Shown: one piece after another, positions 1 through 55,290 of the stretch
Numbering within the stretch: position 1 is the first letter of the stretch
How the letters are laid out: every line of letters starts with the position of its first letter
Assembly: GCA_001779315.1 (NCBI GenBank)
Contig: MFJU01000035.1
Location: forward strand, 61,255-116,544
Reading direction: 5' to 3'
DNA: 55,290 nt
DNA from: Candidatus Gottesmanbacteria bacterium RIFCSPLOWO2_01_FULL_42_22
GTDB lineage: Bacteria > Patescibacteriota > Microgenomatia > 2-02-FULL-39-11
Notes under the pieces: model-generated
Seen by the model: only the letters and a program-made list of their open reading frames with translations
Told to the model about the DNA's origin: nothing
The model's database searches: none
Translations under genes and position numbers: made by a program

Positions 1-753
1 GATGGCGGTGACGAAACATTCGCCGGTTACCCCCGCTATCTCTTTTACCTTTATTATCCGTACCTCCATCTTCTGCCGGCCGGTTTATTGGCCTCTTTTT
101 TCTCCGGTCTTTATAAATTCAGATCTAACCGCAATTTTTCCCTTCTGGCTGACAAATATTTGCCCTCATTGAAAATGAGGAAGTTTGCAGGCTATCTTTC
201 CACGGTTGAATGGGTAAGCGGAATTCAAAAGAAAAAGCTGCTTCTGCAAAAAATCCCGGATCGGTCCGACGTACGTCGGACTCCCGGATCGAAAAGCCTG
301 GATGGGATTCTGCGTTTTGATTCTTTGACATATTTGCCGGATTATCTTTTGGTCAAGACTGATATTGCCTCGATGCACCACTCCCTGGAAGTCCGCTCTC
401 CGTTTCTTGATCATCTATTTTTTGAGACTGCCGCCAGATTGCCTGAAAGTGACAAAATCCGGGGACTGACCTCGAAATATTTATTGAGAAAGCTCCTGAA
501 AGAAGTCCTGCCGCAAGTAAAACTCAAAAGAAAACACGGTTTCCTGCCGCCACTTTCCTCATGGTTCAGGGGAAAATACAGCCGGCAACTGAAAGATGAA
601 ATAACCGATGCCAATTTCCGTGCAATTTCTTATCTTAATCATCCATACGTTGACAGGCTTTACCGGGAACATTTATCATGCCGGCATGACCATTCGGGAA
701 TACTTTGGACTTTACTATGCTTGAAAAACTGGCACCGCCAATTCGCTTTTTAG
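1..753 (+). CDS. asnB: Asparagine synthase (glutamine-hydrolysing), C-terminal part, truncated by window edge
   Basis: The reading frame is open from base 1 and starts inside the ATP-pyrophosphatase motif (DGGDE of SGDGGDE), so the glutaminase domain lies outside the window. Conserved AsnB features follow: YLPDYLLVKTD, then SMHHSLEVRSPFLDH, then KRKHGF. The family transfers glutamine nitrogen to an acyl-adenylate, usually aspartate. Next to O-antigen ligase and glycosyltransferase genes, paralogs often act in surface polysaccharide amidation; lasso-peptide cyclases belong to the same superfamily. A palindromic insertion at 254-291 falls in the coding frame. The stop overlaps the next gene, implying translational coupling. 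The family is certain; the exact role is not. Confidence 0.9.
   Translation, partial: DGGDETFAGYPRYLFYLYYPYLHLLPAGLLASFFSGLYKFRSNRNFSLLADKYLPSLKMRKFAGYLSTVEWVSGIQKKKLLLQKIPDRSDVRRTPGSKSLDGILRFDSLTYLPDYLLVKTDIASMHHSLEVRSPFLDHLFFETAARLPESDKIRGLTSKYLLRKLLKEVLPQVKLKRKHGFLPPLSSWFRGKYSRQLKDEITDANFRAISYLNHPYVDRLYREHLSCRHDHSGILWTLLCLKNWHRQFAF
254..291. repeat. 18-bp perfect palindrome flanked by 10-bp direct repeats, inside asnB
   Basis: Bases 264-281 form a perfect palindrome (GTCCGACGTACGTCGGAC). It is bracketed by two identical 10-mers, TCCCGGATCG, at 254-263 and 282-291. It is translated in frame as a short charged stretch between conserved AsnB blocks. This looks like an inserted palindromic unit rather than ancestral coding sequence. 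No second copy of the palindrome was seen in the window. Confidence 0.7.
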
Positions 754-2105
754 CCTCGCTCCTGATATTTTTCACTCTTATCATTCTTACACCCAATAAA
801 ATTATTTATTTCAGCGCCTACCCGGCAGCTGTTTTACTTTTTTATTTATCGGTACAAGATCTGCGCCGATCCCTGCTTTTAGCCATGATACTGGCTGTTT
901 TTTCCGATGTCTATTTAGGGGCCGGTCTGTTCCGGCTGGAACCGGCCGGCTTTAATATGGGATCGGGCTGGTGGATTTCTCCGGTGACTATATTAATGCC
1001 TGTAATGCTTTTATTTTCACTGAAAGTTAAACTCAAAAAAAATCCTGCCGATATTTTTCTGCTGCTGTTTTTCGTCTGGTCGGCGCTGACTTTTACGTTT
1101 AATACCGACCAAAATTCATTTTACGGAATGATTGCCCTTTCCGAATCAGTCCTGCTCTATTTTTTATTCAGGCTTTACCTGAAGAAAGAAGACCAGCCCT
1201 TTTTAACCGCTTTGTTTTTGGCCATTTTACTTTTTCAAACATTTATCGGCCTCTGGCAATTTTATCTGGGGCGCCCCATTGGTTTAATCGCCGAATCCAT
1301 CATTGCCGATAATCCGGCCGGCATCACGACAAGTGAAAACATCCGCCTTTTCAGAATTAGCGGCACTTTCGGACATCCCAATGTTCTGGCTGCTTTTCTG
1401 CTGGTTCTATACCCTTTTTTGGACTTGTTTAAAAGCATAAAATCTTGGGCAAATACTTTTAGGTCTATGGTAATTTTAGCCTTTATTTTTACTTTCAGCC
1501 GCCTGGCCTGGGTTGTTTTATTGATAGTCCATCTAATTTTCAGCTATTCGCTGCCTTACTCAATAGCCATTGACCGGTTCAGAAAAAAATTTCATTTGAA
1601 CAGAAAAGCCGTCATTTATCTGTCAACGGTTTTAATCATAATTTATCTTTTATTTCCGTACATACTGCTCAGGTTTAAGACGATACCGGCTTCACTGGAT
1701 GAGTTTGGATCTTTAGGGACGAGGGTAAAACTGGACCAGGAAGCAATTGCACTGATTAAAAAAAATCCACTGGTCGGTACAGGCTTAAACAAATCGCTTG
1801 AGAGTTACATCAGACAACCTTCTACTAACATCTTTGAAAACAACCCGCCCGGTATTTTTTACAAGATCCACAATACTTTTTTGGAAATAACGGCAGAGAC
1901 AGGAATTCCCGGCCTTTTACTTTTCGTTCTTTTTTTAGTTTCTGTCATAAGAAGCGGTTCCGCAATATTTTCGGCTAAAGCGGCATTGCCCACTGCTGCC
2001 TATTACGGATTGTTAAGTTTGATCATCATAAGTTATGTCAACCCTTTTTTTCATACCAGCGTCTTAAAATGGCTTTTTTTGCTATCGTCTATTCTTTTGA
2101 TTTAA
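717..2105 (+). CDS. O-antigen ligase/polymerase-like (Wzy_C) membrane protein
   Basis: About 462 residues, almost entirely hydrophobic with roughly ten or more membrane segments. A central extracytoplasmic stretch follows FRISGTFGHPNVLAA, the typical family region around the catalytic loop. A second conserved block, GTGLNKSLESY...HNTFLEITAETGIPGL, matches Wzy_C/RfaL-like ligases, which move lipid-linked glycans onto acceptors or polymerise repeat units. ATG 717 overlaps the end of asnB by 37 nt; a TTG at 705 is an alternative in-frame start. No Shine-Dalgarno is evident, fitting translational coupling. The substrate cannot be told from sequence. Confidence 0.85.
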   Translation: MLEKLAPPIRFLASLLIFFTLIILTPNKIIYFSAYPAAVLLFYLSVQDLRRSLLLAMILAVFSDVYLGAGLFRLEPAGFNMGSGWWISPVTILMPVMLLFSLKVKLKKNPADIFLLLFFVWSALTFTFNTDQNSFYGMIALSESVLLYFLFRLYLKKEDQPFLTALFLAILLFQTFIGLWQFYLGRPIGLIAESIIADNPAGITTSENIRLFRISGTFGHPNVLAAFLLVLYPFLDLFKSIKSWANTFRSMVILAFIFTFSRLAWVVLLIVHLIFSYSLPYSIAIDRFRKKFHLNRKAVIYLSTVLIIIYLLFPYILLRFKTIPASLDEFGSLGTRVKLDQEAIALIKKNPLVGTGLNKSLESYIRQPSTNIFENNPPGIFYKIHNTFLEITAETGIPGLLLFVLFLVSVIRSGSAIFSAKAALPTAAYYGLLSLIIISYVNPFFHTSVLKWLFLLSSILLI

Positions 2106-2108
2106 AAT

Positions 2109-2873
2109 ATGCGGATAATGACTAAAAATTATTTGATTATTGTTTTTCTGATCTTTGTTTTTTCCGTTTTTTATTTTTTATTGAGTAGGGCGAAAAATTC
2201 AACCGATCTTTATGTCAGGGCGATTTTTGCCCCGAAAGAGGATTTGACGGTGGCTGTCCCTTATTGGGTAGCCAACAGCCTGAAAAAAGGCGACAGGGAA
2301 AAGACTGCCTTCGGTCAAACCATCGCCGAAATTACGGATATCGAATCATATGAGGGAGGAGGGCACGGCAAGCATTTGATCATGGAAATGAAAATAACTG
2401 CCCAGAGAGACCGGGCGGATAATTTCTCATATAAAAACCAGTCCCTGGCGCTTAATGAATGGGTGGATTTCAATTTCGGCAAAGTCAAGCAAAGAGGCTT
2501 AATTACCTATCTGGATGCGAAACCATCGAAATATCCCGTAAAAATGCTGCTGGTCAATCTGGTTAAAAAAAAAGAATTAACTTATATTGCCGGTCAGGTC
2601 AGGATAGGAGACGTCATGTTGAATGATAAAGGAGAAGCGATGGCGCGTGTGACCGCTCTTAAGATATCTCCTTCGGTTTTCAAGGATGCAAATCTTGCGG
2701 AAGCGGTTGATGACATCGCTCTTTCCGTGGAAATAACGGCAAAAGAGATCAACGGAATATTGTATTTCGGGGAAATAGCTAAAATTGCCGTGGGCCAGAA
2801 AATAACACTTTTTTTCAAAAATGTCACTCTTTGGGAAGCTGATATTACTTCTGTTGGCTCATTAACAGATTAA
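2109..2873 (+). CDS. Membrane-anchored DUF4330-like protein
   Basis: 254 residues: one N-terminal membrane helix (about residues 7-27), then an extracytoplasmic beta-rich part that seems to contain two related halves (about 35-130 and 145-250), each with a G-D/G-x-x-x-x-D-x-x-G pattern. The pattern recalls DUF4330, found beside polysaccharide export genes, but the match is by eye only. It starts 3 nt after the ligase stop, so it is in the same transcript. A second ATG at 2118 is possible. The 3' end overlaps the convergent glycosyltransferase gene by 29 bp. Role unknown, probably envelope glycan assembly. Confidence 0.55.
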   Translation: MRIMTKNYLIIVFLIFVFSVFYFLLSRAKNSTDLYVRAIFAPKEDLTVAVPYWVANSLKKGDREKTAFGQTIAEITDIESYEGGGHGKHLIMEMKITAQRDRADNFSYKNQSLALNEWVDFNFGKVKQRGLITYLDAKPSKYPVKMLLVNLVKKKELTYIAGQVRIGDVMLNDKGEAMARVTALKISPSVFKDANLAEAVDDIALSVEITAKEINGILYFGEIAKIAVGQKITLFFKNVTLWEADITSVGSLTD

Positions 2874-4017
2874 TTATTCCGTAGTATTTTTTTTCTTCAG
2901 CCGGCCAATTGTATTTTTTAAAAAAAAGACTGGTATGCCGTTTCAGACTATTCCGTAAATTTTTGTCCCGGTAGAGCTTCAGCACTTTCCGGTAAAATTC
3001 GTCCGAGGTGTTTTTTTCCAGAAAGCAGATCATTTTATCCGAAAAAGTTTTCTCCAGAAGTTTGGTTTTCGTAGCGACTACCGGTATGCCGCAGGCTAAA
3101 AATTCCGTCAATTTTAGAGGCAGGATTCTTTCAGTAAAAAGGTTTTTTTTAACCAGTGTTAGCCCGATATCCGCCTTGTGGATTTCTTTAGAAATGGCTT
3201 CCAGTGATAACGGTTTTTTTATAATAATATATTTATAAATTTTCAATTTATTTATCCTATTCAGCAAATGCCGGTAATAGCTGCCCTCATTTTCGATTTT
3301 CGGGATGATGATTAACCGAAGATCAGGAATTCTTTTAATCAGGCTGGGTATCGCCTCAAGAGCTATTTCCAGATTGAATCTTTCGTCAATCGTACCCATA
3401 TACATTAAGTTAAAAGAGGATAATGAGTCGGGGCGTTTCTGATATTTAAATAATTTCTGATCCGGAAAATTATTGATAACTTCAATTTTTTCCGAAGGTG
3501 CCGAATTTCTGCCGCTAAAGATTTTTTTGAATTCGGAATTGGCGGTAATTATTTTATCGGCAAAAGCAAAACAATATTTTTCCACCAGCAAAACCAGCCG
3601 CACGAGCCAATTTTCTCTTTTTAGGCGGTATTTGGTCATCAATAATTCCGGCATTGGATCATGCATATCGAGAATGATCCGGCTGCCGGAAAGCTTGGGT
3701 ATAAAAGCGGTAAAAACCAAAAAATCCGGCATATTATGAACATGAATCAATAGGTATTTTCTGACAAGAGTTCTCCAGGTTAACATGCAGAAGGCAAATA
3801 TGAAGAACAGGCTATATTCCAGTAAATACCAGACGAGATTAATTCTTATTCTGGGTAAAGGAAACATAACAAGACGGATATTTTTATGAACAGGTTTGTA
3901 ATTTTCCCGAAGGCAGATAATATCCACCAAATGACCTTTTCGAGCCAAACTTTCCGCATATCGCCTGACCCGGGCGTCCCGGGAATAGTGGGCATAAACG
4001 ACCATGGCGATTCTCAT
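2845..4017 (-). CDS. Glycosyltransferase family 4 (GT-B fold)
   Basis: 390 residues from ATG 4017. The N-terminus (MRIAMVVYAHYSRDARVRR) is the typical GT4 nucleotide-fold start with the SRDxRV loop. HVHNMPDFL and LDMHDPMPEL lie in the acceptor domain. In the C-terminal domain NLMYMGTIDERFNLEIALEA and LPLKLTEFLACGIPVVATKT contain the donor-binding E-x7-E-like region. The enzyme probably adds a sugar to a lipid-linked surface glycan. A longer frame opens at 4044, but a TATAAT box ends 6 nt before 4017, which supports the shorter start. Confidence 0.88.
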   Translation of the reverse strand: MRIAMVVYAHYSRDARVRRYAESLARKGHLVDIICLRENYKPVHKNIRLVMFPLPRIRINLVWYLLEYSLFFIFAFCMLTWRTLVRKYLLIHVHNMPDFLVFTAFIPKLSGSRIILDMHDPMPELLMTKYRLKRENWLVRLVLLVEKYCFAFADKIITANSEFKKIFSGRNSAPSEKIEVINNFPDQKLFKYQKRPDSLSSFNLMYMGTIDERFNLEIALEAIPSLIKRIPDLRLIIIPKIENEGSYYRHLLNRINKLKIYKYIIIKKPLSLEAISKEIHKADIGLTLVKKNLFTERILPLKLTEFLACGIPVVATKTKLLEKTFSDKMICFLEKNTSDEFYRKVLKLYRDKNLRNSLKRHTSLFFKKYNWPAEEKKYYGIINLLMSQQK

Positions 4018-4029
4018 GGAGGTATTATA
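4018..4029 (-). promoter_or_regulatory. -10 box and 6-nt leader of the GT4 gene
   Basis: TATAAT on the minus strand at 4029-4024, then six bases, then the ATG at 4017. A transcript would begin at or next to the start codon, so the mRNA would be leaderless. The -35 region is weak. Confidence 0.55.
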
Positions 4030-4082
4030 GCCGATTGAGCGCATCTTGCTATAGTTTGCCGGAAAAATATCAGGCTGTTGAT

Positions 4083-5360
4083 TCAGGATTTAATAAAGAA
4101 AAATATTTTACGGTAAGTACGCCTGGCAAAATTGACCGTCAATTTATACGGGATATAGATGATTGAGTTGATGACCGAAGGGTAAAAAATGACCCTCAGT
4201 TTTTTGGGTAGAGGCTCCGGTGACAGATAAAAGATATTGCTGAAACGCTTTCTTCCGGCGCTAATTTGACCAGCCTCGCTTTCCAAAAGGTTTCCCGAAG
4301 TTAATTTTTTTATAAGTCTTAATTTATTACCTAAAGGTTTTATTTTATTAAGAAATCCAACCGGTATTGAAAAGGGATAATATTTTTCGAGAAGTAAAAA
4401 AGAAGGATAGACAAAATTCTCCAAGCGGTATTCCAAAATTTGTTTTAGCAGTCCCTGCCAATCCCCTTTCAGTTTTCGGCAAGCGGAACGCATGAGAGCC
4501 AGGCGGAAATAACCGCTGAAACTGTGATGGAAGAAATGAAGCGCCAGATAGAGGATTTGATGTTCGGCTGACAGCAGGTTAAATTTGATATTTTTATATT
4601 TAAAGATGCTTTTCCTCGCTAAAAACAATTCAGTTAATTTATTTATCTGTTTTTGGGGATAGAGGGCATCGAGGCCTGATATTTGGTTCATCAGAAATGC
4701 CGGTTCGCGGTGGATATCCAAAACAACCGGCCAAAGGGAAGTTTTTTTTATAAAAACAGTTTCCGTCGGCACTTTTTTAAAGAGTTTAAATATCGGGGAA
4801 TATGAAGAATCCACGCTTTGAAAACCTCTCTTCTGAAGGGCAACCGAAGCCGTTTGGTAATCTTTCGGAGAAATGAGGAGATCACAGTCAGCATAAAGCC
4901 GTTGAGGCAGATTTTTCTGCAAAAATAAATAAAGCGGCAGGCCTTTCAGAAATACATAGTCCACTTTTTTCCGGTTAAAAGCTTGGGTTATTTTTGCCAG
5001 CTCTTTCAAATAACTGTCCGCCTGAATCAGGTAGTAATCTTTTACTCTTAGAGACTGTCCTTTTCTGGTAAAATAGGTCAGGCGGGCATGAACATTTTGC
5101 GACGGGATATGGCCGTCTGATTTAAAGTTATGGTCTCCTTTGGTTATTAGATATTTTGTTGATTTATAAATTACCCGGTGGATCATAAATTGCCTCTTTT
5201 TTTCTACCATAATTAATTCGTCTTCCTTAACTTTGTCAAAACGGCTTTTTTTGAGATGGAGGACATCTCCGGGTCTTATTATCGGCAGCATGCTGGTTCC
5301 ATCCGCTTTGAGGGAAAAACGGGACATCTTGACTAATTTTTTAAGAAGTCTGTATTGCAT
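4083..5360 (-). CDS. Fusion of S24/S26 signal-peptidase-like domain with NTP_transf_5 nucleotidyltransferase
   Basis: 425 residues in two parts. Residues 12-100 look like an S26 peptidase of the SipW/archaeal type: GTSMLP with the candidate nucleophile Ser23, RPGDV, IHRVI with His61 where the bacterial type has Lys, and TKGDHN (74-79). No membrane helix is seen. Residues about 115-370 resemble the uncharacterised nucleotidyltransferase family PF14907: VDYVFLKGLPLYLF, then ADCDLLISP with acidic metal-ligand candidates Asp158 and Asp160. In other bacteria such nucleotidyltransferases, S24/S26-like proteins, PqqD and HprK-like kinases occur together in glycan and lasso-peptide loci. It is divergent from the next ligase gene with a 32-bp gap. 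Substrate unknown. Confidence 0.72.
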   Translation of the reverse strand: MQYRLLKKLVKMSRFSLKADGTSMLPIIRPGDVLHLKKSRFDKVKEDELIMVEKKRQFMIHRVIYKSTKYLITKGDHNFKSDGHIPSQNVHARLTYFTRKGQSLRVKDYYLIQADSYLKELAKITQAFNRKKVDYVFLKGLPLYLFLQKNLPQRLYADCDLLISPKDYQTASVALQKRGFQSVDSSYSPIFKLFKKVPTETVFIKKTSLWPVVLDIHREPAFLMNQISGLDALYPQKQINKLTELFLARKSIFKYKNIKFNLLSAEHQILYLALHFFHHSFSGYFRLALMRSACRKLKGDWQGLLKQILEYRLENFVYPSFLLLEKYYPFSIPVGFLNKIKPLGNKLRLIKKLTSGNLLESEAGQISAGRKRFSNIFYLSPEPLPKKLRVIFYPSVINSIIYIPYKLTVNFARRTYRKIFFFIKS

Positions 5361-5392
5361 GAAAAGCAGCGAAATTTTAACATATTAGCGCT

Positions 5393-7024
5393 ATGAGATA
5401 TATTTGGCCGGTTATTTTTTTATTGCCGGTAATTGAATCTGTCGACAGACAGCTTGGTTTAGTGATTCTGCTAACTGTCCCCCTTTTTCTTATCAGAAAA
5501 ATAACTTTCGACAAAATTGACATTCCTTTTTTCCTCTTTATCGTTTGGCTTCTGATAATCCTGCCGTTTTCCCAATCTTATTATTTTTCCTTATTGGAGA
5601 CGGGGCGTTATTTCGCTTATTTCCTGATTTTTGTATTAGTCCGCCGGTTACCAGAAGAAGAGAAAGGCAGTCTTCAAAGAAAATGGCCGTTCTACCTTAT
5701 CTTGAACAGCCTGATTTTAATTGTGCTGTGGGGAGTTTTCATGCTGATTCCTTCTTTGCCGCAGCCCTCCGGTATGAACCTTTTCTATCCGTCATTCGGT
5801 CATAACCGTCTGGCTGCTCTGCTGATATTGGCATTGCCGGTTTTAATTTATAAAATACCTGTGCCTTTTTTGGGTGAATATGCCTCATTTTTGCTGCCGT
5901 TTCTGACCATCATGCTCTTTTTGACCGCAGGCCGCGGTGCCATTATTTCCCTTCTGTTAGGCTTAGCATTGACTGTCATTTGGCAAAGAAGAAAAGACCA
6001 AATAGACAGGTTTGCCAAAGTCTTTATTCTTTTGGGAATTGCTTTTTTATTTTCAAGCCATTTCTATTCCCAATATCTGGTAAGTTTTAGAAAACCGGAA
6101 GGCTTCTATAAACCGCTCAATTTTGAACAAAGGTTTGAGTTTTACCGCCAGGGACTCGCGTCCTTCTCGGCATCTCCGCTTTTGGGAAATGGAATGGATA
6201 CTTTCAGATACCTCTCGCAGAAATTACAGTCCTTTCCTTTAAGCTGGTCATGGTACAACCATAATCATTTTCTGGATATAGCTTCCGGGACTGGTTTAAC
6301 AGGCTTAATACTTTTTTTAATCTGGTTGCTATTTTCTTTCCGGGAATTAATAAAAAGCCGACCTGTAAAGGCCGGTATTGTCTGTCTTTTGGCAGCCTCC
6401 CTGATTCACAGTCAAATGGATTACGACTGGCAATACCTCTCACTTTTATTTTATTTTATTCTTATTCTAGCCTTAAATTTAGCTAAGCAAAAACCTGTGT
6501 TAAGTTTAAGCAGTAAGCCCTTTATGTCACTTTTAGCCTTTTTTATATTGGCGGCTCTTTTTTTACCCTCAAGCGAAAAATTACTAAAAGAAGCCGATAA
6601 ATTAAGCGAAACAGGAAAGATAGAGGAAGCTTATGCAAAATTAAACCAAGCCCTTTTTTGGGATAAAGGTAACCGCTCAATTTATCTCAAATTAGCGGAT
6701 TGGTATATAAAGAAAAGCGATTTTGAGCGTGCACATTTTTATCTGCAGGAAGCCATCAGAAAAAATCCGCAGGACAGCCATAAAGAAATACGGGAAGATT
6801 ATTCTCTATATCTTAAACAGGCAGGGATGTCTTTTAGTCAGGGAGAGAGGCAGAAAGCATATGGTTATCTGAAAGCGGCCTTGGATAAATATCCCCTATA
6901 CCATCGCCATTTGGAAAGAGACATACCCTCTGACGTTGATTTTTATGAATATCTGGAAAAAGCCGAAGCTAATACCGCGATTATCACTTTTTCCCCTGCT
7001 GAAATAACTTCGTTGAAGTTATAA
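5393..7024 (+). CDS. O-antigen ligase/polymerase-like protein with C-terminal TPR repeats
   Basis: 543 residues. About ten or more membrane segments cover residues 1-390, including the Wzy_C blocks YPSFGHNRLAALL and SPLLGNGMDTFRYL...WYNHNHFLDIASGTGLTGL. The last ~150 residues are soluble and contain TPR-like helices (GKIEEAYAKLNQALFWDKGN; ERAHFYLQEAIRKNPQ). Wzy-TPR fusions are known among glycan polymerases and protein O-oligosaccharyltransferases. With two ligase-like genes in one locus, one could polymerise glycan while the other glycosylates the Thr/Pro-rich secreted proteins just downstream; that is inference. Confidence 0.85.
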   Translation: MRYIWPVIFLLPVIESVDRQLGLVILLTVPLFLIRKITFDKIDIPFFLFIVWLLIILPFSQSYYFSLLETGRYFAYFLIFVLVRRLPEEEKGSLQRKWPFYLILNSLILIVLWGVFMLIPSLPQPSGMNLFYPSFGHNRLAALLILALPVLIYKIPVPFLGEYASFLLPFLTIMLFLTAGRGAIISLLLGLALTVIWQRRKDQIDRFAKVFILLGIAFLFSSHFYSQYLVSFRKPEGFYKPLNFEQRFEFYRQGLASFSASPLLGNGMDTFRYLSQKLQSFPLSWSWYNHNHFLDIASGTGLTGLILFLIWLLFSFRELIKSRPVKAGIVCLLAASLIHSQMDYDWQYLSLLFYFILILALNLAKQKPVLSLSSKPFMSLLAFFILAALFLPSSEKLLKEADKLSETGKIEEAYAKLNQALFWDKGNRSIYLKLADWYIKKSDFERAHFYLQEAIRKNPQDSHKEIREDYSLYLKQAGMSFSQGERQKAYGYLKAALDKYPLYHRHLERDIPSDVDFYEYLEKAEANTAIITFSPAEITSLKL

Positions 7025-7034
7025 TTTTATTCTG

Positions 7035-7063
7035 TTGACATTCGCTTAGTATAAATCTATTCT
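7035..7063 (+). promoter_or_regulatory. Sigma70-type promoter of the surface protein gene
   Basis: TTGACA at 7035-7040, a 17-nt spacer, TATTCT at 7058-7063, six bases, then ATG at 7070. Predicted transcription starts at or beside the start codon, so the mRNA is probably leaderless. Confidence 0.75.
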
Positions 7064-7069
7064 TTAATT

Positions 7070-9304
7070 ATGTTCGCCAGACGCGGATTTATACCGGCTG
7101 TTCTCATCTGTTTGATTTCGCTGTTAATTTCTTTAATTAAATTTGAATTGAAGTCTCCCGATAAAGTCCTGGCACAATATCCGACGATACCAGAAGATCT
7201 GACACCAACTATTGAACCTCCTGTAGTTACCATCTGCAAAGGCAATGATGTTACTAAAGTTACCTGCAATATTTCAGGAGGGGCCAGTAAGCTCTATGTA
7301 GTAGGCGTTACCTATAGGAATAATGTCAGTGTCAGTAATATTAGCGGAGTTGCCGGTTTATCCTGGACAAAACATCTCAGGCAATGTGCTGCCAATAATG
7401 CGGCTTATCTGGAAATCTGGACGGCCTACGGTTCTCCAACCGATGGGACGATTGATATCAATTTATCGGGTGCTTCGACAGCCGTAGTCGGTTCCGTCAC
7501 CCGTTACAGCGGAGCCGATCCTGCATCTCCGGTCGAGAACTGGACCAGCGCTAACACCAAAGGGGTGGCCAGCACACAGTGTAATACCGGAAGCGGCAAT
7601 TCTAATCCGGCTATTCTTCCCATTACAGCCTCAACCGCAAATTCCATTTTATATGTAATGACCAATGTCAGAAGTAAGATAATTACGAATGCTGATCCGG
7701 ATTACAGCCAGATTGCTTCTGATGATGCCGGCAGCGGTACCAATAGCTATATCCATGACCGGGTTTTTCCCTCTGCCGGAGTGGACAATGTCAGCCATAC
7801 TTTAGACGGAACTGCCGACTGGCTGATTGCCGGTATAGTCGTTAGACCCCAGCCGGTAGTACCGACACCGACCAAAACTAAGATATACGGCTGGGTTTAC
7901 CAGGAAACAAATAATAATATTGACCGTTCAGCCGCTGAAGCGGAAGGTTTGCTCGGCGGGATAGGCCTTAATCTTTACGGTCCGATTAATAATTCGACCA
8001 CCTCACAGGGTACTCCTCTGGCCGGATTACTCGGAAATTATCGTTTTTCTAATTTAAATGACGGAATTTATACCGTTGACATGTTATCGGTTCCGGGCAA
8101 CATGACTTTTTTTCCGTATTACACCAATCCGCAGGTAGGCATTATTGTTAACGGAACGGAAGTCATTGTTGATTTCCCTCTGATTACCATCACACCGACC
8201 GGATCACCATCCCCGACGGATCCTTTTCCGTCCAATTCCCCGACACCGACTCAAAGTGATATCACTCCGACAGAACAAGTTACACCGACCTCCATGATCA
8301 CTCCACCGGAAACATGCTTAACTCTGCCCACCCCCGATTTAGTCGCACCGGATCATGATGTATGTCTTGGTTATAAACCGACATTTTCTGCCAATGTAGC
8401 AGATCCCAACGGCGATAATGTCTGGTCGCATTTCTTTTTAGGCGACTGGCAAATAAACGGCAATATAGCTGCGGCAACAGGAGGGTTAAGCAGTTTTAGC
8501 CCTTCGGAATCGGATCTTAATTTATCGGACAGTTTTTGGTGGACGGCCGTGACACAATCTTCATCCTGTCCCAATTCCGCTTCTGCCCCGTCAAGACTGT
8601 TAACACTGGATTATACGCCTCCGGCCCAACCGGAACCGCCTGTATGTTTACTGGACTACCAGAATTATGTGACTGGAGAATCGTTTTTTACCTGTAGTTG
8701 GAATGAACCCTTGTCTTCCGGTTGCGGTGTACCGGTTGATTACCGGCCGTATTTCTGGAGTACTCCTGGTGACGGTACTCTCCCCTGGGATCCGGGCTGG
8801 ATCGGAAATCAGAATTCGGTGACAGTGGTAATCGAGGACGGACGGGAACTCTATGCCCAGCTAATAGTAAAAGATTCGGCCGGCAATATTTCGGTAGCCT
8901 CTCAGATTGGTGGTCCTTTTACCGCACCTAGGATTAATTACGGAGCCACTCCTACTAGCGGTGTTTTGCCGACTGTCACTCCGACTCCGACTAATACTTT
9001 GACTCCCACACCCGGTCCGTGGATGCAGCTTAAAGGCGGCGATGCATATCAGCCGAATATCATGCAGCCTGTACCGTTGGGTAAATATTTTCTCGATCTG
9101 ATGCCTACACCGGCGGAAAATCCCAATTCTTTTGGATTAGTCTGGACAAATAGCGGCGGTGGTAATTTCGGCTACGGTTTAGTTTCACCCCAAAATTGGC
9201 AGGCTGAGGCATCCTTTACCAACGCTTATTCCTTCAGTTATTATTGGGAAGCTTTGAAAAATAAGGCCAAAGAAATTGACAATTCGATTGTCGGGATTAA
9301 ATAA
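7070..9304 (+). CDS. Large secreted Thr/Pro-linked multidomain surface protein
   Basis: 744 residues. An N-terminal hydrophobic helix (about 8-27) acts as signal or anchor. Residues ~45-265 form a beta-sandwich-like domain similar to one in the next gene (both contain an xxVGVxYRNN/VAVSMRNN strand and a final IAGIVVRP/VAVIIKSP strand). Residues ~270-375 (KIYGWVYQETNNN...GLLGNYRFSNLNDGIYTV) look like a SdrD/Cna-B type carboxypeptidase-regulatory fold. Thr/Pro-rich linkers follow at ~380-425 and ~630-655, with an Ig-like region between them. The linkers are candidates for O-glycosylation. No LPXTG or second membrane anchor is seen. It likely belongs to the cell surface or pilus system encoded next. 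Confidence 0.75.
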   Translation: MFARRGFIPAVLICLISLLISLIKFELKSPDKVLAQYPTIPEDLTPTIEPPVVTICKGNDVTKVTCNISGGASKLYVVGVTYRNNVSVSNISGVAGLSWTKHLRQCAANNAAYLEIWTAYGSPTDGTIDINLSGASTAVVGSVTRYSGADPASPVENWTSANTKGVASTQCNTGSGNSNPAILPITASTANSILYVMTNVRSKIITNADPDYSQIASDDAGSGTNSYIHDRVFPSAGVDNVSHTLDGTADWLIAGIVVRPQPVVPTPTKTKIYGWVYQETNNNIDRSAAEAEGLLGGIGLNLYGPINNSTTSQGTPLAGLLGNYRFSNLNDGIYTVDMLSVPGNMTFFPYYTNPQVGIIVNGTEVIVDFPLITITPTGSPSPTDPFPSNSPTPTQSDITPTEQVTPTSMITPPETCLTLPTPDLVAPDHDVCLGYKPTFSANVADPNGDNVWSHFFLGDWQINGNIAAATGGLSSFSPSESDLNLSDSFWWTAVTQSSSCPNSASAPSRLLTLDYTPPAQPEPPVCLLDYQNYVTGESFFTCSWNEPLSSGCGVPVDYRPYFWSTPGDGTLPWDPGWIGNQNSVTVVIEDGRELYAQLIVKDSAGNISVASQIGGPFTAPRINYGATPTSGVLPTVTPTPTNTLTPTPGPWMQLKGGDAYQPNIMQPVPLGKYFLDLMPTPAENPNSFGLVWTNSGGGNFGYGLVSPQNWQAEASFTNAYSFSYYWEALKNKAKEIDNSIVGIK

Positions 9305-9383
9305 TTTACGATAATAATATATGAAATTTGATTTATCATCAGAATATATAATCAGTTGACGGGGTCGGTGCGATAACCGAATT

Positions 9384-10661
9384 ATGAAATTAACAAAAAT
9401 AAAAAAATATCTTCCTCATATTTTCGCTTTGATTGCTGTTTTAATATTTAGTCCATTGATATTCAGAGCGGTTATCGCCAAGGCTGCTGTTTCTCTGCAG
9501 CAGACCGTTAGCGGATCGTTAGGTGATGGCGGTGGGACGTCTTTTAAATTGACTTCATGGACTCCGGCAGCAAATGAACTTATTCTAGTGGCTGTGTCCA
9601 TGAGAAATAATTCGGGTGGTGACCCCACCGTCAGCGGAAACGGTTTGGCCTTCGTTCAGGTTGCTAAATCATCCAATGGCAGGATACCAGTTATGAGTAC
9701 TTATCTTTTCCGGGCAATGGGGTCATCGCCAACATCAGGACAAATTACGGTAAATACTCCGGGAAACAGTAATCCGGTGTTTGCCGTGGCCAGCAAATTT
9801 AACGGTGTGGATACATCAGGTACCAACGGTTCAGGAGCTATTGAAGCTTTTGTTACAAATAATGCCGGGACAACTGACAATGATGATATGAAAACGGCAA
9901 TAACTTCTTTAACTAATAATACCTGGGCATACAGCGCCGGTTATCACCGGAACACTAATTTTACCTTACCATCAGGTGAAAGCGCCATTTCCATAAATAA
10001 TATAAGCGGTACGGGAGGCGATACAGTTTATTTATCAACATGGTACGAATCAGTCACCAACCCAGGTACTGTTACGGTGGGGGCGGATATTGATTTAAGC
10101 GGAACTACACCATGGTCAACTGTCGCGGTGATAATAAAATCACCGGCCGCGCTTACTCCGACGGTTACCCCCATACCTACGGCAACATCGACACCCGAAC
10201 CTACCCCTACCGTTATCAAAGATTTAGACGCCGAAAATTCAATTTATTCATACTCCGGTTCAAGTTATTACTCTTTGGATCCCAATTTCGACGGCAGCCG
10301 GACCATACAGGATGATGTGACTGTCTTTTTAATTTCAGGCACACTGGAAATAACGGAGAATTTTATCTTAACCAATCCGAATGATGTTGTTGCTTTTATC
10401 GTCAATGGAAATATCCAGATAGGCGGTTCAGTCACCGAGTTAGCCGGTCTTTATATCAGCAGTCAGACTATCAGTTTTGCTTCTGCAAATCAGCCGATTA
10501 CCATCAACGGCATGATGTATGCTAAGAAATTCAATTTAGGTAGAACTTATGCCGATTCTAATCTGCCGGCCTATCAGTTTATCTATCAGCCTCAATATTT
10601 AATCAGATTACTGCCCTATTTAGGCAGAGCCAGGATTAACTGGCAGGATTTGACACCTTGA
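9384..10661 (+). CDS. Secreted Thr/Pro-linked surface protein, paralogous domain to the upstream protein
   Basis: 425 residues. An N-terminal membrane/signal segment (about 11-35, after a KIKKY basic start) precedes a beta-rich domain (~38-250) related to the N-terminal domain of the protein at 7070. A short Thr/Pro linker follows (~253-278). The C-terminal ~145 residues (DVTVFLISGTLEITENF...AFIVNGNIQIGGSV) look like a repetitive beta-helix or polymer-forming fold. A TTGACG element lies at 9355, but its -10 is unclear. The stop overlaps the next start (TGATG), so the two are translated together. Role inferred: surface or pilus-associated adhesin-like component. Confidence 0.7.
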   Translation: MKLTKIKKYLPHIFALIAVLIFSPLIFRAVIAKAAVSLQQTVSGSLGDGGGTSFKLTSWTPAANELILVAVSMRNNSGGDPTVSGNGLAFVQVAKSSNGRIPVMSTYLFRAMGSSPTSGQITVNTPGNSNPVFAVASKFNGVDTSGTNGSGAIEAFVTNNAGTTDNDDMKTAITSLTNNTWAYSAGYHRNTNFTLPSGESAISINNISGTGGDTVYLSTWYESVTNPGTVTVGADIDLSGTTPWSTVAVIIKSPAALTPTVTPIPTATSTPEPTPTVIKDLDAENSIYSYSGSSYYSLDPNFDGSRTIQDDVTVFLISGTLEITENFILTNPNDVVAFIVNGNIQIGGSVTELAGLYISSQTISFASANQPITINGMMYAKKFNLGRTYADSNLPAYQFIYQPQYLIRLLPYLGRARINWQDLTP

Positions 10662-11515
10662 TGAAGAAATTAATGATAAAAGCAGGGAGCCAATGGGACC
10701 GTGGACAAGTTGTACTGATATTGGTCCTTCTGACGGTTGTCGGGTTGACTATCGGTTTATCCTTGATATCCAGGACAATTACCGATGTCAGGATATCATC
10801 GCAAATTGAGCAGTCAAGCCGGGCTTTTTCAGCTGCTGAGGCCGGTATAGAAACAGCCCTGTCCAGTAATATTGCCGTGGGGCCCACCGGAACAGTCAAT
10901 TTGCCCGGAGCCACCGCTAATTATGCCGTCAAAACAATCGGAGGTAATACAGACACCCTGCTTCTTCCGCTTACACAGGAGGGTGATACCCAAAATGTCT
11001 GGCTGATAGGACATAATGATGACGATTCTTTAAATGAAGCAGGTATTGCTTATCCGGTTGATCAGACTTTGGAAATATGCTGGGGTTCAAAAAGCGGTGC
11101 CAGTCCGGCCATGCTGATCTCCATTTTTTATAAAGACAGCGGTCAATATAAAATTGCCAAAAAAGTCTTTGATCCCGGAGAGGATCATCATTTTCTGCCT
11201 GCCGATGAATTTGGGCCTTATTGCGGGAGCGATTGGCCGTACAGAAAACGGATAGTGGCTGCCACCGATGCTGACAGTGTTTCTGAAGATTTTGACATCT
11301 CACCGACATCCCAATTACTCTTGCTTCGGCTGCAGCCGATATTAAGCGCCACTTCAATGGCCGTCAAGCCGGCAGCTGCCCTCCCGGCCCAGGGAAGGGT
11401 TATCACCTCAATCGGGCAAACCAATACAAATATTGTCAGGAAAATACAAGTCAATCAAAGTTATCCTGTTCTGCCGACCCTGTTGGATTATTCCTTCTTT
11501 TCGGAAAACAACTAA
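10661..11515 (+). CDS. PilX-like (type IV pilus-associated) membrane protein
   Basis: 284 residues from ATG 10661. A positively charged start is followed by one membrane helix (GQVVLILVLLTVVGLTIGLS, about residues 16-36). The typical PilX_N continuation comes next: RTITDVRISSQIEQSSRAFSAAEAGIETAL, where AAEAGIE is the hallmark of pseudopilin-like PilX/PulK proteins. The remainder is beta-rich and extracellular. It sits immediately before pilM, pilN and pilO. A minor pilin or assembly accessory is the likely role. No standard prepilin cleavage motif (G/F-T-L-x-E) is visible. Confidence 0.72.
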   Translation: MKKLMIKAGSQWDRGQVVLILVLLTVVGLTIGLSLISRTITDVRISSQIEQSSRAFSAAEAGIETALSSNIAVGPTGTVNLPGATANYAVKTIGGNTDTLLLPLTQEGDTQNVWLIGHNDDDSLNEAGIAYPVDQTLEICWGSKSGASPAMLISIFYKDSGQYKIAKKVFDPGEDHHFLPADEFGPYCGSDWPYRKRIVAATDADSVSEDFDISPTSQLLLLRLQPILSATSMAVKPAAALPAQGRVITSIGQTNTNIVRKIQVNQSYPVLPTLLDYSFFSENN

Positions 11516-11518
11516 TCG

Positions 11519-11547
11519 TTGACTTTAGACCCTTAGGTTTAGATACT
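11519..11547 (+). promoter_or_regulatory. Promoter of pilM
   Basis: TTGACT at 11519-11524, a 17-nt spacer, GATACT at 11542-11547, then six bases to the ATG at 11554. It has the same spacing as the promoters at 7035 and 19844, consistent with a leaderless transcript for pilMNO. Confidence 0.7.
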
Positions 11548-11553
11548 GGATAT

Positions 11554-12579
11554 ATGGCTAAAATTATGTTGGGTATTGATATTGGAACAACTTCAATTAA
11601 AGCTGTTTCGTTATCGAGAAATAAGAATGATGTTTCCCTCTTGGCAGCCGGCAATATTCCCGCTCCCAGGGTCAATCCGGATATGGTGGCTCACAGTGAT
11701 GAGCAGGTTATCGCCAATACCATAAACCAGCTGGTACATGACATGAAAGTCAATTCTGCCGGTGTGGCAGTATCCCTGCCCTCATATAAAGTCATCAATC
11801 AGGTGATTGAGATTCCAGAAATGAATGAAAAAGAAATAGAACAAAGCATCCAATGGGAAGCGGAACAGTATATACCGCTGCCGCTGTCAAAAGTCAAAAT
11901 AGACTATTCCGTCATCGGCAGGAATGAGGCGACTAAAAAACTTAAAATTATTCTAGTCGCGGCACCACTTTCCCTGATAGAAAAATACATGAGAATTATC
12001 AGTCTGACGGGTTTAAATCTGTTAGCTATTGAAACGGAAATATTAGCTTCAGTCAGAAGCGTCGTCCATTCCCTGCCGACGTTGGCCAATATCATGCTTT
12101 TATCAGTCGGAGCGACCAATACGGAAATTGCGCTAATCCGCAATCAATTGCTGATTTATACCAAATCATATCCTATCGGCGGTAATACCCTGACACGGGC
12201 GGTTTCGGAAGAGTTGGGTTTTGATTATTCCCAGGCTGAAGAATATAAAAATACTTACGGCTTGGATGAAAGCAAACTTGAGGCAAAAATAAATAAAATA
12301 GTCGCCCCCTTTTTTACTAATTTGTTTTCAGAGATAGAAAAAACAATTATTTATTTTAAGGAGGAATATCTGAAGGAAGAAATCATGACCGTTGTCATCA
12401 GCGGCGGGACTGCCAAACTGCCCGGTTTAATGCTGGCAACTACCAAAAATATCGGCATAAATTCTCAAGTCAGCAATCCGTTTATCAATATCCAGGCTAA
12501 TGAAACCGTTCTGAACAGTTTGACGGCTGACGCGCCAATATATACCACCAGTGTCGGTTTGGCCCTCAAGGAAATATGA
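11554..12579 (+). CDS. pilM: Type IV pilus assembly ATPase-fold protein PilM
   Basis: 341 residues of the actin-like ASKHA fold. Phosphate 1 motif GIDIGTTSIKAVSL is at residues 5-18; adenosine-type motif VVISGGTAKLPGL is at ~279-291. PilM sits on the cytoplasmic side of the pilus alignment complex and binds the N-terminal tail of PilN. The gene begins a pilM-pilN-pilO run with 4-nt overlaps between each pair. Length matches PilM (about 350). The ATPases PilB/PilT and the prepilin peptidase are not in this window. Confidence 0.93.
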   Translation: MAKIMLGIDIGTTSIKAVSLSRNKNDVSLLAAGNIPAPRVNPDMVAHSDEQVIANTINQLVHDMKVNSAGVAVSLPSYKVINQVIEIPEMNEKEIEQSIQWEAEQYIPLPLSKVKIDYSVIGRNEATKKLKIILVAAPLSLIEKYMRIISLTGLNLLAIETEILASVRSVVHSLPTLANIMLLSVGATNTEIALIRNQLLIYTKSYPIGGNTLTRAVSEELGFDYSQAEEYKNTYGLDESKLEAKINKIVAPFFTNLFSEIEKTIIYFKEEYLKEEIMTVVISGGTAKLPGLMLATTKNIGINSQVSNPFINIQANETVLNSLTADAPIYTTSVGLALKEI

Positions 12580-13142
12580 GAAAAAAAAGCATTAATCTTT
12601 TAATTGAAGCAACTGAAGAAGCGGGGATTTATAAAAAGCTGAAAAAGATTATGCCGTTGGCGGCAGGAGCGTTATTGATTTTATTTATTATATTTTATGC
12701 CGGCTCATTATTTTATATCCGTTCAAATAACAGGGAATATAAACTGCTGCAATCCGAAATTAAGACTTCTGAAAAAAATATTTCCAAATACCAGTCTACG
12801 GAAGGCATTTATCTGGCTACCTTCGGCATACTCGATGTTGTTAAAAAAATATTGGAAAAAAACACTTCAGTCATTGCCGATAGTCTGCCCGAAATATTAA
12901 GCAGTAATTCGGAAGTATTCAGAATTAAGACTTTGACAGTTGACCGTCAGGGACAGGCAGTTTTTAATGTAACGGCATTTTCCCTGCCGGTTTTGGAAGC
13001 ATTTGTGGATGATTTGCAGACAAAAGAAAATGAGTATGTATTTTCCGATATAAAAGCCCAGGGAATTTTAAGGGAAAAAGACGGCAGTTATACTTTGAAT
13101 GTATCACTTAAATATAAAAGAAACACTGCCTTATCGGGATGA
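12576..13142 (+). CDS. pilN: Type IV pilus assembly protein PilN-like
   Basis: 188 residues. The start, MRKKSINLLIE, matches the INLLP-type PilN tail that docks into PilM. One membrane helix follows (about 27-48) and then a periplasmic coiled-coil/ferredoxin-like part. ATG overlaps the pilM stop by 4 nt, with an AAGGA stretch just upstream that could act as a ribosome site. It probably forms a heterodimer with the next gene product to span the envelope. Naming rests on position, topology and the INLL motif. Confidence 0.82.
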   Translation: MRKKSINLLIEATEEAGIYKKLKKIMPLAAGALLILFIIFYAGSLFYIRSNNREYKLLQSEIKTSEKNISKYQSTEGIYLATFGILDVVKKILEKNTSVIADSLPEILSSNSEVFRIKTLTVDRQGQAVFNVTAFSLPVLEAFVDDLQTKENEYVFSDIKAQGILREKDGSYTLNVSLKYKRNTALSG

Positions 13143-13873
13143 ATAGTAAACTGCAAATCAGATCTCTATTGGTAAAATACGAACTGGCAATATCTTCTTT
13201 GATTGTTTGTCTCTTTGTGGCAGGCTTAACCTTAACGCTTTTGCTGCCGAATATCCAGCGCGTTTTGATCATTCATGACGATAAAAAGAAGTTGGCAGAA
13301 AGATTAACGTTATTGAAAAAAAAGGAAAACCTGCTTGCCTTGGAGAATCAGCTAAACCTGTCGGAAAATTTTAAACGGTTAAATGCTATTGTGCCGACAA
13401 CCAAAGATTACGTGCTGTTGTTTTCGACACTTGATGAACTGCAAAACCGTACCGGAGTTTCCGTTACTAGAAGTGATTTTCAATTGGGAGTAGTTTCTAC
13501 TTCGTCAGCTTTGCTGAAAAAACCGGCCGGTCAGATATCTTATCAGCTCCCCCTCAATTTGGAAGTTGTCGGAGATTATGTGCAAACAGAGCTTTTTTTA
13601 AGGTCACTGTCCGATCTTTCCGGAAGATTGATCACAATCGATATATTACACTTGGAAATTCAGGAGGACGGCTCCTTGCGTTCTTCAATCAAAGGCAATG
13701 CCTATTTTAATCCGCTGCCTAAATCAATCGGTAAAATAGATTCAGCTCTGCCGGAGTTTACCCGTGAATACCGGGAAATTGTCGACATGGTTAATCAGAA
13801 TTTGGTATTGGATGAGGCAGCTTCCGCTAATCCTGCCAATGTAGAGCTGGGTAAGAATGATTTGTTTCAATAA
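13139..13873 (+). CDS. pilO: Type IV pilus assembly protein PilO-like
   Basis: 244 residues: short cytoplasmic tail, one membrane helix (about 15-40), a coiled coil with many Lys and Leu residues (about 45-75), then an alpha/beta periplasmic domain. This is the PilO architecture. It overlaps pilN by 4 nt and ends the operon, converging on trmD 12 bp later with no obvious terminator hairpin. The sequence itself is weakly conserved, so the call depends on topology and its place after pilM and pilN. Confidence 0.75.
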   Translation: MNSKLQIRSLLVKYELAISSLIVCLFVAGLTLTLLLPNIQRVLIIHDDKKKLAERLTLLKKKENLLALENQLNLSENFKRLNAIVPTTKDYVLLFSTLDELQNRTGVSVTRSDFQLGVVSTSSALLKKPAGQISYQLPLNLEVVGDYVQTELFLRSLSDLSGRLITIDILHLEIQEDGSLRSSIKGNAYFNPLPKSIGKIDSALPEFTREYREIVDMVNQNLVLDEAASANPANVELGKNDLFQ

Positions 13874-13884
13874 GAAGAGTATTT

Positions 13885-14541
13885 TTATTTTGGGTGGGTT
13901 TTATTCCAGTCGTCTATTTTGCGGTGATTGCCGCCTTTGAGAATTTCCGGGACTTTAAAGCCCCGATATTCGCTAGGACGGGTATATTGGGGAGCTTCTT
14001 TAATATTTTTCAAACTGTATGACTCATTTTTGCTGGCCGCTTCTTTCGGCAGGACATTAGGTATCAATCTGATAACACAGTCAGCAATGACCGTTGCCGG
14101 TAATTCACCCCCGGTTAAGATATATCTGCCGATGGAGACAGTTTCATCAATAAAGTTGCTGATACGCTCATCAATGCCTTCATAATGTCCGGATACGATA
14201 ATCAAATGATCGAGACGGCTGAATCTTCGGGCTGTCGACTGGCGGAATATTTTACCGGTAGGATCGGTCAGAACGACCTTTTCCTTGAAATTCTTTCTTT
14301 TTAGCCCACCTTTAAGCCGGTTAGCTTCTATGGCCTTATGGACAATATCCACTTTTAAAATCATGCCTGCCCCTCCGCCATAGGGACGGTCATCAACTGT
14401 TTTGTGGCTATCGTAAGCGTAATCGCGGATATTGACTAGCCGGATTTGTACTAAGCCTTTTTTTTCTGCCCTGCCGGGAATTGAAGAAGCAAAATAAGGT
14501 TTTAGGGAATCAGGAAATAAAGTTAGTATGGTTATTTGCAC
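13885..14541 (-). CDS. trmD: tRNA (guanine37-N1)-methyltransferase
   Basis: 218 residues. TrmD makes m1G37 in tRNAs reading CNN and some other codons, using SAM bound in a trefoil-knot (SPOUT) fold. Visible signatures: MQITILTLFPD, DYAYDSHKTVDDRPYGGGAGM, SGHYEGIDERI, and GRYILTGGELPATVIADCV with PEYRGFKVPEIL further on. It is last in a minus-strand run with khpA and rpsP, the conserved rpsP-khpA-trmD order. The khpA stop lies 2 nt upstream of the start. Confidence 0.96.
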   Translation of the reverse strand: MQITILTLFPDSLKPYFASSIPGRAEKKGLVQIRLVNIRDYAYDSHKTVDDRPYGGGAGMILKVDIVHKAIEANRLKGGLKRKNFKEKVVLTDPTGKIFRQSTARRFSRLDHLIIVSGHYEGIDERISNFIDETVSIGRYILTGGELPATVIADCVIRLIPNVLPKEAASKNESYSLKNIKEAPQYTRPSEYRGFKVPEILKGGNHRKIDDWNKTHPK

Positions 14542-14543
14542 TG

Positions 14544-14774
14544 TCAGGCGATTTGGATCCGGACGTGTATACCCTCTTTCACAGCCAGGATTTTGGCGGC
14601 ATTCCTGATAGCCTGGATGATTTTGCCGTCCCTTCCGATAATTTTTCCCACATCCGTACTTTCAGCTTTTAGGGTATACTGGAAGCTTAATTCGTTTATT
14701 TGTTCTTCTTCGATCTCAATCTGGTCAGGATGGTCGACTATTTGACTTAAAAGGTATTTAAGGAAGCCTTTCAT
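14544..14774 (-). CDS. khpA: KH-domain RNA-binding protein KhpA
   Basis: 76 residues, a single small KH domain with the GxxG loop visible in GKIIGRDGKII. KhpA-type proteins bind RNA, often with KhpB, and affect cell division and ribosome-related processes in Gram-positive bacteria. The ATG overlaps the rpsP stop by 4 nt (ATGA). Position between rpsP and trmD is the conserved arrangement. Confidence 0.92.
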   Translation of the reverse strand: MKGFLKYLLSQIVDHPDQIEIEEEQINELSFQYTLKAESTDVGKIIGRDGKIIQAIRNAAKILAVKEGIHVRIQIA

Positions 14775-15001
14775 ATTTTTAAAAGCTTTCTGACTGATTC
14801 AGTCGGTTGGACACCGCGGCCCAACCATTTCTTCAGTTCTTCATCATTAATTTGGATTTTGACCGGTTTGGCCAATGGGTCGTAAAAACCTAGGGAAGCC
14901 ACTATTTTTCCGCCGACAGCGGTTGACTCATCAGCAACAACAATGCGGAAAAATTCCCTTTTTTTGCGTCCCAGGCGGTAGAGTTTGATTTTAGCTGCCA
15001 T
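14771..15001 (-). CDS. rpsP: 30S ribosomal protein S16
   Basis: 76 residues from the start MAAKIKLYRLGRKKREFFRI, the usual S16 beginning, followed by VVADESTAVGGKIVASLGFYDPL. The frame extends upstream to 15148, but that part overlaps the end of rnc and is not S16-like, so ATG 15001 is chosen. It overlaps rnc by 11 nt and khpA by 4 nt. Confidence 0.95.
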   Translation of the reverse strand: MAAKIKLYRLGRKKREFFRIVVADESTAVGGKIVASLGFYDPLAKPVKIQINDEELKKWLGRGVQPTESVRKLLKI

Positions 15002-15710
15002 CTTGATTTCCCGTATTATACGGTGTCCGCTTCCATTTCTCAAGAGCGTCTGTAGCTGCCTGCTGTTCCGCTTCCTGTTTATTTTTACCCATACCTTCCC
15101 CCCATTTGCTGTCGTTGACAAAAACTCCGACGGTAAACTGCTTGGCATGGTCAGGTCCTTTTTCTTTGACCACCCGGTAAACGGGTGATGTTTTTATCTC
15201 ATTCTGGACAATTTCCTGAAAAGAGCTTTTGGCATCTTTATATGATTTATCCTTATAAATTTTGGGAATTAAAACATATAGGGTTTTTTTCAGGATGGCA
15301 GTCACCGGAGGCAAACCTCCGTCCATATAGACAGATCCCAATAAAGCCTCGAAAGTATCGGCGAGAATGGATGGATTGAGTCTCCCGCCGCTTTCCTCTT
15401 CGCCATGGGATAATTTCAAATATTTACCCAAATCCAGTTGTTTGGCCGAATCAGAGAGGGTAGATGTTTTGACAACGCTTGAGCGCAGGTTAGTCAATTC
15501 GCCCTCCGGTAATTTCGGATAATTACGGTACAGATATTCTGAAATAAAATAAGATAAGATACTGTCACCCAAAAATTCCAGTCTTTCATTGGACGGTATT
15601 TTTTCCCTGGCTTCGTTAAGAAATGATCGGTGTATAAAAGCCTGGCGTATGGTGGCTTTATCTTTAAAGTTGATCCCCAGCTCTTTTTCCAGTTTTGATA
15701 AATCGTTCAT
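14991..15710 (-). CDS. rnc: Ribonuclease III
   Basis: 239 residues. The signature NERLEFLGDSILSYFISEYL (about residues 41-60) carries the catalytic acidic residues; the second acidic motif is in LADTFEALLGSVYMDGG. The C-terminal double-stranded RNA-binding domain spans about 155-230 (SSFQEIVQNEIKTSPVY...GKNKQEAEQQAATDALE). It cleaves dsRNA in rRNA precursors and mRNAs. The start shares one base with the acyl-carrier-like stop. Confidence 0.95.
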   Translation of the reverse strand: MNDLSKLEKELGINFKDKATIRQAFIHRSFLNEAREKIPSNERLEFLGDSILSYFISEYLYRNYPKLPEGELTNLRSSVVKTSTLSDSAKQLDLGKYLKLSHGEEESGGRLNPSILADTFEALLGSVYMDGGLPPVTAILKKTLYVLIPKIYKDKSYKDAKSSFQEIVQNEIKTSPVYRVVKEKGPDHAKQFTVGVFVNDSKWGEGMGKNKQEAEQQAATDALEKWKRTPYNTGNQDGS

Positions 15711-15949
15711 TATAGTTCTTCTGAGTATTCCTCAATAATATCCAAAAGATCGCTGACTGTTTGGGGTGAAATGGTGTCGTTTTCGCCAAAGGAAAGCTTA
15801 AATTCATGGGCGATAATGCCGATTAAATCATTAATTTCCAGATTTGATAAATTGAGATCGGAAAGCAGATGGGCTTCCTTTTCTATATTTTCTTCAGGTA
15901 TGCCGAATTTTTCGCTGAGTATTTTTTTTATTGTTTTTAAATTATCCAT
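15710..15949 (-). CDS. Acyl-carrier-protein-like, phosphopantetheine motif altered
   Basis: 79 residues with the four-helix ACP pattern, placed directly upstream of rnc where acpP lies in many bacteria. The canonical attachment motif LGADSLD is replaced by LNLSNLE, so the serine is shifted one position and the preceding Asp is lost. It may not receive 4'-phosphopantetheine in the usual way. No fatty acid synthesis genes are in the window, fitting the lack of that pathway in most CPR lineages. It could be a structural relic or a partner of RNase III or other proteins. Confidence 0.75.
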   Translation of the reverse strand: MDNLKTIKKILSEKFGIPEENIEKEAHLLSDLNLSNLEINDLIGIIAHEFKLSFGENDTISPQTVSDLLDIIEEYSEEL

Positions 15950-16304
15950 ATATTTTTTTGTAAACCGTTCCCAGAACGCCGTTTATAAAACCGGGGCTGG
16001 TATCGGAACCGAATTCCTTAGCAAGTTCGATCGCCTCGTCAATAATAACCTTTGGCGGAGTCTCTTTTAAGACACTTAATTCATAAACTGCCAATCGCAG
16101 GATAGCCGCATCGAGTTTGGCAATTTTGGCAATGGGAAATTGTGGGGCTGACTCTTCTATTTGTTTATCGATGGATTCCAGATTTTTCCTGATCAAAGAT
16201 AACTCGCTGTGTTTTTCAAACTGCTTATTTTCAAAACTGGCTGAAAAAAGCGACTGCATAATACTGATTCTTTTTTGGTGGCGGGGATCATCCGATTTCT
16301 TCAT
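15942..16304 (-). CDS. nusB: Transcription antitermination factor NusB
   Basis: 120 residues, all helical. Family hallmarks are KLDAAILRLAVYELSVLKETPPKVIIDEAIELAKEFGSDTSPGFINGVL near the C-terminus, including DEAIELAKxF and FINGVL. NusB with S10 binds boxA RNA in rRNA transcripts. It overlaps the ACP-like gene by 8 nt and rpmF by 4 nt, so translation in this stretch is tightly coupled. Confidence 0.93.
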   Translation of the reverse strand: MKKSDDPRHQKRISIMQSLFSASFENKQFEKHSELSLIRKNLESIDKQIEESAPQFPIAKIAKLDAAILRLAVYELSVLKETPPKVIIDEAIELAKEFGSDTSPGFINGVLGTVYKKIYG

Positions 16305-16459
16305 TTATAGAACCCGCATTTTGGACACGCGCGATGGGAAAGCCGCGCTGAACTGCATTTGGGGCACTTGCTGGTACGCGTCAATAATGTTTTCAGATTC
16401 GTTGCCTCCCGCTTACCCTGACGTCTGGTTGAATGTCTTCGTTTCGGTAATGGTGTCAT
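16301..16459 (-). CDS. rpmF: 50S ribosomal protein L32
   Basis: 52 residues from MTPLPKRRHSTRRQGKREA. The C-terminal zinc ribbon is CPKC...CPKC (two CxxC pairs) and the protein ends in GFYK. The frame remains open upstream to 16510, but those codons overlap the recG end and are not L32-like. ATGA overlap with nusB. Confidence 0.93.
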   Translation of the reverse strand: MTPLPKRRHSTRRQGKREATNLKTLLTRTSKCPKCSSARLSHRACPKCGFYK

Positions 16460-16463
16460 AATT

Positions 16464-18503
16464 TTAATCCAGTGAGACTGATTTAATTGTATATGGAAGC
16501 ACTTTCTCACGCAAGAGGGGGAAAGAAGATAAGGAATGATCTTTGTTAAAGAGATTAAGAGCTTCAGTACGCGTTGTTTTAATTAAAGCTAAATCTCGAA
16601 AATCAGCAAATTTCAGACCCCAATTTCCATGCTGGACGGTACCGAAAAATTCACCCGGTCCTCTTAATTTTAAATCGTATTCGGCGATCTTTTGTCCGAT
16701 TGAATAGCGTGTCAGGGCAGAAAGCCTGTCTAAAGCTTTCTGTTGGGTGCTGTCGCTAAACAGAAGGCAATATGATTGGATATTCCCTCGGCCGACCCGT
16801 CCTCTCAGCTGATGGAGCTGGGCTAGGCCAAAACGGTCAGCCGCCTCTATAAGAATAATTGTCGCATCCGGAAAATCGATACCGACTTCCACAATCGGAG
16901 TCGCCACCAGAATTTCAATTTCCTTATTTTTAAATTTCCGTAAAACCGCCGATTTTTCCTCAGACTTCAATCGGCCATGCAGTAGCCCCAAGTTTAGACC
17001 CTGAAAAACCTCATTTTTAAGCCGTTTATATTCCGCTTTAGCGCTTTTGACGCTGCCTAAGCTTTCGGATGGTTCGATAAACGGACAAAGTACAAAAACC
17101 TGCTGCAGCTTATCTTTTCGGCTGCTCTTTATCTTTTTGATAACCCATTGATAAGCCGCCTCTCTTTTTTGAGGAGGGACAACGTAAGTTTTGACCGGCA
17201 ACCTGTCTTTTGGCATTTGGTCTAAATGCGATAAATTTAAATCCGAATACAAAGTCAGGGCGATAGTATGCGGAATGGGAGTAGCTGTCATAGAAAGAAT
17301 ATGCGGATATTTCCCTTTAAAGCGCATGGCTGCCCTTTGTTCAACTCCGAAACGGTGTTGCTCATCGATGATGACCAAACCCAAATCAGCCGGTGGGGCA
17401 AAATTATATAAAAGGGCATGTGTGCCGATTACAACCGAATCATCAATACTTCCCTCTTTTTCCTTGCCGGATAAAAAACCGACTTTAAGGCCGTAGGGAA
17501 CCAAAAAATTTTTGACTGAAATGAAATGTTGTTTGGCCAGAATTTCTGTGGGAGCCAGAAGGACAGATTTAAGTCCTGATAAATGCGCGGCATACATACA
17601 AATTACCGCTACAATGGTTTTGCCGCTGCCCACATCGCCGGATAAAAGCCTGTTCATCGGCCTCTCAGCTTTAACATCTTCAAATATTTCTTCTAAAACT
17701 TTTTCCTGGGCCCCTGTTAAGCGGAAAGGCAATTTATTGATAAATGTCCTGATTTTATCAGAAGCAGGCTCAATTTTTTTGGCGCTTTTAAGTTTTATCC
17801 ATTTCTTTTTCCTGATTAAAGATGCCAGCTGGGCAATTAATAGTTCTTCAAAGGCCAGCCGTCTCAGGGCATTTTGGGCATCTTTTAGCGTTTTGGGGAA
17901 ATGAACATCAGACATAGCCTTTTTAAGCGGGGGTAAGTTGTTAGCCTCAAGGATTTCCGGAGGTAAAAATTCCGGGATTTCCAGGTTAAAACGTTTAAAG
18001 AGTATGGAGATTTTGGTTCTGAGCCATTTAGAGGTCAGCCCGGCCGTCTCAGGATAAACCGGAATGAGGCCGGCCGTATGGATATGGTCGCGGTTTGTGG
18101 CAATTATTTCATACTGCGGCACCAGAAAGGCCGGTTTTCTCTCGTAAAATTTGACCTGCCCGGCCACGCTTATTTCTGTACCGGGATGCATAATCGAAGC
18201 TAAATAAGTCTGGTTAAACCAAATGAGGCTGATCTCTCCGGTTTCATCAGCTAATTTCGCTTTCTGCAATTTTTTACCGCTGCGGGTAAAAATATTTTTA
18301 AAATCCGTAATCTTTCCCTCCACTGAAACAGTTTCACCCACTTGAATTCCGGCTATTTTTGATACCAAGGAGTAATTATCGTAGCGGAAGGGCGCATGAT
18401 ACAGGAGTTCGCCGATGGTTCGGATGGACAATTTTTCCAAAAGTTTTTGGTAGTAAGGACCGATCATCGCAAGCGAAGAGACCGCTGATTTAAAGTCGAG
18501 CAT
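16464..18503 (-). CDS. recG: ATP-dependent DNA helicase RecG
   Basis: 679 residues. An N-terminal wedge/OB domain (about 50-150, with VSVEGKITDF) precedes the two helicase lobes. Motif I is LLSGDVGSGKTIVA; motif II is VIIDEQHRFGVEQR (DEQH); motif III is MTATPIP; motif VI is QLRGRVGRG. RecG remodels stalled forks and branched DNA. ATG 18503 gives MLDFKSAVSS; an upstream TTG at 18512 would add three residues. It follows a 34-residue ORF by 9 nt. Confidence 0.95.
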   Translation of the reverse strand: MLDFKSAVSSLAMIGPYYQKLLEKLSIRTIGELLYHAPFRYDNYSLVSKIAGIQVGETVSVEGKITDFKNIFTRSGKKLQKAKLADETGEISLIWFNQTYLASIMHPGTEISVAGQVKFYERKPAFLVPQYEIIATNRDHIHTAGLIPVYPETAGLTSKWLRTKISILFKRFNLEIPEFLPPEILEANNLPPLKKAMSDVHFPKTLKDAQNALRRLAFEELLIAQLASLIRKKKWIKLKSAKKIEPASDKIRTFINKLPFRLTGAQEKVLEEIFEDVKAERPMNRLLSGDVGSGKTIVAVICMYAAHLSGLKSVLLAPTEILAKQHFISVKNFLVPYGLKVGFLSGKEKEGSIDDSVVIGTHALLYNFAPPADLGLVIIDEQHRFGVEQRAAMRFKGKYPHILSMTATPIPHTIALTLYSDLNLSHLDQMPKDRLPVKTYVVPPQKREAAYQWVIKKIKSSRKDKLQQVFVLCPFIEPSESLGSVKSAKAEYKRLKNEVFQGLNLGLLHGRLKSEEKSAVLRKFKNKEIEILVATPIVEVGIDFPDATIILIEAADRFGLAQLHQLRGRVGRGNIQSYCLLFSDSTQQKALDRLSALTRYSIGQKIAEYDLKLRGPGEFFGTVQHGNWGLKFADFRDLALIKTTRTEALNLFNKDHSLSSFPLLREKVLPYTIKSVSLD

Positions 18504-18512
18504 ATAGATCAA

Positions 18513-18617
18513 TCAGGGTAAAAACAATACCGGAGCCAGGGAAGTTACAATCAGGGCCACAGTCGAGATGAAAATTATGACCGTCCAGACTTTTTTATGT
18601 TTGCGGAAAAAGTTCAT
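18513..18617 (-). CDS. 34-aa single-pass membrane miniprotein between tyrS and recG
   Basis: The ATG at 18617 overlaps the tyrS TGA (ATGA), and a TGA at 18515-18513 closes the frame 9 nt before recG. The product starts MNFFRKHKKVWT and continues as one hydrophobic helix ending APVLFLP. A basic N-terminus followed by a membrane helix is a coherent topology, and the stop/start overlap matches the coupling style of the neighbouring genes. No function can be assigned; it may be a conserved small membrane protein of the lineage. Confidence 0.6.
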   Translation of the reverse strand: MNFFRKHKKVWTVIIFISTVALIVTSLAPVLFLP

Positions 18618-19810
18618 GATTTTTTGATTCTGGCAAATTTATGTTTGCCTACTCTGACAGTTTGACCCGTTTTAATAGATATCCTCGAATTTTCATCCAT
18701 TACTGTCACCCCGTCAATATCGACAGCCCCCTCCCTGATTAAACGCTTGGCTTCACTTTTAGATTTTACCATATTAAGTTTAATTAACAGATCGGCAAGG
18801 GTGAGACTCTCTTCCCTGATCTGGAATTCCGCTAAGTTTCCCTCCTGGCCAGACTTTTGGAAAACAGATTCAAAATATTTTTCGGCATTTTCGGCATCTT
18901 TTTCCGAATTAAGCATCTTTGTCAGTCTCAAAGCCAGCTGTTTTTTATATATCATCGGATTTTCCCCATTTTTAAGAGCATTTTCGATTTGCTTAACATG
19001 TGAAAGCGGTAAATCGGTAATAAAATAAAAACAATTTATGATTGCTGAGTCCGGCAAATTCATAATCAGACAGTACAGATCATTGGGTTTACTTGTCAGG
19101 GCAATGACGTTGCCTTCTGTTTTGCCGATTTTTTTGCCGGAGGCATCTGTCAAAAGAGGCGTTGTCAGGACAAACTTTTCCCGATTTTGCATTTCCCTGA
19201 CTAATTTCCGTCCGGCTAACATATTAAACATTTGGTCGCTTCCTCCGATTTCCAGATCAACTTTCATAGCCACAGAATCATAGCCCTGTAACAGAGGATA
19301 CATGAACTCGCGCATGTTGATATCTTCACCGCGTCTCTTTCGATCCGCGTAAAGGTCCCGTTCTTCCAGCTGCTGAAGCGTAAAATGTCCGGCGATTTCC
19401 AAAATATCAATCAGGGTCAGCTTATTCAGCCAGTCTCCGTTGTAAAGAATCTCGGCCTTATTTTCCCCCTCAAAGCTAATGACTTTGGCAGCCTGCAGGA
19501 TATAATCGCGGGCATTTTCCCGAAGTTCTTGTAGGCTTAGAAATTTATCCCTGGTCCGAAGTTTGCCGGAAGGATCGCCTGCCTGGCCGGTGCCGTCACC
19601 GATGAGAAAAATGACATGATGGCCCAATTTCTGGAATTGGCTAAGCTTCAGAAGCCCGACCAGATGGCCGATGTGAAGCTGAATCCCGGAAGGGTCAAAG
19701 CCCTGAAAGAGTCTGATCTTTTGGCCTGACCGCAATACTTTTTCCAGTGCTTCTCGGGTAGGGTATATTTTATCCACTCCCCGCCTTAAGGTTTCTTCAA
19801 TTGGGTCCAT
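18614..19810 (-). CDS. tyrS: Tyrosyl-tRNA synthetase
   Basis: 398 residues, class I synthetase. HIGH motif appears as HIGHLVGL (about residue 47). The tyrosine-specific region includes QGYDSVAMKVDLEIGGSDQMFN, and the KMSKS loop is replaced by KKIGKTEGN, as in many TyrZ-type enzymes. A C-terminal S4 RNA-binding domain covers the last ~60 residues (LADLLIKLNMVKSKSEAKRLI...). It begins a long minus-strand run continuing into recG. Confidence 0.95.
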   Translation of the reverse strand: MDPIEETLRRGVDKIYPTREALEKVLRSGQKIRLFQGFDPSGIQLHIGHLVGLLKLSQFQKLGHHVIFLIGDGTGQAGDPSGKLRTRDKFLSLQELRENARDYILQAAKVISFEGENKAEILYNGDWLNKLTLIDILEIAGHFTLQQLEERDLYADRKRRGEDINMREFMYPLLQGYDSVAMKVDLEIGGSDQMFNMLAGRKLVREMQNREKFVLTTPLLTDASGKKIGKTEGNVIALTSKPNDLYCLIMNLPDSAIINCFYFITDLPLSHVKQIENALKNGENPMIYKKQLALRLTKMLNSEKDAENAEKYFESVFQKSGQEGNLAEFQIREESLTLADLLIKLNMVKSKSEAKRLIREGAVDIDGVTVMDENSRISIKTGQTVRVGKHKFARIKKS

Positions 19811-19816
19811 ATTAGA

Positions 19817-19844
19817 ATTATAACAGCTTCGGTTGCCGCCTCAA
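19817..19844 (-). promoter_or_regulatory. Promoter of tyrS
   Basis: On the minus strand: TTGAGG (19844-19839), a 16-nt spacer, TATAAT (19822-19817), six bases, ATG (19810). The consensus -10 and the very short leader predict a leaderless transcript. Confidence 0.75.
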
Positions 19845-19875
19845 ATACTTTCTGTTAAACTCGTCATGTAAGAAG

Positions 19876-22512
19876 ATGAATTACTCATTCAGCACACGTT
19901 ACCGCCGGATAAGGATCAACCCCCGCTCATCCAAACAATCAAAGTGGATTTACCGGAGCCGGGTCCTGAAAGTCAGACTTCTTAATTTCCTGTTTAGCTA
20001 TATCTGGTATATCCTGGGAGGATCGGTCGTCTTTTTATTGCTTCTGTTTGCCGTTTATTCCAGGGATCTTCCCTCGCCAGAGAAAATCAAAAGGCGTGAA
20101 GGTTTTTCGACGGTGATACTGGACCGCAACCACAAAACTATTTATGACATTTTCACCGACCGGAACACCATTCCCATAAAATTTACAGAAATGCCCGATC
20201 ATTTGAAGAAAGCAACTATCGCCATTGAGGATAAGGATTTTTATAAACATCAGGGTTTCTCGACACGCGGAGTCATCCGCGCCATAATTAATATATTGAC
20301 TTTTAAGGGCCTCCAGGGAGGCTCCACCCTGACCCAGCAGCTGGTCAAAAACGTGCTGTTGACCTCGGAAAGGACTTTGCCCCGGAAATTCAAGGAATTT
20401 ATTCTGGCAGTTGAGATAGAAAGGAAGTATTCCAAGGACGAGATTCTGCAGATGTATCTGAATGAGGCTCCTTACGGCGGGACGATGTGGGGAATTGAGT
20501 CAGCCGCCCAGGGTTATTTCGGCAAAAGTACGCGCGAACTGGATTTATTGGAATCGGTCATTCTGGCCGGATTGCCGCAAAGGCCAAGCTACTATTCGCC
20601 GTTTAATGCCAGTAACGAGGCCTATAAGCAAAGAAGCGAGGAAGTTTTGCGCCGGATGCGGGAGGACGGTTATATTTCTCAAAAAGAGGAAAAGGATTAT
20701 AAAAAGCAGCTTTCCGAATATAAATTCAACAAAAGCAGTCTCTCTTTCAGGGCTCCTCATTTTGTCGAATACGTCAAAAAGCAGCTGATTGACAAATTCG
20801 GCGAGAAAAAAGTCGAACAAGGCGGCTTGAAAGTGGTGACTACTCTCGATTTGGAGCTGCAAAAAAAAGCCGAAGAAATTATTTTTGAAGAGACGGAAAA
20901 AGTTAAGAACTTAAAGGTAGGCAACGGTGCGGCAGTTGTCATAGATCCTGCCACAGGCGACATTTTAGCCTACGTCGGCAGCCGCGAGTATGAATCCGAA
21001 GACAGTCAATTTCAGGGGAAATTTGATGTGGTCAGTATGGGTTTGCGACAGCCCGGCAGTGCTTTAAAACCGATTACCTACGCGGTAGCCTTTGCCAATA
21101 ATTACACTCCGGCCACTTTAATCATGGATGTTGAAACCAAATTTCCGGGAGGAACTAATCTGCCGGATTATATTCCGAAAAACTATGACGGCAAGTTCCG
21201 CGGGCCGGTCCAGCTGCGTTTTGCCTTGGGCAATTCCATCAATCTGCCGGCAGTGAAATTAACGGCTTTGGTAGGTATCAGGAAAATTCTGGAAACAGCA
21301 TATGAATTAGGCCTGTCCACATTGAAACCCACTTCCGAAAATGAAAACCGCCTCGGTCTTTCCATTACTTTGGGAGGCGGGGAAGTGAAATTGTTGGAAC
21401 TGACTTCAGCCTACGGGGTTTTTGCTACAGGCGGTATCAGGTATGAACCGCTTGCCATCCTGAAAGTCACCGATACCAATGATAAAATTCTTTTTGAGCA
21501 TAAAAAAACATCCGGCAAACGGGTTTTGGCTGAGGATGTTTCATTCCTGGTTAATCATATTCTGCTGGATAATATAGCCCGCCAGGAAGTTTTCGGTGAA
21601 AGAAGCTATCTGGTTATCCCCGGAAAGACCGTCTCTGTCAAAACCGGTACCACCGATGATAAAAAAGACAACTGGGCCATCGGCTACACCCCGTATGCCG
21701 TGGCCGGGGTTTGGGTGGGCAATAACGACAATACTCCGATGGATCCTAGATTGGCTTCCGGAGCAACCGGGGCCTCACCCATTTGGAACCGTCTGATGAG
21801 GGAAATCACCGCCGGTCATAAAGATCAAGCTTTTCCCATCCCCGGCAATATCGTTTCCTTAAATATTGACGCTTTCGGCGGTGGTCTCCCTATAGACGGC
21901 CGGCCGGCCAGAAGCGAATATTTTATCAAAGGTACCGAACCGAGCGGACCGTCTCCGATTTACAAAAAACTGAAAATTTCCAAAAACGATTCCGGTAAAC
22001 TGGCAAATCCGCTGGAAATTGCCACCGGCCAATATGAGGAGAAAGACTTTATCGTGTTCGAGGAAAAAGACCCGACGGGCAGTGACCCTAACCGCTGGCA
22101 GGAAGGCATCGATAAGTGGCTGGAAAGCCAATCCGACCCCCAATACCATCCGCCCAAAGATACGGCTGAAGGGGATGAAAATAACGTCATTGTCAATATT
22201 AAAAATCCCCAGGACTGGCAGAGAATCAACAGTAACAATCCTGAAATATCAGCGGAAGCGAAAGCCTTAAGAACGGTAACCAGGCTGGAAATATATGTCG
22301 ATGGTGATATGAAAGCTCAGGAGATTGGTAAGTCAATCAGCAAAAATATTTCAATTGCTGACGGTCTGCATAAAATCAAAATCAAAGCATACACGGAAGG
22401 AAATCACTCGGGAGAGAGGGAGATTACAGTCGGCATCAACCAGGACGCCATTGATCCAACAGTTACCGTTCAGCCTTCAAATACACCGCCGGTCAGTCCG
22501 ACTGTTTCCTAA
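19876..22512 (+). CDS. Class A penicillin-binding protein (peptidoglycan glycosyltransferase/transpeptidase)
   Basis: 878 residues. Cytoplasmic basic tail, one membrane helix (about 38-62), then glycosyltransferase family 51 domain with EDKDFYKHQGFS and GGSTLTQQLVKN. The transpeptidase domain has SxxK in RQPGSALKP, SxN in GNSINLPAVK and KTG in VKTGTTDDKKDNWAIGY. The C-terminal ~170 residues form an extra beta domain and a Thr/Pro tail. It builds and crosslinks peptidoglycan outside the membrane. A decayed copy of its C-terminal end lies at 26024-26412. Only 2 nt separate its stop from the HprK-like gene. Confidence 0.95.
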   Translation: MNYSFSTRYRRIRINPRSSKQSKWIYRSRVLKVRLLNFLFSYIWYILGGSVVFLLLLFAVYSRDLPSPEKIKRREGFSTVILDRNHKTIYDIFTDRNTIPIKFTEMPDHLKKATIAIEDKDFYKHQGFSTRGVIRAIINILTFKGLQGGSTLTQQLVKNVLLTSERTLPRKFKEFILAVEIERKYSKDEILQMYLNEAPYGGTMWGIESAAQGYFGKSTRELDLLESVILAGLPQRPSYYSPFNASNEAYKQRSEEVLRRMREDGYISQKEEKDYKKQLSEYKFNKSSLSFRAPHFVEYVKKQLIDKFGEKKVEQGGLKVVTTLDLELQKKAEEIIFEETEKVKNLKVGNGAAVVIDPATGDILAYVGSREYESEDSQFQGKFDVVSMGLRQPGSALKPITYAVAFANNYTPATLIMDVETKFPGGTNLPDYIPKNYDGKFRGPVQLRFALGNSINLPAVKLTALVGIRKILETAYELGLSTLKPTSENENRLGLSITLGGGEVKLLELTSAYGVFATGGIRYEPLAILKVTDTNDKILFEHKKTSGKRVLAEDVSFLVNHILLDNIARQEVFGERSYLVIPGKTVSVKTGTTDDKKDNWAIGYTPYAVAGVWVGNNDNTPMDPRLASGATGASPIWNRLMREITAGHKDQAFPIPGNIVSLNIDAFGGGLPIDGRPARSEYFIKGTEPSGPSPIYKKLKISKNDSGKLANPLEIATGQYEEKDFIVFEEKDPTGSDPNRWQEGIDKWLESQSDPQYHPPKDTAEGDENNVIVNIKNPQDWQRINSNNPEISAEAKALRTVTRLEIYVDGDMKAQEIGKSISKNISIADGLHKIKIKAYTEGNHSGEREITVGINQDAIDPTVTVQPSNTPPVSPTVS

Positions 22513-22514
22513 AT

Positions 22515-23321
22515 ATGACAAAATCAGATCAGGAATATTATTATTTAACTATAGGCGGATTTATTATTGAAATCTTTTTCTGTCCGCAAAAAGAAGAAGT
22601 CTGTCTAAGTCAGAGGAAAAGACTCATGTCAGAGGTTAAACAGGAGTTTTTACCTTTTTTAACGAAAAAACCGAAAACAGCAGATGCCAGGATAGAATTT
22701 CATTTCCGTATCCCGATTGTTTTTCCGTTTGACAAAAAAAAGAACCGGCTTTTTTTTATAACATATTTTATCGATGAAGGAGACAAAATACTGACTTATT
22801 ATTACCTGAATGCCTTTCAATTTTCCTATCTTTTACTTTATGTGCTTCATAAACTTCTGGTTAGACATCAGGGATTTGTCCTTCATGCATCAGCCTGCCT
22901 GATAAATGACAGGATTGATTTATTTATGGGTCCGTCAGGAGCCGGTAAAACTACTGTACTGAATAACCTTAAAAAATATTATCGGCCTTTCGCCGATGAT
23001 ACGGTAATTGTCAGAAAAAAAGGTTCTGATTTCCGGGTTTACCAGACCCCTTTGAATGAAAGTAACCGGAAAATGATTAAGGCCAGCTCAAAATCATATC
23101 GGCTTGGCAGGATTTTTTTTATTCATAAAGCCAGATCCGACCGGATTGACAAAATTGCGGAAACAGAATCAGTGATAGCAAGATTATCCAATCAATTAAG
23201 GAGTCGTAAGCAGGATAAGAGTCAACAATTTAAAACATTACTCCAGTTGGTAAATAAAAAGATTTTTTTTGAACTATATTTTAAAAAAGTTAGTGCTGAT
23301 TTAGGACAGTTATTGGTTTAA
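22515..23321 (+). CDS. HprK-like P-loop kinase, copy 1 of the peptide module
   Basis: 268 residues. The C-terminal half has the HPr kinase-like core: LHASACLI with His124, P-loop GPSGAGKT (139-146) and FADDTVIV with Asp161/162. It lacks the HprK signature downstream and the N-terminal HprK domain, so it is not a true catabolite-repression kinase. Relatives occur with PqqD proteins in glycan loci and in lasso-peptide clusters, where they phosphorylate the peptide. It starts 2 nt after the PBP stop and ends 10 nt from the convergent precursor gene. Similar in plan to the protein at 26736-27533 but strongly diverged. Confidence 0.8.
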   Translation: MTKSDQEYYYLTIGGFIIEIFFCPQKEEVCLSQRKRLMSEVKQEFLPFLTKKPKTADARIEFHFRIPIVFPFDKKKNRLFFITYFIDEGDKILTYYYLNAFQFSYLLLYVLHKLLVRHQGFVLHASACLINDRIDLFMGPSGAGKTTVLNNLKKYYRPFADDTVIVRKKGSDFRVYQTPLNESNRKMIKASSKSYRLGRIFFIHKARSDRIDKIAETESVIARLSNQLRSRKQDKSQQFKTLLQLVNKKIFFELYFKKVSADLGQLLV

Positions 23322-23331
23322 TCGTAAATAT

Positions 23332-23526
23332 TTAACAGGCACAATACCCAGTTCCCCGACAATTAGCATAACTCTGACCGCAACACGAAGCACATTCTGA
23401 GTCAGAACCGCAGGGAGGTTCACAAGCGGCGTATATTTCGTAAATCATTTCATCGAAAAAACCGAAAAGAAGGGAAATTTTTATTTTTTTAATTTTAATC
23501 CGGGGTTTCTGATATTTATTTTTCAT
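23332..23526 (-). CDS. Cys-rich RiPP-precursor-like peptide, copy 1
   Basis: 64 residues. A basic leader has YQKPRI (5-10) and KIKISLLF (14-21), then an acidic turn. The C-terminal 30 residues are rich in Gly, Ser and Cys, with cysteines at 35, 39, 45, 48, 49, 56, 62 and 64, ending CRGTGYCAC. Compared with the peptide at 27542, the block Y-x-K-P-x-[IL]-x3-K-I-K-[IL]-[SN]-L-[LF] is conserved with identical spacing while the tail differs. A constant leader with a variable Cys-rich end is typical of RiPP precursors. The ATG lies 9 nt after the stop of the membrane protein gene. A small zinc-binding or disulfide-rich secreted peptide is the alternative. Confidence 0.7.
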   Translation of the reverse strand: MKNKYQKPRIKIKKIKISLLFGFFDEMIYEIYAACEPPCGSDSECASCCGQSYANCRGTGYCAC

Positions 23527-23535
23527 TGAGTGTTT

Positions 23536-24075
23536 TTAACGGTCAGAAGCTTCTGTCAGAATTTCAAATTCATCCCCGTCTGACGGCTGATTGACCGGCA
23601 ACGAGATACGGCGTTTCAGTATGACGGATAGCCCGGGTTTCAGCTGATTAATTTCAACCGGAATTTTTTGGCCGGTTTCGTCAAGCCGATATACCCTTTT
23701 TAGAATATCTTCCTTGGATATTTCAGTACCATCAATAGCTTTATTTTGCGCGTTAACTATTTCCATAATCTGAAATCTGCCGTCATCTGATAATGCCGTT
23801 TTTTCACCCAGTTTGCCGGTTAATTGTTCGACCAGATAAAATGACTGACCGTTTTTTATGTCTTTATTCAGGAAATATTGTTTAATATCTCCCAGCATGA
23901 CCTGATTTCCTCCGCTATTGCTTATCTGATTATTTTTGGGAATTATAGTCTTGTTTTTTGCAGCGAGCGGGTTTATGGTATCTAAAAGGGTTGGATTGGT
24001 TATAAATACGTAGTAAATTAGTTCTGAGACTGTAATAAGTAATATTAGCAGAAAGGCAATTTTCAGGATTTTCAT
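23536..24075 (-). CDS. Single-pass membrane-anchored protein of the peptide module, copy 1
   Basis: 179 residues: an N-terminal membrane helix (about 5-27, with SELIYYVFIT), a polar linker, then a soluble beta-rich domain (~65-175) with LKPGLSVILKRR, a G-x-x-V-x-L strand seen also in copy 2 (LKVGDNVQL). Its helix matches that of the protein at 27745 (TIGEIIYYFIIT). It is transcribed before the Cys-rich peptide in the same operon. Role unknown: export, processing or immunity partner of the peptide are all possible. Confidence 0.6.
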   Translation of the reverse strand: MKILKIAFLLILLITVSELIYYVFITNPTLLDTINPLAAKNKTIIPKNNQISNSGGNQVMLGDIKQYFLNKDIKNGQSFYLVEQLTGKLGEKTALSDDGRFQIMEIVNAQNKAIDGTEISKEDILKRVYRLDETGQKIPVEINQLKPGLSVILKRRISLPVNQPSDGDEFEILTEASDR

Positions 24076-24127
24076 ATTATATTATGGTATATTAGATTTA
24101 AAATAATCGATAAGCGGTTATCTGTCA

Positions 24128-24143
24128 ATGAATATTATGGTCA
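24128..24143. repeat. Left target-site duplication of the IS element
   Basis: ATGAATATTATGGTCA, identical to 25601-25616 on the other side of the element. Flanking bases differ at both ends, so the duplication is exactly 16 bp. It is the first 16 bases of the PqqD gene. Confidence 0.9.
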
Positions 24144-25600
24144 TGTAGCACCAACATGAAAATGTCCTCTTTCACCAATATAGAAATGTCCGCTTTTAGG
24201 GTTCAAACTTAACTGGTTATTAAATTAACCAATAAGGGAGGAACCCGGATGAAAGGATATTTCACTATGAGCGTTAAAGAGGCAGACAGAATAGCCATCA
24301 TGGACAAGCTAATTGAGAAAAGGATTAAACAGAAACATGCCGCCTTACAGCTGAATTTATCAACAAGGCAAATAAGAAGAGTGATGAAAATATATAAAGA
24401 GGAAGGTAAATTTGGTTTAATCCATAAAAACAGGGGAAGGCAGGGAAACAGGGGTATTACCGGAGCCATAAAAGAAGAAATCATTTCTTTAATCAGCAGG
24501 AAATATCCGGACTTTGGTCCGACTCTGGCCTGTGAGAAGCTGTCTGCACTTCACGGGATATCATATTCGGATGAAACCATAAGGAAAATAATGACAGAGG
24601 GTAACCTCTGGAAAGCCAAAAATAAAAGAGTCAAAGACATTCATCCCTACCGGGAAAGAAGGGCTTGTTTGGGTGAGCTAATTCAGCTTGACGGCTCTCC
24701 GCACTTGTGGTTTGAGGACAGAGGTCCTTCCTGTACCCTTCTGGCGTTTATCGATGATGCCACTTCAAGGATCATGGATGGAATGTTTGTAGACTATGAA
24801 GGCACATTCACTCTTTTTGAGGCAACAGAGCATTATCTCTCTACCCATGGAAAGCCTCTTTCCTTTTATGTCGATAAGCATTCAACCTTCAAGATAAACA
24901 GGCAGGCTGATGTTGAAGAGGATTTAAAAGACACACAGGCACAATCACAATTTTCAAGAGCCATGAATGAGCTTTCAATTGAGGTTATCTTTGCCAATTC
25001 ACCGGAAGCAAAAGGGAGAGTAGAAAAGCTCTTTCAAACACTTCAGGACAGATTGGTTAAAGAAATGAGGCTGAAGGTAATAAAGTCAAAAGAAGAGGGA
25101 ACGAGATTTTTCAGGGAAGTATACATCCCATTCCATAACAGTAAGTTTGCGGTTGTCCCGGCAGAGAAAGCCAATCTGCATAAACCTCTTTTAGCAACTG
25201 ATGATTTAAGCAGAATATTCACAATAAGGTCAAAAAGGATGGTTACAAAGGATCTTGTTGTCAGGTACAAAAACACCAGGTATCAGCTTTTGCCGGCATC
25301 AGGCTCGCGATACACCTTAAGGCATGCTGCGGTAATAGTTGAAGAGAATAGAAAAGGCAAGATTAGTTTTATCTATAAAGATAAAACCATTGCCCACAAG
25401 ATAGCCGTCAAAGAAATTAAGCAGGCAAAACCCGTACAGGTTGCATCTTCAAAGGATTATAAAGAAAATCGTATTACAATCCCTGATTGGGATCATCCCT
25501 GGAGACAAATGGGCAGAGCACAGATAGCATTAAAAAACAGTTTATGAAAAGAGGACATTTCTAAATTGGAAATTAGCGGACATTTCTAAATTGGTTTAAC
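24144..25600 (+). mobile_element. IS1202/ISNCY-like insertion sequence, complete (1457 bp)
   Basis: Bounded by a 16-bp direct repeat. Each end carries two tandem copies of a motif close to CCAATnTAGAAATGTCC followed by G/T-C-T: left at about 24150-24175 and 24173-24200, right (inverted) at about 25550-25572 and 25575-25597. These paired terminal sites are likely transposase-binding repeats. One transposase gene fills the interior. The long target duplication fits the IS1202 group, known for duplications well above 10 bp. It has separated the PqqD gene from its original upstream region. Confidence 0.88.
24249..25547 (+). CDS. DDE transposase (IS1202/ISNCY type)
   Basis: 432 residues. An N-terminal helix-turn-helix region (about 28-60, LNLSTRQIRRVMK) precedes an RNase-H-like DDE core: Asp148 in LIQLDGSPHLWFED, Asp209 in FYVDKHSTF and Glu259 in SPEAKGRVEKLF. 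A beta domain follows (~345-400). The frame is intact, so the element may be active. Unlike most neighbours it has a strong Shine-Dalgarno (AAGGGAGG at 24234-24241, 7 nt from ATG). MSVKEADR at 24267 is a possible later start. Confidence 0.93.
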   Translation: MKGYFTMSVKEADRIAIMDKLIEKRIKQKHAALQLNLSTRQIRRVMKIYKEEGKFGLIHKNRGRQGNRGITGAIKEEIISLISRKYPDFGPTLACEKLSALHGISYSDETIRKIMTEGNLWKAKNKRVKDIHPYRERRACLGELIQLDGSPHLWFEDRGPSCTLLAFIDDATSRIMDGMFVDYEGTFTLFEATEHYLSTHGKPLSFYVDKHSTFKINRQADVEEDLKDTQAQSQFSRAMNELSIEVIFANSPEAKGRVEKLFQTLQDRLVKEMRLKVIKSKEEGTRFFREVYIPFHNSKFAVVPAEKANLHKPLLATDDLSRIFTIRSKRMVTKDLVVRYKNTRYQLLPASGSRYTLRHAAVIVEENRKGKISFIYKDKTIAHKIAVKEIKQAKPVQVASSKDYKENRITIPDWDHPWRQMGRAQIALKNSL

Positions 25601-25616
25601 ATGAATATTATGGTCA
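25601..25616. repeat. Right target-site duplication of the IS element
   Basis: Identical to 24128-24143. It forms the first five codons of the PqqD-like gene. Confidence 0.9.
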
Positions 25617-25903
25617 AAGACAAAATTGATAAGTCAATAGTCACTAAACGGAAATTTCGCCTTAAGCACGGTTTAATCACAGAAAGGATTGAAGGCAGTC
25701 TGACGGTCTTTAACGGGGAGAATTCGGAGATTATTACTTTTAACCGGACGGCCGAGGAAATCTTTAGAAAGATAAAATCCGGCTGGACAGTTATCCAAAT
25801 AGCCCGATATCTTTGCCGGAAGTATAAAGCCAGTGAAGAAATAATGGTGGAGGATATAAGAGAATTAATCCGACCTCTCATTGATAAGAAGATTCTGCTC
25901 TAA
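25601..25903 (+). CDS. PqqD-like RRE protein, copy 1; IS inserted at its start codon
   Basis: 100 residues with the PqqD pattern: FNGENSEIITFNRTAEEIFRKIKSG, TVIQIARYLCRKY, then a C-terminal helix pair ending IDKKILL. PqqD domains (RiPP recognition elements) bind leader peptides and present them to modifying enzymes; PqqD-like proteins also accompany HprK-like kinases in glycan loci. The first 16 bases are the right target duplication, so the ATG and protein are intact but the native promoter lies 1.4 kb away beyond the IS. A second ATG at 25610 could serve. Expression now depends on the IS end, unless it is silent. Confidence 0.8.
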   Translation: MNIMVKDKIDKSIVTKRKFRLKHGLITERIEGSLTVFNGENSEIITFNRTAEEIFRKIKSGWTVIQIARYLCRKYKASEEIMVEDIRELIRPLIDKKILL

Positions 25904-25915
25904 AAATAGCCGATA

Positions 25916-26023
25916 TTATTTGCTATTGAGTTGTAGTCCGTATTTAATTTGAATCAGGTTTTTGCTTTTATTCCTTAAATTCTCAATTTCTTTCTTTTCC
26001 AGATTACGCTCAGGGTGCTGATA
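25916..26023 (-). pseudogene. Remnant of a duplicated pheT 3' end
   Basis: Read on the minus strand this gives QYQHPERNLEKKEIENLRNK and about 16 more residues to a TAA at 25918-25916. It aligns with the PheT C-terminus encoded at 28323-28450 (RYRHPERNLNKNEVEDIRQQ). Only the last ~36 codons remain, with no start. It abuts a PBP remnant of opposite orientation at about 26024, which marks a duplication junction. Confidence 0.85.
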
Positions 26024-26412
26024 CTGGTGGAAATTGCCACCGGCCAGTATGAGGAAAAAGACTTTATCGTGTTCAAGGAAAAAGATCCGACCGGAGGTGA
26101 TACTAACCGCTGGCAGGAAAGCATCGATAAGTGGCCGGAAACACAAAGCGATCCTTTGAATAAATATCCGAAAGACCAGTCTTCATCCAATCAGACGGAA
26201 ATCTCAAGGAAACAAGCGGCGGCAGCTCCATCAATAAAACCATTCAGTTGGACAACGGGGTAAGATTAATAAAAGTCAAAGCGACAGCTTCGGGGGGCAA
26301 AACAGGCGAAGCGGAGATAATAGTGGGCATCAACACCGATCCCAATTTTGTCAGCCCGACTCCCGCACCACCGAGTGCCACGGCAGCTCTTCCCAGTCCA
26401 ACATCGCTCTAG
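26024..26412 (+). pseudogene. Remnant of a duplicated PBP C-terminus
   Basis: EIATGQYEEKDFIVFKEKDP at the left matches the intact PBP (DNA from about 22015) closely. The frame then shifts: from about 26200 a second frame gives LDNGVRLIKVKATASGGKTG and EAEIIVGINTDPN, matching the PBP end SIADGLHKIKIKA...REITVGINQD. About 100-150 bp of the intact gene are missing between the two parts. It ends in a Pro/Ser/Thr tail and TAG at 26410-26412. It lacks all catalytic domains. The following bases (AATATGATAAAAT) still resemble those at the start of the copy-1 HprK-like gene. Confidence 0.88.
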
Positions 26413-26466
26413 GTCTGTTTTTCGTAGAATATGATAAAATGAATCCGAAAAAAGCGCCAATAATTC

Positions 26467-26739
26467 ATGAACAGAATCATTATTAATAAAGAGCTGGTTA
26501 GCCAGACGATGGGCAAAAAAATTATCATCTTTGACGGTGAAAAATCACTCCTTTTTACCCTTAACGGTACAGGAGCTGTAATTTTTAATAAATTACAGAA
26601 AGGATTAAACACACAGGAAATTAAAAGTTATCTGCAAAAAAAATACGGTTTAACAAAAGTTCAAGCTAAACGGGACGTTGATAATTTTATATCTGTTTTA
26701 CTTAAAAAGAAAATTATCAAAATCAGCAATACTTCATGA
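26467..26739 (+). CDS. PqqD-like RRE protein, copy 2
   Basis: 90 residues: FDGEKSLLFTLNGTGAVIFNKLQKG, then TQEIKSYLQKKYGL and a final helix ending KKKIIKI. This is the PqqD winged-helix pattern with the LNGTGAVIF segment characteristic of the family. It overlaps the HprK-like gene by 4 nt (ATGA), so RRE and kinase are co-translated. No radical SAM gene follows. It is the clean, uninterrupted copy and the likely working partner of the peptide at 27542. Confidence 0.83.
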   Translation: MNRIIINKELVSQTMGKKIIIFDGEKSLLFTLNGTGAVIFNKLQKGLNTQEIKSYLQKKYGLTKVQAKRDVDNFISVLLKKKIIKISNTS

Positions 26740-27533
26740 TAAAGACAGTCAAAACGATTAATCTGAAAATCGCTAATTTTCCCATTAAACTTGTTTTTCA
26801 TCCGACCGACTGGCCGGCTAACCGTGATCATCTCATTCAGGAAGTATTATTTATGCTTTCCGGATTTATGGTCAAAACATCTCCGAAAAAAACCGGAATC
26901 AAAATACATTTTATCGACAGGCTGAATTTGAATATTTTAAGCAATAAAGCCGGCAATAAGAATTTTATTAATTTTTATGAATACCGGAGAAAAAAAAGTT
27001 ATACCTCCTTTTATCATATCGGTATAATACAGCTGAATATCATTATAAGAACAATTCTGCAGAATTTCCTGGCTGACAGCAATGGACTGATCATTCACGG
27101 TTCGGCAGTATTAAACGGTCGTCAGGCCTATATCTTTTTAGGCAGATCGGGCGCCGGAAAATCCACCATCATGAATCTTTTGGCTGATAAATACAAACCG
27201 TTAGCTGATGATACCATTATCATAAAAAAAGAAAATAAACGTTATTACCTCTATCAGACGCCAATGATGGATAAGCAGGCCTGGGTTAAAAAGACCAGCA
27301 GAAAATATGCGGTCGGAAAATTATTTTTTCTGCGCCAAAAAGACAGCTATACCTGCAAAAAAATCAAGAATAAGAATTCAATCACGAAAAAAATGATCAA
27401 GGTTTTCTTTACAAACAAAAACCACAGCAAAAAACAAATGAAATTTCTGCTGGAATTTATCAGCCGTAATGATTTATTTTACGATCTCTATTCAGGTTTA
27501 GACAAAAAGAAAGTCTTTGATTTATTCTCCTGA
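26736..27533 (+). CDS. HprK-like P-loop kinase, copy 2 of the peptide module
   Basis: 265 residues. C-terminal kinase core: IIHGSAVLNG with His121, P-loop GRSGAGKS (136-143), PLADDTIIIKK with Asp158/159 and YLYQTPMMD. Copy 1 has the matching series HASACLIND, GPSGAGKT, FADDTVIV, VYQTPLNE. The N-terminal ~110 residues are family-specific and may bind the substrate. Known relatives phosphorylate lasso peptides or have unknown glycan-linked roles. It ends 8 nt before the convergent precursor gene. Confidence 0.82.
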   Translation: MIKTVKTINLKIANFPIKLVFHPTDWPANRDHLIQEVLFMLSGFMVKTSPKKTGIKIHFIDRLNLNILSNKAGNKNFINFYEYRRKKSYTSFYHIGIIQLNIIIRTILQNFLADSNGLIIHGSAVLNGRQAYIFLGRSGAGKSTIMNLLADKYKPLADDTIIIKKENKRYYLYQTPMMDKQAWVKKTSRKYAVGKLFFLRQKDSYTCKKIKNKNSITKKMIKVFFTNKNHSKKQMKFLLEFISRNDLFYDLYSGLDKKKVFDLFS

Positions 27534-27541
27534 AAAGCCAT

Positions 27542-27742
27542 TTAACAATGGTTACAACTGGGTGGTGGATCAGGACCACATGGGTCACAATAACTTGCGG
27601 CATTGACCGTACCGATAAATAAGTCTTCATTGGGTAGATATTCAAACGGGTAAGAAAAGAGGTTTAATTTGATTTTGGAAACAGCTAATTCCGGCTTGCG
27701 GTAATTTCTGGACAATTTTTTAGATCTGCGGACTTTATTCAC
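27542..27742 (-). CDS. Cys-containing RiPP-precursor-like peptide, copy 2
   Basis: 66 residues starting with GTG 27742, 2 nt after the upstream stop. The basic leader contains YRKPEL (14-19), an exact YxxPxL match, and KIKLNLF (23-29); then YPFEYLPNEDLFIGTVNAAS. The last 15 residues hold four cysteines (52, 55, 63, 66) among Pro, Asp and Gly and end CNHC. YxxPxL is the lasso-leader motif bound by PqqD-like RRE proteins. The tail lacks the Gly1 plus acidic residue 7-9 layout of classic lasso cores, so another modification is likelier. It could be a metal-binding peptide instead. Confidence 0.7.
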   Translation of the reverse strand: MNKVRRSKKLSRNYRKPELAVSKIKLNLFSYPFEYLPNEDLFIGTVNAASYCDPCGPDPPPSCNHC

Positions 27743-27744
27743 AA

Positions 27745-28257
27745 TTATTCAATTTTATAAATTTCATAACTTTCGGCCTGTTGGGGATCAAGCGGAGAGA
27801 AATAAGGATTGTAAGTTTCATTTAACTGCACGTTGTCCCCGACTTTTAATTCGCCGGTCTTTATTGGCTTTAGGTTATCACCTGATTTTGAAAATACTTT
27901 GACTTTTTTATAGAGATAGTCGGGAAAAAGCATCCAAAATTCTCTGCCGTTGGACGTAATAAGCTCCATGGCAAACGGGTAAAAAGAACCTCCGGATTCC
28001 CTGCCGTCATAAGCGATGTCCTTGATTTTGGTTTGAAACTCCGTTTTAACGGTTATTTTGCTATTTGGATCGTAGGCATATTTAGCGAACATCGACAGAG
28101 TATCCGGGTGGATAGCTGGAGTTACCGATATGCTTGGAGTTAAATTACTTTTACCAAGCGGAAACTTAATCTGCTTGGTGATTATAAAGTAATAAATAAT
28201 TTCACCGATGGTCAGTACCAGCAGGAGTGCAAAAATTGCTTTTAAAAGTTTATGCAT
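27745..28257 (-). CDS. Single-pass membrane-anchored protein of the peptide module, copy 2
   Basis: 170 residues: membrane helix at about 7-27 (LLLVLTIGEIIYYFIIT), a Ser/Thr/Pro linker, then a beta-rich extracytoplasmic domain with TGELKVGDNVQLNETYNPY near the end. It is first in a two-gene minus-strand operon with the precursor 2 nt behind, as in copy 1. The two membrane proteins share helix and domain plan but little sequence. The constant pairing with a Cys-rich peptide suggests a joint function. Confidence 0.62.
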   Translation of the reverse strand: MHKLLKAIFALLLVLTIGEIIYYFIITKQIKFPLGKSNLTPSISVTPAIHPDTLSMFAKYAYDPNSKITVKTEFQTKIKDIAYDGRESGGSFYPFAMELITSNGREFWMLFPDYLYKKVKVFSKSGDNLKPIKTGELKVGDNVQLNETYNPYFSPLDPQQAESYEIYKIE

Positions 28258-28322
28258 GCAGTAATTTTATAAATTTAAAAATCAAATCCGGATATACTAT
28301 TAAAATACATGTTAAAAAGAGA

Positions 28323-30344
28323 TTAATCAACCGGCTTTTTATGTTTCCTTCCGCTTTTGAGATTATTTTTTGTAGCGATCAGATCCTCTATTTGCTGCCG
28401 TATGTCTTCAACTTCATTTTTATTCAGATTGCGCTCGGGGTGTCGGTAACGGATTTCCAGATTAATGCTGTCAGTATATTTATCAGTCAGACGGACACGG
28501 TTGATGAGTTTATTCAGGTCTTTTATGTCATCAATCAGAGAACCGACTGAAGTTTCCTTAGTGATTAGTATGGAAAAGTTTTCAATGACTTCAGGCGTTG
28601 AGATAATCTTTTGAAAAATCTTGGCATCACTTGCGAATTTCAATAAAACTTCAATATCCAATTGGGCCAGACTTAGGCTTTCTTTTAATACGAACGAAGA
28701 TTTAAGGTCAGGATGTATTTCGCCGGCATACGCAAGTATTTCTCTATCCATCATGTAAGTTAAAGATTTGCCCGGATGCCAAAATTCTGGGGCTCCGCTT
28801 TTAATTTTCCAATCCCTTATCTCCAGTTCCCGCAGGATCCCTTCGACTGTTCCTTTGTGCTTATAAAAGTCGTTATTTTCGGTAATCACCAGATATTCCG
28901 GCTCATCCGGTAAATCATAATCTTTTTTTAAATAAACCGCCGAAAACTCAAAAAGCTTCAATTTTTCCTTCAAAGCCTGGTTATTGGCAAAAACTTCAAG
29001 AAGCGAGGGTACCAGTGAAGTCCTCATATAGGCAAAATCATTTGTTAGCGGATTAGCCAGTTTAAGATGTGTTGAAGTGCTAAGTTTGGCTTTGGCAATC
29101 AGTTCTTCGGAAACAAAAGAATAGCTGTATGTTTCGGTATAGCCCCAGTATTTGAGCATTTTCTTTATCTGGTTTTTCCTGATGAAGTTTGTGTGGCTGC
29201 CCAAGACCGGAATTTTCCCCTCCATAAGATATGACGGTAAATTATGATAACCGTAAATCCTGGCCACTTCCTCGACAATATCTTCTTCTAGGGAAATATC
29301 CTGCCGGCGGTAGGCAGGCGGGACAACAGTCAATATATTTTTTTCTCTTTCATTAACTTTAAAATTTAAGGAAGATAGGATTTCGATTATTTCTTTTGCT
29401 GAAAGCTTTTTGCCAAGCCTGTCGTTGATGAATTCCGCAGTGACGGATATTGAAATTTCCTGCGGTTTTTCAGGAAAGAGATCGATGATCTGGCCGGCCG
29501 GTTCTGCGCCTGTCAGCTGCCGCATCAAGCCGATTCCCCTTTCCAAAGCTATCCGGGCTAACTCGGGATCAGGTGATTTCTCATTGATGGTTGCAGCCAT
29601 CGTCCTGATGCCGTATTTAAGCGATGATTTTCTGATGCGGACCGGATCATTGGACTCGATAAAAAGGATTATCCGTTTAGTTTTTTCGCTAACCACGCTG
29701 TTTTTGGTGCCCATAATTCCCGGTAAATCGATGACTCTGCCGGTTCCGTCATCGATAATGACGTCGTTTTCGCAAAGCCGGAATTTCTTTCCGTCCAAAG
29801 TGACAATCAGTTCATCTTTTCTGGCGGTTCTAATCAGAAAGCGGTTTGTTTTAATCCGGTCATAATCAAATACATGGACCGGATGGCCCAATTCGCACAT
29901 GACGTAATTGGTGACATCGACCGCATTATTCAAACTGCGAATACCCGAGGATTCCAATCGTTTCTTGATATAATCCGGAGATTGGTCAAGGGTAACGTTA
30001 TCTAAGACTATGCCCAATATCCGGCGGCAAAGCTTCCGCGGATCGCTGATATCCAGAGGTAATACTTTTAGCGGCGTCAATTTTTCTGGCAAGGGCAGCG
30101 GTTTTAATATAGCGGAAAATCCGAAACGGGGCAGAATTGCCGCCGCTTCCCTGGCGATACCGTAAACCGAAGCCATGTCGATCCGATTGGTTGTTATTTC
30201 AATCTCATAAACAGATTCAGCGGCCAGTGAATTTATTTTTTCAATTGAAGGGCCGCAGAGCGACAGACAGCCTTTGATATCTTCGGGTGTAGCGTCCGTT
30301 TCCAAATATTCCCTCAGCCAGGAATCGGGAACTAAAATATTCAT
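28323..30344 (-). CDS. pheT: Phenylalanyl-tRNA synthetase beta subunit, short form
   Basis: 673 residues against ~800 in E. coli. The sequence passes from the first ~40 residues (MNILVPDSWLREYLE...) directly to YEIEITTNRIDMASVYGIAREAAAIL, so the EMAP/YtpR tRNA-binding insertion is absent. B3/B4 follows (CRRILGIVLDNV...; NAVDVTNYVMCELGHPVHVFD), then the B5 domain and the catalytic-like core (YRRQDISLEEDIVEEVARIYGY), and a C-terminal FDX-ACB domain ending in HPERNLNKNEVEDI. PheT pairs with PheS as a heterotetramer. Start shares one base with the pheS stop. Confidence 0.95.
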   Translation of the reverse strand: MNILVPDSWLREYLETDATPEDIKGCLSLCGPSIEKINSLAAESVYEIEITTNRIDMASVYGIAREAAAILPRFGFSAILKPLPLPEKLTPLKVLPLDISDPRKLCRRILGIVLDNVTLDQSPDYIKKRLESSGIRSLNNAVDVTNYVMCELGHPVHVFDYDRIKTNRFLIRTARKDELIVTLDGKKFRLCENDVIIDDGTGRVIDLPGIMGTKNSVVSEKTKRIILFIESNDPVRIRKSSLKYGIRTMAATINEKSPDPELARIALERGIGLMRQLTGAEPAGQIIDLFPEKPQEISISVTAEFINDRLGKKLSAKEIIEILSSLNFKVNEREKNILTVVPPAYRRQDISLEEDIVEEVARIYGYHNLPSYLMEGKIPVLGSHTNFIRKNQIKKMLKYWGYTETYSYSFVSEELIAKAKLSTSTHLKLANPLTNDFAYMRTSLVPSLLEVFANNQALKEKLKLFEFSAVYLKKDYDLPDEPEYLVITENNDFYKHKGTVEGILRELEIRDWKIKSGAPEFWHPGKSLTYMMDREILAYAGEIHPDLKSSFVLKESLSLAQLDIEVLLKFASDAKIFQKIISTPEVIENFSILITKETSVGSLIDDIKDLNKLINRVRLTDKYTDSINLEIRYRHPERNLNKNEVEDIRQQIEDLIATKNNLKSGRKHKKPVD

Positions 30345-31396
30345 CAGAATTGCTCCAAAAAGCGAATATCGTTACCGTATAACAACCTTATGTCATTGAG
30401 TTGCGTCCCGGATTTCATCATGTATGTTCTCTCTACTCCCCAGCCGAAGGCAAAGCCTGAATATTTCTTCGGATCAATTTTACCGGCTTTCAAGACATTG
30501 GGATGGACCATACCGGCGCCGCCCAGTTCCAGCCAGCCGCTTTTACAGAAACGGCAATTTTCCCCGTTTGCTAATTTGCTTTTACCTAAGCAAATGCCGC
30601 AATTTATATCGACTTCAAACGACGGCTCTGTAAACTGGAAATGAAAGGGCCTCAAGCGGGTCAGCCTGTCCGGTCCGAAGAATTCTCTGGCAAAGTAATC
30701 CAAGGTTCCCTTTAAGTGGGTAATATTAATTCCGCTATCAATAACCAGCCCTTCAAACTGGTGAAACATCGGGGTATGCGTCAGATCCCAATTCGGCCGG
30801 TAGCATTTGGCAATATTGATCATTCTGATGGGAGGTGTGCCTTTTAATGATTCCATTTCCCTGACCTGGCCTGAAGAAGTATGCGGTGACAGGACAACCT
30901 GTCCGTATTTGGGTGAAGGAGGAGAATCAATATAAAAGGTTTCAAAATCATCCCGGGCAGGGTGATTTTTGGGCATATTAAGGCTTTCGAAAGAGTACCA
31001 GTCCCATTCAACTTCTGGATAATGCCGGAGATTGAAACCGATTTTTTTAAAAATGGAAACGATTTCCTCAATAGCCTGGGTAATGATATGCAAATGTCCT
31101 TGGGGAGGCAGAATCGCCGGAAAGGTAACGTCAATTTTTTCAGATAATTGCTCTTTCGCCAATTCCGCGCGTTTCTTTTGTATTTCCCGTTCCGATTCCT
31201 GTTTAAGCTGATTGGCCAATTTTCCGATTTTAGGCCGTTCTTCCTTGGGTATTTCCGTCAGTGATTTAAAAAGCAGAGTGAATTCTCCGCTGGAACCGAA
31301 GATTTTTAAATATAATTCATCAAGAGCTGTTGAAGTTTTGATTTCTGATAAAGTTTTTTTTGTCTTATCGGCAATTTCCTGCAATTTTTTCTCCAT
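30344..31396 (-). CDS. pheS: Phenylalanyl-tRNA synthetase alpha subunit
   Basis: 350 residues. N-terminal coiled coil (about 1-90), then class II catalytic core: motif 2 region CYRPNWDLTHTPMFHQFEGLVID, and motif 3 in GAGMVHPNVLKAGKI...YSGFAFGWGVERTYM. A cysteine cluster CGIC...CRFC (about residues 267-285) suggests a zinc-ribbon insertion. It catalyses Phe-tRNA formation with PheT. The run is pheS-pheT on the minus strand, separated from rplT by a terminator-like hairpin. Confidence 0.95.
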   Translation of the reverse strand: MEKKLQEIADKTKKTLSEIKTSTALDELYLKIFGSSGEFTLLFKSLTEIPKEERPKIGKLANQLKQESEREIQKKRAELAKEQLSEKIDVTFPAILPPQGHLHIITQAIEEIVSIFKKIGFNLRHYPEVEWDWYSFESLNMPKNHPARDDFETFYIDSPPSPKYGQVVLSPHTSSGQVREMESLKGTPPIRMINIAKCYRPNWDLTHTPMFHQFEGLVIDSGINITHLKGTLDYFAREFFGPDRLTRLRPFHFQFTEPSFEVDINCGICLGKSKLANGENCRFCKSGWLELGGAGMVHPNVLKAGKIDPKKYSGFAFGWGVERTYMMKSGTQLNDIRLLYGNDIRFLEQF

Positions 31397-31498
31397 ATTA
31401 TCCAGTTTATCCCTTTTGCCACCATTTTTCTATACTGTCAAAAGTAACTACTTGGGGTTTCAAATTACGGGTGATAGCGGATGAAATGGCTTAATCAT

Positions 31499-31530
31499 AA
31501 AAAACCCCGATTTCTCGAGGTCAGTTTTTT
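31499..31530. terminator. Bidirectional Rho-independent terminator-like hairpin after rplT
   Basis: CCCCGA (31504-31509), loop TTTC, TCGAGG (31514-31519). On the minus strand the loop is a GAAA tetraloop and the stem is followed by five U residues; on the plus strand seven T residues follow at 31524-31530. It lies 25 bp after the rplT stop and would end the thrS-infC-rpmI-rplT transcript before pheS. Confidence 0.75.
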
Positions 31531-31554
31531 TAAATTTTTGTTAAACGGTTAGTT

Positions 31555-31902
31555 TCAGCTTTTTTTAACAGTGTCAACTAAAGTTTTAAATCCGTCCATG
31601 TCTTCCGTCAGCATCTCAGACAGAATTTTGCGGTCCAAAACGATTTTATTTAGTTTTAATTTATGGATAAACTGGCTGTATGATAGCCCCTGAGCCTGTA
31701 CGGCTTTGGTAATCCGGGTGATCCACAATCGGCGGAAATCTGATTTTTTCTTTTTCCGGCCCTGATAGGCGTACATACCAGCATGTAATTTAGCTTCCTG
31801 GGCCATCTTGACCAGGCGTCTCTTGGACATGCGGTACCCTTTGACTGACTCCAAAAGTTTTTTGTGGCGGCGATGACTGGTTATCCCTCTTTTAATTCTC
31901 AT
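31555..31902 (-). CDS. rplT: 50S ribosomal protein L20
   Basis: 115 residues: MRIKRGITSHRRHKKLLESV, basic N-terminal arm, then FRRLWITRITKAVQAQGLSYSQFI, both L20 hallmarks. L20 is an early 23S assembly protein and a known repressor of its own operon in other bacteria. Two to three bases separate it from rpmI. The canonical infC-rpmI-rplT order is kept. Confidence 0.96.
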   Translation of the reverse strand: MRIKRGITSHRRHKKLLESVKGYRMSKRRLVKMAQEAKLHAGMYAYQGRKKKKSDFRRLWITRITKAVQAQGLSYSQFIHKLKLNKIVLDRKILSEMLTEDMDGFKTLVDTVKKS

Positions 31903-31905
31903 AAT

Positions 31906-32100
31906 TTATCCATGCATAAGCTTTCTAATTTTAGCAGCCATTTTTGTGGACAGTTTGACCGTGCCGTGATATGAGCTTTTTCTTCTTTTAGACTTATGGG
32001 CCTTGCGGTGGCCGGAATACTGGTGCCCCCGCAGAATTTTGCCTGATTTGGTAATTTTAAATCTTTTGGCAACTGTTTTTCTGGTTTTTTGTTTAGCCAT
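31906..32100 (-). CDS. rpmI: 50S ribosomal protein L35
   Basis: 64 residues, very basic: MAKQKTRKTVAKRFKITKSG, then KILRGHQYSGHRKAHKSKRRK. This is the L35 pattern. It lies between infC (6 nt) and rplT (3 nt). Confidence 0.96.
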   Translation of the reverse strand: MAKQKTRKTVAKRFKITKSGKILRGHQYSGHRKAHKSKRRKSSYHGTVKLSTKMAAKIRKLMHG

Positions 32101-32106
32101 AATTTT

Positions 32107-32637
32107 TTATATTGCTGATGCCTTGTCAGGTGCTAATAATGAAACAAGCACCCTGCCTTCGAAATACGGTTCGCGGATGACTTTGGCTTTTGCCCTTAAT
32201 GCCTCAATTGCTTTTTTCATCCTTTCCATGCCGAATTCTTTATGGACGATTTCCCTGCCTCTGAACGGTAAATTTATTTTTAACTGATTGCCTGCTTTGA
32301 GAAATTCTTCCGCCTGCTTAATTCTGGTTTGGAAATCATGCTCTCCGATAAAGGGTGACAGTCTGATCTCTTTGACAGTTACATTTTTGGTTTTCTTCTT
32401 GGCTTCCCGTTCCCGTTTGGCTTCCAAATACTTAAATTTCTTATAATCAATAATCTTGACTACCGGAGGCTTGGCTTTAGAGGCAATCTCTACCAAATCC
32501 TTGCCTTCTGCCTGGGCCAGTTTCAAAGCTTCTTCACGGGTTTTAACACCGATCTGCTTGCCCGTCTCATCCAAAAGTCTTAAATTGGGAGCGCTTATCT
32601 GATAATTGATCCGGTAATATTTAAGACTTTTTTTCAA
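32107..32637 (-). CDS. infC: Translation initiation factor IF-3
   Basis: 176 residues. N-domain YRINYQISAPNLRLLDETGKQIG, a lysine-rich linker around 80-95 (AKREREAKKKTKN), and C-domain KEIRLSPFIGEHDFQTRIKQAEEFLKAGNQLKINLPFRGRE. The chosen start is TTG 32637, 17 nt inside the thrS end; it is the only start giving the complete N-domain. infC starting at a non-ATG codon is known elsewhere as autoregulation (AUU in E. coli), so the weak start may matter. Confidence 0.94.
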   Translation of the reverse strand: MKKSLKYYRINYQISAPNLRLLDETGKQIGVKTREEALKLAQAEGKDLVEIASKAKPPVVKIIDYKKFKYLEAKREREAKKKTKNVTVKEIRLSPFIGEHDFQTRIKQAEEFLKAGNQLKINLPFRGREIVHKEFGMERMKKAIEALRAKAKVIREPYFEGRVLVSLLAPDKASAI

Positions 32638-34501
32638 TCTGTTCTTTTAAGCTTTCTAAAAAACGGGGAAGCGTTAGCTGGCCTAAATCTTTGCTTTCCC
32701 TTGTCCTTACTGACAGAAAGAGACCGTCTTTATTATCCGCTTCTTTATCGCCTATTATACCCAAGTACGGCACTTTTTGTAAAGTATGATCCCGGATTTT
32801 AGCCTGCATCCGTTCTGACCGGTCATCCGTTTCCACCCTTATGCCGGCTGTCCTAAACTCCTTTTCCAGCTTTTTAGCGTATTCCAGGTGTTTTTCCCCA
32901 ATCGGAATCAGCACAATTTGAACCGGCGCCAACCATAACGGAAAGGCTCCGGCGAAATGCTCGATCAACACTCCGAAAAATCTTTCCATTGATCCTAGGA
33001 TTGTCCGGTGGATCATCACTGTCTGTTTTTCATTACCCTGATTGTCTATGAATTTCACATCAAAGCCCCTCCCTAGTTTTTTTAGGTATTTAGCCAGTCT
33101 TTCACGCGATTGAAATTTCATTTTAAAAGTCTTTAAGTGCCAAAATTCATCAATTTCTTCTTCAGTCGTTTCGGCGTAACTGGGTTGATTAAAATCAAAC
33201 TGAATAGTACCCAGCTGCCATTCTCGACCTAATGAGTCCTTTACTTTTGAATCGATTTTCGGACCATAAAAAACTCCCTGGCCTTCATCGATTTTATAAT
33301 CTATATTTTCGACCTGACAGGCTTTGATAAGCGCTTTTTCGGCCATCTGCCAGTCTTTCAAAGATCCCAGGTATTTTTCCGGTCTTGTCGCGATATAAGC
33401 CTGGTAATTTTTAAATCCGAAAATTTCATAAAAATATTTAGTTAATCGGATGACATCCCTTACTTCGTCCAATACCTGATCCGGAGTGCAAAAAATATGG
33501 GTATCATCCTGGGTAAAACCACGTACCCTGGTCATGCCATGTAGGACGCCGGCCCTTTCGTAGCGGTAGACGGTTCCCAATTCCCCCATTCTGATGGGCA
33601 GTTCCTTGTAGCTTCTCGGACGGGATTTAAAAATTTGAATGTGGTTAGGGCAATTCATCGGCTTTAAAACTTCGTCAGCCGTATAATCAAGGGCACTTTC
33701 ACCTTCGATATATTGATGCAGCATTATCGGAAACATGAAATCAATATATTTTGATAAATGACGGCTGATGACAAACATATCCATACTGGCAACATGGGGC
33801 GTATGGACCAATTGATACCCGTTCTTATAATGGATATCCTTCCAAAATTGCTCAACTATATTTCTGGTATAGGAAAGACGTGGATGCCATAAGATCAAAC
33901 CGGCTCCGGTCAGGGGGCTGATCGAAAACAAATCCAGCTCTTTGCCGAGTTTGCGGTGATCGCGTTTTTCTGCTTCCTCGACTGATTTTAGGTAATCCTC
34001 AAGTTCTTTTTGGGAGGAAAAACTGGTGCCGTAAATGCGGGTGAGCATTTTATTTTTTTCGCTGCCGCGCCAATAAGCCCCGGCCACTTTCAGCAATTTG
34101 AAATGTTTTAAATTCTGATCAGGATGAGCCACATGTCCCCCCCGACAGAGATCCCAATAATTACCGGATTTATAAAAAGTCAGTTTTTGCCCTTCTTTTG
34201 AAAAATCATCGATCAACTCATGTTTGTACGGATTACCGGGATATTCTTTCTTTGCCAGTTCCGGTGGCAGTTCGTGCCTTTCAAAACCTTTCCACATTGG
34301 TAAAAGATCCCGCATTTTGGCTTCGATTTTAGGAAAATCACGTTCCGAAATTTTAGTTTCACCGAAATCAAAATCGAAATAAAAACCGTTTTCAATGGCC
34401 GGTCCGATAGTACGTTTGGCATCAGGCCAGAGTTCCATGACGGCAGCTGCCATCAAATGGGCTGTCGAATGCCTCAAATTGTCCAAGTTTATTTTTTTCA
34501 T
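32621..34501 (-). CDS. thrS: Threonyl-tRNA synthetase lacking the TGS domain
   Basis: 626 residues from MKKINLDNLRHSTAHLMAAA. The protein begins directly with the N2 editing domain (HSTAHLMAAAV...; GPAIENGFYFDFDF) without the ~60-residue TGS domain. The catalytic core has VLKPMNCPNHIQIFKSRPRSYKELP (Cys zinc ligand), RYERAGVLHGMTRVRGFTQDD and MIHRTILGSMERFFGVLIEH. The anticodon-binding domain starts ~530. The frame remains open upstream, but those 22 codons run into tRNA-Val and are excluded. First gene of the infC cluster. Confidence 0.95.
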   Translation of the reverse strand: MKKINLDNLRHSTAHLMAAAVMELWPDAKRTIGPAIENGFYFDFDFGETKISERDFPKIEAKMRDLLPMWKGFERHELPPELAKKEYPGNPYKHELIDDFSKEGQKLTFYKSGNYWDLCRGGHVAHPDQNLKHFKLLKVAGAYWRGSEKNKMLTRIYGTSFSSQKELEDYLKSVEEAEKRDHRKLGKELDLFSISPLTGAGLILWHPRLSYTRNIVEQFWKDIHYKNGYQLVHTPHVASMDMFVISRHLSKYIDFMFPIMLHQYIEGESALDYTADEVLKPMNCPNHIQIFKSRPRSYKELPIRMGELGTVYRYERAGVLHGMTRVRGFTQDDTHIFCTPDQVLDEVRDVIRLTKYFYEIFGFKNYQAYIATRPEKYLGSLKDWQMAEKALIKACQVENIDYKIDEGQGVFYGPKIDSKVKDSLGREWQLGTIQFDFNQPSYAETTEEEIDEFWHLKTFKMKFQSRERLAKYLKKLGRGFDVKFIDNQGNEKQTVMIHRTILGSMERFFGVLIEHFAGAFPLWLAPVQIVLIPIGEKHLEYAKKLEKEFRTAGIRVETDDRSERMQAKIRDHTLQKVPYLGIIGDKEADNKDGLFLSVRTRESKDLGQLTLPRFLESLKEQIEKKS

Positions 34502-34525
34502 AAAAAAATACGCTCTAAGATTTTG

Positions 34526-34599
34526 TGGACCCGAGAGGACTCGAACCTCTGACCTTTTCGATGTCAACGAAACGCTCTAGCCATCTGAGCTACGGATCC
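34526..34599 (-). tRNA. tRNA-Val (GAC)
   Basis: 74 nt. Acceptor GGATCCG pairs with CGGGTCC (one G-U). The anticodon loop TTGACAT between TTTCG and CGAAA gives GAC. The T-arm has GGTTCGAGTCC. CCA is not encoded. It lies 24 nt upstream of thrS on the same strand. Confidence 0.95.
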
Positions 34600-34643
34600 G
34601 GATTAATTTTTATCCATTGTGATTATAATTGGCTGTCCGCTAT

Positions 34644-34673
34644 TTGACAAGTTTTATCAATCATACTTATACT
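34644..34673 (+). promoter_or_regulatory. Promoter of the ATP-grasp gene
   Basis: TTGACA (34644-34649), an 18-nt spacer, TATACT (34668-34673), then nine bases to ATG 34683. A near-consensus sigma70 site with almost no leader. Confidence 0.78.
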
Positions 34674-34682
34674 GTTTAAATT

Positions 34683-36077
34683 ATGATAAAAAGTACGATC
34701 AAAAATTCATCGGAAATTACCGTTTATATTTCCAATATGTCAGAGGATGTCTGGCCTTTTATCCAATCGATGTCGGATCCTTACGAAAGGCAAATGGAAA
34801 TTATCGAAAATGCCGGTTTGGCAGAACATGATTTATTCAGTTTCACCGGACGTGATAATATTATTTTGGTTTTACCCAAGAGCGTCAGCCAGAAATACAT
34901 AAATTATTTTCTTGAATTATCACACAATAAAAATTTCAGAATTCTGACACCTAAATTTCACACTGGTGAGATTTCCAAAGATATTATTTCCGATAAACAG
35001 CTTTTTGTGGAATTGGTCAATATATCCCGAAATTATAAAAAAGTAGAAATAATCAGTTATACCAATTCCTCTCAATTTTTAAATCTGGTCAAAAGTATCA
35101 GGGAAGAGGGAGTGTTAATTGATACCCCTGAATCTCCGGCAGAAGCCGATTCCTGGACAGTCGATTTCTTCGGCAGTAAATCCGGTATCCGGCAATTGGC
35201 ACAGCAGTCAGCCAGCCGGGAACCGGATTTTAAAATGCCTCCCGGTTTAATCTCAATTGATATTGAGAATACCGCTAAAATGGCATCCAAGATGTATATC
35301 AAAGAAAACGGGTTGGTCATCAAAACCAATAAAGGCCATGCCGGAGCCGGAATTTTGATTTTCCGCCAGAATTCACTGCCGACAGACTACGTCAAATGCG
35401 TTACGGAAATTTTGAAGCAGTTCCGACATGAAAATTACTGGAACCGTTTTCCCATTATCGTGGAAAAATATATCGATCCTGCGCAATCCATCGGAGGGGG
35501 CTATCCCAATGCCGAATTCAGGATCAATAAAAACGGACGGGTAGAATTTTTATATTACTGTGCTTTACGGGTTACCCCTTCCGGAATTTTTAAGGGAGTA
35601 GAAATTAACAATGCTGTTCTTTCCGATCAGGATACTGCCCAAATAATGGATACAGGTTTTTTTCTGGGTGAACAGTTAGCTTCCCGCGGTTACCGGGGTT
35701 ATTTTGAATTGGATTTTGTCGCTGCCAAAAACGGCGATATTTTTGTGACGGAATCCAATGTCAGGAGAACCGGTGGGACTCATGTCTATCATCTGGCAAA
35801 ATATCTTTTCGGAAAGGATTTCATGTATGATACTTTTATTCTTACCAATAATGCTTATCCGGTTAAAAAAAGCGGTCCGATTGTCGAAGCCGACAGATTA
35901 TATGACGTTTTGTCCCCTATCTTATATAACCCGGTTAAAAAAGAAGGAATCGTTGTTGCCGGAACACGACTTCTGGAACAAAATAGTTTCGGTTATGTAA
36001 TTTTCGGCAATAGCAAAACCCGGGCCGAAAAAATTGAAGAAATGATGGATAAATTGTTAGCCGGTCTGAGTAGCTGA
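34683..36077 (+). CDS. PGM1-like ATP-grasp ligase
   Basis: 464 residues. A pre-ATP-grasp region (1-~190) is followed by an ATP-grasp fold with IKTNKGHAGAGILIFR (ATP-binding loop), FPIIVEKYID, YFELDFVAAKNGDIFVTESN (acidic metal ligands) and VRRTGGTHVYHLAKYLFG. That last block is characteristic of the PGM1 family, whose founder joins a peptide to a non-ribosomal amino acid in pheganomycin synthesis. Related proteins are scattered through bacteria with unknown substrates. It has its own promoter and is the only plus-strand gene here. A link with the peptide module 7 kb away is only a hypothesis. Its end overlaps the convergent gene by 21 bp. Confidence 0.75.
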   Translation: MIKSTIKNSSEITVYISNMSEDVWPFIQSMSDPYERQMEIIENAGLAEHDLFSFTGRDNIILVLPKSVSQKYINYFLELSHNKNFRILTPKFHTGEISKDIISDKQLFVELVNISRNYKKVEIISYTNSSQFLNLVKSIREEGVLIDTPESPAEADSWTVDFFGSKSGIRQLAQQSASREPDFKMPPGLISIDIENTAKMASKMYIKENGLVIKTNKGHAGAGILIFRQNSLPTDYVKCVTEILKQFRHENYWNRFPIIVEKYIDPAQSIGGGYPNAEFRINKNGRVEFLYYCALRVTPSGIFKGVEINNAVLSDQDTAQIMDTGFFLGEQLASRGYRGYFELDFVAAKNGDIFVTESNVRRTGGTHVYHLAKYLFGKDFMYDTFILTNNAYPVKKSGPIVEADRLYDVLSPILYNPVKKEGIVVAGTRLLEQNSFGYVIFGNSKTRAEKIEEMMDKLLAGLSS

Positions 36078-36641
36078 TGATCTTTCCTGGGACAGACCGA
36101 AAGATGTACCGTGCTTTTTGTACATTTTCCAGTAGCCCAATTTTTTCTTTTTTCTAGAATTGAAGGTAGCTAACCAGACACTGCCCTCTTCGACTTTGAT
36201 GATCAGTCGTTTTACCTCCAGGAGCATCCATTCCAGGAATCTGAGGTAATAAATGCCGGTTTTTGCCGGTAGTTGCTCCACTTTGATTTTTGACAGTTCG
36301 GTCGTAAAGGTTTTTTCTTTTCTCTCCAGGATAGCTATTTGCTTTTTAAGTTCTGTGGCAATAGCATTGGTTTCCTGCCTTATTTTTATATCCTCTGAGC
36401 GGTGGCTGTTTGAGAAAATAACATTTTCCTGGTTTTGTTTAACGTGTTGTTTTTCACGTCCGGGGATTTTCGGATATTGTTCGTTTGAGGATTTGGTGCC
36501 GAAAATCTGATCCAGCATTTTTACCGGACTGACCAAATCTTCTAATTGTTTTTTGACTGAAGGTCTGGACGAATCGGATAATTTTTCGTGGGTCAGATCA
36601 GCCCAAGGATTATTCCTCTGATTACTCTTTTTAGCAAACAT
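36057..36641 (-). CDS. Lineage-specific protein, DUF5660-like
   Basis: 194 residues, no membrane helix. The N-terminal ~100 residues are polar and probably disordered (MFAKKSNQRNNPWADLTHEK). The C-terminal half has a coiled coil (~85-125) and the block YYLRFLEWMLLEVKRLIIKVEEGSVWLATF, followed by a basic stretch. The composition recalls DUF5660, a family I associate with Microgenomates; this match is from memory. A TATAAT box at 36655-36650 ends 8 nt before the ATG. Function unknown. Confidence 0.55.
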   Translation of the reverse strand: MFAKKSNQRNNPWADLTHEKLSDSSRPSVKKQLEDLVSPVKMLDQIFGTKSSNEQYPKIPGREKQHVKQNQENVIFSNSHRSEDIKIRQETNAIATELKKQIAILERKEKTFTTELSKIKVEQLPAKTGIYYLRFLEWMLLEVKRLIIKVEEGSVWLATFNSRKKKKLGYWKMYKKHGTSFGLSQERSSATQTG

Positions 36642-36655
36642 AATCGTGAATTATA

Positions 36656-37510
36656 CTATAGGTTGCTGAGAAAATCAAGGGTTTTTTGCTGCCTGATTAA
36701 ATGAGCCAAATAATAACTGTCTTTTTTTAGCTTTTCCTTTTCTTCAGGCTTTTCCACCTTTTCCAGAATTTTATCCAAATCTTCTTGGGAAACCGTAATA
36801 TTTTCCACATCTGCCACCTCGGTCAGCGCGAATTCTACTGTCAGATTCCTTTTTGCCGTATGGGTATATTCAGCCCGTAATTGCTCATTGGTCTTACCTT
36901 TGGAGATTAGATATTGTTCAACAGTCAAACCCAGTTGTTTTGTCTGATCGATAAGATCCGACAGCATGCGGTTTGCTTCCTGGGTGATAAGTTCATCAGA
37001 AAGCTCTACTTCAACTTCATCGGCTAAGGCGTTTATAATTTCATCAACTGAAAGCTTGCTTGGTTCTTTAGTATTTTCTTTTTGGTTTTCACCGGGAGTC
37101 CAAATTTTGACCTTGGCTTTCTTAAGATCCCTAATTTTGTCTTTATAATTTTTTAAACTAATTTTAGGTTTCAAAGAGATAGTAGCTTTAACCTGCCAGT
37201 CTTCATCCTGTTTGGCTTTGACAACCTCGATTTTCGGAGAGCTAATCGGTTGGAGTTTGTGGGTTGAGACAGCTTCAGCGTAAGCTTTAGGAATAATTCT
37301 TTTGATCACTTCTTCATAGATTTTGCCTTTATCGATTTTTTCTTCGACCATTTTTTTAGGCGCTTTGCCTTTGCGGAAACCCGGAATTTCTGATTCCTTG
37401 GTTACTTGATCCAAAACTACCTGGTAAGTCGTTTTAATTTCGCTCCAGGGAATGGTAATTTCCAATTCCGCGGTTGATTTGGGTAACTGCTTTAAAATAG
37501 AAGTAGCCAT
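36656..37510 (-). CDS. tig: Trigger factor, short form without PPIase domain
   Basis: 284 residues against ~430 in E. coli. The ribosome-binding N-terminal domain is clear: LEITIPWSEIKTTYQVVLDQ, then EIPGFRKGKAPKKMVEEKI (the GFRxGKxP signature). The helical C-terminal chaperone domain follows directly (~165-284; LSDELITQEANRMLSDLIDQ, LRAEYTHTAKRNLTVEFALTEVA). The FKBP-type PPIase domain is missing. ATG 37510 is chosen; the frame upstream runs into tRNA-Leu. Confidence 0.88.
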   Translation of the reverse strand: MATSILKQLPKSTAELEITIPWSEIKTTYQVVLDQVTKESEIPGFRKGKAPKKMVEEKIDKGKIYEEVIKRIIPKAYAEAVSTHKLQPISSPKIEVVKAKQDEDWQVKATISLKPKISLKNYKDKIRDLKKAKVKIWTPGENQKENTKEPSKLSVDEIINALADEVEVELSDELITQEANRMLSDLIDQTKQLGLTVEQYLISKGKTNEQLRAEYTHTAKRNLTVEFALTEVADVENITVSQEDLDKILEKVEKPEEKEKLKKDSYYLAHLIRQQKTLDFLSNL

Positions 37511-37526
37511 TTTTAGGATTATATCA
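37511..37526 (-). promoter_or_regulatory. Extended -10 promoter of tig
   Basis: TGATATAAT on the minus strand (TATAAT at 37523-37518 preceded by TGA, an extended -10), then seven bases to the ATG. It lies just after the tRNA-Leu gene and predicts a leaderless or near-leaderless mRNA. Confidence 0.6.
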
Positions 37527-37531
37527 TAAAG

Positions 37532-37617
37532 TGCCGGAGAGAGGAGTTGAACCTCCACGTCCTTTAGGGACACAGGATCCTAAATCCTGCGCGTCTGCCT
37601 TATTTCGCCACCCCGGC
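37532..37617 (-). tRNA. tRNA-Leu (TAG)
   Basis: 86 nt with a long variable arm. Acceptor GCCGGGG/CTCCGGC; anticodon stem CAGGA/TCCTG with loop TTTAGGA, anticodon TAG; T-arm GGTTCAACTCC. No encoded CCA. Confidence 0.95.
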
Positions 37618-37652
37618 ATTCCTCGGGATTGTATCAAAAGTATTATAACTTA

Positions 37653-38177
37653 TTATAGATTAAATTCGAGGTTGATGTCCGGGGTTTGGTTTTCGATGGC
37701 TGACATAAAAAAACGGACTTTCCTGGCCCAGGAAGGAGTAGGCGGGGCATAAATTGGATTTATCAGTTCAGGGGTAGTCAATCCCCGGTCAAAGTAAATT
37801 TGTTTTAACCCCGATGCGACTGTTTCCAGGGCATCCTCGAAACCAGTGAAAGACCTGTTGCCGTTGGCCCAGCCCCAGCAGTTGTATGAGAATTTTGGAA
37901 TATTACGGCAGAAACCGGATTCCACTCCGGAAATTGAGGCAATCAGACTCCAGGGCAGATCATATTTATCGGAAATATCAATAATGAATTTGGAGTAGGG
38001 AGCCAAATCAGAATGGTAAAGAGATAAGGCTTTTTCCATTCTGATCAGCCGGTCATCTCTAGCTTCCTCAATTCTTGATTCCCTGATAATGGAAGCAGAG
38101 GCAGTTTGATCAGCATAAACATTGACGGGTGACAATAAGACAATAAAAACTGCCGACAGCAGTATTATTATTTGCAT
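37653..38177 (-). CDS. Secreted lysozyme-like (SLT-type) protein 1
   Basis: 174 residues with a signal peptide (about 1-22, ending NVYA). The soluble part contains YDLPWSLIASISGVESGFCRN: GVESGF is the catalytic-Glu motif of lytic transglycosylases. It continues FSYNCWGWANG. The protein at 38275-38871 has the parallel blocks AIAMQESGGC and SHNCWGFGI, so they are paralogs. Likely substrate is peptidoglycan. A strong promoter and terminator-like hairpin lie in front of it. Confidence 0.75.
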   Translation of the reverse strand: MQIIILLSAVFIVLLSPVNVYADQTASASIIRESRIEEARDDRLIRMEKALSLYHSDLAPYSKFIIDISDKYDLPWSLIASISGVESGFCRNIPKFSYNCWGWANGNRSFTGFEDALETVASGLKQIYFDRGLTTPELINPIYAPPTPSWARKVRFFMSAIENQTPDINLEFNL

Positions 38178-38193
38178 AAAATTTAGGGGGCAG

Positions 38194-38240
38194 AAAAAAA
38201 TCCTAAAGCGTTCCCGATAGAATCGGAATTACCTTAGGAT
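38194..38240 (-). terminator. Hairpin plus U-tract in the leader of the lysozyme-like gene (possible attenuator)
   Basis: Read on the minus strand: ATCCTAAGG at the 5' side pairs with CTTTAGGAT at the 3' side, with an inner CCGAT-TCT-ATCGG arm; seven U residues follow (38200-38194). It begins only a few bases after the predicted transcription start and ends 16 bp before the start codon, so it would stop most transcripts before the gene. It may also terminate readthrough from efp and the upstream paralog. Confidence 0.7.
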
Positions 38241-38250
38241 CTAATGCGGA

Positions 38251-38278
38251 ATTATACCATATATTATAGGCTTGTCAA
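38251..38278 (-). promoter_or_regulatory. Strong sigma70-type promoter before lysozyme-like gene 1
   Basis: TTGACA (38278-38273), a 16-nt spacer and TATAAT (38256-38251): both boxes are perfect consensus. The -35 overlaps the stop codon of the upstream gene (38275-38277). Transcription would start near 38244, just before the hairpin. Confidence 0.8.
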
Positions 38279-38871
38279 GTGGCAGGGTAATTTCTTTCGT
38301 ATTCTCTGATTTTACCGATAAAGAAATTTACGGAGTAAGACCAATTGCCCTTACTTGATGGTGTCCATCTGTCTTCGACCAGAGTTGGGTTTGTTAGACC
38401 TTTCTTAATATAGGCTTCTTTAATTGTTTTAGCGACCGCGTTGATGGCCTCGTCGTAACTGCCAAAATAGACTTTTTTATCTCCATAAATACCGAAACCC
38501 CAACAGTTATGGGAATCAGGTGGCAATACTTTGCAACCTCCGGATTCCTGCATGGCGATAGCCGGAATCAAAGCGTAATCGAGCCCGTAAATGTCCGATT
38601 GCCGGATAATATCATCAACAACTTCAACCAGCGGAGACTTGTATTCGTTTAAAAATTTTTTAAGAATGGCTATGCGGGCATCCTGGCTGGGAATTCGCGA
38701 GGTGGTTAAATTGAGTTTACCCTGGTTGTCAAAGTAGATTATTTCCCTTTTAACTGACTTTTGTCCGAAAAAGGACTGGTAACGTTCAAAATTCAACAGT
38801 GTCAGCATGGAAAGAGTCAGCAGAATAACGGTAGTCGGAAACCAAAAAAGGCTCAAAATAATCAATTTCAT
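38275..38871 (-). CDS. Secreted or membrane-anchored lysozyme-like protein 2
   Basis: 198 residues. N-terminal hydrophobic helix (about 5-25) as signal anchor; polar region to ~90; then DYALIPAIAMQESGGCKVLP with a QESGG catalytic-Glu motif, DSHNCWGFGIYGDK and a helical end. It is a paralog of the protein at 37653. It starts 4 nt after efp, so it shares that transcript. It probably cuts peptidoglycan or remodels the wall around pili. Confidence 0.75.
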   Translation of the reverse strand: MKLIILSLFWFPTTVILLTLSMLTLLNFERYQSFFGQKSVKREIIYFDNQGKLNLTTSRIPSQDARIAILKKFLNEYKSPLVEVVDDIIRQSDIYGLDYALIPAIAMQESGGCKVLPPDSHNCWGFGIYGDKKVYFGSYDEAINAVAKTIKEAYIKKGLTNPTLVEDRWTPSSKGNWSYSVNFFIGKIREYERNYPAT

Positions 38872-38875
38872 AGAA

Positions 38876-39445
38876 TTAACTGTTTACCCTTTCCACATAT
38901 TGACCGCTTTCCGGATCAACAGAAACAATGTCGCCTGTTTTAATGAATAAAGGCACGGCGATTTTTAATCCGGTTTCCAGCAAAACGATTTTTTTAGCTC
39001 CGCTGACCGTATTGCCTTTGACTGCCTCATCGGCTTCAGTCACTTTTAATTTAACTTTCTTAGGCGCTCTTATGCCTAATCCTTTATCTTCATGCATATA
39101 AACCTGGTAAATTTCCCCTTCTTTTAAATACTTACCGAAATCCCCGACCAAAGATTCGCTAAGTGAAATCTGTTCATAACTCGAGTTGTCCATAAAAACA
39201 AAATTGCTGCCGTCTTTATAGAGATACTGCAGTTCTTTGACGAAAACAGGGACTTGCTCTGCCTGTTCACCTGACTTATAGGTAAATTCAATGGAATTAG
39301 CGGTTTTTAAATTACGCAGTTTGGTTCTGACAAAAGCAGAGCCTTTGCCCGGATTGACATGCTGGAAAGTAACAATTTGGTGGATTTCTCCCCGGAAGAG
39401 AATGAACATGCCTTTTTGGAAACCACTGGTTGAGACTTGCGACAT
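38876..39445 (-). CDS. efp: Translation elongation factor P
   Basis: 189 residues, three beta-barrel domains. The loop that reaches the peptidyl-transferase centre is HVNPGKGSAFVRTKL with Lys34 conserved, the residue modified by beta-lysylation in E. coli. The C-terminal signature appears as LETGLKIAVPLFIKTGD. EF-P rescues ribosomes stalled at polyproline, relevant for the Thr/Pro-rich surface proteins here. The epmA gene follows upstream with a 27-bp gap. Confidence 0.95.
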   Translation of the reverse strand: MSQVSTSGFQKGMFILFRGEIHQIVTFQHVNPGKGSAFVRTKLRNLKTANSIEFTYKSGEQAEQVPVFVKELQYLYKDGSNFVFMDNSSYEQISLSESLVGDFGKYLKEGEIYQVYMHEDKGLGIRAPKKVKLKVTEADEAVKGNTVSGAKKIVLLETGLKIAVPLFIKTGDIVSVDPESGQYVERVNS

Positions 39446-39472
39446 AAGAGTAAACGATATTTTACCAAATGG

Positions 39473-40561
39473 CTATTCAAATGGGAACAGGAGGACATCG
39501 CGGATATTTTTCGTGTCGCAAAAAAGCATGGCCGTGCGGTCAATGCCTAAAGCTACTCCTGAAGAGAGAGGCAGACCTGACTTTAATGCCATAATAAATT
39601 CTCTGTCCCATTTAACAGGGGTTTTAGTTAACTTTTTTCTTAATTTTGTTTCCTCCTCGAAACGTGCCTGTTGTTCTCGCCAATCAGTCAGTTCGCTGTA
39701 GCAATCTGCCAGCTCCAGTCCGGCTATGTATAGTTCGAACCTTTCGGCCAGTCGCGGATCATCCTCTTTTAATTTGGCCAAAGCCGCCATCGGCCGGGGA
39801 AAATCGTAGATTATGACTGGAGTTTCCCCCTTAAAATGTGGTTCTATTTCATTTAAATAAATTTGGTTAAATATCTCCTCCCAGGAATCATATTCAGAAA
39901 CCTGATAGCCTTTTTTGGCAGAGACCGCCGAGATTTTAACTGCGGGGAATCTGGAATTTAAATCCCAGCCGTCTTTGTCAGTGATATTGTCAAAATCAAT
40001 CTGGGCATATTTTTTTAAAGCCTCACTCATGCTGATTTTTAACCACGGTTTTTTCAGGTTGATCAGTTTACCTGAATATTGAATTGTTCCATCCGGCAGG
40101 CCGGATTTAATTAGACTTTTTTTCTTTAATGAAATATAAATATGGTTAAAGAGTTTAAAACAGTCATCCATAATGCCAATGTAATCGCTGTTTACGCGGT
40201 ACCATTCCAGCATGGTAAATTCGGGCTGGTGGCTGTCGGAACCGGTTTCGCTATTTCTAAATACCCTGGAAATTTCAAAACAGTTACCGAAACCGGCCGA
40301 GAGCAATTTTTTAAGTGAAGCTTCAGGGGAGGCAGCCAAATACATTTTTTTGCCTTTTCGGTTGCGGTCCAGAAGCTGGGTTTTAAAAACTTCCAGATAG
40401 GATTCAGGGATGAGGGATGGCCGCAAAGTGGGTGTTTCTGCTTCCCTGAAGCCTAAATTACGGAAATAATTCCTGATCTGCCAGGTAATTTCCGAGCGGA
40501 TTTGCCAATTCTTCAGATTTATTTTAATCAAAGTATTTTTAGGAGCACTAGCCAGCTCCAT
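39473..40561 (-). CDS. epmA: EF-P lysine ligase EpmA (LysRS paralog, PoxA/GenX)
   Basis: 362 residues from MELASAPKNTLIKIN. It has a class II LysRS catalytic core without the OB anticodon-binding domain: FREAETPTLRPSLIPES, motif 2 EISRVFRNSETGSDSHQPEFTMLEWY, and motif 3 GLPLSSGVALGIDRTAML. Length and lack of the N-terminal domain match EpmA, which attaches (R)-beta-lysine to EF-P Lys34. Adjacency to efp supports that. The partner aminomutase EpmB is not in the window. The open frame upstream reaches into tRNA-Arg and is ignored. Confidence 0.9.
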   Translation of the reverse strand: MELASAPKNTLIKINLKNWQIRSEITWQIRNYFRNLGFREAETPTLRPSLIPESYLEVFKTQLLDRNRKGKKMYLAASPEASLKKLLSAGFGNCFEISRVFRNSETGSDSHQPEFTMLEWYRVNSDYIGIMDDCFKLFNHIYISLKKKSLIKSGLPDGTIQYSGKLINLKKPWLKISMSEALKKYAQIDFDNITDKDGWDLNSRFPAVKISAVSAKKGYQVSEYDSWEEIFNQIYLNEIEPHFKGETPVIIYDFPRPMAALAKLKEDDPRLAERFELYIAGLELADCYSELTDWREQQARFEEETKLRKKLTKTPVKWDREFIMALKSGLPLSSGVALGIDRTAMLFCDTKNIRDVLLFPFE

Positions 40562-40633
40562 GTTGCCCCTTTGGGAATATTCATAATTTGTTATATTATA
40601 GCTCAAAGGAGATGCTATAATAGCCTTGAAACA

Positions 40634-40708
40634 GCGCCCATAGCTTAACGGATAAAGTAGCGGTCTTCGGAACCGCTGATGGGGGTTCGATTCCCTCTGG
40701 GCGCGCCA
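40634..40708 (+). tRNA. tRNA-Arg (TCG)
   Basis: Acceptor GCGCCCA/TGGGCGC; anticodon stem GCGGT/ACCGC with loop CTTCGGA, anticodon TCG; T-arm GGTTCGATTCC. The 3' CCA is encoded (40706-40708). One base separates it from tRNA-Lys. Confidence 0.95.
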
Positions 40709-40709
40709 G

Positions 40710-40781
40710 GGGCGCATAGCTCAACGGTAGAGCAACTCCCTCTTAAGGAGTCGGTTGGAGGTTCAAATCCTCCTGCGCTCA
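40710..40781 (+). tRNA. tRNA-Lys (CTT)
   Basis: 72 nt. Acceptor GGGCGCA/TGCGCTC (one G-U); anticodon stem ACTCC/GGAGT with loop CTCTTAA, anticodon CTT; T-arm GGTTCAAATCC. CCA is not encoded. Confidence 0.94.
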
Positions 40782-40833
40782 CATGCGAAAACAGGTAGAC
40801 ATAGAATTCGTCCCCCTGATTGATCTTTGAATC

Positions 40834-42630
40834 ATGACTGACCCTAAACTTATCAGAAATTTTGCCATAGTAGCTCATATAGACCATGGAAAAAGTACTC
40901 TGGCAGACAGGATACTGGAAATCACCGGAGCTATCGAAAAAAGAAAAATGATGGATCAGATTCTGGATTCCAATCCGATTGAAAGGGAACGGGGTATAAC
41001 CATCAAACTGGCACCGGTCAGGATGAAATACACTTTTGAAGGTCAGCAATATATTTTTAACCTGATCGATACACCAGGCCATGTAGATTTCGCCTATGAA
41101 GTTTCCCGTTCTCTGACTGCCTGCGAAGGGATTATTCTCGTAGTTGATGCGGCATCTGGCATTCAGGCGCAAACAGTTGCCCATCTCAATCTGATCAGGC
41201 AGACAAAGCTTAAAGTTATTCCGGTTGTCAATAAGATTGATTTACCGACCGCCCATCCGCAGAATATTGCCGAAGAACTGATTAAAAATTTCGGTTTTGC
41301 CAAAGAAAACATTCTTTATATAAGCGCTAAAGAAGGCACTAATATCGGGCAGGTTTTAGAAGCTGTGGTTAAAAAAATACCGGCGCCTCAAAGAACAAGC
41401 GATAATTTCCGCGCCCTGGTCTTTTCCTCGCAATATGATCCGCATCTCGGAGTAATAGTCTTTGTCAGGGTCACCGACGGGATAATTAATATGAAAGATA
41501 AGACGGATATCAAAGAATTGTCCTTTTTTGCCTCAAAAGCCATCTTTCACCCTTTGGAAATCGGTGTCTTTAACCCGGAAAAGGTTTCGTCAGGAGAGTT
41601 ATCATGCGGCGAAGTCGGCTATATTGCTACCGGCCTCAAAGATATCCGCCAGGCAAATGTCGGCGATACCATTATCAGGGCCGGTGAATCAACATCTCCT
41701 TTGCCCGGTTTTAAAAAACCCAAACCGATGGTTTTTTTGACCTTTTATCCGACTGACAATGATGATTATCTTAATTTACGGGAATCGATCGAAAAACTGC
41801 AATTGTCGGACAGTTCTTTCACCAGCACTCCCCACTCTTCGCAGGCTTTAGGCAAAGGCTTCCTCTGCGGTTTTCTGGGACTGCTTCATGCGGAAATTGT
41901 CAAAGAAAGATTAAGCCGCGAATTCGGCTTGTCAATTGTAGCTACCGCCCCCTCAGTTGAATACAGGATCAGTCTGAGAAACGGCGGGATTAAAACGATT
42001 AAAACTCCTGATGATTATCCCGATCCCTCCCTCATCGATTATATTGAGGAACCGATTATGTACTGTCGTATTTATTCTCCTAAAGAATATGTCGGACCAA
42101 TAATGCAGTTGACCCAGGAGAAAAGAGCTATTTATGTCAATTTAAACTATGCGGGCAATCAGGCTCAACTGGAATACCTGCTGCCTCTTTCCGAGATGAT
42201 TATCGATTTTTTCGACCGGTTGAAATCAGCCAGTCACGGTTTTGCCAGTCTGGATTATGAATTTTATGAACATCGGGAGGTAGATGCCGTCAAAATTGAA
42301 ATATTACTCAACCGGACCCGCGCTGATGCTTTTTCCCAAATCGTTGTCCGGGAAAAATCTGTCATCTTAGCCAATAAAATGGTGGAAAAACTGAAAGAAC
42401 ATATTCCCAGACACCAGTTCCAAATCCCGATTCAGGCAACAATCGGCAGCAAAGTCGTAGCCAGAGCTGATATTTCCGCTTTCCGCAAAGATGTGACAGC
42501 AAAACTTTACGGAGGCGACCGGACGAGAAAAGACAAGCTTCTTAAAACCCAGAAAAAAGGCAAAAAGAAAATGAGAAGTTTGGGCAAAGTGGAAATCCCC
42601 CAGGAAGTCTTTCTGAAAGTCTATACTTAA
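40834..42630 (+). CDS. lepA: Elongation factor 4 (LepA)
   Basis: 598 residues, standard length. GTPase motifs: G1 AHIDHGKSTL, G2 RERGITIKL, G3 DTPGHVDF, G4 NKID. LepA-specific C-terminal domain follows (YGGDRTRKDKLLKTQKKGKKKMR). LepA binds ribosomes and helps late assembly or back-translocation. A possible TAGAAT -10 lies near 40803. It converges on the next gene with overlapping stop codons. Confidence 0.97.
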   Translation: MTDPKLIRNFAIVAHIDHGKSTLADRILEITGAIEKRKMMDQILDSNPIERERGITIKLAPVRMKYTFEGQQYIFNLIDTPGHVDFAYEVSRSLTACEGIILVVDAASGIQAQTVAHLNLIRQTKLKVIPVVNKIDLPTAHPQNIAEELIKNFGFAKENILYISAKEGTNIGQVLEAVVKKIPAPQRTSDNFRALVFSSQYDPHLGVIVFVRVTDGIINMKDKTDIKELSFFASKAIFHPLEIGVFNPEKVSSGELSCGEVGYIATGLKDIRQANVGDTIIRAGESTSPLPGFKKPKPMVFLTFYPTDNDDYLNLRESIEKLQLSDSSFTSTPHSSQALGKGFLCGFLGLLHAEIVKERLSREFGLSIVATAPSVEYRISLRNGGIKTIKTPDDYPDPSLIDYIEEPIMYCRIYSPKEYVGPIMQLTQEKRAIYVNLNYAGNQAQLEYLLPLSEMIIDFFDRLKSASHGFASLDYEFYEHREVDAVKIEILLNRTRADAFSQIVVREKSVILANKMVEKLKEHIPRHQFQIPIQATIGSKVVARADISAFRKDVTAKLYGGDRTRKDKLLKTQKKGKKKMRSLGKVEIPQEVFLKVYT

Positions 42631-44336
42631 AAGATTTCTTCTTTTTTCAGTCTCATGAAATGGATCCACTCGTCAAAAACTTCGACGATGGCTTTAAAAG
42701 GCATCTCAATAATGAAATCCAGGAAAAAAATGAGGAAATTAAATCTCTGCAGGACTTCGCCCGACAGCCACTGACCGACACGGATTATCGGCAGAAAAAA
42801 GAAGTCGCCGATAGTTGAGAACATGCCTTCCCTGGAGACAACCTGGTATTCCTGGGTAATCTGAATAACGCGGAAAGCAAAAAAAGTGACCAGGGTGACG
42901 AAAAAGATAAAAATTGCCTGGCTGACAACGGAAAAATGAAGAATGGACAGGACATAAATAATCGAGCCGAAACTTAAAAGCCAGGTAAAACCGTAGAAAA
43001 GTGTAAAGAGGCTGGTAAATATTATACTTCGGCTTTTGGAAGCCTTGCCGATTATAATTCCGGATTCGACAGCTGCCGGTGTGTCCGGGTCATTATCAAT
43101 GATGCCTTTTATTAACTGATATATGCGCCGGGTATTATCATCTCCGGGCACGGAAACAGTCAGAATAATCAGAGTCATCAGAATCGGCGGGAAAATGACG
43201 TTTATGGCAATTGGAAGATAAGAGAGTGATTTCAAAATATATAAATCATAAGGAATTTCCAGAAGCAAAGCGATGACAACTTTAGTCAGCAGGATATAGA
43301 TAAAACTTCGCACAGCCGTTCTTTTAAGCCTGGATGAGCTTTCGTCATATCTTTTACGGCAGGCTTCATCAACCTTATATTTCAATTTGGCATCATCAGT
43401 CAGAATTTCCTCCAGGTTCGGGGTATTTTGTTGAAAAATATCGCGCAGGATCAGGAAGGGCGGAATTTGTTTTTTTATGGCATTTCTGACATTAAAGCCT
43501 AAAGGATGGTTAAGATCGCGTCCAATTCTCTGAAAGGCTTCGTAATAGCGGGGCAGTACTTTTTCGGCTGACTGCCAGGTGATGCGGTTTATCTCCGGAA
43601 TCTGAAGTTTCAGAAGATGATATGTGATAAGAGGATCGTCATTGTGGGCAAAAGTTCTTTCGACAGCGATATAAACCTGGATATCTTTTTCTGAATTGTC
43701 CCCGTTAAAAGGTTTAACATAGGGCTTCAAAATTTGGAAAACATAGTTAGTAAAAGCTTCAAGCCGGTAAGGAGGATTGAGATTTTCTTCAATTTCGCAG
43801 GATATAATTTGCAGGGTGAAATCAGCTATTTTTTCCTGCTCACGCTTGCCGCGTCCGGCGGAAATCTCATTTCTTAAAAAAAAGTATTTATCAATAATAG
43901 TCTGTATTTCGCCGATTTTCTCTTCGCCGATAGTGTTATTTTCATAATATCTGGCCCATAAAAGTTCCTTGATCAGAGGTTCGGCGATATCCCGGCCGTT
44001 TTCGTTTAAGATCATCCTTCTTTTAAGCATTCTCTCAACAGCCGCTCTTCTAATCAGATGCTCTTCCCTGAATTCCACCGCATTGCGCATTTTTTCATAG
44101 AGAAAAGCGGCAAAAGAAACTGTCTGGGAGACGGAGATTTTAACCACAGATTGAGAATGCTGAACAGGCGGAGTTTTCCAGCCTTTAATTAAAGCTTTAG
44201 TGTATTTTGAGATAGGAATGAAAAGACCGGACGGTTTAGAAAAAGCCGGTGAAGATAGGTCGTGAGACTCTACGGACGGGTTATTCTCATGAGCCGTTTG
44301 TTCCTCTGGATAGGTTTGCTGATTACTACTGGCCAT
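42627..44336 (-). CDS. Large multi-pass membrane protein of unknown function
   Basis: 569 residues. A polar N-terminal ~60 residues; a helical cytoplasmic region (~70-340) rich in charged residues (MRNAVEFREEHLIRRAAVERMLKRR); then four membrane helices (about 345-365, 375-395, 430-455, 462-485) and an amphipathic end (QRFNFLIFFLDFIIEMPFKAIVEVFDEWIHF). No enzymatic motif is recognised. Position between lepA and tRNA-His gives no functional hint. It may be a CPR-conserved envelope protein. Confidence 0.65.
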   Translation of the reverse strand: MASSNQQTYPEEQTAHENNPSVESHDLSSPAFSKPSGLFIPISKYTKALIKGWKTPPVQHSQSVVKISVSQTVSFAAFLYEKMRNAVEFREEHLIRRAAVERMLKRRMILNENGRDIAEPLIKELLWARYYENNTIGEEKIGEIQTIIDKYFFLRNEISAGRGKREQEKIADFTLQIISCEIEENLNPPYRLEAFTNYVFQILKPYVKPFNGDNSEKDIQVYIAVERTFAHNDDPLITYHLLKLQIPEINRITWQSAEKVLPRYYEAFQRIGRDLNHPLGFNVRNAIKKQIPPFLILRDIFQQNTPNLEEILTDDAKLKYKVDEACRKRYDESSSRLKRTAVRSFIYILLTKVVIALLLEIPYDLYILKSLSYLPIAINVIFPPILMTLIILTVSVPGDDNTRRIYQLIKGIIDNDPDTPAAVESGIIIGKASKSRSIIFTSLFTLFYGFTWLLSFGSIIYVLSILHFSVVSQAIFIFFVTLVTFFAFRVIQITQEYQVVSREGMFSTIGDFFFLPIIRVGQWLSGEVLQRFNFLIFFLDFIIEMPFKAIVEVFDEWIHFMRLKKEEIF

Positions 44337-44360
44337 TTTTTATTTTGAACGAAAAATGTG

Positions 44361-44433
44361 GGTGACCGACGGGATTTGAACCCGCAACATTCGCCTCCAC
44401 AGGGCGATGCTCTGCCGTTGAGCTACGGTCACC
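44361..44433 (-). tRNA. tRNA-His (GTG)
   Basis: 73 nt including the extra G-1, which pairs with C73 as in bacterial tRNA-His (GGTGACCG/CGGTCACC, 8 bp). Anticodon stem TCGCC/GGCGA with loop CTGTGGA, anticodon GTG. Confidence 0.95.
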
Positions 44434-44497
44434 GTCTTATCATCATTATATCCTATCCCAGGTTTTAAATGAAGTTAACGCAAATTCAATATTTTAG

Positions 44498-45625
44498 CTA
44501 TATAAGCTTTAGGATTTGACGAAATGGGAAAATAGCATAGCGGAATAGCTGAAAGAGTGAAGTTGTTTGAGGATTTGATTTTTGGATTGTCGGTGTCGGT
44601 TCTTCCAAATTAAATAAGGGCTCTCCGCGAATTTTTAAAAGTGAGCGGTATGTGTCAAAGTGGGTATAGAATTTATCAGAATTCAGTTTCTGCCAGGAAA
44701 AACTGACGAAAGGGAAAGATTGGTAATTGAGAACAAAAGGGGTGATGGCAGCAATCCGTTCATCGGTCCATATAGATCCAGCCGTTTCATTGATAAAATC
44801 GCTGATAGTTTCAGGAGAATATAAGTAATTGGCTCCGGCCTCATTATGAGGCCAGCCGGTTTCCGTGATAAAAATGGGCAAATTGCGCTCTATTCCCCAA
44901 GATTTTAAAAGATTTAATTCCCAAATAAAATTGCTGACAGTTCCCCGGCCGCGGTCGCTGGCTAAACCTAAAAAATGAGGATTGGGATAGGAATGGGAAG
45001 TCCAGCCGTCAATTGCCTCAAAAACAGATTTTTTATGACCGGCCATCGCTTTCAAATAGGCAGCCTCATCCATAGTATCCCCAGTATTGGCAGCTGAAGC
45101 ATCAAAACCGGCCGGCAGGATAAAGAAATCTTCTGATTTATTACTTAAAGCGGAAATAAATTTGTCCAGGATATCAGCATAAGCTGTCGGATCAAGCTCA
45201 CCTCCCCATTCCTTACGGTGATTCGGCTCATTGAAGATGATGACATAGCGGTTTTTGATCGGCCAATTGAGGGAGTCCAGGAAATCTGCCCAAATTTCAG
45301 CCTGGTTTTCCTCAGGTTTTGTCCAGGTATCGCCTTCCAGCTCTGTTGCCAGCCGGATAAGAGGAATCAAATGCAACCTTCTCATTTCGTTGAAGGCTGT
45401 CTGCCATTTTTCCTGTTTTCTTTCATTTTCCGGAATCACTAACGTCACATAACCCCAATCTCCTCCGGATGAATTGACCAGAGCCGCGGCTGACATCAAA
45501 TCATTTTCATCAATGATATGGATGCCGTATTTATTATTTACCCTTGACAGCGGATCGTAGAAGGCAGGTACGGGTGTGGCTGAAATTGTGAATAAAAATA
45601 AGAGTGCTAAAGACAGTCGTATCAT
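44498..45625 (-). CDS. Secreted clan GH-A-type glycoside hydrolase
   Basis: 375 residues with a signal peptide (1-21, ending TPVPA). TIM-barrel signs: YVIIFNEPNHRKEW with acid/base candidate Glu133 (the NEP motif) and LPIFITETGWPHNEAG with nucleophile candidate Glu255. NEP plus TETGWP is seen in GH5/GH39/GH53-like enzymes. The C-terminus ends in a hydrophobic basic stretch that could attach to the membrane. A TTGCAA-18-TAAAAT promoter lies about 12 nt upstream of the start. Substrate unknown. Confidence 0.75.
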   Translation of the reverse strand: MIRLSLALLFLFTISATPVPAFYDPLSRVNNKYGIHIIDENDLMSAAALVNSSGGDWGYVTLVIPENERKQEKWQTAFNEMRRLHLIPLIRLATELEGDTWTKPEENQAEIWADFLDSLNWPIKNRYVIIFNEPNHRKEWGGELDPTAYADILDKFISALSNKSEDFFILPAGFDASAANTGDTMDEAAYLKAMAGHKKSVFEAIDGWTSHSYPNPHFLGLASDRGRGTVSNFIWELNLLKSWGIERNLPIFITETGWPHNEAGANYLYSPETISDFINETAGSIWTDERIAAITPFVLNYQSFPFVSFSWQKLNSDKFYTHFDTYRSLLKIRGEPLFNLEEPTPTIQKSNPQTTSLFQLFRYAIFPFRQILKLI

Positions 45626-45702
45626 ATGAGAATTCCTATTTTATCAACTATATAAATAAACTTGCAACGCTAGCGGTATCTTGTAAAATATGAAAAGACC
45701 TT

Positions 45703-45778
45703 CGGGGACTAGCTCAGTTGGTAGAGCGCACGGTTTGGGACCGTGAGGCCGTGAGTTCGAATCTCTCGTCCCCGACCA
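45703..45778 (+). tRNA. tRNA-Pro (TGG)
   Basis: Starts with C1 as expected: CGGGGAC/GTCCCCG. Anticodon stem CACGG/CCGTG with loop TTTGGGA, anticodon TGG. T-arm GAGTTCGAATCTC. CCA encoded at 45776-45778. Confidence 0.95.
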
Positions 45779-45785
45779 AGTCGAA

Positions 45786-45818
45786 TTTTTGGCGGCGTCC
45801 GCCTCCGCCGCCAAAAAA
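45786..45818. terminator. 12-bp perfect hairpin after tRNA-Pro (bidirectional terminator-like)
   Basis: TTTTTGGCGGCG (45786-45797) pairs fully with CGCCGCCAAAAA (45806-45817) around an 8-nt loop. GC-rich core with A/T tails on both sides. It would terminate tRNA-Pro or transcripts from the opposite side. From 45819 to 45950 I see no convincing gene. Confidence 0.7.
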
Positions 45819-45950
45819 TTATACGGTTCCTGCCAGCTAAAACGCACTTTTTTATCGTCTATTTTAAATTTTTCTTTTCTTTCCTCTGTTTTCAATGTAC
45901 TGTTTTTCGCTCTCGCAGTCTTGTTGTTTTTCATCAGCTTACTTGTCGCT

Positions 45951-46751
45951 TTATAAAACTGATAAATAATCCGTAACTGTTGGAACAATTACTGTGTGGA
46001 ACATTTCTGCGATATCCTCGAGAAAGTATGGTTCATCATAATAATCACTATTTGAGACAACATAAAAACCAAAAAATGGTTTCTTAAATATAAAGCAAGA
46101 ATGTGCGATAGCATACGATTCCATATCAGCAACCCATCTTTTATGAGATGAGTTTTTAGGAATATGTGTGGTAGCGACATTTGACATATATTTTTTTTCA
46201 AAAAACCACATGTTACTGCTACCGATATATGCAGATGAATATTTAACCTTTTTACTTTTTAACAACTCTTCATATTTTTGCGAAAGTCCTTTATCGGGGA
46301 CAAAAAAATATGGATTATTACCTAAATTCTCCATATTCACTTGGTATGGTAAATCTCCGAAAACCGATTGCCAGAGAGAAGCATTGGAGGTTGCAGAATT
46401 ATCCGTACAGGATCGGGTAATCCATGAAGCGCTATGAAAATAACCAGAAGGGAGAATAATATCTCCCTTATAGATTCCTGCCGAATTTCCGCCTACACAT
46501 CCAATCTTAAATACATAATGAGGATTGAATTTTTGAATTGCTGCTACAGTGGCAACTGAGGCGTTCAGGTCACCAACAAATGTATTTACTACCCCAATAG
46601 AAATATACTTACTATCTTTTATCCAAATGCCAACGAAAAATGGGTATTGTCCTAGTAATTTTGAATCCTCTGTACATTTTAGATCCTTTAATAAGTCCAT
46701 TATTTCTTTTTCCATCGCTCCAACAAAAAGAATTTTGATTGTGTCAGTCAT
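45951..46751 (-). CDS. Nucleoside phosphorylase/MTA-SAH nucleosidase superfamily protein
   Basis: 266 residues. PNP_UDP_1-like pattern: FVGAMEKEIMDLLKDL, then ISIGVVNTFVGDLNASVATVAAI, IGCVGGNSAGIYKGDIILPSGYF, and the purine-binding VADMESYAIAHSC (catalytic ME(S/T) segment) with VVSNSDYYDEPY near the end. It cleaves or phosphorolyses N-glycosidic bonds. DNA here looks more AT-rich than its neighbours, and the flanks hold hairpins and a tRNA, so lateral gain is plausible. Orphan gene without operon partners. Confidence 0.8.
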   Translation of the reverse strand: MTDTIKILFVGAMEKEIMDLLKDLKCTEDSKLLGQYPFFVGIWIKDSKYISIGVVNTFVGDLNASVATVAAIQKFNPHYVFKIGCVGGNSAGIYKGDIILPSGYFHSASWITRSCTDNSATSNASLWQSVFGDLPYQVNMENLGNNPYFFVPDKGLSQKYEELLKSKKVKYSSAYIGSSNMWFFEKKYMSNVATTHIPKNSSHKRWVADMESYAIAHSCFIFKKPFFGFYVVSNSDYYDEPYFLEDIAEMFHTVIVPTVTDYLSVL

Positions 46752-46823
46752 ACTTTTTTGGGATATATTTTGGTCTTGTATGTAAATTTTCTTTCTACTA
46801 AAATTATATCAGTTTTTGCTTGA

Positions 46824-46937
46824 ATCGCAAAAGTTTTTTGAGCGATAGGGCGAGGAGTAGAAAGTTGGGTGCGGCGAGTGCCGTCACCCACTCGCCACAG
46901 CTACCGCTTGGACTGAAAAAAAGGTTCGAACTTTTTT
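46824..46937. other. Hairpin-dense intergenic segment
   Basis: The 214-bp gap 46752-46965 holds at least four inverted repeats: ATCGC/GCGAT (46824-46846); GGGTG-GGC/GCC-CACCC (46867-46889); GGCGAGTG/CACTCGCC (46873-46896), which excludes the previous one; and AAAAAAG/CTTTTTT (46917-46937) around a GTTCGAA loop. It is GC-rich in the middle, unlike the flanks. No ORF or known RNA family is recognised. Confidence 0.5.
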
Positions 46938-46965
46938 GAGGAGCGCCAACCAAAATTTTGTAAAA

Positions 46966-47409
46966 ATGAATAAACACCTCCTGCCGCTTTTTCTTTTAAT
47001 ATTGATTGCCAGCGGATTTTTGATTTTTAAATTATTCTATAAACCATCTATAATTTCCCGGGCGATAATCAACGGACAGACATTTAAACTTCTCATTGCC
47101 GATACACCTCAATTAAGAAACCGGGGTCTGTCATACAGAGATAGCCTGAGCCGGGATAGCGGAATGCTCTTTATTTTCGAAAAAAAGGACTTTTACAGTT
47201 TCTGGATGAATGAAATGAAGTTTCCTTTGGATTTTTTATGGATTAATGATGAAACTATTGTTGATTTGGATGAGAATATTCAAGTGTATACAGACGGTGG
47301 AATAACGACCGTCGAATCGTCAGAATCTGTCAATAAAGTGCTTGAATTTAACTCTGGTATAATCAAAGAATACGCTATAAAAAAAGGAGATAAAATTACT
47401 TTTAAATAA
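46966..47409 (+). CDS. DUF192 family protein
   Basis: 147 residues from MNKHLLPLFLL. Signal or anchor helix (about 4-24), then the DUF192 fold: IINGQTFKLLIADTPQLRNRGLSYRDSL, SGMLFIFEKKDFYSFWMNEMKFPLDFLWIN (the FWMKxMxFPLDxLF-type signature), and IVDLDENIQVY. The function of the family is unknown; it is exported in many bacteria. A start at 46936 would add ten residues but would overlap the hairpin region. Confidence 0.85.
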   Translation: MNKHLLPLFLLILIASGFLIFKLFYKPSIISRAIINGQTFKLLIADTPQLRNRGLSYRDSLSRDSGMLFIFEKKDFYSFWMNEMKFPLDFLWINDETIVDLDENIQVYTDGGITTVESSESVNKVLEFNSGIIKEYAIKKGDKITFK

Positions 47410-47415
47410 TAATTT

Positions 47416-47577
47416 ATGGATTATGACAGCGGGTCAAGTAATGAAAAATTAAGCCAAAGGCTCGTTCATGTATTGGAAGATATTTGGCCGTTAATGTACC
47501 GGGCTGTCAACGGATTGGTTTTCGGTTTCTTTCAATTTCTGAAATTCATTATAAGCGGATTGTGGCCGGGGAAGTAA
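47416..47577 (+). CDS. 53-aa small membrane-associated protein
   Basis: ATG at 47416, 6 nt after the DUF192 stop, TAA at 47575-47577. A polar start (MDYDSGSSNEKLSQRL) leads into an amphipathic to hydrophobic helix with three Trp or Phe clusters (LVFGFFQFLKFIISGLW). The composition and tight spacing behind DUF192 support a real co-transcribed gene. Function unknown. Confidence 0.55.
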   Translation: MDYDSGSSNEKLSQRLVHVLEDIWPLMYRAVNGLVFGFFQFLKFIISGLWPGK

Positions 47578-47602
47578 ATTGATATAATCGTACTCCATTT
47601 AA

Positions 47603-47674
47603 GCGGCGGTAGTTCAGCGGTAGAATGTCTCCTTGCCAAGGAGAAGGTCGAGGGTTCAAATCCCTTCCGCCGCT
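47603..47674 (+). tRNA. tRNA-Gly (GCC)
   Basis: 72 nt. Acceptor GCGGCGG/CCGCCGC; anticodon stem TCTCC/GGAGA with loop TTGCCAA, anticodon GCC; T-arm GGTTCAAATCC. First of a tandem group of three tRNAs. Confidence 0.95.
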
Positions 47675-47684
47675 CTATAAAAAA

Positions 47685-47768
47685 GCCCTGATGCTGGAAT
47701 CGGTAGACAGGCACGCTTCAGGAGCGTGTGCTTTCACGAGCGTGGGGGTTCAACTCCCTCTCAGGGCA
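47685..47768 (+). tRNA. tRNA-Leu (CAG)
   Basis: 84 nt with a long variable arm. Acceptor GCCCTGA/TCAGGGC; anticodon stem CACGC/GCGTG with loop TTCAGGA, anticodon CAG. Confidence 0.95.
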
Positions 47769-47789
47769 CCGCTCAAAGCTTTTCCATAA

Positions 47790-47871
47790 GCCGGGATGCT
47801 GGAATTGGTAGACAGGCACGCTTGAGGTGCGTGTGTCGCAAGACGTGGAGGTTCAAGTCCTCTTCCCGGCA
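47790..47871 (+). tRNA. tRNA-Leu (GAG)
   Basis: 82 nt. Acceptor GCCGGGA/TCCCGGC; anticodon stem CACGC/GCGTG with loop TTGAGGT, anticodon GAG. Strong similarity to the tRNA-Leu (CAG) just upstream suggests local duplication. Confidence 0.95.
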
Positions 47872-47905
47872 CTTTAACTTTCCTGATATAACCGGGGGTG
47901 TGCAA

Positions 47906-49030
47906 TCAAAGTAATTCTTTAAGTTCTTGCGTGATTCTTTGCTTTAAAATATCCAGGCCCTGTCCCTTTACAGAGGAAACAAAGCAGGTCTTTTCTTCAG
48001 GATATTTATTTTTAAAAATTTTTATGATTTCCAAAGAGACTTTGTCTGTTTTGTTGAAAACATTAATTTGCCTTCTATTTTCCAATTTAAGATCCTGCCG
48101 AAGAATGTCTTCAACCACTTTGATTTTACTGTCGATATATTGATCAGAAATATCGATGACATGAAGAATGAGGTCAGAATTCAATGACTCCATTAAAGTT
48201 GATTTGAAGGAATCAAAAAGCAATGGAGGGAGCTGGCTGATAAAACCGATGGTATCGGATAATAAAACGGGATGATTAATTTCTGGCAGGTACAGTCTGC
48301 CTAAAGAACTGTCGAGTGTGGCGAACAGTTTATCCTCCACCAGTTTATTTTTCCCGGTCAAGGCGTTATAAAGGCTGGTTTTGCCGGAATTGGTGTAACC
48401 GACCAGGGAAACAGATAAAGTCCCAGATTTTTTTCTTTTACCGATGTGCGTTTCATGGTCCTTCACAATTTTGGCCAATTTTCCTTTGATCAGGCGGATT
48501 TCGTTGCGCCAATGGCGTTTCATGATTTCCGTATTGGTTTCCCCGATTCCGCGGGTGCCGATACCCCCTCCCTGGCGGGATAAAACATAGCCCATGCCGT
48601 AAATGCGCGGCCCCATATGCCTGAAGCTGGCCAGCTTTATTTGCAGTTTGGATTCGGCGGTATCCGCATGTAAATCGAAAATGTGCAGAATTAAACCGAC
48701 CTTGTCCCAGACTTTAATCTGCAGATTTCCCCTCTGCCAGATTTTTTCCAGGGTATACAATTGGCCGCTTTTTAAAATATCATTTAAAACAACGACCTCG
48801 ATCTTTTCCGCCGCCACTTTTTCTGCAATTTCCTGGGCTTTGCCGCTGCCTACATATGTCACCCGGCTGGGTTGAAAGCCTCTTTGGATACTGACGGCAA
48901 CCGTTTCCCCTCCGTATGTTTTAACCAGCGAGTCCAATTCCTCCAGATGGGGCATAATTCGGTCATCGGAAAATCCTTTGGGAAAAAATCCGACCAGTAA
49001 AAACCGTTTATTCAAATTGTGTTCAAACAT
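47906..49030 (-). CDS. hflX: Ribosome-associated GTPase HflX
   Basis: 374 residues. N-terminal HflX domain (SRVTYVGSGKAQEIAEKVAAE...VVLNDILKSGQLYTLEK, and the Gly-rich linker SRQGGGIGTRGIGETNTE). G domain: G1 GYTNSGKTSLYNAL, G3 LSDTIGFISQLP, G4 FNKTDKV. HflX splits stalled or stressed 70S ribosomes. A TATAAT box lies about 13 nt before the start. Separate transcript from the Gld-like operon. Confidence 0.95.
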   Translation of the reverse strand: MFEHNLNKRFLLVGFFPKGFSDDRIMPHLEELDSLVKTYGGETVAVSIQRGFQPSRVTYVGSGKAQEIAEKVAAEKIEVVVLNDILKSGQLYTLEKIWQRGNLQIKVWDKVGLILHIFDLHADTAESKLQIKLASFRHMGPRIYGMGYVLSRQGGGIGTRGIGETNTEIMKRHWRNEIRLIKGKLAKIVKDHETHIGKRKKSGTLSVSLVGYTNSGKTSLYNALTGKNKLVEDKLFATLDSSLGRLYLPEINHPVLLSDTIGFISQLPPLLFDSFKSTLMESLNSDLILHVIDISDQYIDSKIKVVEDILRQDLKLENRRQINVFNKTDKVSLEIIKIFKNKYPEEKTCFVSSVKGQGLDILKQRITQELKELL

Positions 49031-49051
49031 AAGGCTCGGGGTAATTATAAC

Positions 49052-49954
49052 CTATTGGCTTTTTTCCCAGACAGTGATAAGCGGATTTAAGTTGAAGTTG
49101 TAAATTTTATATATTTCAGGATTTCCCGAGTATGAAACCAGAAAGTAACCGTCTTGGGTTTGGGCTTGAAGCTGGCTGCTAAAATCCGAACCTGTAATAT
49201 TAACCGTCCAGTCATGCCTGCTTTTTCTAAAACTGTCCTTTTCGTTAGTGTCTGCGAAACCGTCAGCTGTCAGAGGCATCAGCTTGTCCAATATGCCATT
49301 GATATCTTCACTTTTTAAATCTGTTGTTTTATTTCCATAAATCAGCTGCCATTTATTGTCAGCATTTTTCCTGAGGATAAAACTCTTTTGGCCGGAAATT
49401 TTAATTTCCGTTAATTTATGGCTGTCCAGATTGGCTACGGTTTTATCACGCCAATAAGAAACTTGAGTATTTAGTTTATCAGGCAGATCCCCTGAAGCGA
49501 CATAAACCCTATCGGAATCTTCCAGACGGAAATAATAACCGTTTTCCAGCGGAGCCTTTTTGCCGGTCACCAGCGACAGATTTTTCTCCGGCCCTTTCAG
49601 GGAAAGATTTGTCCCTGAGGCTGTTGACAGCGAGTATTCTTCCTGATTGAGAGTATTCTCCGAAACGGTATATTTAACTTCAGTATTTTGCAGGCTGTTG
49701 ATAAGATCTTTGATTTTGCCCTCATCACTCTTAAAACCTGCAATTTTCCATTTGCCTTCCTGTTTAAGAAGGACGGCGCTTTGGCTGCCCTGTTTTATGG
49801 TAATTTGCGACGTATTTCCGCTATGCCAAGCGGAAAAATCAACCACAGGTTTCGCTTTGGGCTTTGGCAGCTTTTCTGCTATTTTTGGCCACCAGGAAAT
49901 GGCCATAAGCACAATAAATATAGAAAGAAGAAAAACTATATTTCTTTTAGTCAT
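49052..49954 (-). CDS. DUF4340 lipoprotein-like component of the Gld-type ABC system
   Basis: 300 residues from ATG 49954, chosen because it forms an ATGA overlap with the preceding gene (stop at 49951); the frame also allows 49999. N-terminal membrane helix (IVFLLSIFIVLMAISWW), then the DUF4340 beta-rich domain (ITIKQGSQSAVLLKQEGKWKI; LITGKK-type strands; VSYWRDKTVANLDSHKLTEIKI). DUF4340 proteins commonly follow GldG-like genes. They lie outside the membrane with unknown substrate. Confidence 0.82.
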   Translation of the reverse strand: MTKRNIVFLLSIFIVLMAISWWPKIAEKLPKPKAKPVVDFSAWHSGNTSQITIKQGSQSAVLLKQEGKWKIAGFKSDEGKIKDLINSLQNTEVKYTVSENTLNQEEYSLSTASGTNLSLKGPEKNLSLVTGKKAPLENGYYFRLEDSDRVYVASGDLPDKLNTQVSYWRDKTVANLDSHKLTEIKISGQKSFILRKNADNKWQLIYGNKTTDLKSEDINGILDKLMPLTADGFADTNEKDSFRKSRHDWTVNITGSDFSSQLQAQTQDGYFLVSYSGNPEIYKIYNFNLNPLITVWEKSQ

Positions 49955-52161
49955 GGAAATTTTCGATGTTTCAATTTTCGCCGTTTTATTATCCGCCAAC
50001 TTCCGTAAAGGAAAGGAATAACGCCAGAAAGAGCAATATTGCCGTATTTGACTGCTGCTGCCTGGCTATCATCAGTAAAAAGCAATTTACCGGTTTTCTT
50101 TTTTTTGACGGCAATGGTTGCTAAATTTTCGTCACGAGACAGCCAGCTTAAAGTTTCCAGAGCGAAATTCAGATTATCGGCTGAATTTTGTAGAAAATTA
50201 TCGGATAAATAGTCGCTGTCACCTACAACAATAATCCGGCCGCTTGTGTTACCCTCCCTGGGACCTAAGGCTATAGCTACAATCTGTTTAGAAAGGTTTG
50301 TACTGTCAAACTGGGTTTGATCGGGACCGATTGAAATTTCTCCGGTCTTAAGGCCTGCATAGGCAGATGTTGTTAAAAGTTCCTCAACATTATATTTAGA
50401 TGTTTTAAGTTTGTCCTTATCAAATGTCAGGGAATTAACCCAAGGCAGGATGACGAAATTAATTTTGCCTGACAGATTCCGTGTCTGGGAAGGTGGAAGA
50501 GCCCTTATCCAGTAAGGATAGGGCAGCAGGTAATTTACCGGCCCGCCCTGTCCGAAATTGATAAGTTCATTCGATTTAAGATCATAGACCAGGTTTTTAT
50601 TGACAGAAACTCCAAAATTTGCCAAGAGATCATTTATATTATTGTCATTAAGGGAAGCGGACATCAACTGGGTTGAAATGCTGTAACTGTCCGCTAGAAT
50701 TAATAGGTTGCCGCCTTTCTCTAAAAATTCCCTTAAGTTTTTGAGCTGGATCTCATCATATTTTCCCGTCGGTCCCGCCAGGACGGTAATAGCGCTGCCG
50801 GTGGCGATTTCATTGCCGCTTGAAACATCGTATAATTTTACCAGTTCGCTATTTAGCAAACGGAAATCATTTTCCGCAGTTTTTGCCGCACCTGCCGCAA
50901 GAAAGGTAATTCTCTTTTTTTCTTTGGCCGTCAGTTTATGAATCAGGGTAATTAACTGATATTCCAAATCACTGCTGTCCTCCACAAAGGGAATGACTTC
51001 ACTTTTGCCTGCATAATCAAGAGCGATGCCCAGAAAGCCTGTTTTAACCTGAAATTCCTCACGTCCGACGACATTAAACTGGACTTGCTGGATGCCTTTT
51101 CGGCCTGCCTCCTGGCTCTCAGTTTCTGAAATTACGGGATCTTTCAGAAAATAATTTATGTTTTTGCCTCCCCTAATTTTAATATCATGGAGGATGTCTT
51201 TTGTTTCCCGTAAAATAGGACTGTATTGGGGAGGCAGATTAGTTGAAGCATAAAGGTTGACAGTGACGATATCGGGCAGATTTTCCAGAATTTTAACAGA
51301 GCCGGATGAAAGGGTATAAATGCGTCCGGAGGTCAGATCAATACGCCCGGGTATTCTGTCTCCCAAGAGGCTCACCATCAAAAAAATCCCGCTAAGAAGT
51401 ATGATTCCTATTTGATAAGACCGGTAGTGGTATCTTAAATTGCCGTATTTCCGCTTCATTAACTGCAGGAAACTTAAACTTAAGAAAATCAGAATAAAGG
51501 AGGCAAAATAGAGTAAATCCCTGATATCGACCACTCCTCTGGAGAGGGACTCAAGATGCGTCAGTAGTGACAATTTTTCTAAAAAGGGAACAATGGAGTT
51601 CGGCAAATTGGCGGTGATAAGTTCAGTACCGATAACCAATGACAGGAAAGAAGCCAATACAGTCAAGAGCAGGGACGCAATTTGACTTGTAAACAGTGAA
51701 GAAATAAAAATGCCCAGAGCAATCAGCGAGGCTGAAAATAAAATGCTCGAAAGAAGCTGTCCCGCAAATATCCCGAAGTCAAAAGGGCCAAATAAACTGA
51801 AAGAGACGGCTATCGGTAAGGCAAAAATGAGAGCAGCAGTAATAAAAATTAAGGAAGAAAGCCATTTAGCCACAAGCACTTCTGAATCCCTGACAGGTTG
51901 AGTTAACAGCATTTCCAAAGTTCCGTCATCCTGCTCCTTGCTGATTGAACCCATGGTGACAGCCGGGGAAAGAATCAGCATAACCCAGGGTAGATAATCA
52001 TAAAGGATTCTCAGCGATGACTCTCCGACCAAAAGAGCGTTTCTGAAAAAAAGAAACTGCCATAAAATCAGAAAAACAATTAAAACTATATAAGATGAAG
52101 GGTTATTAAAAAGAATCCTCAATTCCTTTTTCACTAAAGCTGGGATATTTAGAAATGTCAT
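49951..52161 (-). CDS. Fused ABC permease (GldF-like) and GldG-like auxiliary protein
   Basis: 736 residues. Residues 1-~240 form an ABC-2 permease with about six membrane helices (MTFLNIPALVKKELRILFNNPSSYI; KEQDDGTLEMLLTQPVRDSEVLVAKW). After another membrane helix (~250-268) comes the GldG/ABC_transp_aux domain (IDLTSGRIYTLSSGSVKILE...VTVNLYASTNLPPQY; LREFLEKGGNLLILADSY), then a C-terminal membrane helix. GldF and GldG are usually separate. In Bacteroidetes GldAFG supports gliding, but elsewhere it is an export-type system of unknown cargo. Confidence 0.85.
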   Translation of the reverse strand: MTFLNIPALVKKELRILFNNPSSYIVLIVFLILWQFLFFRNALLVGESSLRILYDYLPWVMLILSPAVTMGSISKEQDDGTLEMLLTQPVRDSEVLVAKWLSSLIFITAALIFALPIAVSFSLFGPFDFGIFAGQLLSSILFSASLIALGIFISSLFTSQIASLLLTVLASFLSLVIGTELITANLPNSIVPFLEKLSLLTHLESLSRGVVDIRDLLYFASFILIFLSLSFLQLMKRKYGNLRYHYRSYQIGIILLSGIFLMVSLLGDRIPGRIDLTSGRIYTLSSGSVKILENLPDIVTVNLYASTNLPPQYSPILRETKDILHDIKIRGGKNINYFLKDPVISETESQEAGRKGIQQVQFNVVGREEFQVKTGFLGIALDYAGKSEVIPFVEDSSDLEYQLITLIHKLTAKEKKRITFLAAGAAKTAENDFRLLNSELVKLYDVSSGNEIATGSAITVLAGPTGKYDEIQLKNLREFLEKGGNLLILADSYSISTQLMSASLNDNNINDLLANFGVSVNKNLVYDLKSNELINFGQGGPVNYLLPYPYWIRALPPSQTRNLSGKINFVILPWVNSLTFDKDKLKTSKYNVEELLTTSAYAGLKTGEISIGPDQTQFDSTNLSKQIVAIALGPREGNTSGRIIVVGDSDYLSDNFLQNSADNLNFALETLSWLSRDENLATIAVKKKKTGKLLFTDDSQAAAVKYGNIALSGVIPFLYGSWRIIKRRKLKHRKFP

Positions 52162-52166
52162 ATTCT

Positions 52167-53090
52167 TTAATTTTCAAGAGTCAGTTTTTGGAAAACCTCT
52201 TCCAAATTTTCATGCTCTTCATTTAATTTCCAGATGATCCATTTATTTTCTGCGGCCAATTTGGAAATTAAAGGGGGCAGTGTTTTCTTCTTTCCCTGCA
52301 AACGCAGGCTGATCCTGTCAGTCTGTTTTTTAGTTACCTTCATGTCGGTAATTTCCTTGATGGTTTTTAATTTAGTTAAAACATTTCTTCCTTCCAGAGT
52401 TACCAAAAAACTGTTTTTAATTCCGCTGGTCTTTATAAGTTTGTCAGGGGTGCCATCAGCTACCAGACGGCCGTTATTGATGATGATTAAACGGCTGCAG
52501 ACAGCCTCTACTTCCTGCATGACATGGGTACTCAAAAGTACCGTATGGCCTTTTGCCAATTTCCTGATTAAATTACGGACTTCGGTCCTTTGATTCGGAT
52601 CCAAGCCTTCGGTCGGTTCATCCATGATCAAAACTGCCGGCCGATGCAAAAGAGCCATAGCCATCCCCACTCTTTGGCGGAAGCCTTTTGACAGTTCCTG
52701 TATGGGATAATAATAAACTTCATTGATGCCCGTTGAATTTACGGCAAATTCAATTCCTTCCTTGCGCCGACTTCCCTTTAGATCTCTGATATTGGCAATA
52801 AAATCAAAGAGCTCGGAAACAAGCATATCTTTATAGATGGGATTATTCTCAGGCATATAGCCTATAATTTTTTGGGCCTCAAGGGGATTTAGCAAAATAT
52901 CAAAATCACCTATTTTAATCAAGCCGCTATCGGCAGAGAGGAAACCCGTCAGCATACGCATGGTTGTAGTCTTTCCGGCGCCGTTTGGCCCGAGGAGCCC
53001 GACGATTTCGCCTTTGCCGATTGAGAAGGATAGATCAGCCACCGCCTTTGTTTCGCCGAAAGATTTAGAGATATTCGAAACAGTTATCAT
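52167..53090 (-). CDS. ABC transporter ATP-binding protein (GldA-like)
   Basis: 307 residues. Walker A GPNGAGKTTT; Q-loop near GYMPENNP; signature LSKGFRQRVGMAMALL; Walker B AVLIMDEPTEGLDP; switch His in LLSTHVMQE. A ~75-residue C-terminal extension after VADGTPDKL is typical for this subfamily. It powers the permease fusion encoded 5 nt downstream. Upstream, an AT-rich intergenic region is shared with the divergent LCP gene. Confidence 0.93.
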   Translation of the reverse strand: MITVSNISKSFGETKAVADLSFSIGKGEIVGLLGPNGAGKTTTMRMLTGFLSADSGLIKIGDFDILLNPLEAQKIIGYMPENNPIYKDMLVSELFDFIANIRDLKGSRRKEGIEFAVNSTGINEVYYYPIQELSKGFRQRVGMAMALLHRPAVLIMDEPTEGLDPNQRTEVRNLIRKLAKGHTVLLSTHVMQEVEAVCSRLIIINNGRLVADGTPDKLIKTSGIKNSFLVTLEGRNVLTKLKTIKEITDMKVTKKQTDRISLRLQGKKKTLPPLISKLAAENKWIIWKLNEEHENLEEVFQKLTLEN

Positions 53091-53163
53091 AAAGAAGTAT
53101 TTATTTTATATATCAAGTTTTATGTATTTTTTCAATAGACTCGCCTACCCAGTCAAAATTTCA

Positions 53164-53169
53164 TATAAT
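53164..53169 (+). promoter_or_regulatory. -10 box of the LCP gene
   Basis: TATAAT at 53164-53169, ten bases before ATG 53180. The 89-bp gap to the divergent ABC gene is AT-rich, with a TTGAAA...TATATA pair for the minus strand. Confidence 0.5.
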
Positions 53170-53179
53170 ATGAGCGTCT

Positions 53180-54271
53180 ATGACAGGCTACCAGTCATTA
53201 TTCCGTCAAAAATCTAAAGGAAAAACATCGCGGCAGAAATTTCTGGCAGGCGCGGTCATTCTGACGGCTGTTTTATGCGGCTTTATTACGGTCAAAACCC
53301 TTTTTATCAAAAAGGAAGCTGCCGTAACTTTACCTCAAGTTATATCTGAAACTCAACAGCGCCAAGGCGGGATATCAGCTGACGTAAAAACCTTAGGTTT
53401 GCTGCTGTTAGGTTATGGTGGGGCAGGACATGAAGGAGGTAACCTGACGGATGTTCTGCAAGTTATTTTTATTGATTTTGCTAAAGCCAGAATCGCTTTA
53501 ATTTCCATTCCCCGTGATTTATGGGTGACTCTTCCCAATGGTAAAAGCACTAAAATTAACGGCGCTTTTTCTTCATTCGGAAAAGAAGGATCGGCATCTT
53601 TAAAGCAGTTTATAAGCAAAATCAGCGGATTAAAGATTGATTATTACGCAGGAATGGATTTTGTCGGCTTCGAACGCACAGTCGGCATCAATCTGAAAGG
53701 AATTGAGGTCGATGTCGCTGAAACACTGGATGATCCATGGTATCCTATCCGCGGTAATGAACTGGAAACCTGCGGCATGACACCTCAGGAGGTGGCAGAA
53801 GTATCAGCTAAATATTCAGGCTTTGAACTGGAGAGGCAATTTCCCTGCCGCTATAAACATCTCTTGTTTGAAAAAGGAAAAGTAGTCATGCAGGGCGGTG
53901 AAGCTTTAGCTTATGTCCGCTCACGCCACGGTTCTTCGGCCGGTGATATCTCCAGGGGTAAAAGACAGCAGGAAGTTCTCTTGGCTCTCAGAAAAAAAAT
54001 TTTAAGTATTGAATCATTGGATAATCTGCCCTCTTTTTTTAGTGATTTATCAAAAAATATCACTACCGATCTGGATAGCGAAGTGATTAAATTTTTAATT
54101 CCGGCAATTCAAAATGCCAAAGATTTTGAGGTAGTCAGGATCAATCTGTCGACGGAAAACGTTTTAAAAGCGGATTCAACCTCTGGCGGTGGGGCAATCC
54201 TGATTCCTAAAGAAGGGCCAAACCGCTGGTTAGACGTCCAAAAATTCCTTAAAGAAGAAATAAATAAGTGA
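53180..54271 (+). CDS. LytR-CpsA-Psr (LCP) family glycopolymer transferase
   Basis: 363 residues. Basic cytoplasmic start, membrane helix (about 20-42), then the LCP domain: LLLLGYGGAGHEGGNLTDVLQVIFID, IALISIPRDLWVTLP (SIPRD motif), KINGAFSSFG, YYAGMDFVGFERTVG, and ALAYVRSRHGSSAGDISRGKRQQEVL with the catalytic Arg pair. LCP enzymes attach lipid-linked glycopolymers to peptidoglycan. This fits the polysaccharide genes at the left end and the PBP. Confidence 0.93.
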   Translation: MTGYQSLFRQKSKGKTSRQKFLAGAVILTAVLCGFITVKTLFIKKEAAVTLPQVISETQQRQGGISADVKTLGLLLLGYGGAGHEGGNLTDVLQVIFIDFAKARIALISIPRDLWVTLPNGKSTKINGAFSSFGKEGSASLKQFISKISGLKIDYYAGMDFVGFERTVGINLKGIEVDVAETLDDPWYPIRGNELETCGMTPQEVAEVSAKYSGFELERQFPCRYKHLLFEKGKVVMQGGEALAYVRSRHGSSAGDISRGKRQQEVLLALRKKILSIESLDNLPSFFSDLSKNITTDLDSEVIKFLIPAIQNAKDFEVVRINLSTENVLKADSTSGGGAILIPKEGPNRWLDVQKFLKEEINK

Positions 54272-54279
54272 TTATTCTT

Positions 54280-54298
54280 GAGCGGTGGAAGGGATTTG
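54280..54298. repeat. Short copy of the tRNA-Gly 3' end
   Basis: GAGCGGTGGAAGGGATTTG differs by one base from the same stretch at the 3' ends of the tRNA-Gly pseudogene (54824) and tRNA-Gly (54892). It lies 8 bp after the LCP stop. Confidence 0.65.
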
Positions 54299-54303
54299 TT
54301 AAA

Positions 54304-54427
54304 CTGACAGTTGCTGAACGTTAGTGAAGCCTACTGTCAGATAATCCCGATGCTTCATCGGGAAACCCTGTCTAAAATAAAATTATACTGCCTTTTAGGA
54401 ATCTGAGCTGGAGACGATACTCAGCTC
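54304..54427. other. Intergenic cluster of inverted repeats
   Basis: Within the 270-bp gap 54272-54541: CTGACAGT/ACTGTCAG (54304-54311 and 54333-54340); TCCCGATG-CTT-CATCGGGA (54345-54363); and GAGCTG/CAGCTC (54405-54410 and 54422-54427). No T-tract follows any of them, so simple terminators are unlikely. No ORF or recognised RNA class. Confidence 0.5.
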
Positions 54428-54541
54428 GAACCTCTTCCCACACTGGTTATTTTCAAAGCTCTATGATTATATTACTCCTGAACTATTTTTAAAACTTAGT
54501 CTACTCAAAGACAGGATGGGTATTAAGAGTTTTAGGAATTA

Positions 54542-54778
54542 TTAAAGGCCTACTTCTTCACTCACTCTTGGTAATCCCATTATGGCTTCCCTAGCTGCTT
54601 TTGGATCAGTTCCCTGATAGACAATGGTAATTGACTCATCTGCAATTTGTCGCCAATTATCTACCAGACTTTTCCTAAGATCAATTATCTGTTCTTCTGT
54701 ACCTTCAAGCACTTCAATATCTGCGAATTGATCACTTCCTTCTCCACCTCTATATGCAATTATTTCTACAGGACTCAT
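54542..54778 (-). CDS. 78-aa hypothetical protein
   Basis: 78 residues, acidic, no membrane helix: MSPVEIIAYRGGEGSDQFAD, then IEVLEGTEEQIIDLRKSLVDNW and ITIVYQGTDPKAAREAIMGL. The predicted alternation of strands and helices suggests a small ferredoxin-like alpha/beta fold. It lies alone between two tRNA-Gly-derived repeats, so it may be cargo of a small integrated element. No family recognised. Confidence 0.5.
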   Translation of the reverse strand: MSPVEIIAYRGGEGSDQFADIEVLEGTEEQIIDLRKSLVDNWRQIADESITIVYQGTDPKAAREAIMGLPRVSEEVGL

Positions 54779-54824
54779 ATTATGTTGTTTTATGTAATTT
54801 TATGTTTATTTCTGTCACTTTAGG

Positions 54825-54890
54825 AGCGGCGGAAGGGATTTGAACCCTCGACCTCCCCGCCTTTGGCGGGGCATTCTACCGCTGAACACT
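54825..54890 (-). pseudogene. tRNA-Gly pseudogene with lost acceptor 5' strand and altered anticodon arm
   Basis: Minus strand. D-arm (GTTCAGCGGTAGAATG), T-arm and acceptor 3' strand (GGTTCAAATCCCTTCCGCCG) equal tRNA-Gly, but the 5' acceptor strand GCGGCGG is absent. The anticodon arm is replaced by CCCCGCC-AAA-GGCGGGG, which has no usable anticodon loop. It is tandem with the intact tRNA-Gly (TCC), 2 nt away. Confidence 0.85.
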
Positions 54891-54892
54891 TG

Positions 54893-54964
54893 AGCGGCGG
54901 AAGGGATTTGAACCCTCGACCTTCTCCTTGGAAGGGAGACATTCTACCGCTGAACTACCGCCGC
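54893..54964 (-). tRNA. tRNA-Gly (TCC)
   Basis: 72 nt. Acceptor GCGGCGG/CCGCCGC; anticodon stem TCTCC/GGAGA with loop CTTCCAA, anticodon TCC; T-arm GGTTCAAATCC. Nearly identical to tRNA-Gly (GCC) at 47603 outside the anticodon. Confidence 0.95.
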
Positions 54965-54971
54965 AACGTAA

Positions 54972-55033
54972 GTCCCGATTTAATCGGGACAACTTTGCTG
55001 GGACGTTTATTTTCGAAGAAAATATTACGTCCC
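54972..55033. other. Two hairpins between tRNA-Gly and tRNA-Phe
   Basis: GTCCCGAT-TTA-ATCGGGAC (54972-54990), and GGGACGT...ACGTCCC (55000-55033) with an inner TATTTTC-GAA-GAAAATA arm. The first resembles TCCCGATG-CTT-CATCGGGA at 54345. They may be processing or termination structures, or small palindromic repeats. Confidence 0.55.
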
Positions 55034-55047
55034 GCATTAAGGTTGTG

Positions 55048-55120
55048 TGCCGAGGGTCGGAGTCGAACCGACATCACGTGTTTTTCAGACACGCGCCGTG
55101 ACCACCTTGGCTACCTCGGC
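55048..55120 (-). tRNA. tRNA-Phe (GAA)
   Basis: 73 nt. Acceptor GCCGAGG/CCTCGGC; anticodon stem CGTGT/ACACG with loop CTGAAAA, anticodon GAA; T-arm GTCGGTTCGACTCCGAC. It overlaps the end of the GIY-YIG reading frame by 10 bp. Confidence 0.93.
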
Positions 55121-55290
55121 AATGACTTATACAGTATTTTGTATAATACTTCGTGTCCTCTGCCGGATTTATAAAATTTTTCTCTTTTCAATGCTTCTTC
55201 CTTTGTTAGAAGTGCTTCGTAATATATTAATGTAAACGGTTTTCTCGATTTCGTTGAGAAATTCTTACCCTCATTGTGTTCTCTAAATCT
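55111..55290 (-). CDS. GIY-YIG nuclease superfamily protein (UPF0213-like), C-terminal part
   Basis: The frame is open from the window edge and ends with TAG at 55113-55111. Visible: RFREHNEGKNFSTKSRKPF, TLIYYEALLTKEEALKREKF, then YKSGRGHEVL. R-x-x-x-H-N-x-G, the catalytic-helix and N-G region, and KREKxxK are typical of small URI/GIY-YIG proteins of about 85-95 residues. Only the last 59 residues are in the window. The stop falls within the 5' end of tRNA-Phe. The cellular role of these small proteins is not settled. Confidence 0.85.
   Translation of the reverse strand, partial: RFREHNEGKNFSTKSRKPFTLIYYEALLTKEEALKREKFYKSGRGHEVLYKILYKSLPR

Follow-up and report, generated by a model that had tools for sequence, protein, structure and literature searches.

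The closest described counterparts of the locus considered here are the Linear Polyphosphorylated Peptides (LPPs), described in May 2026 by Popov et al. and stated to be restricted to Bacillota, in which LppK phosphorylates Ser3 of the core and LppS plus LppB cleave the leader (PMC13381572). In the biosynthesis of pseudomycoidin, the action of a kinase followed by that of a nucleotidyltransferase yields a phosphoglycosylated product, with the transferase at times being fused to the leader peptidase (PMC8498205). Among CPR bacteria, the RiPPs on record include the LAP clusters combining YcaO with a nitroreductase, which occur in Microgenomates (Sharrar et al. 2020; PMC7298704), and predicted graspetides (Makarova et al. 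2022; PMC8939145). HprK-like proteins are also paired with PqqD-like proteins, as in the present locus, in the SynChlorMet ScmC/ScmD (TIGR04249/04248) and the HPr-rel-A/B kinase (TIGR04352/04355) families.

We analyzed a stretch of 55,290 nucleotides (hereinafter the window) from Candidatus Gottesmanbacteria bacterium RIFCSPLOWO2_01_FULL_42_22, a CPR bacterium with a tiny genome, its assembly being 93% complete. Between a PBP gene and pheT, the window contains two sets of genes, each coding for a PqqD-like protein, an HprK-like kinase, a Cys-rich peptide and a membrane protein (MP). The two-copy module claimed in the initial annotation is thus real, with all eight genes being open frames (Table 1); a PqqD-like protein is present for each copy as claimed, but an insertion sequence parts PqqD-A from the rest of its set. 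That element, the pheT and PBP relics, and the gene for an S26 peptidase–nucleotidyltransferase fusion were absent from the initial annotation. We consider it likely that the two sets constitute a duplicated RiPP system for phosphopeptides, guided by a leader, which works like the LPPs of Bacillota.

Table 1. Features of the window, with positions counted from its first nucleotide.
Feature	Positions	Strand	Evidence or remark
Amidotransferase tail; O-antigen-ligase-like protein	88-753; 705-2105	+	surface-glycan context
S26 peptidase–NTP_transf_5 fusion	4083-5360	-	PF14907 79 bits; TIGR02228 43 bits
HprK-like kinase A	22515-23321	+	begins 2 bp past the PBP stop
Precursor peptide A (pepA), 64 aa	23332-23526	-	leader family alignments
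Membrane-anchored partner MP-A	23536-24075	-	operon with pepA; N-terminal TM and soluble domain
ISNCY-type insertion sequence	24128-25616	+	between MP-A and PqqD-A; no part in function
PqqD-like discrete RRE A (PqqD-A)	25601-25903	+	PF05402 34 bits
Relic, pheT 3' end	25916-26025 (about)	-	scar between copies
Relic, PBP 3' end	26028-26412	+	scar between copies
PqqD-like discrete RRE B (PqqD-B)	26467-26739	+	PF05402 42 bits
HprK-like kinase B	26736-27533	+	fold and motif
Precursor peptide B (pepB), 66 aa	27542-27742	-	51% identical to G008 homologue
Membrane-anchored partner MP-B	27745-28257	-	AlphaFold2 model

The likeness to the LPPs extends over the part list: a SipW-type leader peptidase retaining the Ser, His and Asp catalytic residues as in LppS (PMC13381572), a discrete RRE, an HprK-like kinase and an NTP transferase, along with precursors of ~35–200 aa that combine a conserved YxxPx[V/I/L] N-terminus with a highly variable C-terminus, the lack of a lasso cyclase and a glycan/capsule-like neighborhood. 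With this list now published for the LPPs (PMC13381572), the combination can no longer be called an undescribed class, as it was earlier. There are also differences: in the present system the peptidase and the NTP transferase are fused, there is a dedicated MP, no MsbA-like transporter is found in the locus, and the cores are mostly Cys-rich. Moreover, of the LPP motif YxxPxVLxHQxIxFETxxS only the initial YxxPx[I/L/V] is present in the leader, which lacks the HQxIxFET stretch, and Ala rather than Thr precedes the cut. Finally, the host belongs to the Patescibacteria and the RREs fall outside the LppB branch of a weak 87-column tree. The best reading of these sequences is a Patescibacterial variant of the LPP kind, with a predicted function.

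Both PqqD-like proteins exceed the Pfam cut-off of 23.4 bits (PF05402), with PqqD-A being nearest to a PqqD of genome G004 (locus L022; 51%) by BLAST and in the tree. When compared with PDB chains, the profile of the RRE family matched TbiB1, TfuB1, PbaB1 and LppB, and recovered the lasso/LPP B1 proteins with far better E-values (TbiB1 6e-14; LppB, 9x8z, 8.6e-8) than PqqD (0.005). LppB lay outside the main CPR group in the above tree with its weak supports. A role in the PQQ pathway was rejected: the PqqD model TIGR03859 gave 20–23 bits against a cut-off of 46, and no radical SAM enzyme is linked. The kinases conserve, at nearly identical spacing, the H-G-G-G-K-S-D-D residues of BsfK (PMC10368454), which in HprK-B correspond to H121-G136-G139-G141-K142-S143-D158-D159. 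Pfam Hpr_kinase_C reached only 13.6 bits, and the best NCBIfam match of both kinases was ScmC at 28–29 bits, far under the cut-offs. The AlphaFold2 model of HprK-B (pLDDT 90.5) retrieved PEPCK and HPr kinase in Foldseek searches; as PEPCK ranked over HprK and the TM-scores were modest, these matches back the fold and not the substrate.

The initial annotation had also held that there was no recognisable maturase in the window. This was mistaken or at least incomplete, as the product of 4083-5360 joins an N-terminal S26 (SipW/Sec11-type) peptidase domain to an NTP_transf_5 domain (PF14907). The best model for the former is signal peptidase I (TIGR02228), with a score under its cut-off of 51.85 bits, and comparison with the PDB retrieved SEC11A/C (E 1e-4 to 7e-5). 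Ser23, His61, Asp76, Asp82 and Asp158/Asp160 are invariant among eight homologues. In relatives, homologues of the fusion adjoin PqqD, MP, precursor and HprK genes, and in most of these relatives they stand beside PqqD. The own genome holds a single match, whose distance of 18–22 kb from the two copies tells against the LPP-like reading; we infer that it is the leader peptidase/nucleotidyltransferase common to both. The earlier suggestion of either a shared enzyme at a distance or a kinase acting as the chief modifying enzyme fits these findings. The search of the genome for other maturases that had been proposed found neither lasso B2 nor YcaO (PF02624), and the radical SAM enzyme that it does encode is unlinked to the module.

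The Cys-rich peptides, which might have proved to be unconserved ORFs, are conserved precursors as initially suggested: pepB aligns with its homologue in G008, a genome of the same genus, at 51% aa identity (dN 0.42, dS 2.4, the latter being near saturation), and the leader profile matches 23 of the 374 genomes of the class, with no match among PDB chains. The leader displays a Y..P that is invariant across 34 sequences, and it finishes with [aliphatic]-x-A directly ahead of the core. The predicted cut sites, picked by eye in 36 precursors, fit the -3/-1 rule, with A at -1 in 33 of the 36 and an aliphatic residue, Tyr or Ala at -3. They divide pepA into the leader KYQKPRIKIKKIKISLLFGFF..IYA and the core ACEPPCGSDSECASCCGQSYANCRGTGYCAC, and pepB into the leader NYRKPELAVSKIKLNLF..TVNA and the core ASYCDPCGPDPPPSCNHC. 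With respect to the residue that might be phosphorylated, all 11 cores of ≤10 aa contain Ser or Thr (chance 0.001). Taken over all cores, Ser/Thr are not enriched close to the cleavage site (0.188 at positions 1–4 versus 0.195 at 11–40); their occurrence in the first four core residues of 22 of the 36 precursors is marginal (p 0.02), and we left that test out of the support as these residues are no more frequent there than in the rest of the core. Neither Ser nor Thr occurs in the G008 core AVYCPGFCDPEACNKC; hence, phosphorylation on these residues is not universal, leaving Tyr.

The co-occurrence of these components across Microgenomates supports the reading of the locus as a RiPP-type module. 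Among the 23 leader-positive genomes, 22 encode the S26–NTP5 fusion, 21 a PqqD and 22 an HprK (expected overlap 1.9–2.8 each; by strict counting, 40 of the 374 genomes encode an HprK homologue), with all three being present in 21; an MP homologue immediately precedes the precursor gene at 36 of 45 loci. As the leader profiles were in part built from their own matches, we also used an unbiased version, with a profile from family f1 only scored outside f1. There, 10 leader-positive genomes have S26–NTP5 in 10, PqqD in 9 and HprK in 9, against backgrounds of 37/359 (PqqD) and 31/359 (HprK) genomes, with p-values of 1e-13 to 5e-9 computed on genomes that are not phylogenetically independent. Peptide homologues apart from PqqD or HprK, which would have told against the initial annotation, are thus the exception. 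The part set recurs in six or more families of a single class and, going by contig names, in Gottesmanbacteria, Roizmanbacteria, Levybacteria, Beckwithbacteria and Woesebacteria. Minimal clusters (L100/L155) show MP-pep-pep-NTP5 opposite HprK-PqqD, with no other recognised maturase adjoining the operon. Genes for surface glycans (amidotransferase, O-antigen-ligase-like) lie beside the module in four genomes (G004, G005, G007 and G008) and may form its context.

We posit that the discrete RRE (PqqD-A or -B) would bind its precursor at the YxKPx[I/L] leader, and the HprK-like kinase would then phosphorylate that precursor. The nucleotidyltransferase half of the fusion might add a further group, possibly sugar or nucleotidyl, to the phosphate, drawing on the adjoining glycan pathway, and its S26 half would cut after [L/V/I/Y]-x-A to release the core, with one such protein serving both copies. 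The co-transcribed, membrane-anchored MP may receive or tether the product or help export it, a role that we propose because no type-1 ABC exporter (ABC_membrane) was matched in the 93% complete genome. MP-B is modeled (AlphaFold2 pLDDT 87) with a helix at 2–29 and a beta domain at 70–169; Foldseek against the PDB gave no match below E 0.001, with weaker OB-like matches from 0.02. At L176 and comparable loci in a different family, a 606-aa ABC protein (ABC_tran 112 bits, without an ABC_membrane match) is encoded next to NTP5.

In certain relatives, YcaO/SagB or radical SAM enzymes accompany the same leader and MP. It is conceivable, though we regard it as doubtful, that the leader, the MP and the fused peptidase-nucleotidyltransferase form a common Microgenomates platform into which kinase, YcaO/SagB and radical SAM chemistries and varied passengers (tiny or Cys-rich peptides, self-cleaving Hint or S74 domains) plug, yielding glycan-linked or surface-displayed peptides and not secreted antibiotics. 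The tails behind the leader range from 4 aa (ARTC, GEIS, GVVS) to Hint (L067, L161, L171) and Peptidase_S74 (L061, L172, L173) domains. This constancy of leader and MP in the face of an inconstant core, the placement of the MP gene ahead of the precursor and the glycan-gene neighborhood would suit a conserved N-terminus that is mainly a sorting signal, whereby the RRE, the S26 enzyme and the MP deliver varied passengers to the cell surface and anchor them there, and the kinase and transferase act on the leader, the MP or an attachment group instead of the core. We view this as unlikely, given that peptide-modifying maturases (YcaO with SagB, or radical SAM) occur in the same gene groups of several relatives, and that the core is where the kinase of the LPPs places its phosphate (PMC13381572).

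Less probable still is a thiol-crosslinked RiPP, with a radical SAM (L059:6505-7593) or unseen enzyme as the main maturase and the kinase as an accessory. The cores contain 20–25% Cys against a background of 0.8%, and radical SAM/SPASM enzymes stand beside the same precursors in L057, L065/L151 and L169. However, the radical SAM enzyme of the own genome, rejected as the maturase, is unlinked, TIGR04133-like (330 bits) and of another family. The core thiols may undergo some chemistry of their own; no enzyme accounting for them was seen in the own genome, where at 93% completeness one may be missing, and this tells against the LPP-like reading. As to the previously known CPR RiPPs, the G008 LAP cluster (L174) has another precursor and an M16 peptidase, several relatives join YcaO/SagB to the leader and MP, and graspetides differ in their ATP-grasp chemistry and part list.

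A lasso pathway with a divergent cyclase and protease, which would share the RRE B1, kinase K, nucleotidyltransferase N and YxxPx[L/I] leader (YxxPxL in Bsf) of the phosphorylated lasso peptides paeninodin, pseudomycoidin and Bsf, is largely refuted and highly improbable: the B2 cysteine protease (Transglut_core3, PF13471) is found in none of 15 family genomes, neither a lasso cyclase nor a D transporter is present, 4-aa cores are too short to make a lasso ring, and the one asparagine-synthase homologue examined (the full amidotransferase, L024:15161-17008), which lies among glycan genes, begins MCGI and keeps the glutaminase Cys, matches the XrtA/EPS amidotransferase (TIGR03108, 486 bits) twice as well as the lasso cyclase (236 bits; cut-off 525). 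The 'AsnB-like' proteins of L097 and L173 proved to be QueC-like.

On the favored LPP-like reading, a part set stated to be restricted to Bacillota (PMC13381572) is now placed in a deep, nearly uncultured lineage, and CPR biology gains a candidate surface peptide. The fusion of the peptidase to the NTP transferase offers a testable prompt that both act on the same substrate, and these natural variants, with cores down to four residues, allow the modified residue to be pinned down. Further, the LAP and radical SAM clusters of CPR bacteria become linked through one leader.

The two copies are 28–40% identical per gene, which indicates old paralogues or alleles; a recent tandem duplication is rejected by comparison with the scar between them, whose PBP relic is clearest at 26028-26154, with 87% DNA identity over 127 bp to 22013-22139 of the own PBP gene, plus a further short match. 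The accompanying pheT relic shows 47% (own pheT) or 58% (G008) aa identity over the 32–33 aa compared. The insertion sequence carries an ISNCY-type transposase (24249-25547; NF033594, 432.8 bits) and terminal inverted repeats. The target site was duplicated over 16 bp (ATGAATATTATGGTCA); the copies lie at 24128-24143 and 25601-25616, the second exactly at the start of pqqD-A, whose frame is intact but whose former upstream region is severed.

The eight genes that the initial annotation had assigned to a two-copy peptide-modification module, namely a PqqD-like protein (here the discrete RRE), an HprK-like kinase, a Cys-rich peptide (here the precursor, pep) and a membrane protein (MP) for each of copies A and B, were all recovered where it had placed them. 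Copy B is compact, with pqqD-B and hprK-B overlapping by 4 bp and pepB and MP-B facing that pair. Copy A is broken up: hprK-A begins 2 bp past the stop of a PBP gene and is faced by pepA and MP-A, and pqqD-A is set apart from the rest by an ISNCY-type element. The 16-bp target duplication of this element coincides with the opening bases of pqqD-A; hence, the frame of the gene is intact and its former upstream region lost. The two copies share only 28-40% identity, copy B being similar to the relative G008 (HprK 59%) and copy A to G004 (PqqD 51%). The relic pair between them looks as if two distinct PBP-module-pheT intervals were joined. A PqqD gene between PBP and pheT is also present in the genome G002 (L018), which would make the interval a possible hot spot.

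Coordinates of features in the window, its genome and other genomes
Feature	Location	Coordinates	Remarks
Membrane protein family (no Pfam match)	window	2109-2873	recurs in the module-adjacent glycan cluster of most relatives
S26-NTP5	window	4083-5360 (-)	homologue of the relatives' 420-430 aa protein
ISNCY-type element	window	24128-25616	inserted exactly at the pqqD-A start codon; 16-bp target duplication
pheT 3' relic and PBP 3' relic	window	25916-26412	back to back between the copies
Weak partial tRNA match	window	54833-54887	31 bits (gathering 29); adjoins two tRNA genes; no ARAGORN call
TIGR04133-like radical SAM/SPASM protein	own genome, L059 (G000:C26)	6505-7593	away from the module
Separate LAP-type cluster	L174 (G008:C5)	5739-9360	YcaO, SagB-like dehydrogenase, M16 peptidase, 69-aa ORF (Pro/Cys-rich, without Y..P leader)
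Compact operon	L103, Nitrospinae contig MHDQ01000258.1	422-3373	

The two PqqDs are the only PqqD matches in their genome (1.42 Mb, 93% complete), and the named relatives from homology searches are Candidatus Gottesmanbacteria and other Microgenomates. Within the family, PqqD occurs in 9/15 genomes, surrounded by the same module parts and one additional protein of 420-430 aa combining an N-terminal signal-peptidase-I-like domain with a C-terminal NTP_transf_5 domain (S26-NTP5). The neighborhood, a surface-glycan cluster, includes O-antigen-ligase-like proteins as well as a glycosyltransferase and an amidotransferase of the XrtA type.

In an alignment of eight precursors from the family, one Y, P, K, A and C each never vary, and a profile built from it matched 16 of the 374 genomes of the class, including members of families f6, f17, f29 and f42; a widened leader profile matched 23 genomes in six families. 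These leader-positive genomes code for the full S26-NTP5 in 22/23 cases, PqqD in 21/23 and HprK in 22/23 (expected 1.9, 2.8 and 2.5). The exceptions are G065, without NTP5 and PqqD at the thresholds applied, and G319, without PqqD and HprK, where the leader match is near a contig end. Because the source loci of the profile built from family f1 were found via PqqD inside f1, it was scored only outside that family, giving S26-NTP5 in 10/10, PqqD in 9/10 and HprK in 9/10 as compared to 23, 37 and 31 of 359. As the genomes are related, the co-occurrence p-values overstate independence, and the spread across six families is the stronger argument.

An MP homologue lies immediately upstream of the precursor on the same strand in 36/45 loci. 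With the predicted cut sites chosen by eye, the leader closes with [L/V/I/Y/A/M]-x-A (occasionally S or V) ahead of the core; most cores are Cys-rich (about 20-25% Cys vs 0.8% background) and eleven are <=10 aa. In some precursors the core is replaced by Peptidase_S74 (L061, L172, L173) or Hint/intein-like domains (L067, L079, L161, L171), both known self-cleavers. G004 (L021, L022, L053-L055) alone encodes six leader peptides, and several of these belong to free-standing MP-pep-HprK sets dispersed over the genome.

No YcaO, lasso B2 or ABC_membrane protein was found in the genome carrying the two copies. Among relatives, leader and MP occur alongside YcaO plus SagB (L153, L154, L171), radical SAM enzymes (L057, L151, L169) or HprK alone (L053-L056, L058).

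The S26 domain retains Ser23, His61 and Asp82, the last of which we take to be the catalytic Asp by analogy with Sec11 and with LppS of the Linear Polyphosphorylated Peptides (LPP; Popov et al., PMC13381572); the NTP domain retains Asp158/Asp160. Both kinases match known families weakly by sequence, ScmC at 28-29 bits and the HPr kinase C-terminal domain at 13.6 bits. HprK-B nevertheless gives a confident model (pLDDT 90.5), which Foldseek pairs with PEPCK and HPr kinase, and it has H121, G136, G139, G141, K142, S143, D158 and D159, the residue set described for BsfK, a lasso kinase, at almost identical spacing (PMC10368454). The RRE profile matches TbiB1, TfuB1, PbaB1 and LppB better than PqqD. 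The MP model has a single N-terminal helix and a beta domain, with no clear relative in the PDB.

LPP systems comprise the SipW-like peptidase LppS, the RRE LppB, the kinase LppK, the NTP transferase LppN and an MsbA-like transporter, have YxxP precursors with variable C-termini, lie within capsule loci and are stated to be restricted to Bacillota (PMC13381572). The same paper shows polyphosphorylation of core Ser3 by LppK and leader removal by LppS together with LppB, and no activity was detected for LppN (PMC13381572). Phosphoglycosylation of the lasso peptide pseudomycoidin takes a kinase and then a nucleotidyltransferase, and this transferase is at times fused to the leader protease (PMC8498205), paralleling S26-NTP5. 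Given this parallel, a part list shared with LPP except for the transporter, and a similar neighborhood, we treat the module as analogous to LPP in how it works, and as probably related to it. Two tested LPP features, the transporter and, with weak tree support, an RRE in the LppB clade, were not found here; hence, we do not class it as a plain LPP member. In the open-access library searched, we found no description of this Microgenomates system, although one may exist elsewhere.

The Nitrospinae operon L103 codes, in order, for a 53-aa ORF with a leader-like YHKPQL, an HprK-related kinase, a stand-alone S26 peptidase, PqqD and a radical SAM protein. The S26-RRE-kinase set thus also occurs outside Microgenomates and Bacillota, and L103 may be an LPP-like cluster of a further phylum.

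Follow-up and report, generated by a model that had tools for sequence, protein, structure and literature searches.

Two cassette copies in a Candidatus Gottesmanbacteria genome appear to produce, tag and trim short peptides whose cysteines are probably paired

Candidatus Gottesmanbacteria bacterium RIFCSPLOWO2_01_FULL_42_22 carries, in the stretch of DNA analysed here as a whole (the window, 55,290 nucleotides of contig MFJU01000035.1), two copies of a gene cassette that seems to serve in producing, tagging and trimming short peptides, the cysteines of which are probably paired. The main finding is precursor 1, a 64-residue protein encoded at 23332-23526 of the minus strand. In the reading favoured here, to which we give a probability of roughly 0.6 for the full mechanism including kinase, peptidase and four disulfides, precursor 1 gives rise to a small secreted or surface peptide of a PqqD-guided (RRE-dependent) cassette. 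CPR bacteria, gene-poor and episymbiotic, are assumed to influence the cells around them through effector molecules that are mostly unknown, and the analysis supplies a named and testable set of genes and peptides, namely two precursors in this genome and 55 candidates among the sampled loci.

Two neighbouring cassettes and the precursor gene

The features of the window on which the argument rests are the following.

4083..5360, minus strand: signal-peptidase/S24-like domain fused to an NTP_transf_5 nucleotidyltransferase; candidate leader peptidase, 18 kb off
22515..23321, plus strand: predicted HprK-fold kinase 1, convergent with precursor 1
23332..23526, minus strand: precursor 1, leader residues 1-34 and Cys-rich core 35-64 (eight Cys)
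23335..23424, minus strand: predicted core, residues 35-64, if the cut falls after Ala34 (Ala33 is possible too); inferred from a [LVI]-x-A motif
23503..23514, minus strand: YxxP motif, YQKP, residues 5-8, read from the sequence
23536..24075, minus strand: MP1, 179 aa, N-terminally membrane-anchored, directly upstream of precursor 1 with a 9-bp gap
24249..25547, plus strand: insertion element gene within cassette 1, transposase-like with HTH domains ("transposase" is inferred)
25601..25903, plus strand: PqqD/RRE protein 1, by Pfam match
25931..26026, minus strand: fragment of the PheT 3' end, a duplicated flank (tblastn, 47% over 32 aa)
26027..26373, plus strand: fragment of a penicillin-binding-protein 3' end, a duplicated flank (87% over 127 bp; 66% over 59 aa)
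26467..26739, plus strand: PqqD/RRE protein 2, by Pfam match
26736..27533, plus strand: predicted HprK-fold kinase 2
27542..27742, minus strand: precursor 2, 66 aa, GTG start, leader of the precursor 1 type, core with 4 Cys
27745..28257, minus strand: MP2, 170 aa, membrane-anchored, directly upstream of precursor 2

The translation of precursor 1 is MKNKYQKPRIKIKKIKISLLFGFFDEMIYEIYAACEPPCGSDSECASCCGQSYANCRGTGYCAC. A reading of the letters alone had proposed a 64-residue frame with eight C-terminal cysteines, and this is matched exactly on the minus strand, with cysteines at positions 35, 39, 45, 48, 49, 56, 62 and 64 as claimed. The same reading described the first 30 residues as basic and free of cysteine; the absence of cysteine holds for residues 1-34, but the basic character holds only for the Lys-rich residues 1-18, since residues 19-34 are hydrophobic and partly acidic. 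Among window frames of at least 50 codons, precursor 1 is the sole one with at least eight cysteines in its last 30 residues. That so short a frame without a family match (none in Pfam or NCBIfam at E<=1) arose by chance can hardly be maintained: no frame with a comparable eight-Cys tail appeared in 60 dinucleotide-preserving shuffles of the whole window, leader and neighbours are conserved, and the idea is refuted by the paralog and by conservation in related peptides, where cysteines stay in register. When the 18-residue leader profile was run against the whole genome, precursors 1 and 2 were the only matches at E<0.5 (6.7e-6 and 7.5e-6, the next match being at 0.63). Precursor 1 is thus very probably a real gene, as judged from its start 9 bp past the stop of MP1, its paralog at 27542-27742 and the six cysteines that related peptides keep.

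Both cassettes lie in a genome of 1.42 Mb (93.3% complete) between a penicillin-binding protein gene (19876-22512) and pheT (28323-30344), both named by eye. The order in cassette 1 is kinase (+), precursor 1 (-), MP1 (-), insertion element (+) and PqqD 1 (+), and in cassette 2 PqqD 2 (+), kinase 2 (+), precursor 2 (-) and MP2 (-); precursor 2, about 4 kb from precursor 1, has the same leader. The penicillin-binding-protein fragment retains 87% identity to its parent over 127 bp, against only 28% between kinases 1 and 2. From this it can be inferred that recombination probably placed a divergent cassette, together with its flanks, beside the resident one. A scan for promoters and terminators returned promoters at chance level, and no exporter gene was seen inside the cassette.

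Two observations concern the layout of this region. The insertion element (24249-25547) splits PqqD 1 from kinase 1 and precursor 1, and the gap between pheT and the penicillin-binding protein gene, with its fragments at 25931-26373, has the look of a site where peptide cassettes are exchanged. Between seemingly the same two genes, a genome of the same genus (L039) has a different cassette with an S74-fused precursor.

Class-wide recurrence, the leader and the pairing of core cysteines

The HprK-fold kinase is present in 23 of 110 relatives, in 40 of 373 genomes of the class, in 9 of the 15 genomes of the bacterium's own order, and in 7 of 379 genomes of a phylum sample, all seven within the same class. 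Altogether 57 HprK loci were read, some genomes contributing more than one; a precursor candidate is found at 49 of them (the other eight have none), PqqD at 39, a gene matching the S26/NTase profile at 40, the membrane protein at 40, YcaO at 13, YcaO together with a SagB-type dehydrogenase near the same type of leader at 11, and radical SAM at 9. Duplicate loci were dropped (L064, L066, L068, L069 and L071, contigs of L038, L042, L045, L153 and L051), as were Cys-less leader-like frames (L156, L063) and matches without a Y/W..P leader, while weak Cys-less candidates were kept by eye (e.g., L146, L148, L060-L062) and stand outside the parity counts below. What is established is that the genes exist, that the leader is conserved and that they occur together: the recurring parts are leader, PqqD, kinase, membrane protein and peptidase, and the cores and tailoring enzymes vary (none, YcaO plus SagB, or radical SAM). 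At L042, for instance, the enzymes are a SagD-type YcaO (3.5e-54, below the cut-off of that model, the Pfam YcaO match being above its own) and SagB (2.4e-42). Precursors start at most 60 bp from the stop of the membrane-protein gene in 32 of 55 cases, and the two genes therefore form a tight pair.

Across related loci the leader follows the consensus KYxKPxIxxKKIKxxLFx. The invariance of its Tyr and Pro results in part from selection, as the seeds were picked by a Y..P pattern and L054, with Y..S, does not enter the alignment of leaders (A5). At E<=0.01 the leader profile matched 31 of 373 genomes, many matches being its own training rows; beyond these, in a list judged by eye, 10 of 23 matches fall at HprK loci and the other 13 elsewhere. 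According to the available part of PMC12710340, YxxP is the motif by which lasso leaders are recognized in the RRE cleft. Comparing leader and tail among homologs, as the sequence-only reading had recommended, gives a conserved leader and a variable core. At the level of alignments this is one of the features expected of RRE-dependent RiPP precursors; a second, a PqqD-like RRE encoded together with the precursor, is likewise present. A motif of [LVIM], a hydrophobic residue or Asn, and Ala precedes the core in 32 of 46 peptides (2000 shuffles gave 5.2 on average and 14 at most); the strict pattern is absent from the remaining 14, several of which have a near form (YLA, QLA). A cut before the Cys-rich core is thus statistically supported, and the cutting itself is an inference.

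Further support comes from the number of cysteines. In the 29 peptides with at least two core cysteines, the leaders have 2 Cys in 522 residues, compared with 164 in 1026 in the downstream parts. An even core count is seen in 19 of 20 peptides whose locus has neither YcaO nor radical SAM, against 7 of 16 at loci with such an enzyme (Fisher P 0.0017); the latter include the L043 precursor, which has no usual start codon in frame and without which the figures are 6 of 15 and P 0.0006. These P values are too optimistic since the peptides are related and not independent. The parity idea was moreover drawn from the first loci, those fetched later being even in 4 of 4 cases, and "enzyme-free" means that no such enzyme lies within the fetched stretch (about 8 kb per side or to the contig end), except that the bacterium's own genome was searched whole. 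The sole odd enzyme-free case is a one-Cys core (L058), and within the bacterium's own family all 16 counts are even, including that of L059, a radical SAM locus. The closest relatives of precursor 1, L047 and L049 of one genome, keep Cys 35, 39, 45, 48, 56 and 62 in register, and both lack Cys49 and Cys64 together, the pattern that the gain or loss of a whole disulfide would leave. In the core of precursor 1, a Cys49-Cys64 disulfide is therefore probable on alignment evidence. Paired cysteines are statistically supported and disulfides inferred, and the parity, the hydrophobic-x-Ala site, the YxxP leader and the neighbouring PqqD and HprK-fold kinase genes all favour the earlier suggestion that the frame encodes a precursor, divided into leader and core, of a peptide that is modified or has several disulfides.

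Even numbers would equally fit metal sites, and a metal-binding mini-protein of the metallothionein or zinc-binding type has to be considered, with eight cysteines in a 30-residue core and even counts that suit two or four thiolates per metal. However, the spacing of the cysteines differs between peptides while the leader is constant, and such a protein would need neither an RRE-type leader nor an adjoining kinase and PqqD, which makes this alternative improbable. A zinc-binding or ferredoxin family had been named beforehand as the outcome that would overturn the precursor reading; the Cys tail has no match at E<=1 in Pfam or NCBIfam, so that this refuting condition is absent and a zinc-ribbon or ferredoxin assignment is rejected.

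The loci with YcaO and SagB or with radical SAM raise the question of whether the window has an azole (YcaO/SagB) or radical-SAM system that is incomplete or acts in trans, the enzyme that would turn the core, rich in Cys, Ser and Gly, into azoles or thioethers being encoded elsewhere or missing from the assembly. Azole clusters have been published from CPR genomes, 31 Microgenomates included (PMC7298704, seen in part), that is, from the same bacterial group, and relatives of the cassette have YcaO and nitroreductase near the same leader type as in the window. Nevertheless, the genome of the window, at its 93.3% completeness, contains neither YcaO (PF02624) nor any nitroreductase family member, its only two radical SAM genes are on other contigs with none beside a precursor, and core counts are even at enzyme-free loci whereas odd ones are common at enzyme-bearing loci, so that this explanation is unlikely. 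HprK, PqqD and Hint/S74 fusions are not mentioned in the accessible part of PMC7298704.

Cassette proteins and the proposed maturation

Under the preferred reading of precursor 1 as the substrate of a PqqD-guided cassette, PqqD would bind the YxxP leader and present the precursor to the HprK-fold kinase. Both PqqD proteins pass the Pfam PF05402 cut-off (42.3 and 34 bits against 23.4), and these two window genes are the only PF05402 members in the genome. In the portion of PMC5067487 at hand, PadeB1 has nanomolar affinity for its own leader, which it presents to the protease.

The kinase would then phosphorylate the core, or modify it otherwise with ATP. Its structure model (pLDDT 88.7) finds PEPCK (3.5e-8) and HPr kinase 1ko7 (3.8e-6) as best PDB matches, and the His, P-loop and Asp-Asp residues characteristic of HprK/PEPCK-fold kinases are kept; by the criteria of modelled fold and residues, the window kinase belongs to the HprK/PEPCK fold. 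In a profile search of PDB sequences the top matches were ABC ATPases, by the P-loop alone, with HPr kinase at 0.00097. Judged by the kinase (59% identity), Ca. Gottesmanbacteria GW2011_GWA2_43_14 is the nearest relative with a name. The chemistry of kinase and nucleotidyltransferase is inferred by analogy with the corresponding lasso-peptide enzymes: HprK-type lasso kinases phosphorylate a C-terminal Ser, and the lasso nucleotidyltransferase, which is sometimes fused to the B2 protease, adds a hexose to the phosphate (PMC8498205, as far as its text was available). An objection to the kinase step is that the core of the window peptide ends in Cys and not in the Ser used by known lasso kinases, a Ser that the Elusimicrobia relatives do have, and since the window peptides end in Cys the kinase target there is left open. 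Also left open is dehydration by the kinase followed by thioether formation, a possibility for which no lyase was noticed.

The fusion protein encoded at 4083-5360, in which a signal-peptidase/S24-like domain is joined to a PF14907 nucleotidyltransferase, would cut the leader off after -Tyr-Ala-Ala, and its nucleotidyltransferase part may put a sugar or nucleotide onto the phosphate. Freed of its leader, the core of about 30 residues would finally fold, its eight cysteines forming four disulfides. Leader removal by the S26 protein, secretion and core modification are all inferred, without expression or mass data, and against the peptidase step it must be said that the candidate gene lies 18 kb away, outside the cassette, its role being inferred. 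At related loci, 12 proteins of fewer than 200 aa match the S26/NTase profile (one is cut by a contig end), and the peptidase part thus also exists alone. Because the nucleotidyltransferase gene sits amid apparent glycosyltransferase and polysaccharide genes, named by eye, a phosphate link to a surface glycan is conceivable, but no more. The membrane protein (model mean pLDDT 73.8) has no PDB fold match at E<=0.001 and only a weak likeness to an OB-fold; an immunity role was considered and is left open.

The closest known systems are lasso clusters with kinase and nucleotidyltransferase, such as those of paeninodin and pseudomycoidin, which share with the window the YxxP leader, a PqqD-like RRE, the HprK-type kinase and a nucleotidyltransferase that, in the part of the literature available, can be fused to a protease as in the window genome. 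Usual lasso cores are not Cys-rich. A lasso peptide with a diverged maturation set could draw on these shared parts, on the nearness of the window PqqD to the lasso B1 model (NF033530, 3.3e-9, below its cut-off) and on an asparagine-synthetase-like gene at the window start. This gene, however, is a much closer match to the XrtA amidotransferase (7e-35, compared with 4e-8) and sits about 22 kb off in a polysaccharide gene group, while the B2-type transglutaminase-like protease (PF13471) is absent from the genome and the core is Cys-rich, with eight cysteines and a Cys end in place of Ser. With no B2 protease in the genome, no lasso cyclase in the cluster and a candidate protease of the signal-peptidase/S24 type, a lasso peptide was rejected as very unlikely.

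The second relative is SynChlorMet (ScmC, HprK-related; ScmD, PqqD-related; ScmE, radical SAM; NCBIfam TIGR04248-04250), with which the window shares the pair of a PqqD and an HprK-related protein. ScmC is the best named model for both HprK-like proteins (7e-7 and 1.6e-6), but all matches remain far below the curated cut-offs (28.8 and 27.7 bits against 125 for ScmC, 17.5 against 100 for ScmD), the window has no radical SAM partner, and peptide and peptidase differ; the content of this cassette beyond the three models is taken as general background. As the defining enzymes of lasso peptides, azoles and sactipeptides are absent from the genome or not beside the precursor, the cassette is filed as a variant of RRE-guided peptide systems and as none of these three.

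Self-processing tails and relatives beyond the window

Nine precursors at related loci end in a C-terminal self-processing domain, which the window precursors do not have.

L039:9837-10331, L048:9796-10269, L054:6394-6951 and L163:2431-2874: four precursors with a YxxP-type leader fused to Peptidase_S74, a chaperone domain
L157:8067-8624, L158:4892-5446, L162:3459-4037, L165:7866-8450 and L168:2014-2628: five precursors with a YxxP leader fused to a Hint-type (intein/hedgehog) domain

L157, L158, L162 and L165 were assigned by Pfam PT-HINT and L168 by eye only, without a Pfam match. Peptidase_S74 cleaves itself, and Hint domains form thioesters at their first Cys. The Hint domain directly follows a short Cys-bearing core, and four of the five Hint precursors are near YcaO and SagB; cores ahead of the tail have four Cys in L039 and six each in L054 and L165. 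That these tails follow Cys cores suggests that the C-terminal end of the peptide is important and deliberately produced, and precursors ending in Hint or S74 would represent a new way of finishing it.

A broader proposal, offered only tentatively, is that of a Microgenomates-wide chassis consisting of an RRE-read YxxP leader, an HprK-fold kinase, a protease-nucleotidyltransferase fusion and a membrane partner, into which different chemistries are plugged: plain disulfides in the window, azoles or radical crosslinks elsewhere, and in some species C-terminal release or conjugation by S74 or Hint, with kinase and nucleotidyltransferase linking the peptide through phosphate to a surface glycan. 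If so, the thioester formed by Hint could couple the peptide to a sugar, a lipid or itself. Were chemistries exchanged while the leader stays the same, co-expression could directly test both the specificity of the RRE and the function of the kinase. Graspetides have been reported in CPR bacteria in the available text of PMC8939145, and the accessible parts of PMC7470986 and PMC7143001 hold nothing on an HprK-PqqD peptide cassette. Within one open-access full-text library, no paper was found that deals with HprK-PqqD cassettes of these bacteria lacking both lasso and radical enzymes, with precursors tailed by Hint or S74, or with SynChlorMet.

Two loci of the survey deserve mention for their composition. 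At L063:3682-6931, in a genome of the same family, two radical SAM genes and a QueC-like gene adjoin the HprK-PqqD pair, and L069/L153 is one locus with two precursors (eight and two Cys), two kinases, two membrane-protein genes, YcaO and SagB.

Beyond Microgenomates, 72 further kinase loci have PqqD in 62 cases, radical SAM in 43 and an S26-profile gene in 39. Elusimicrobia (L072-L126) contain a clean operon of HprK, PqqD, peptide, S26 and radical SAM genes (e.g., L115:7719-10240); two of 17 peptides with an ETAALACGKC stretch were scanned and gave no NCBIfam match. These operons resemble the window in joining a YxKP leader, HprK, PqqD and a signal-peptidase-like gene, and differ from it in that radical SAM is present and the core is short and ends in Ser, as it does in all 17 of these peptides.
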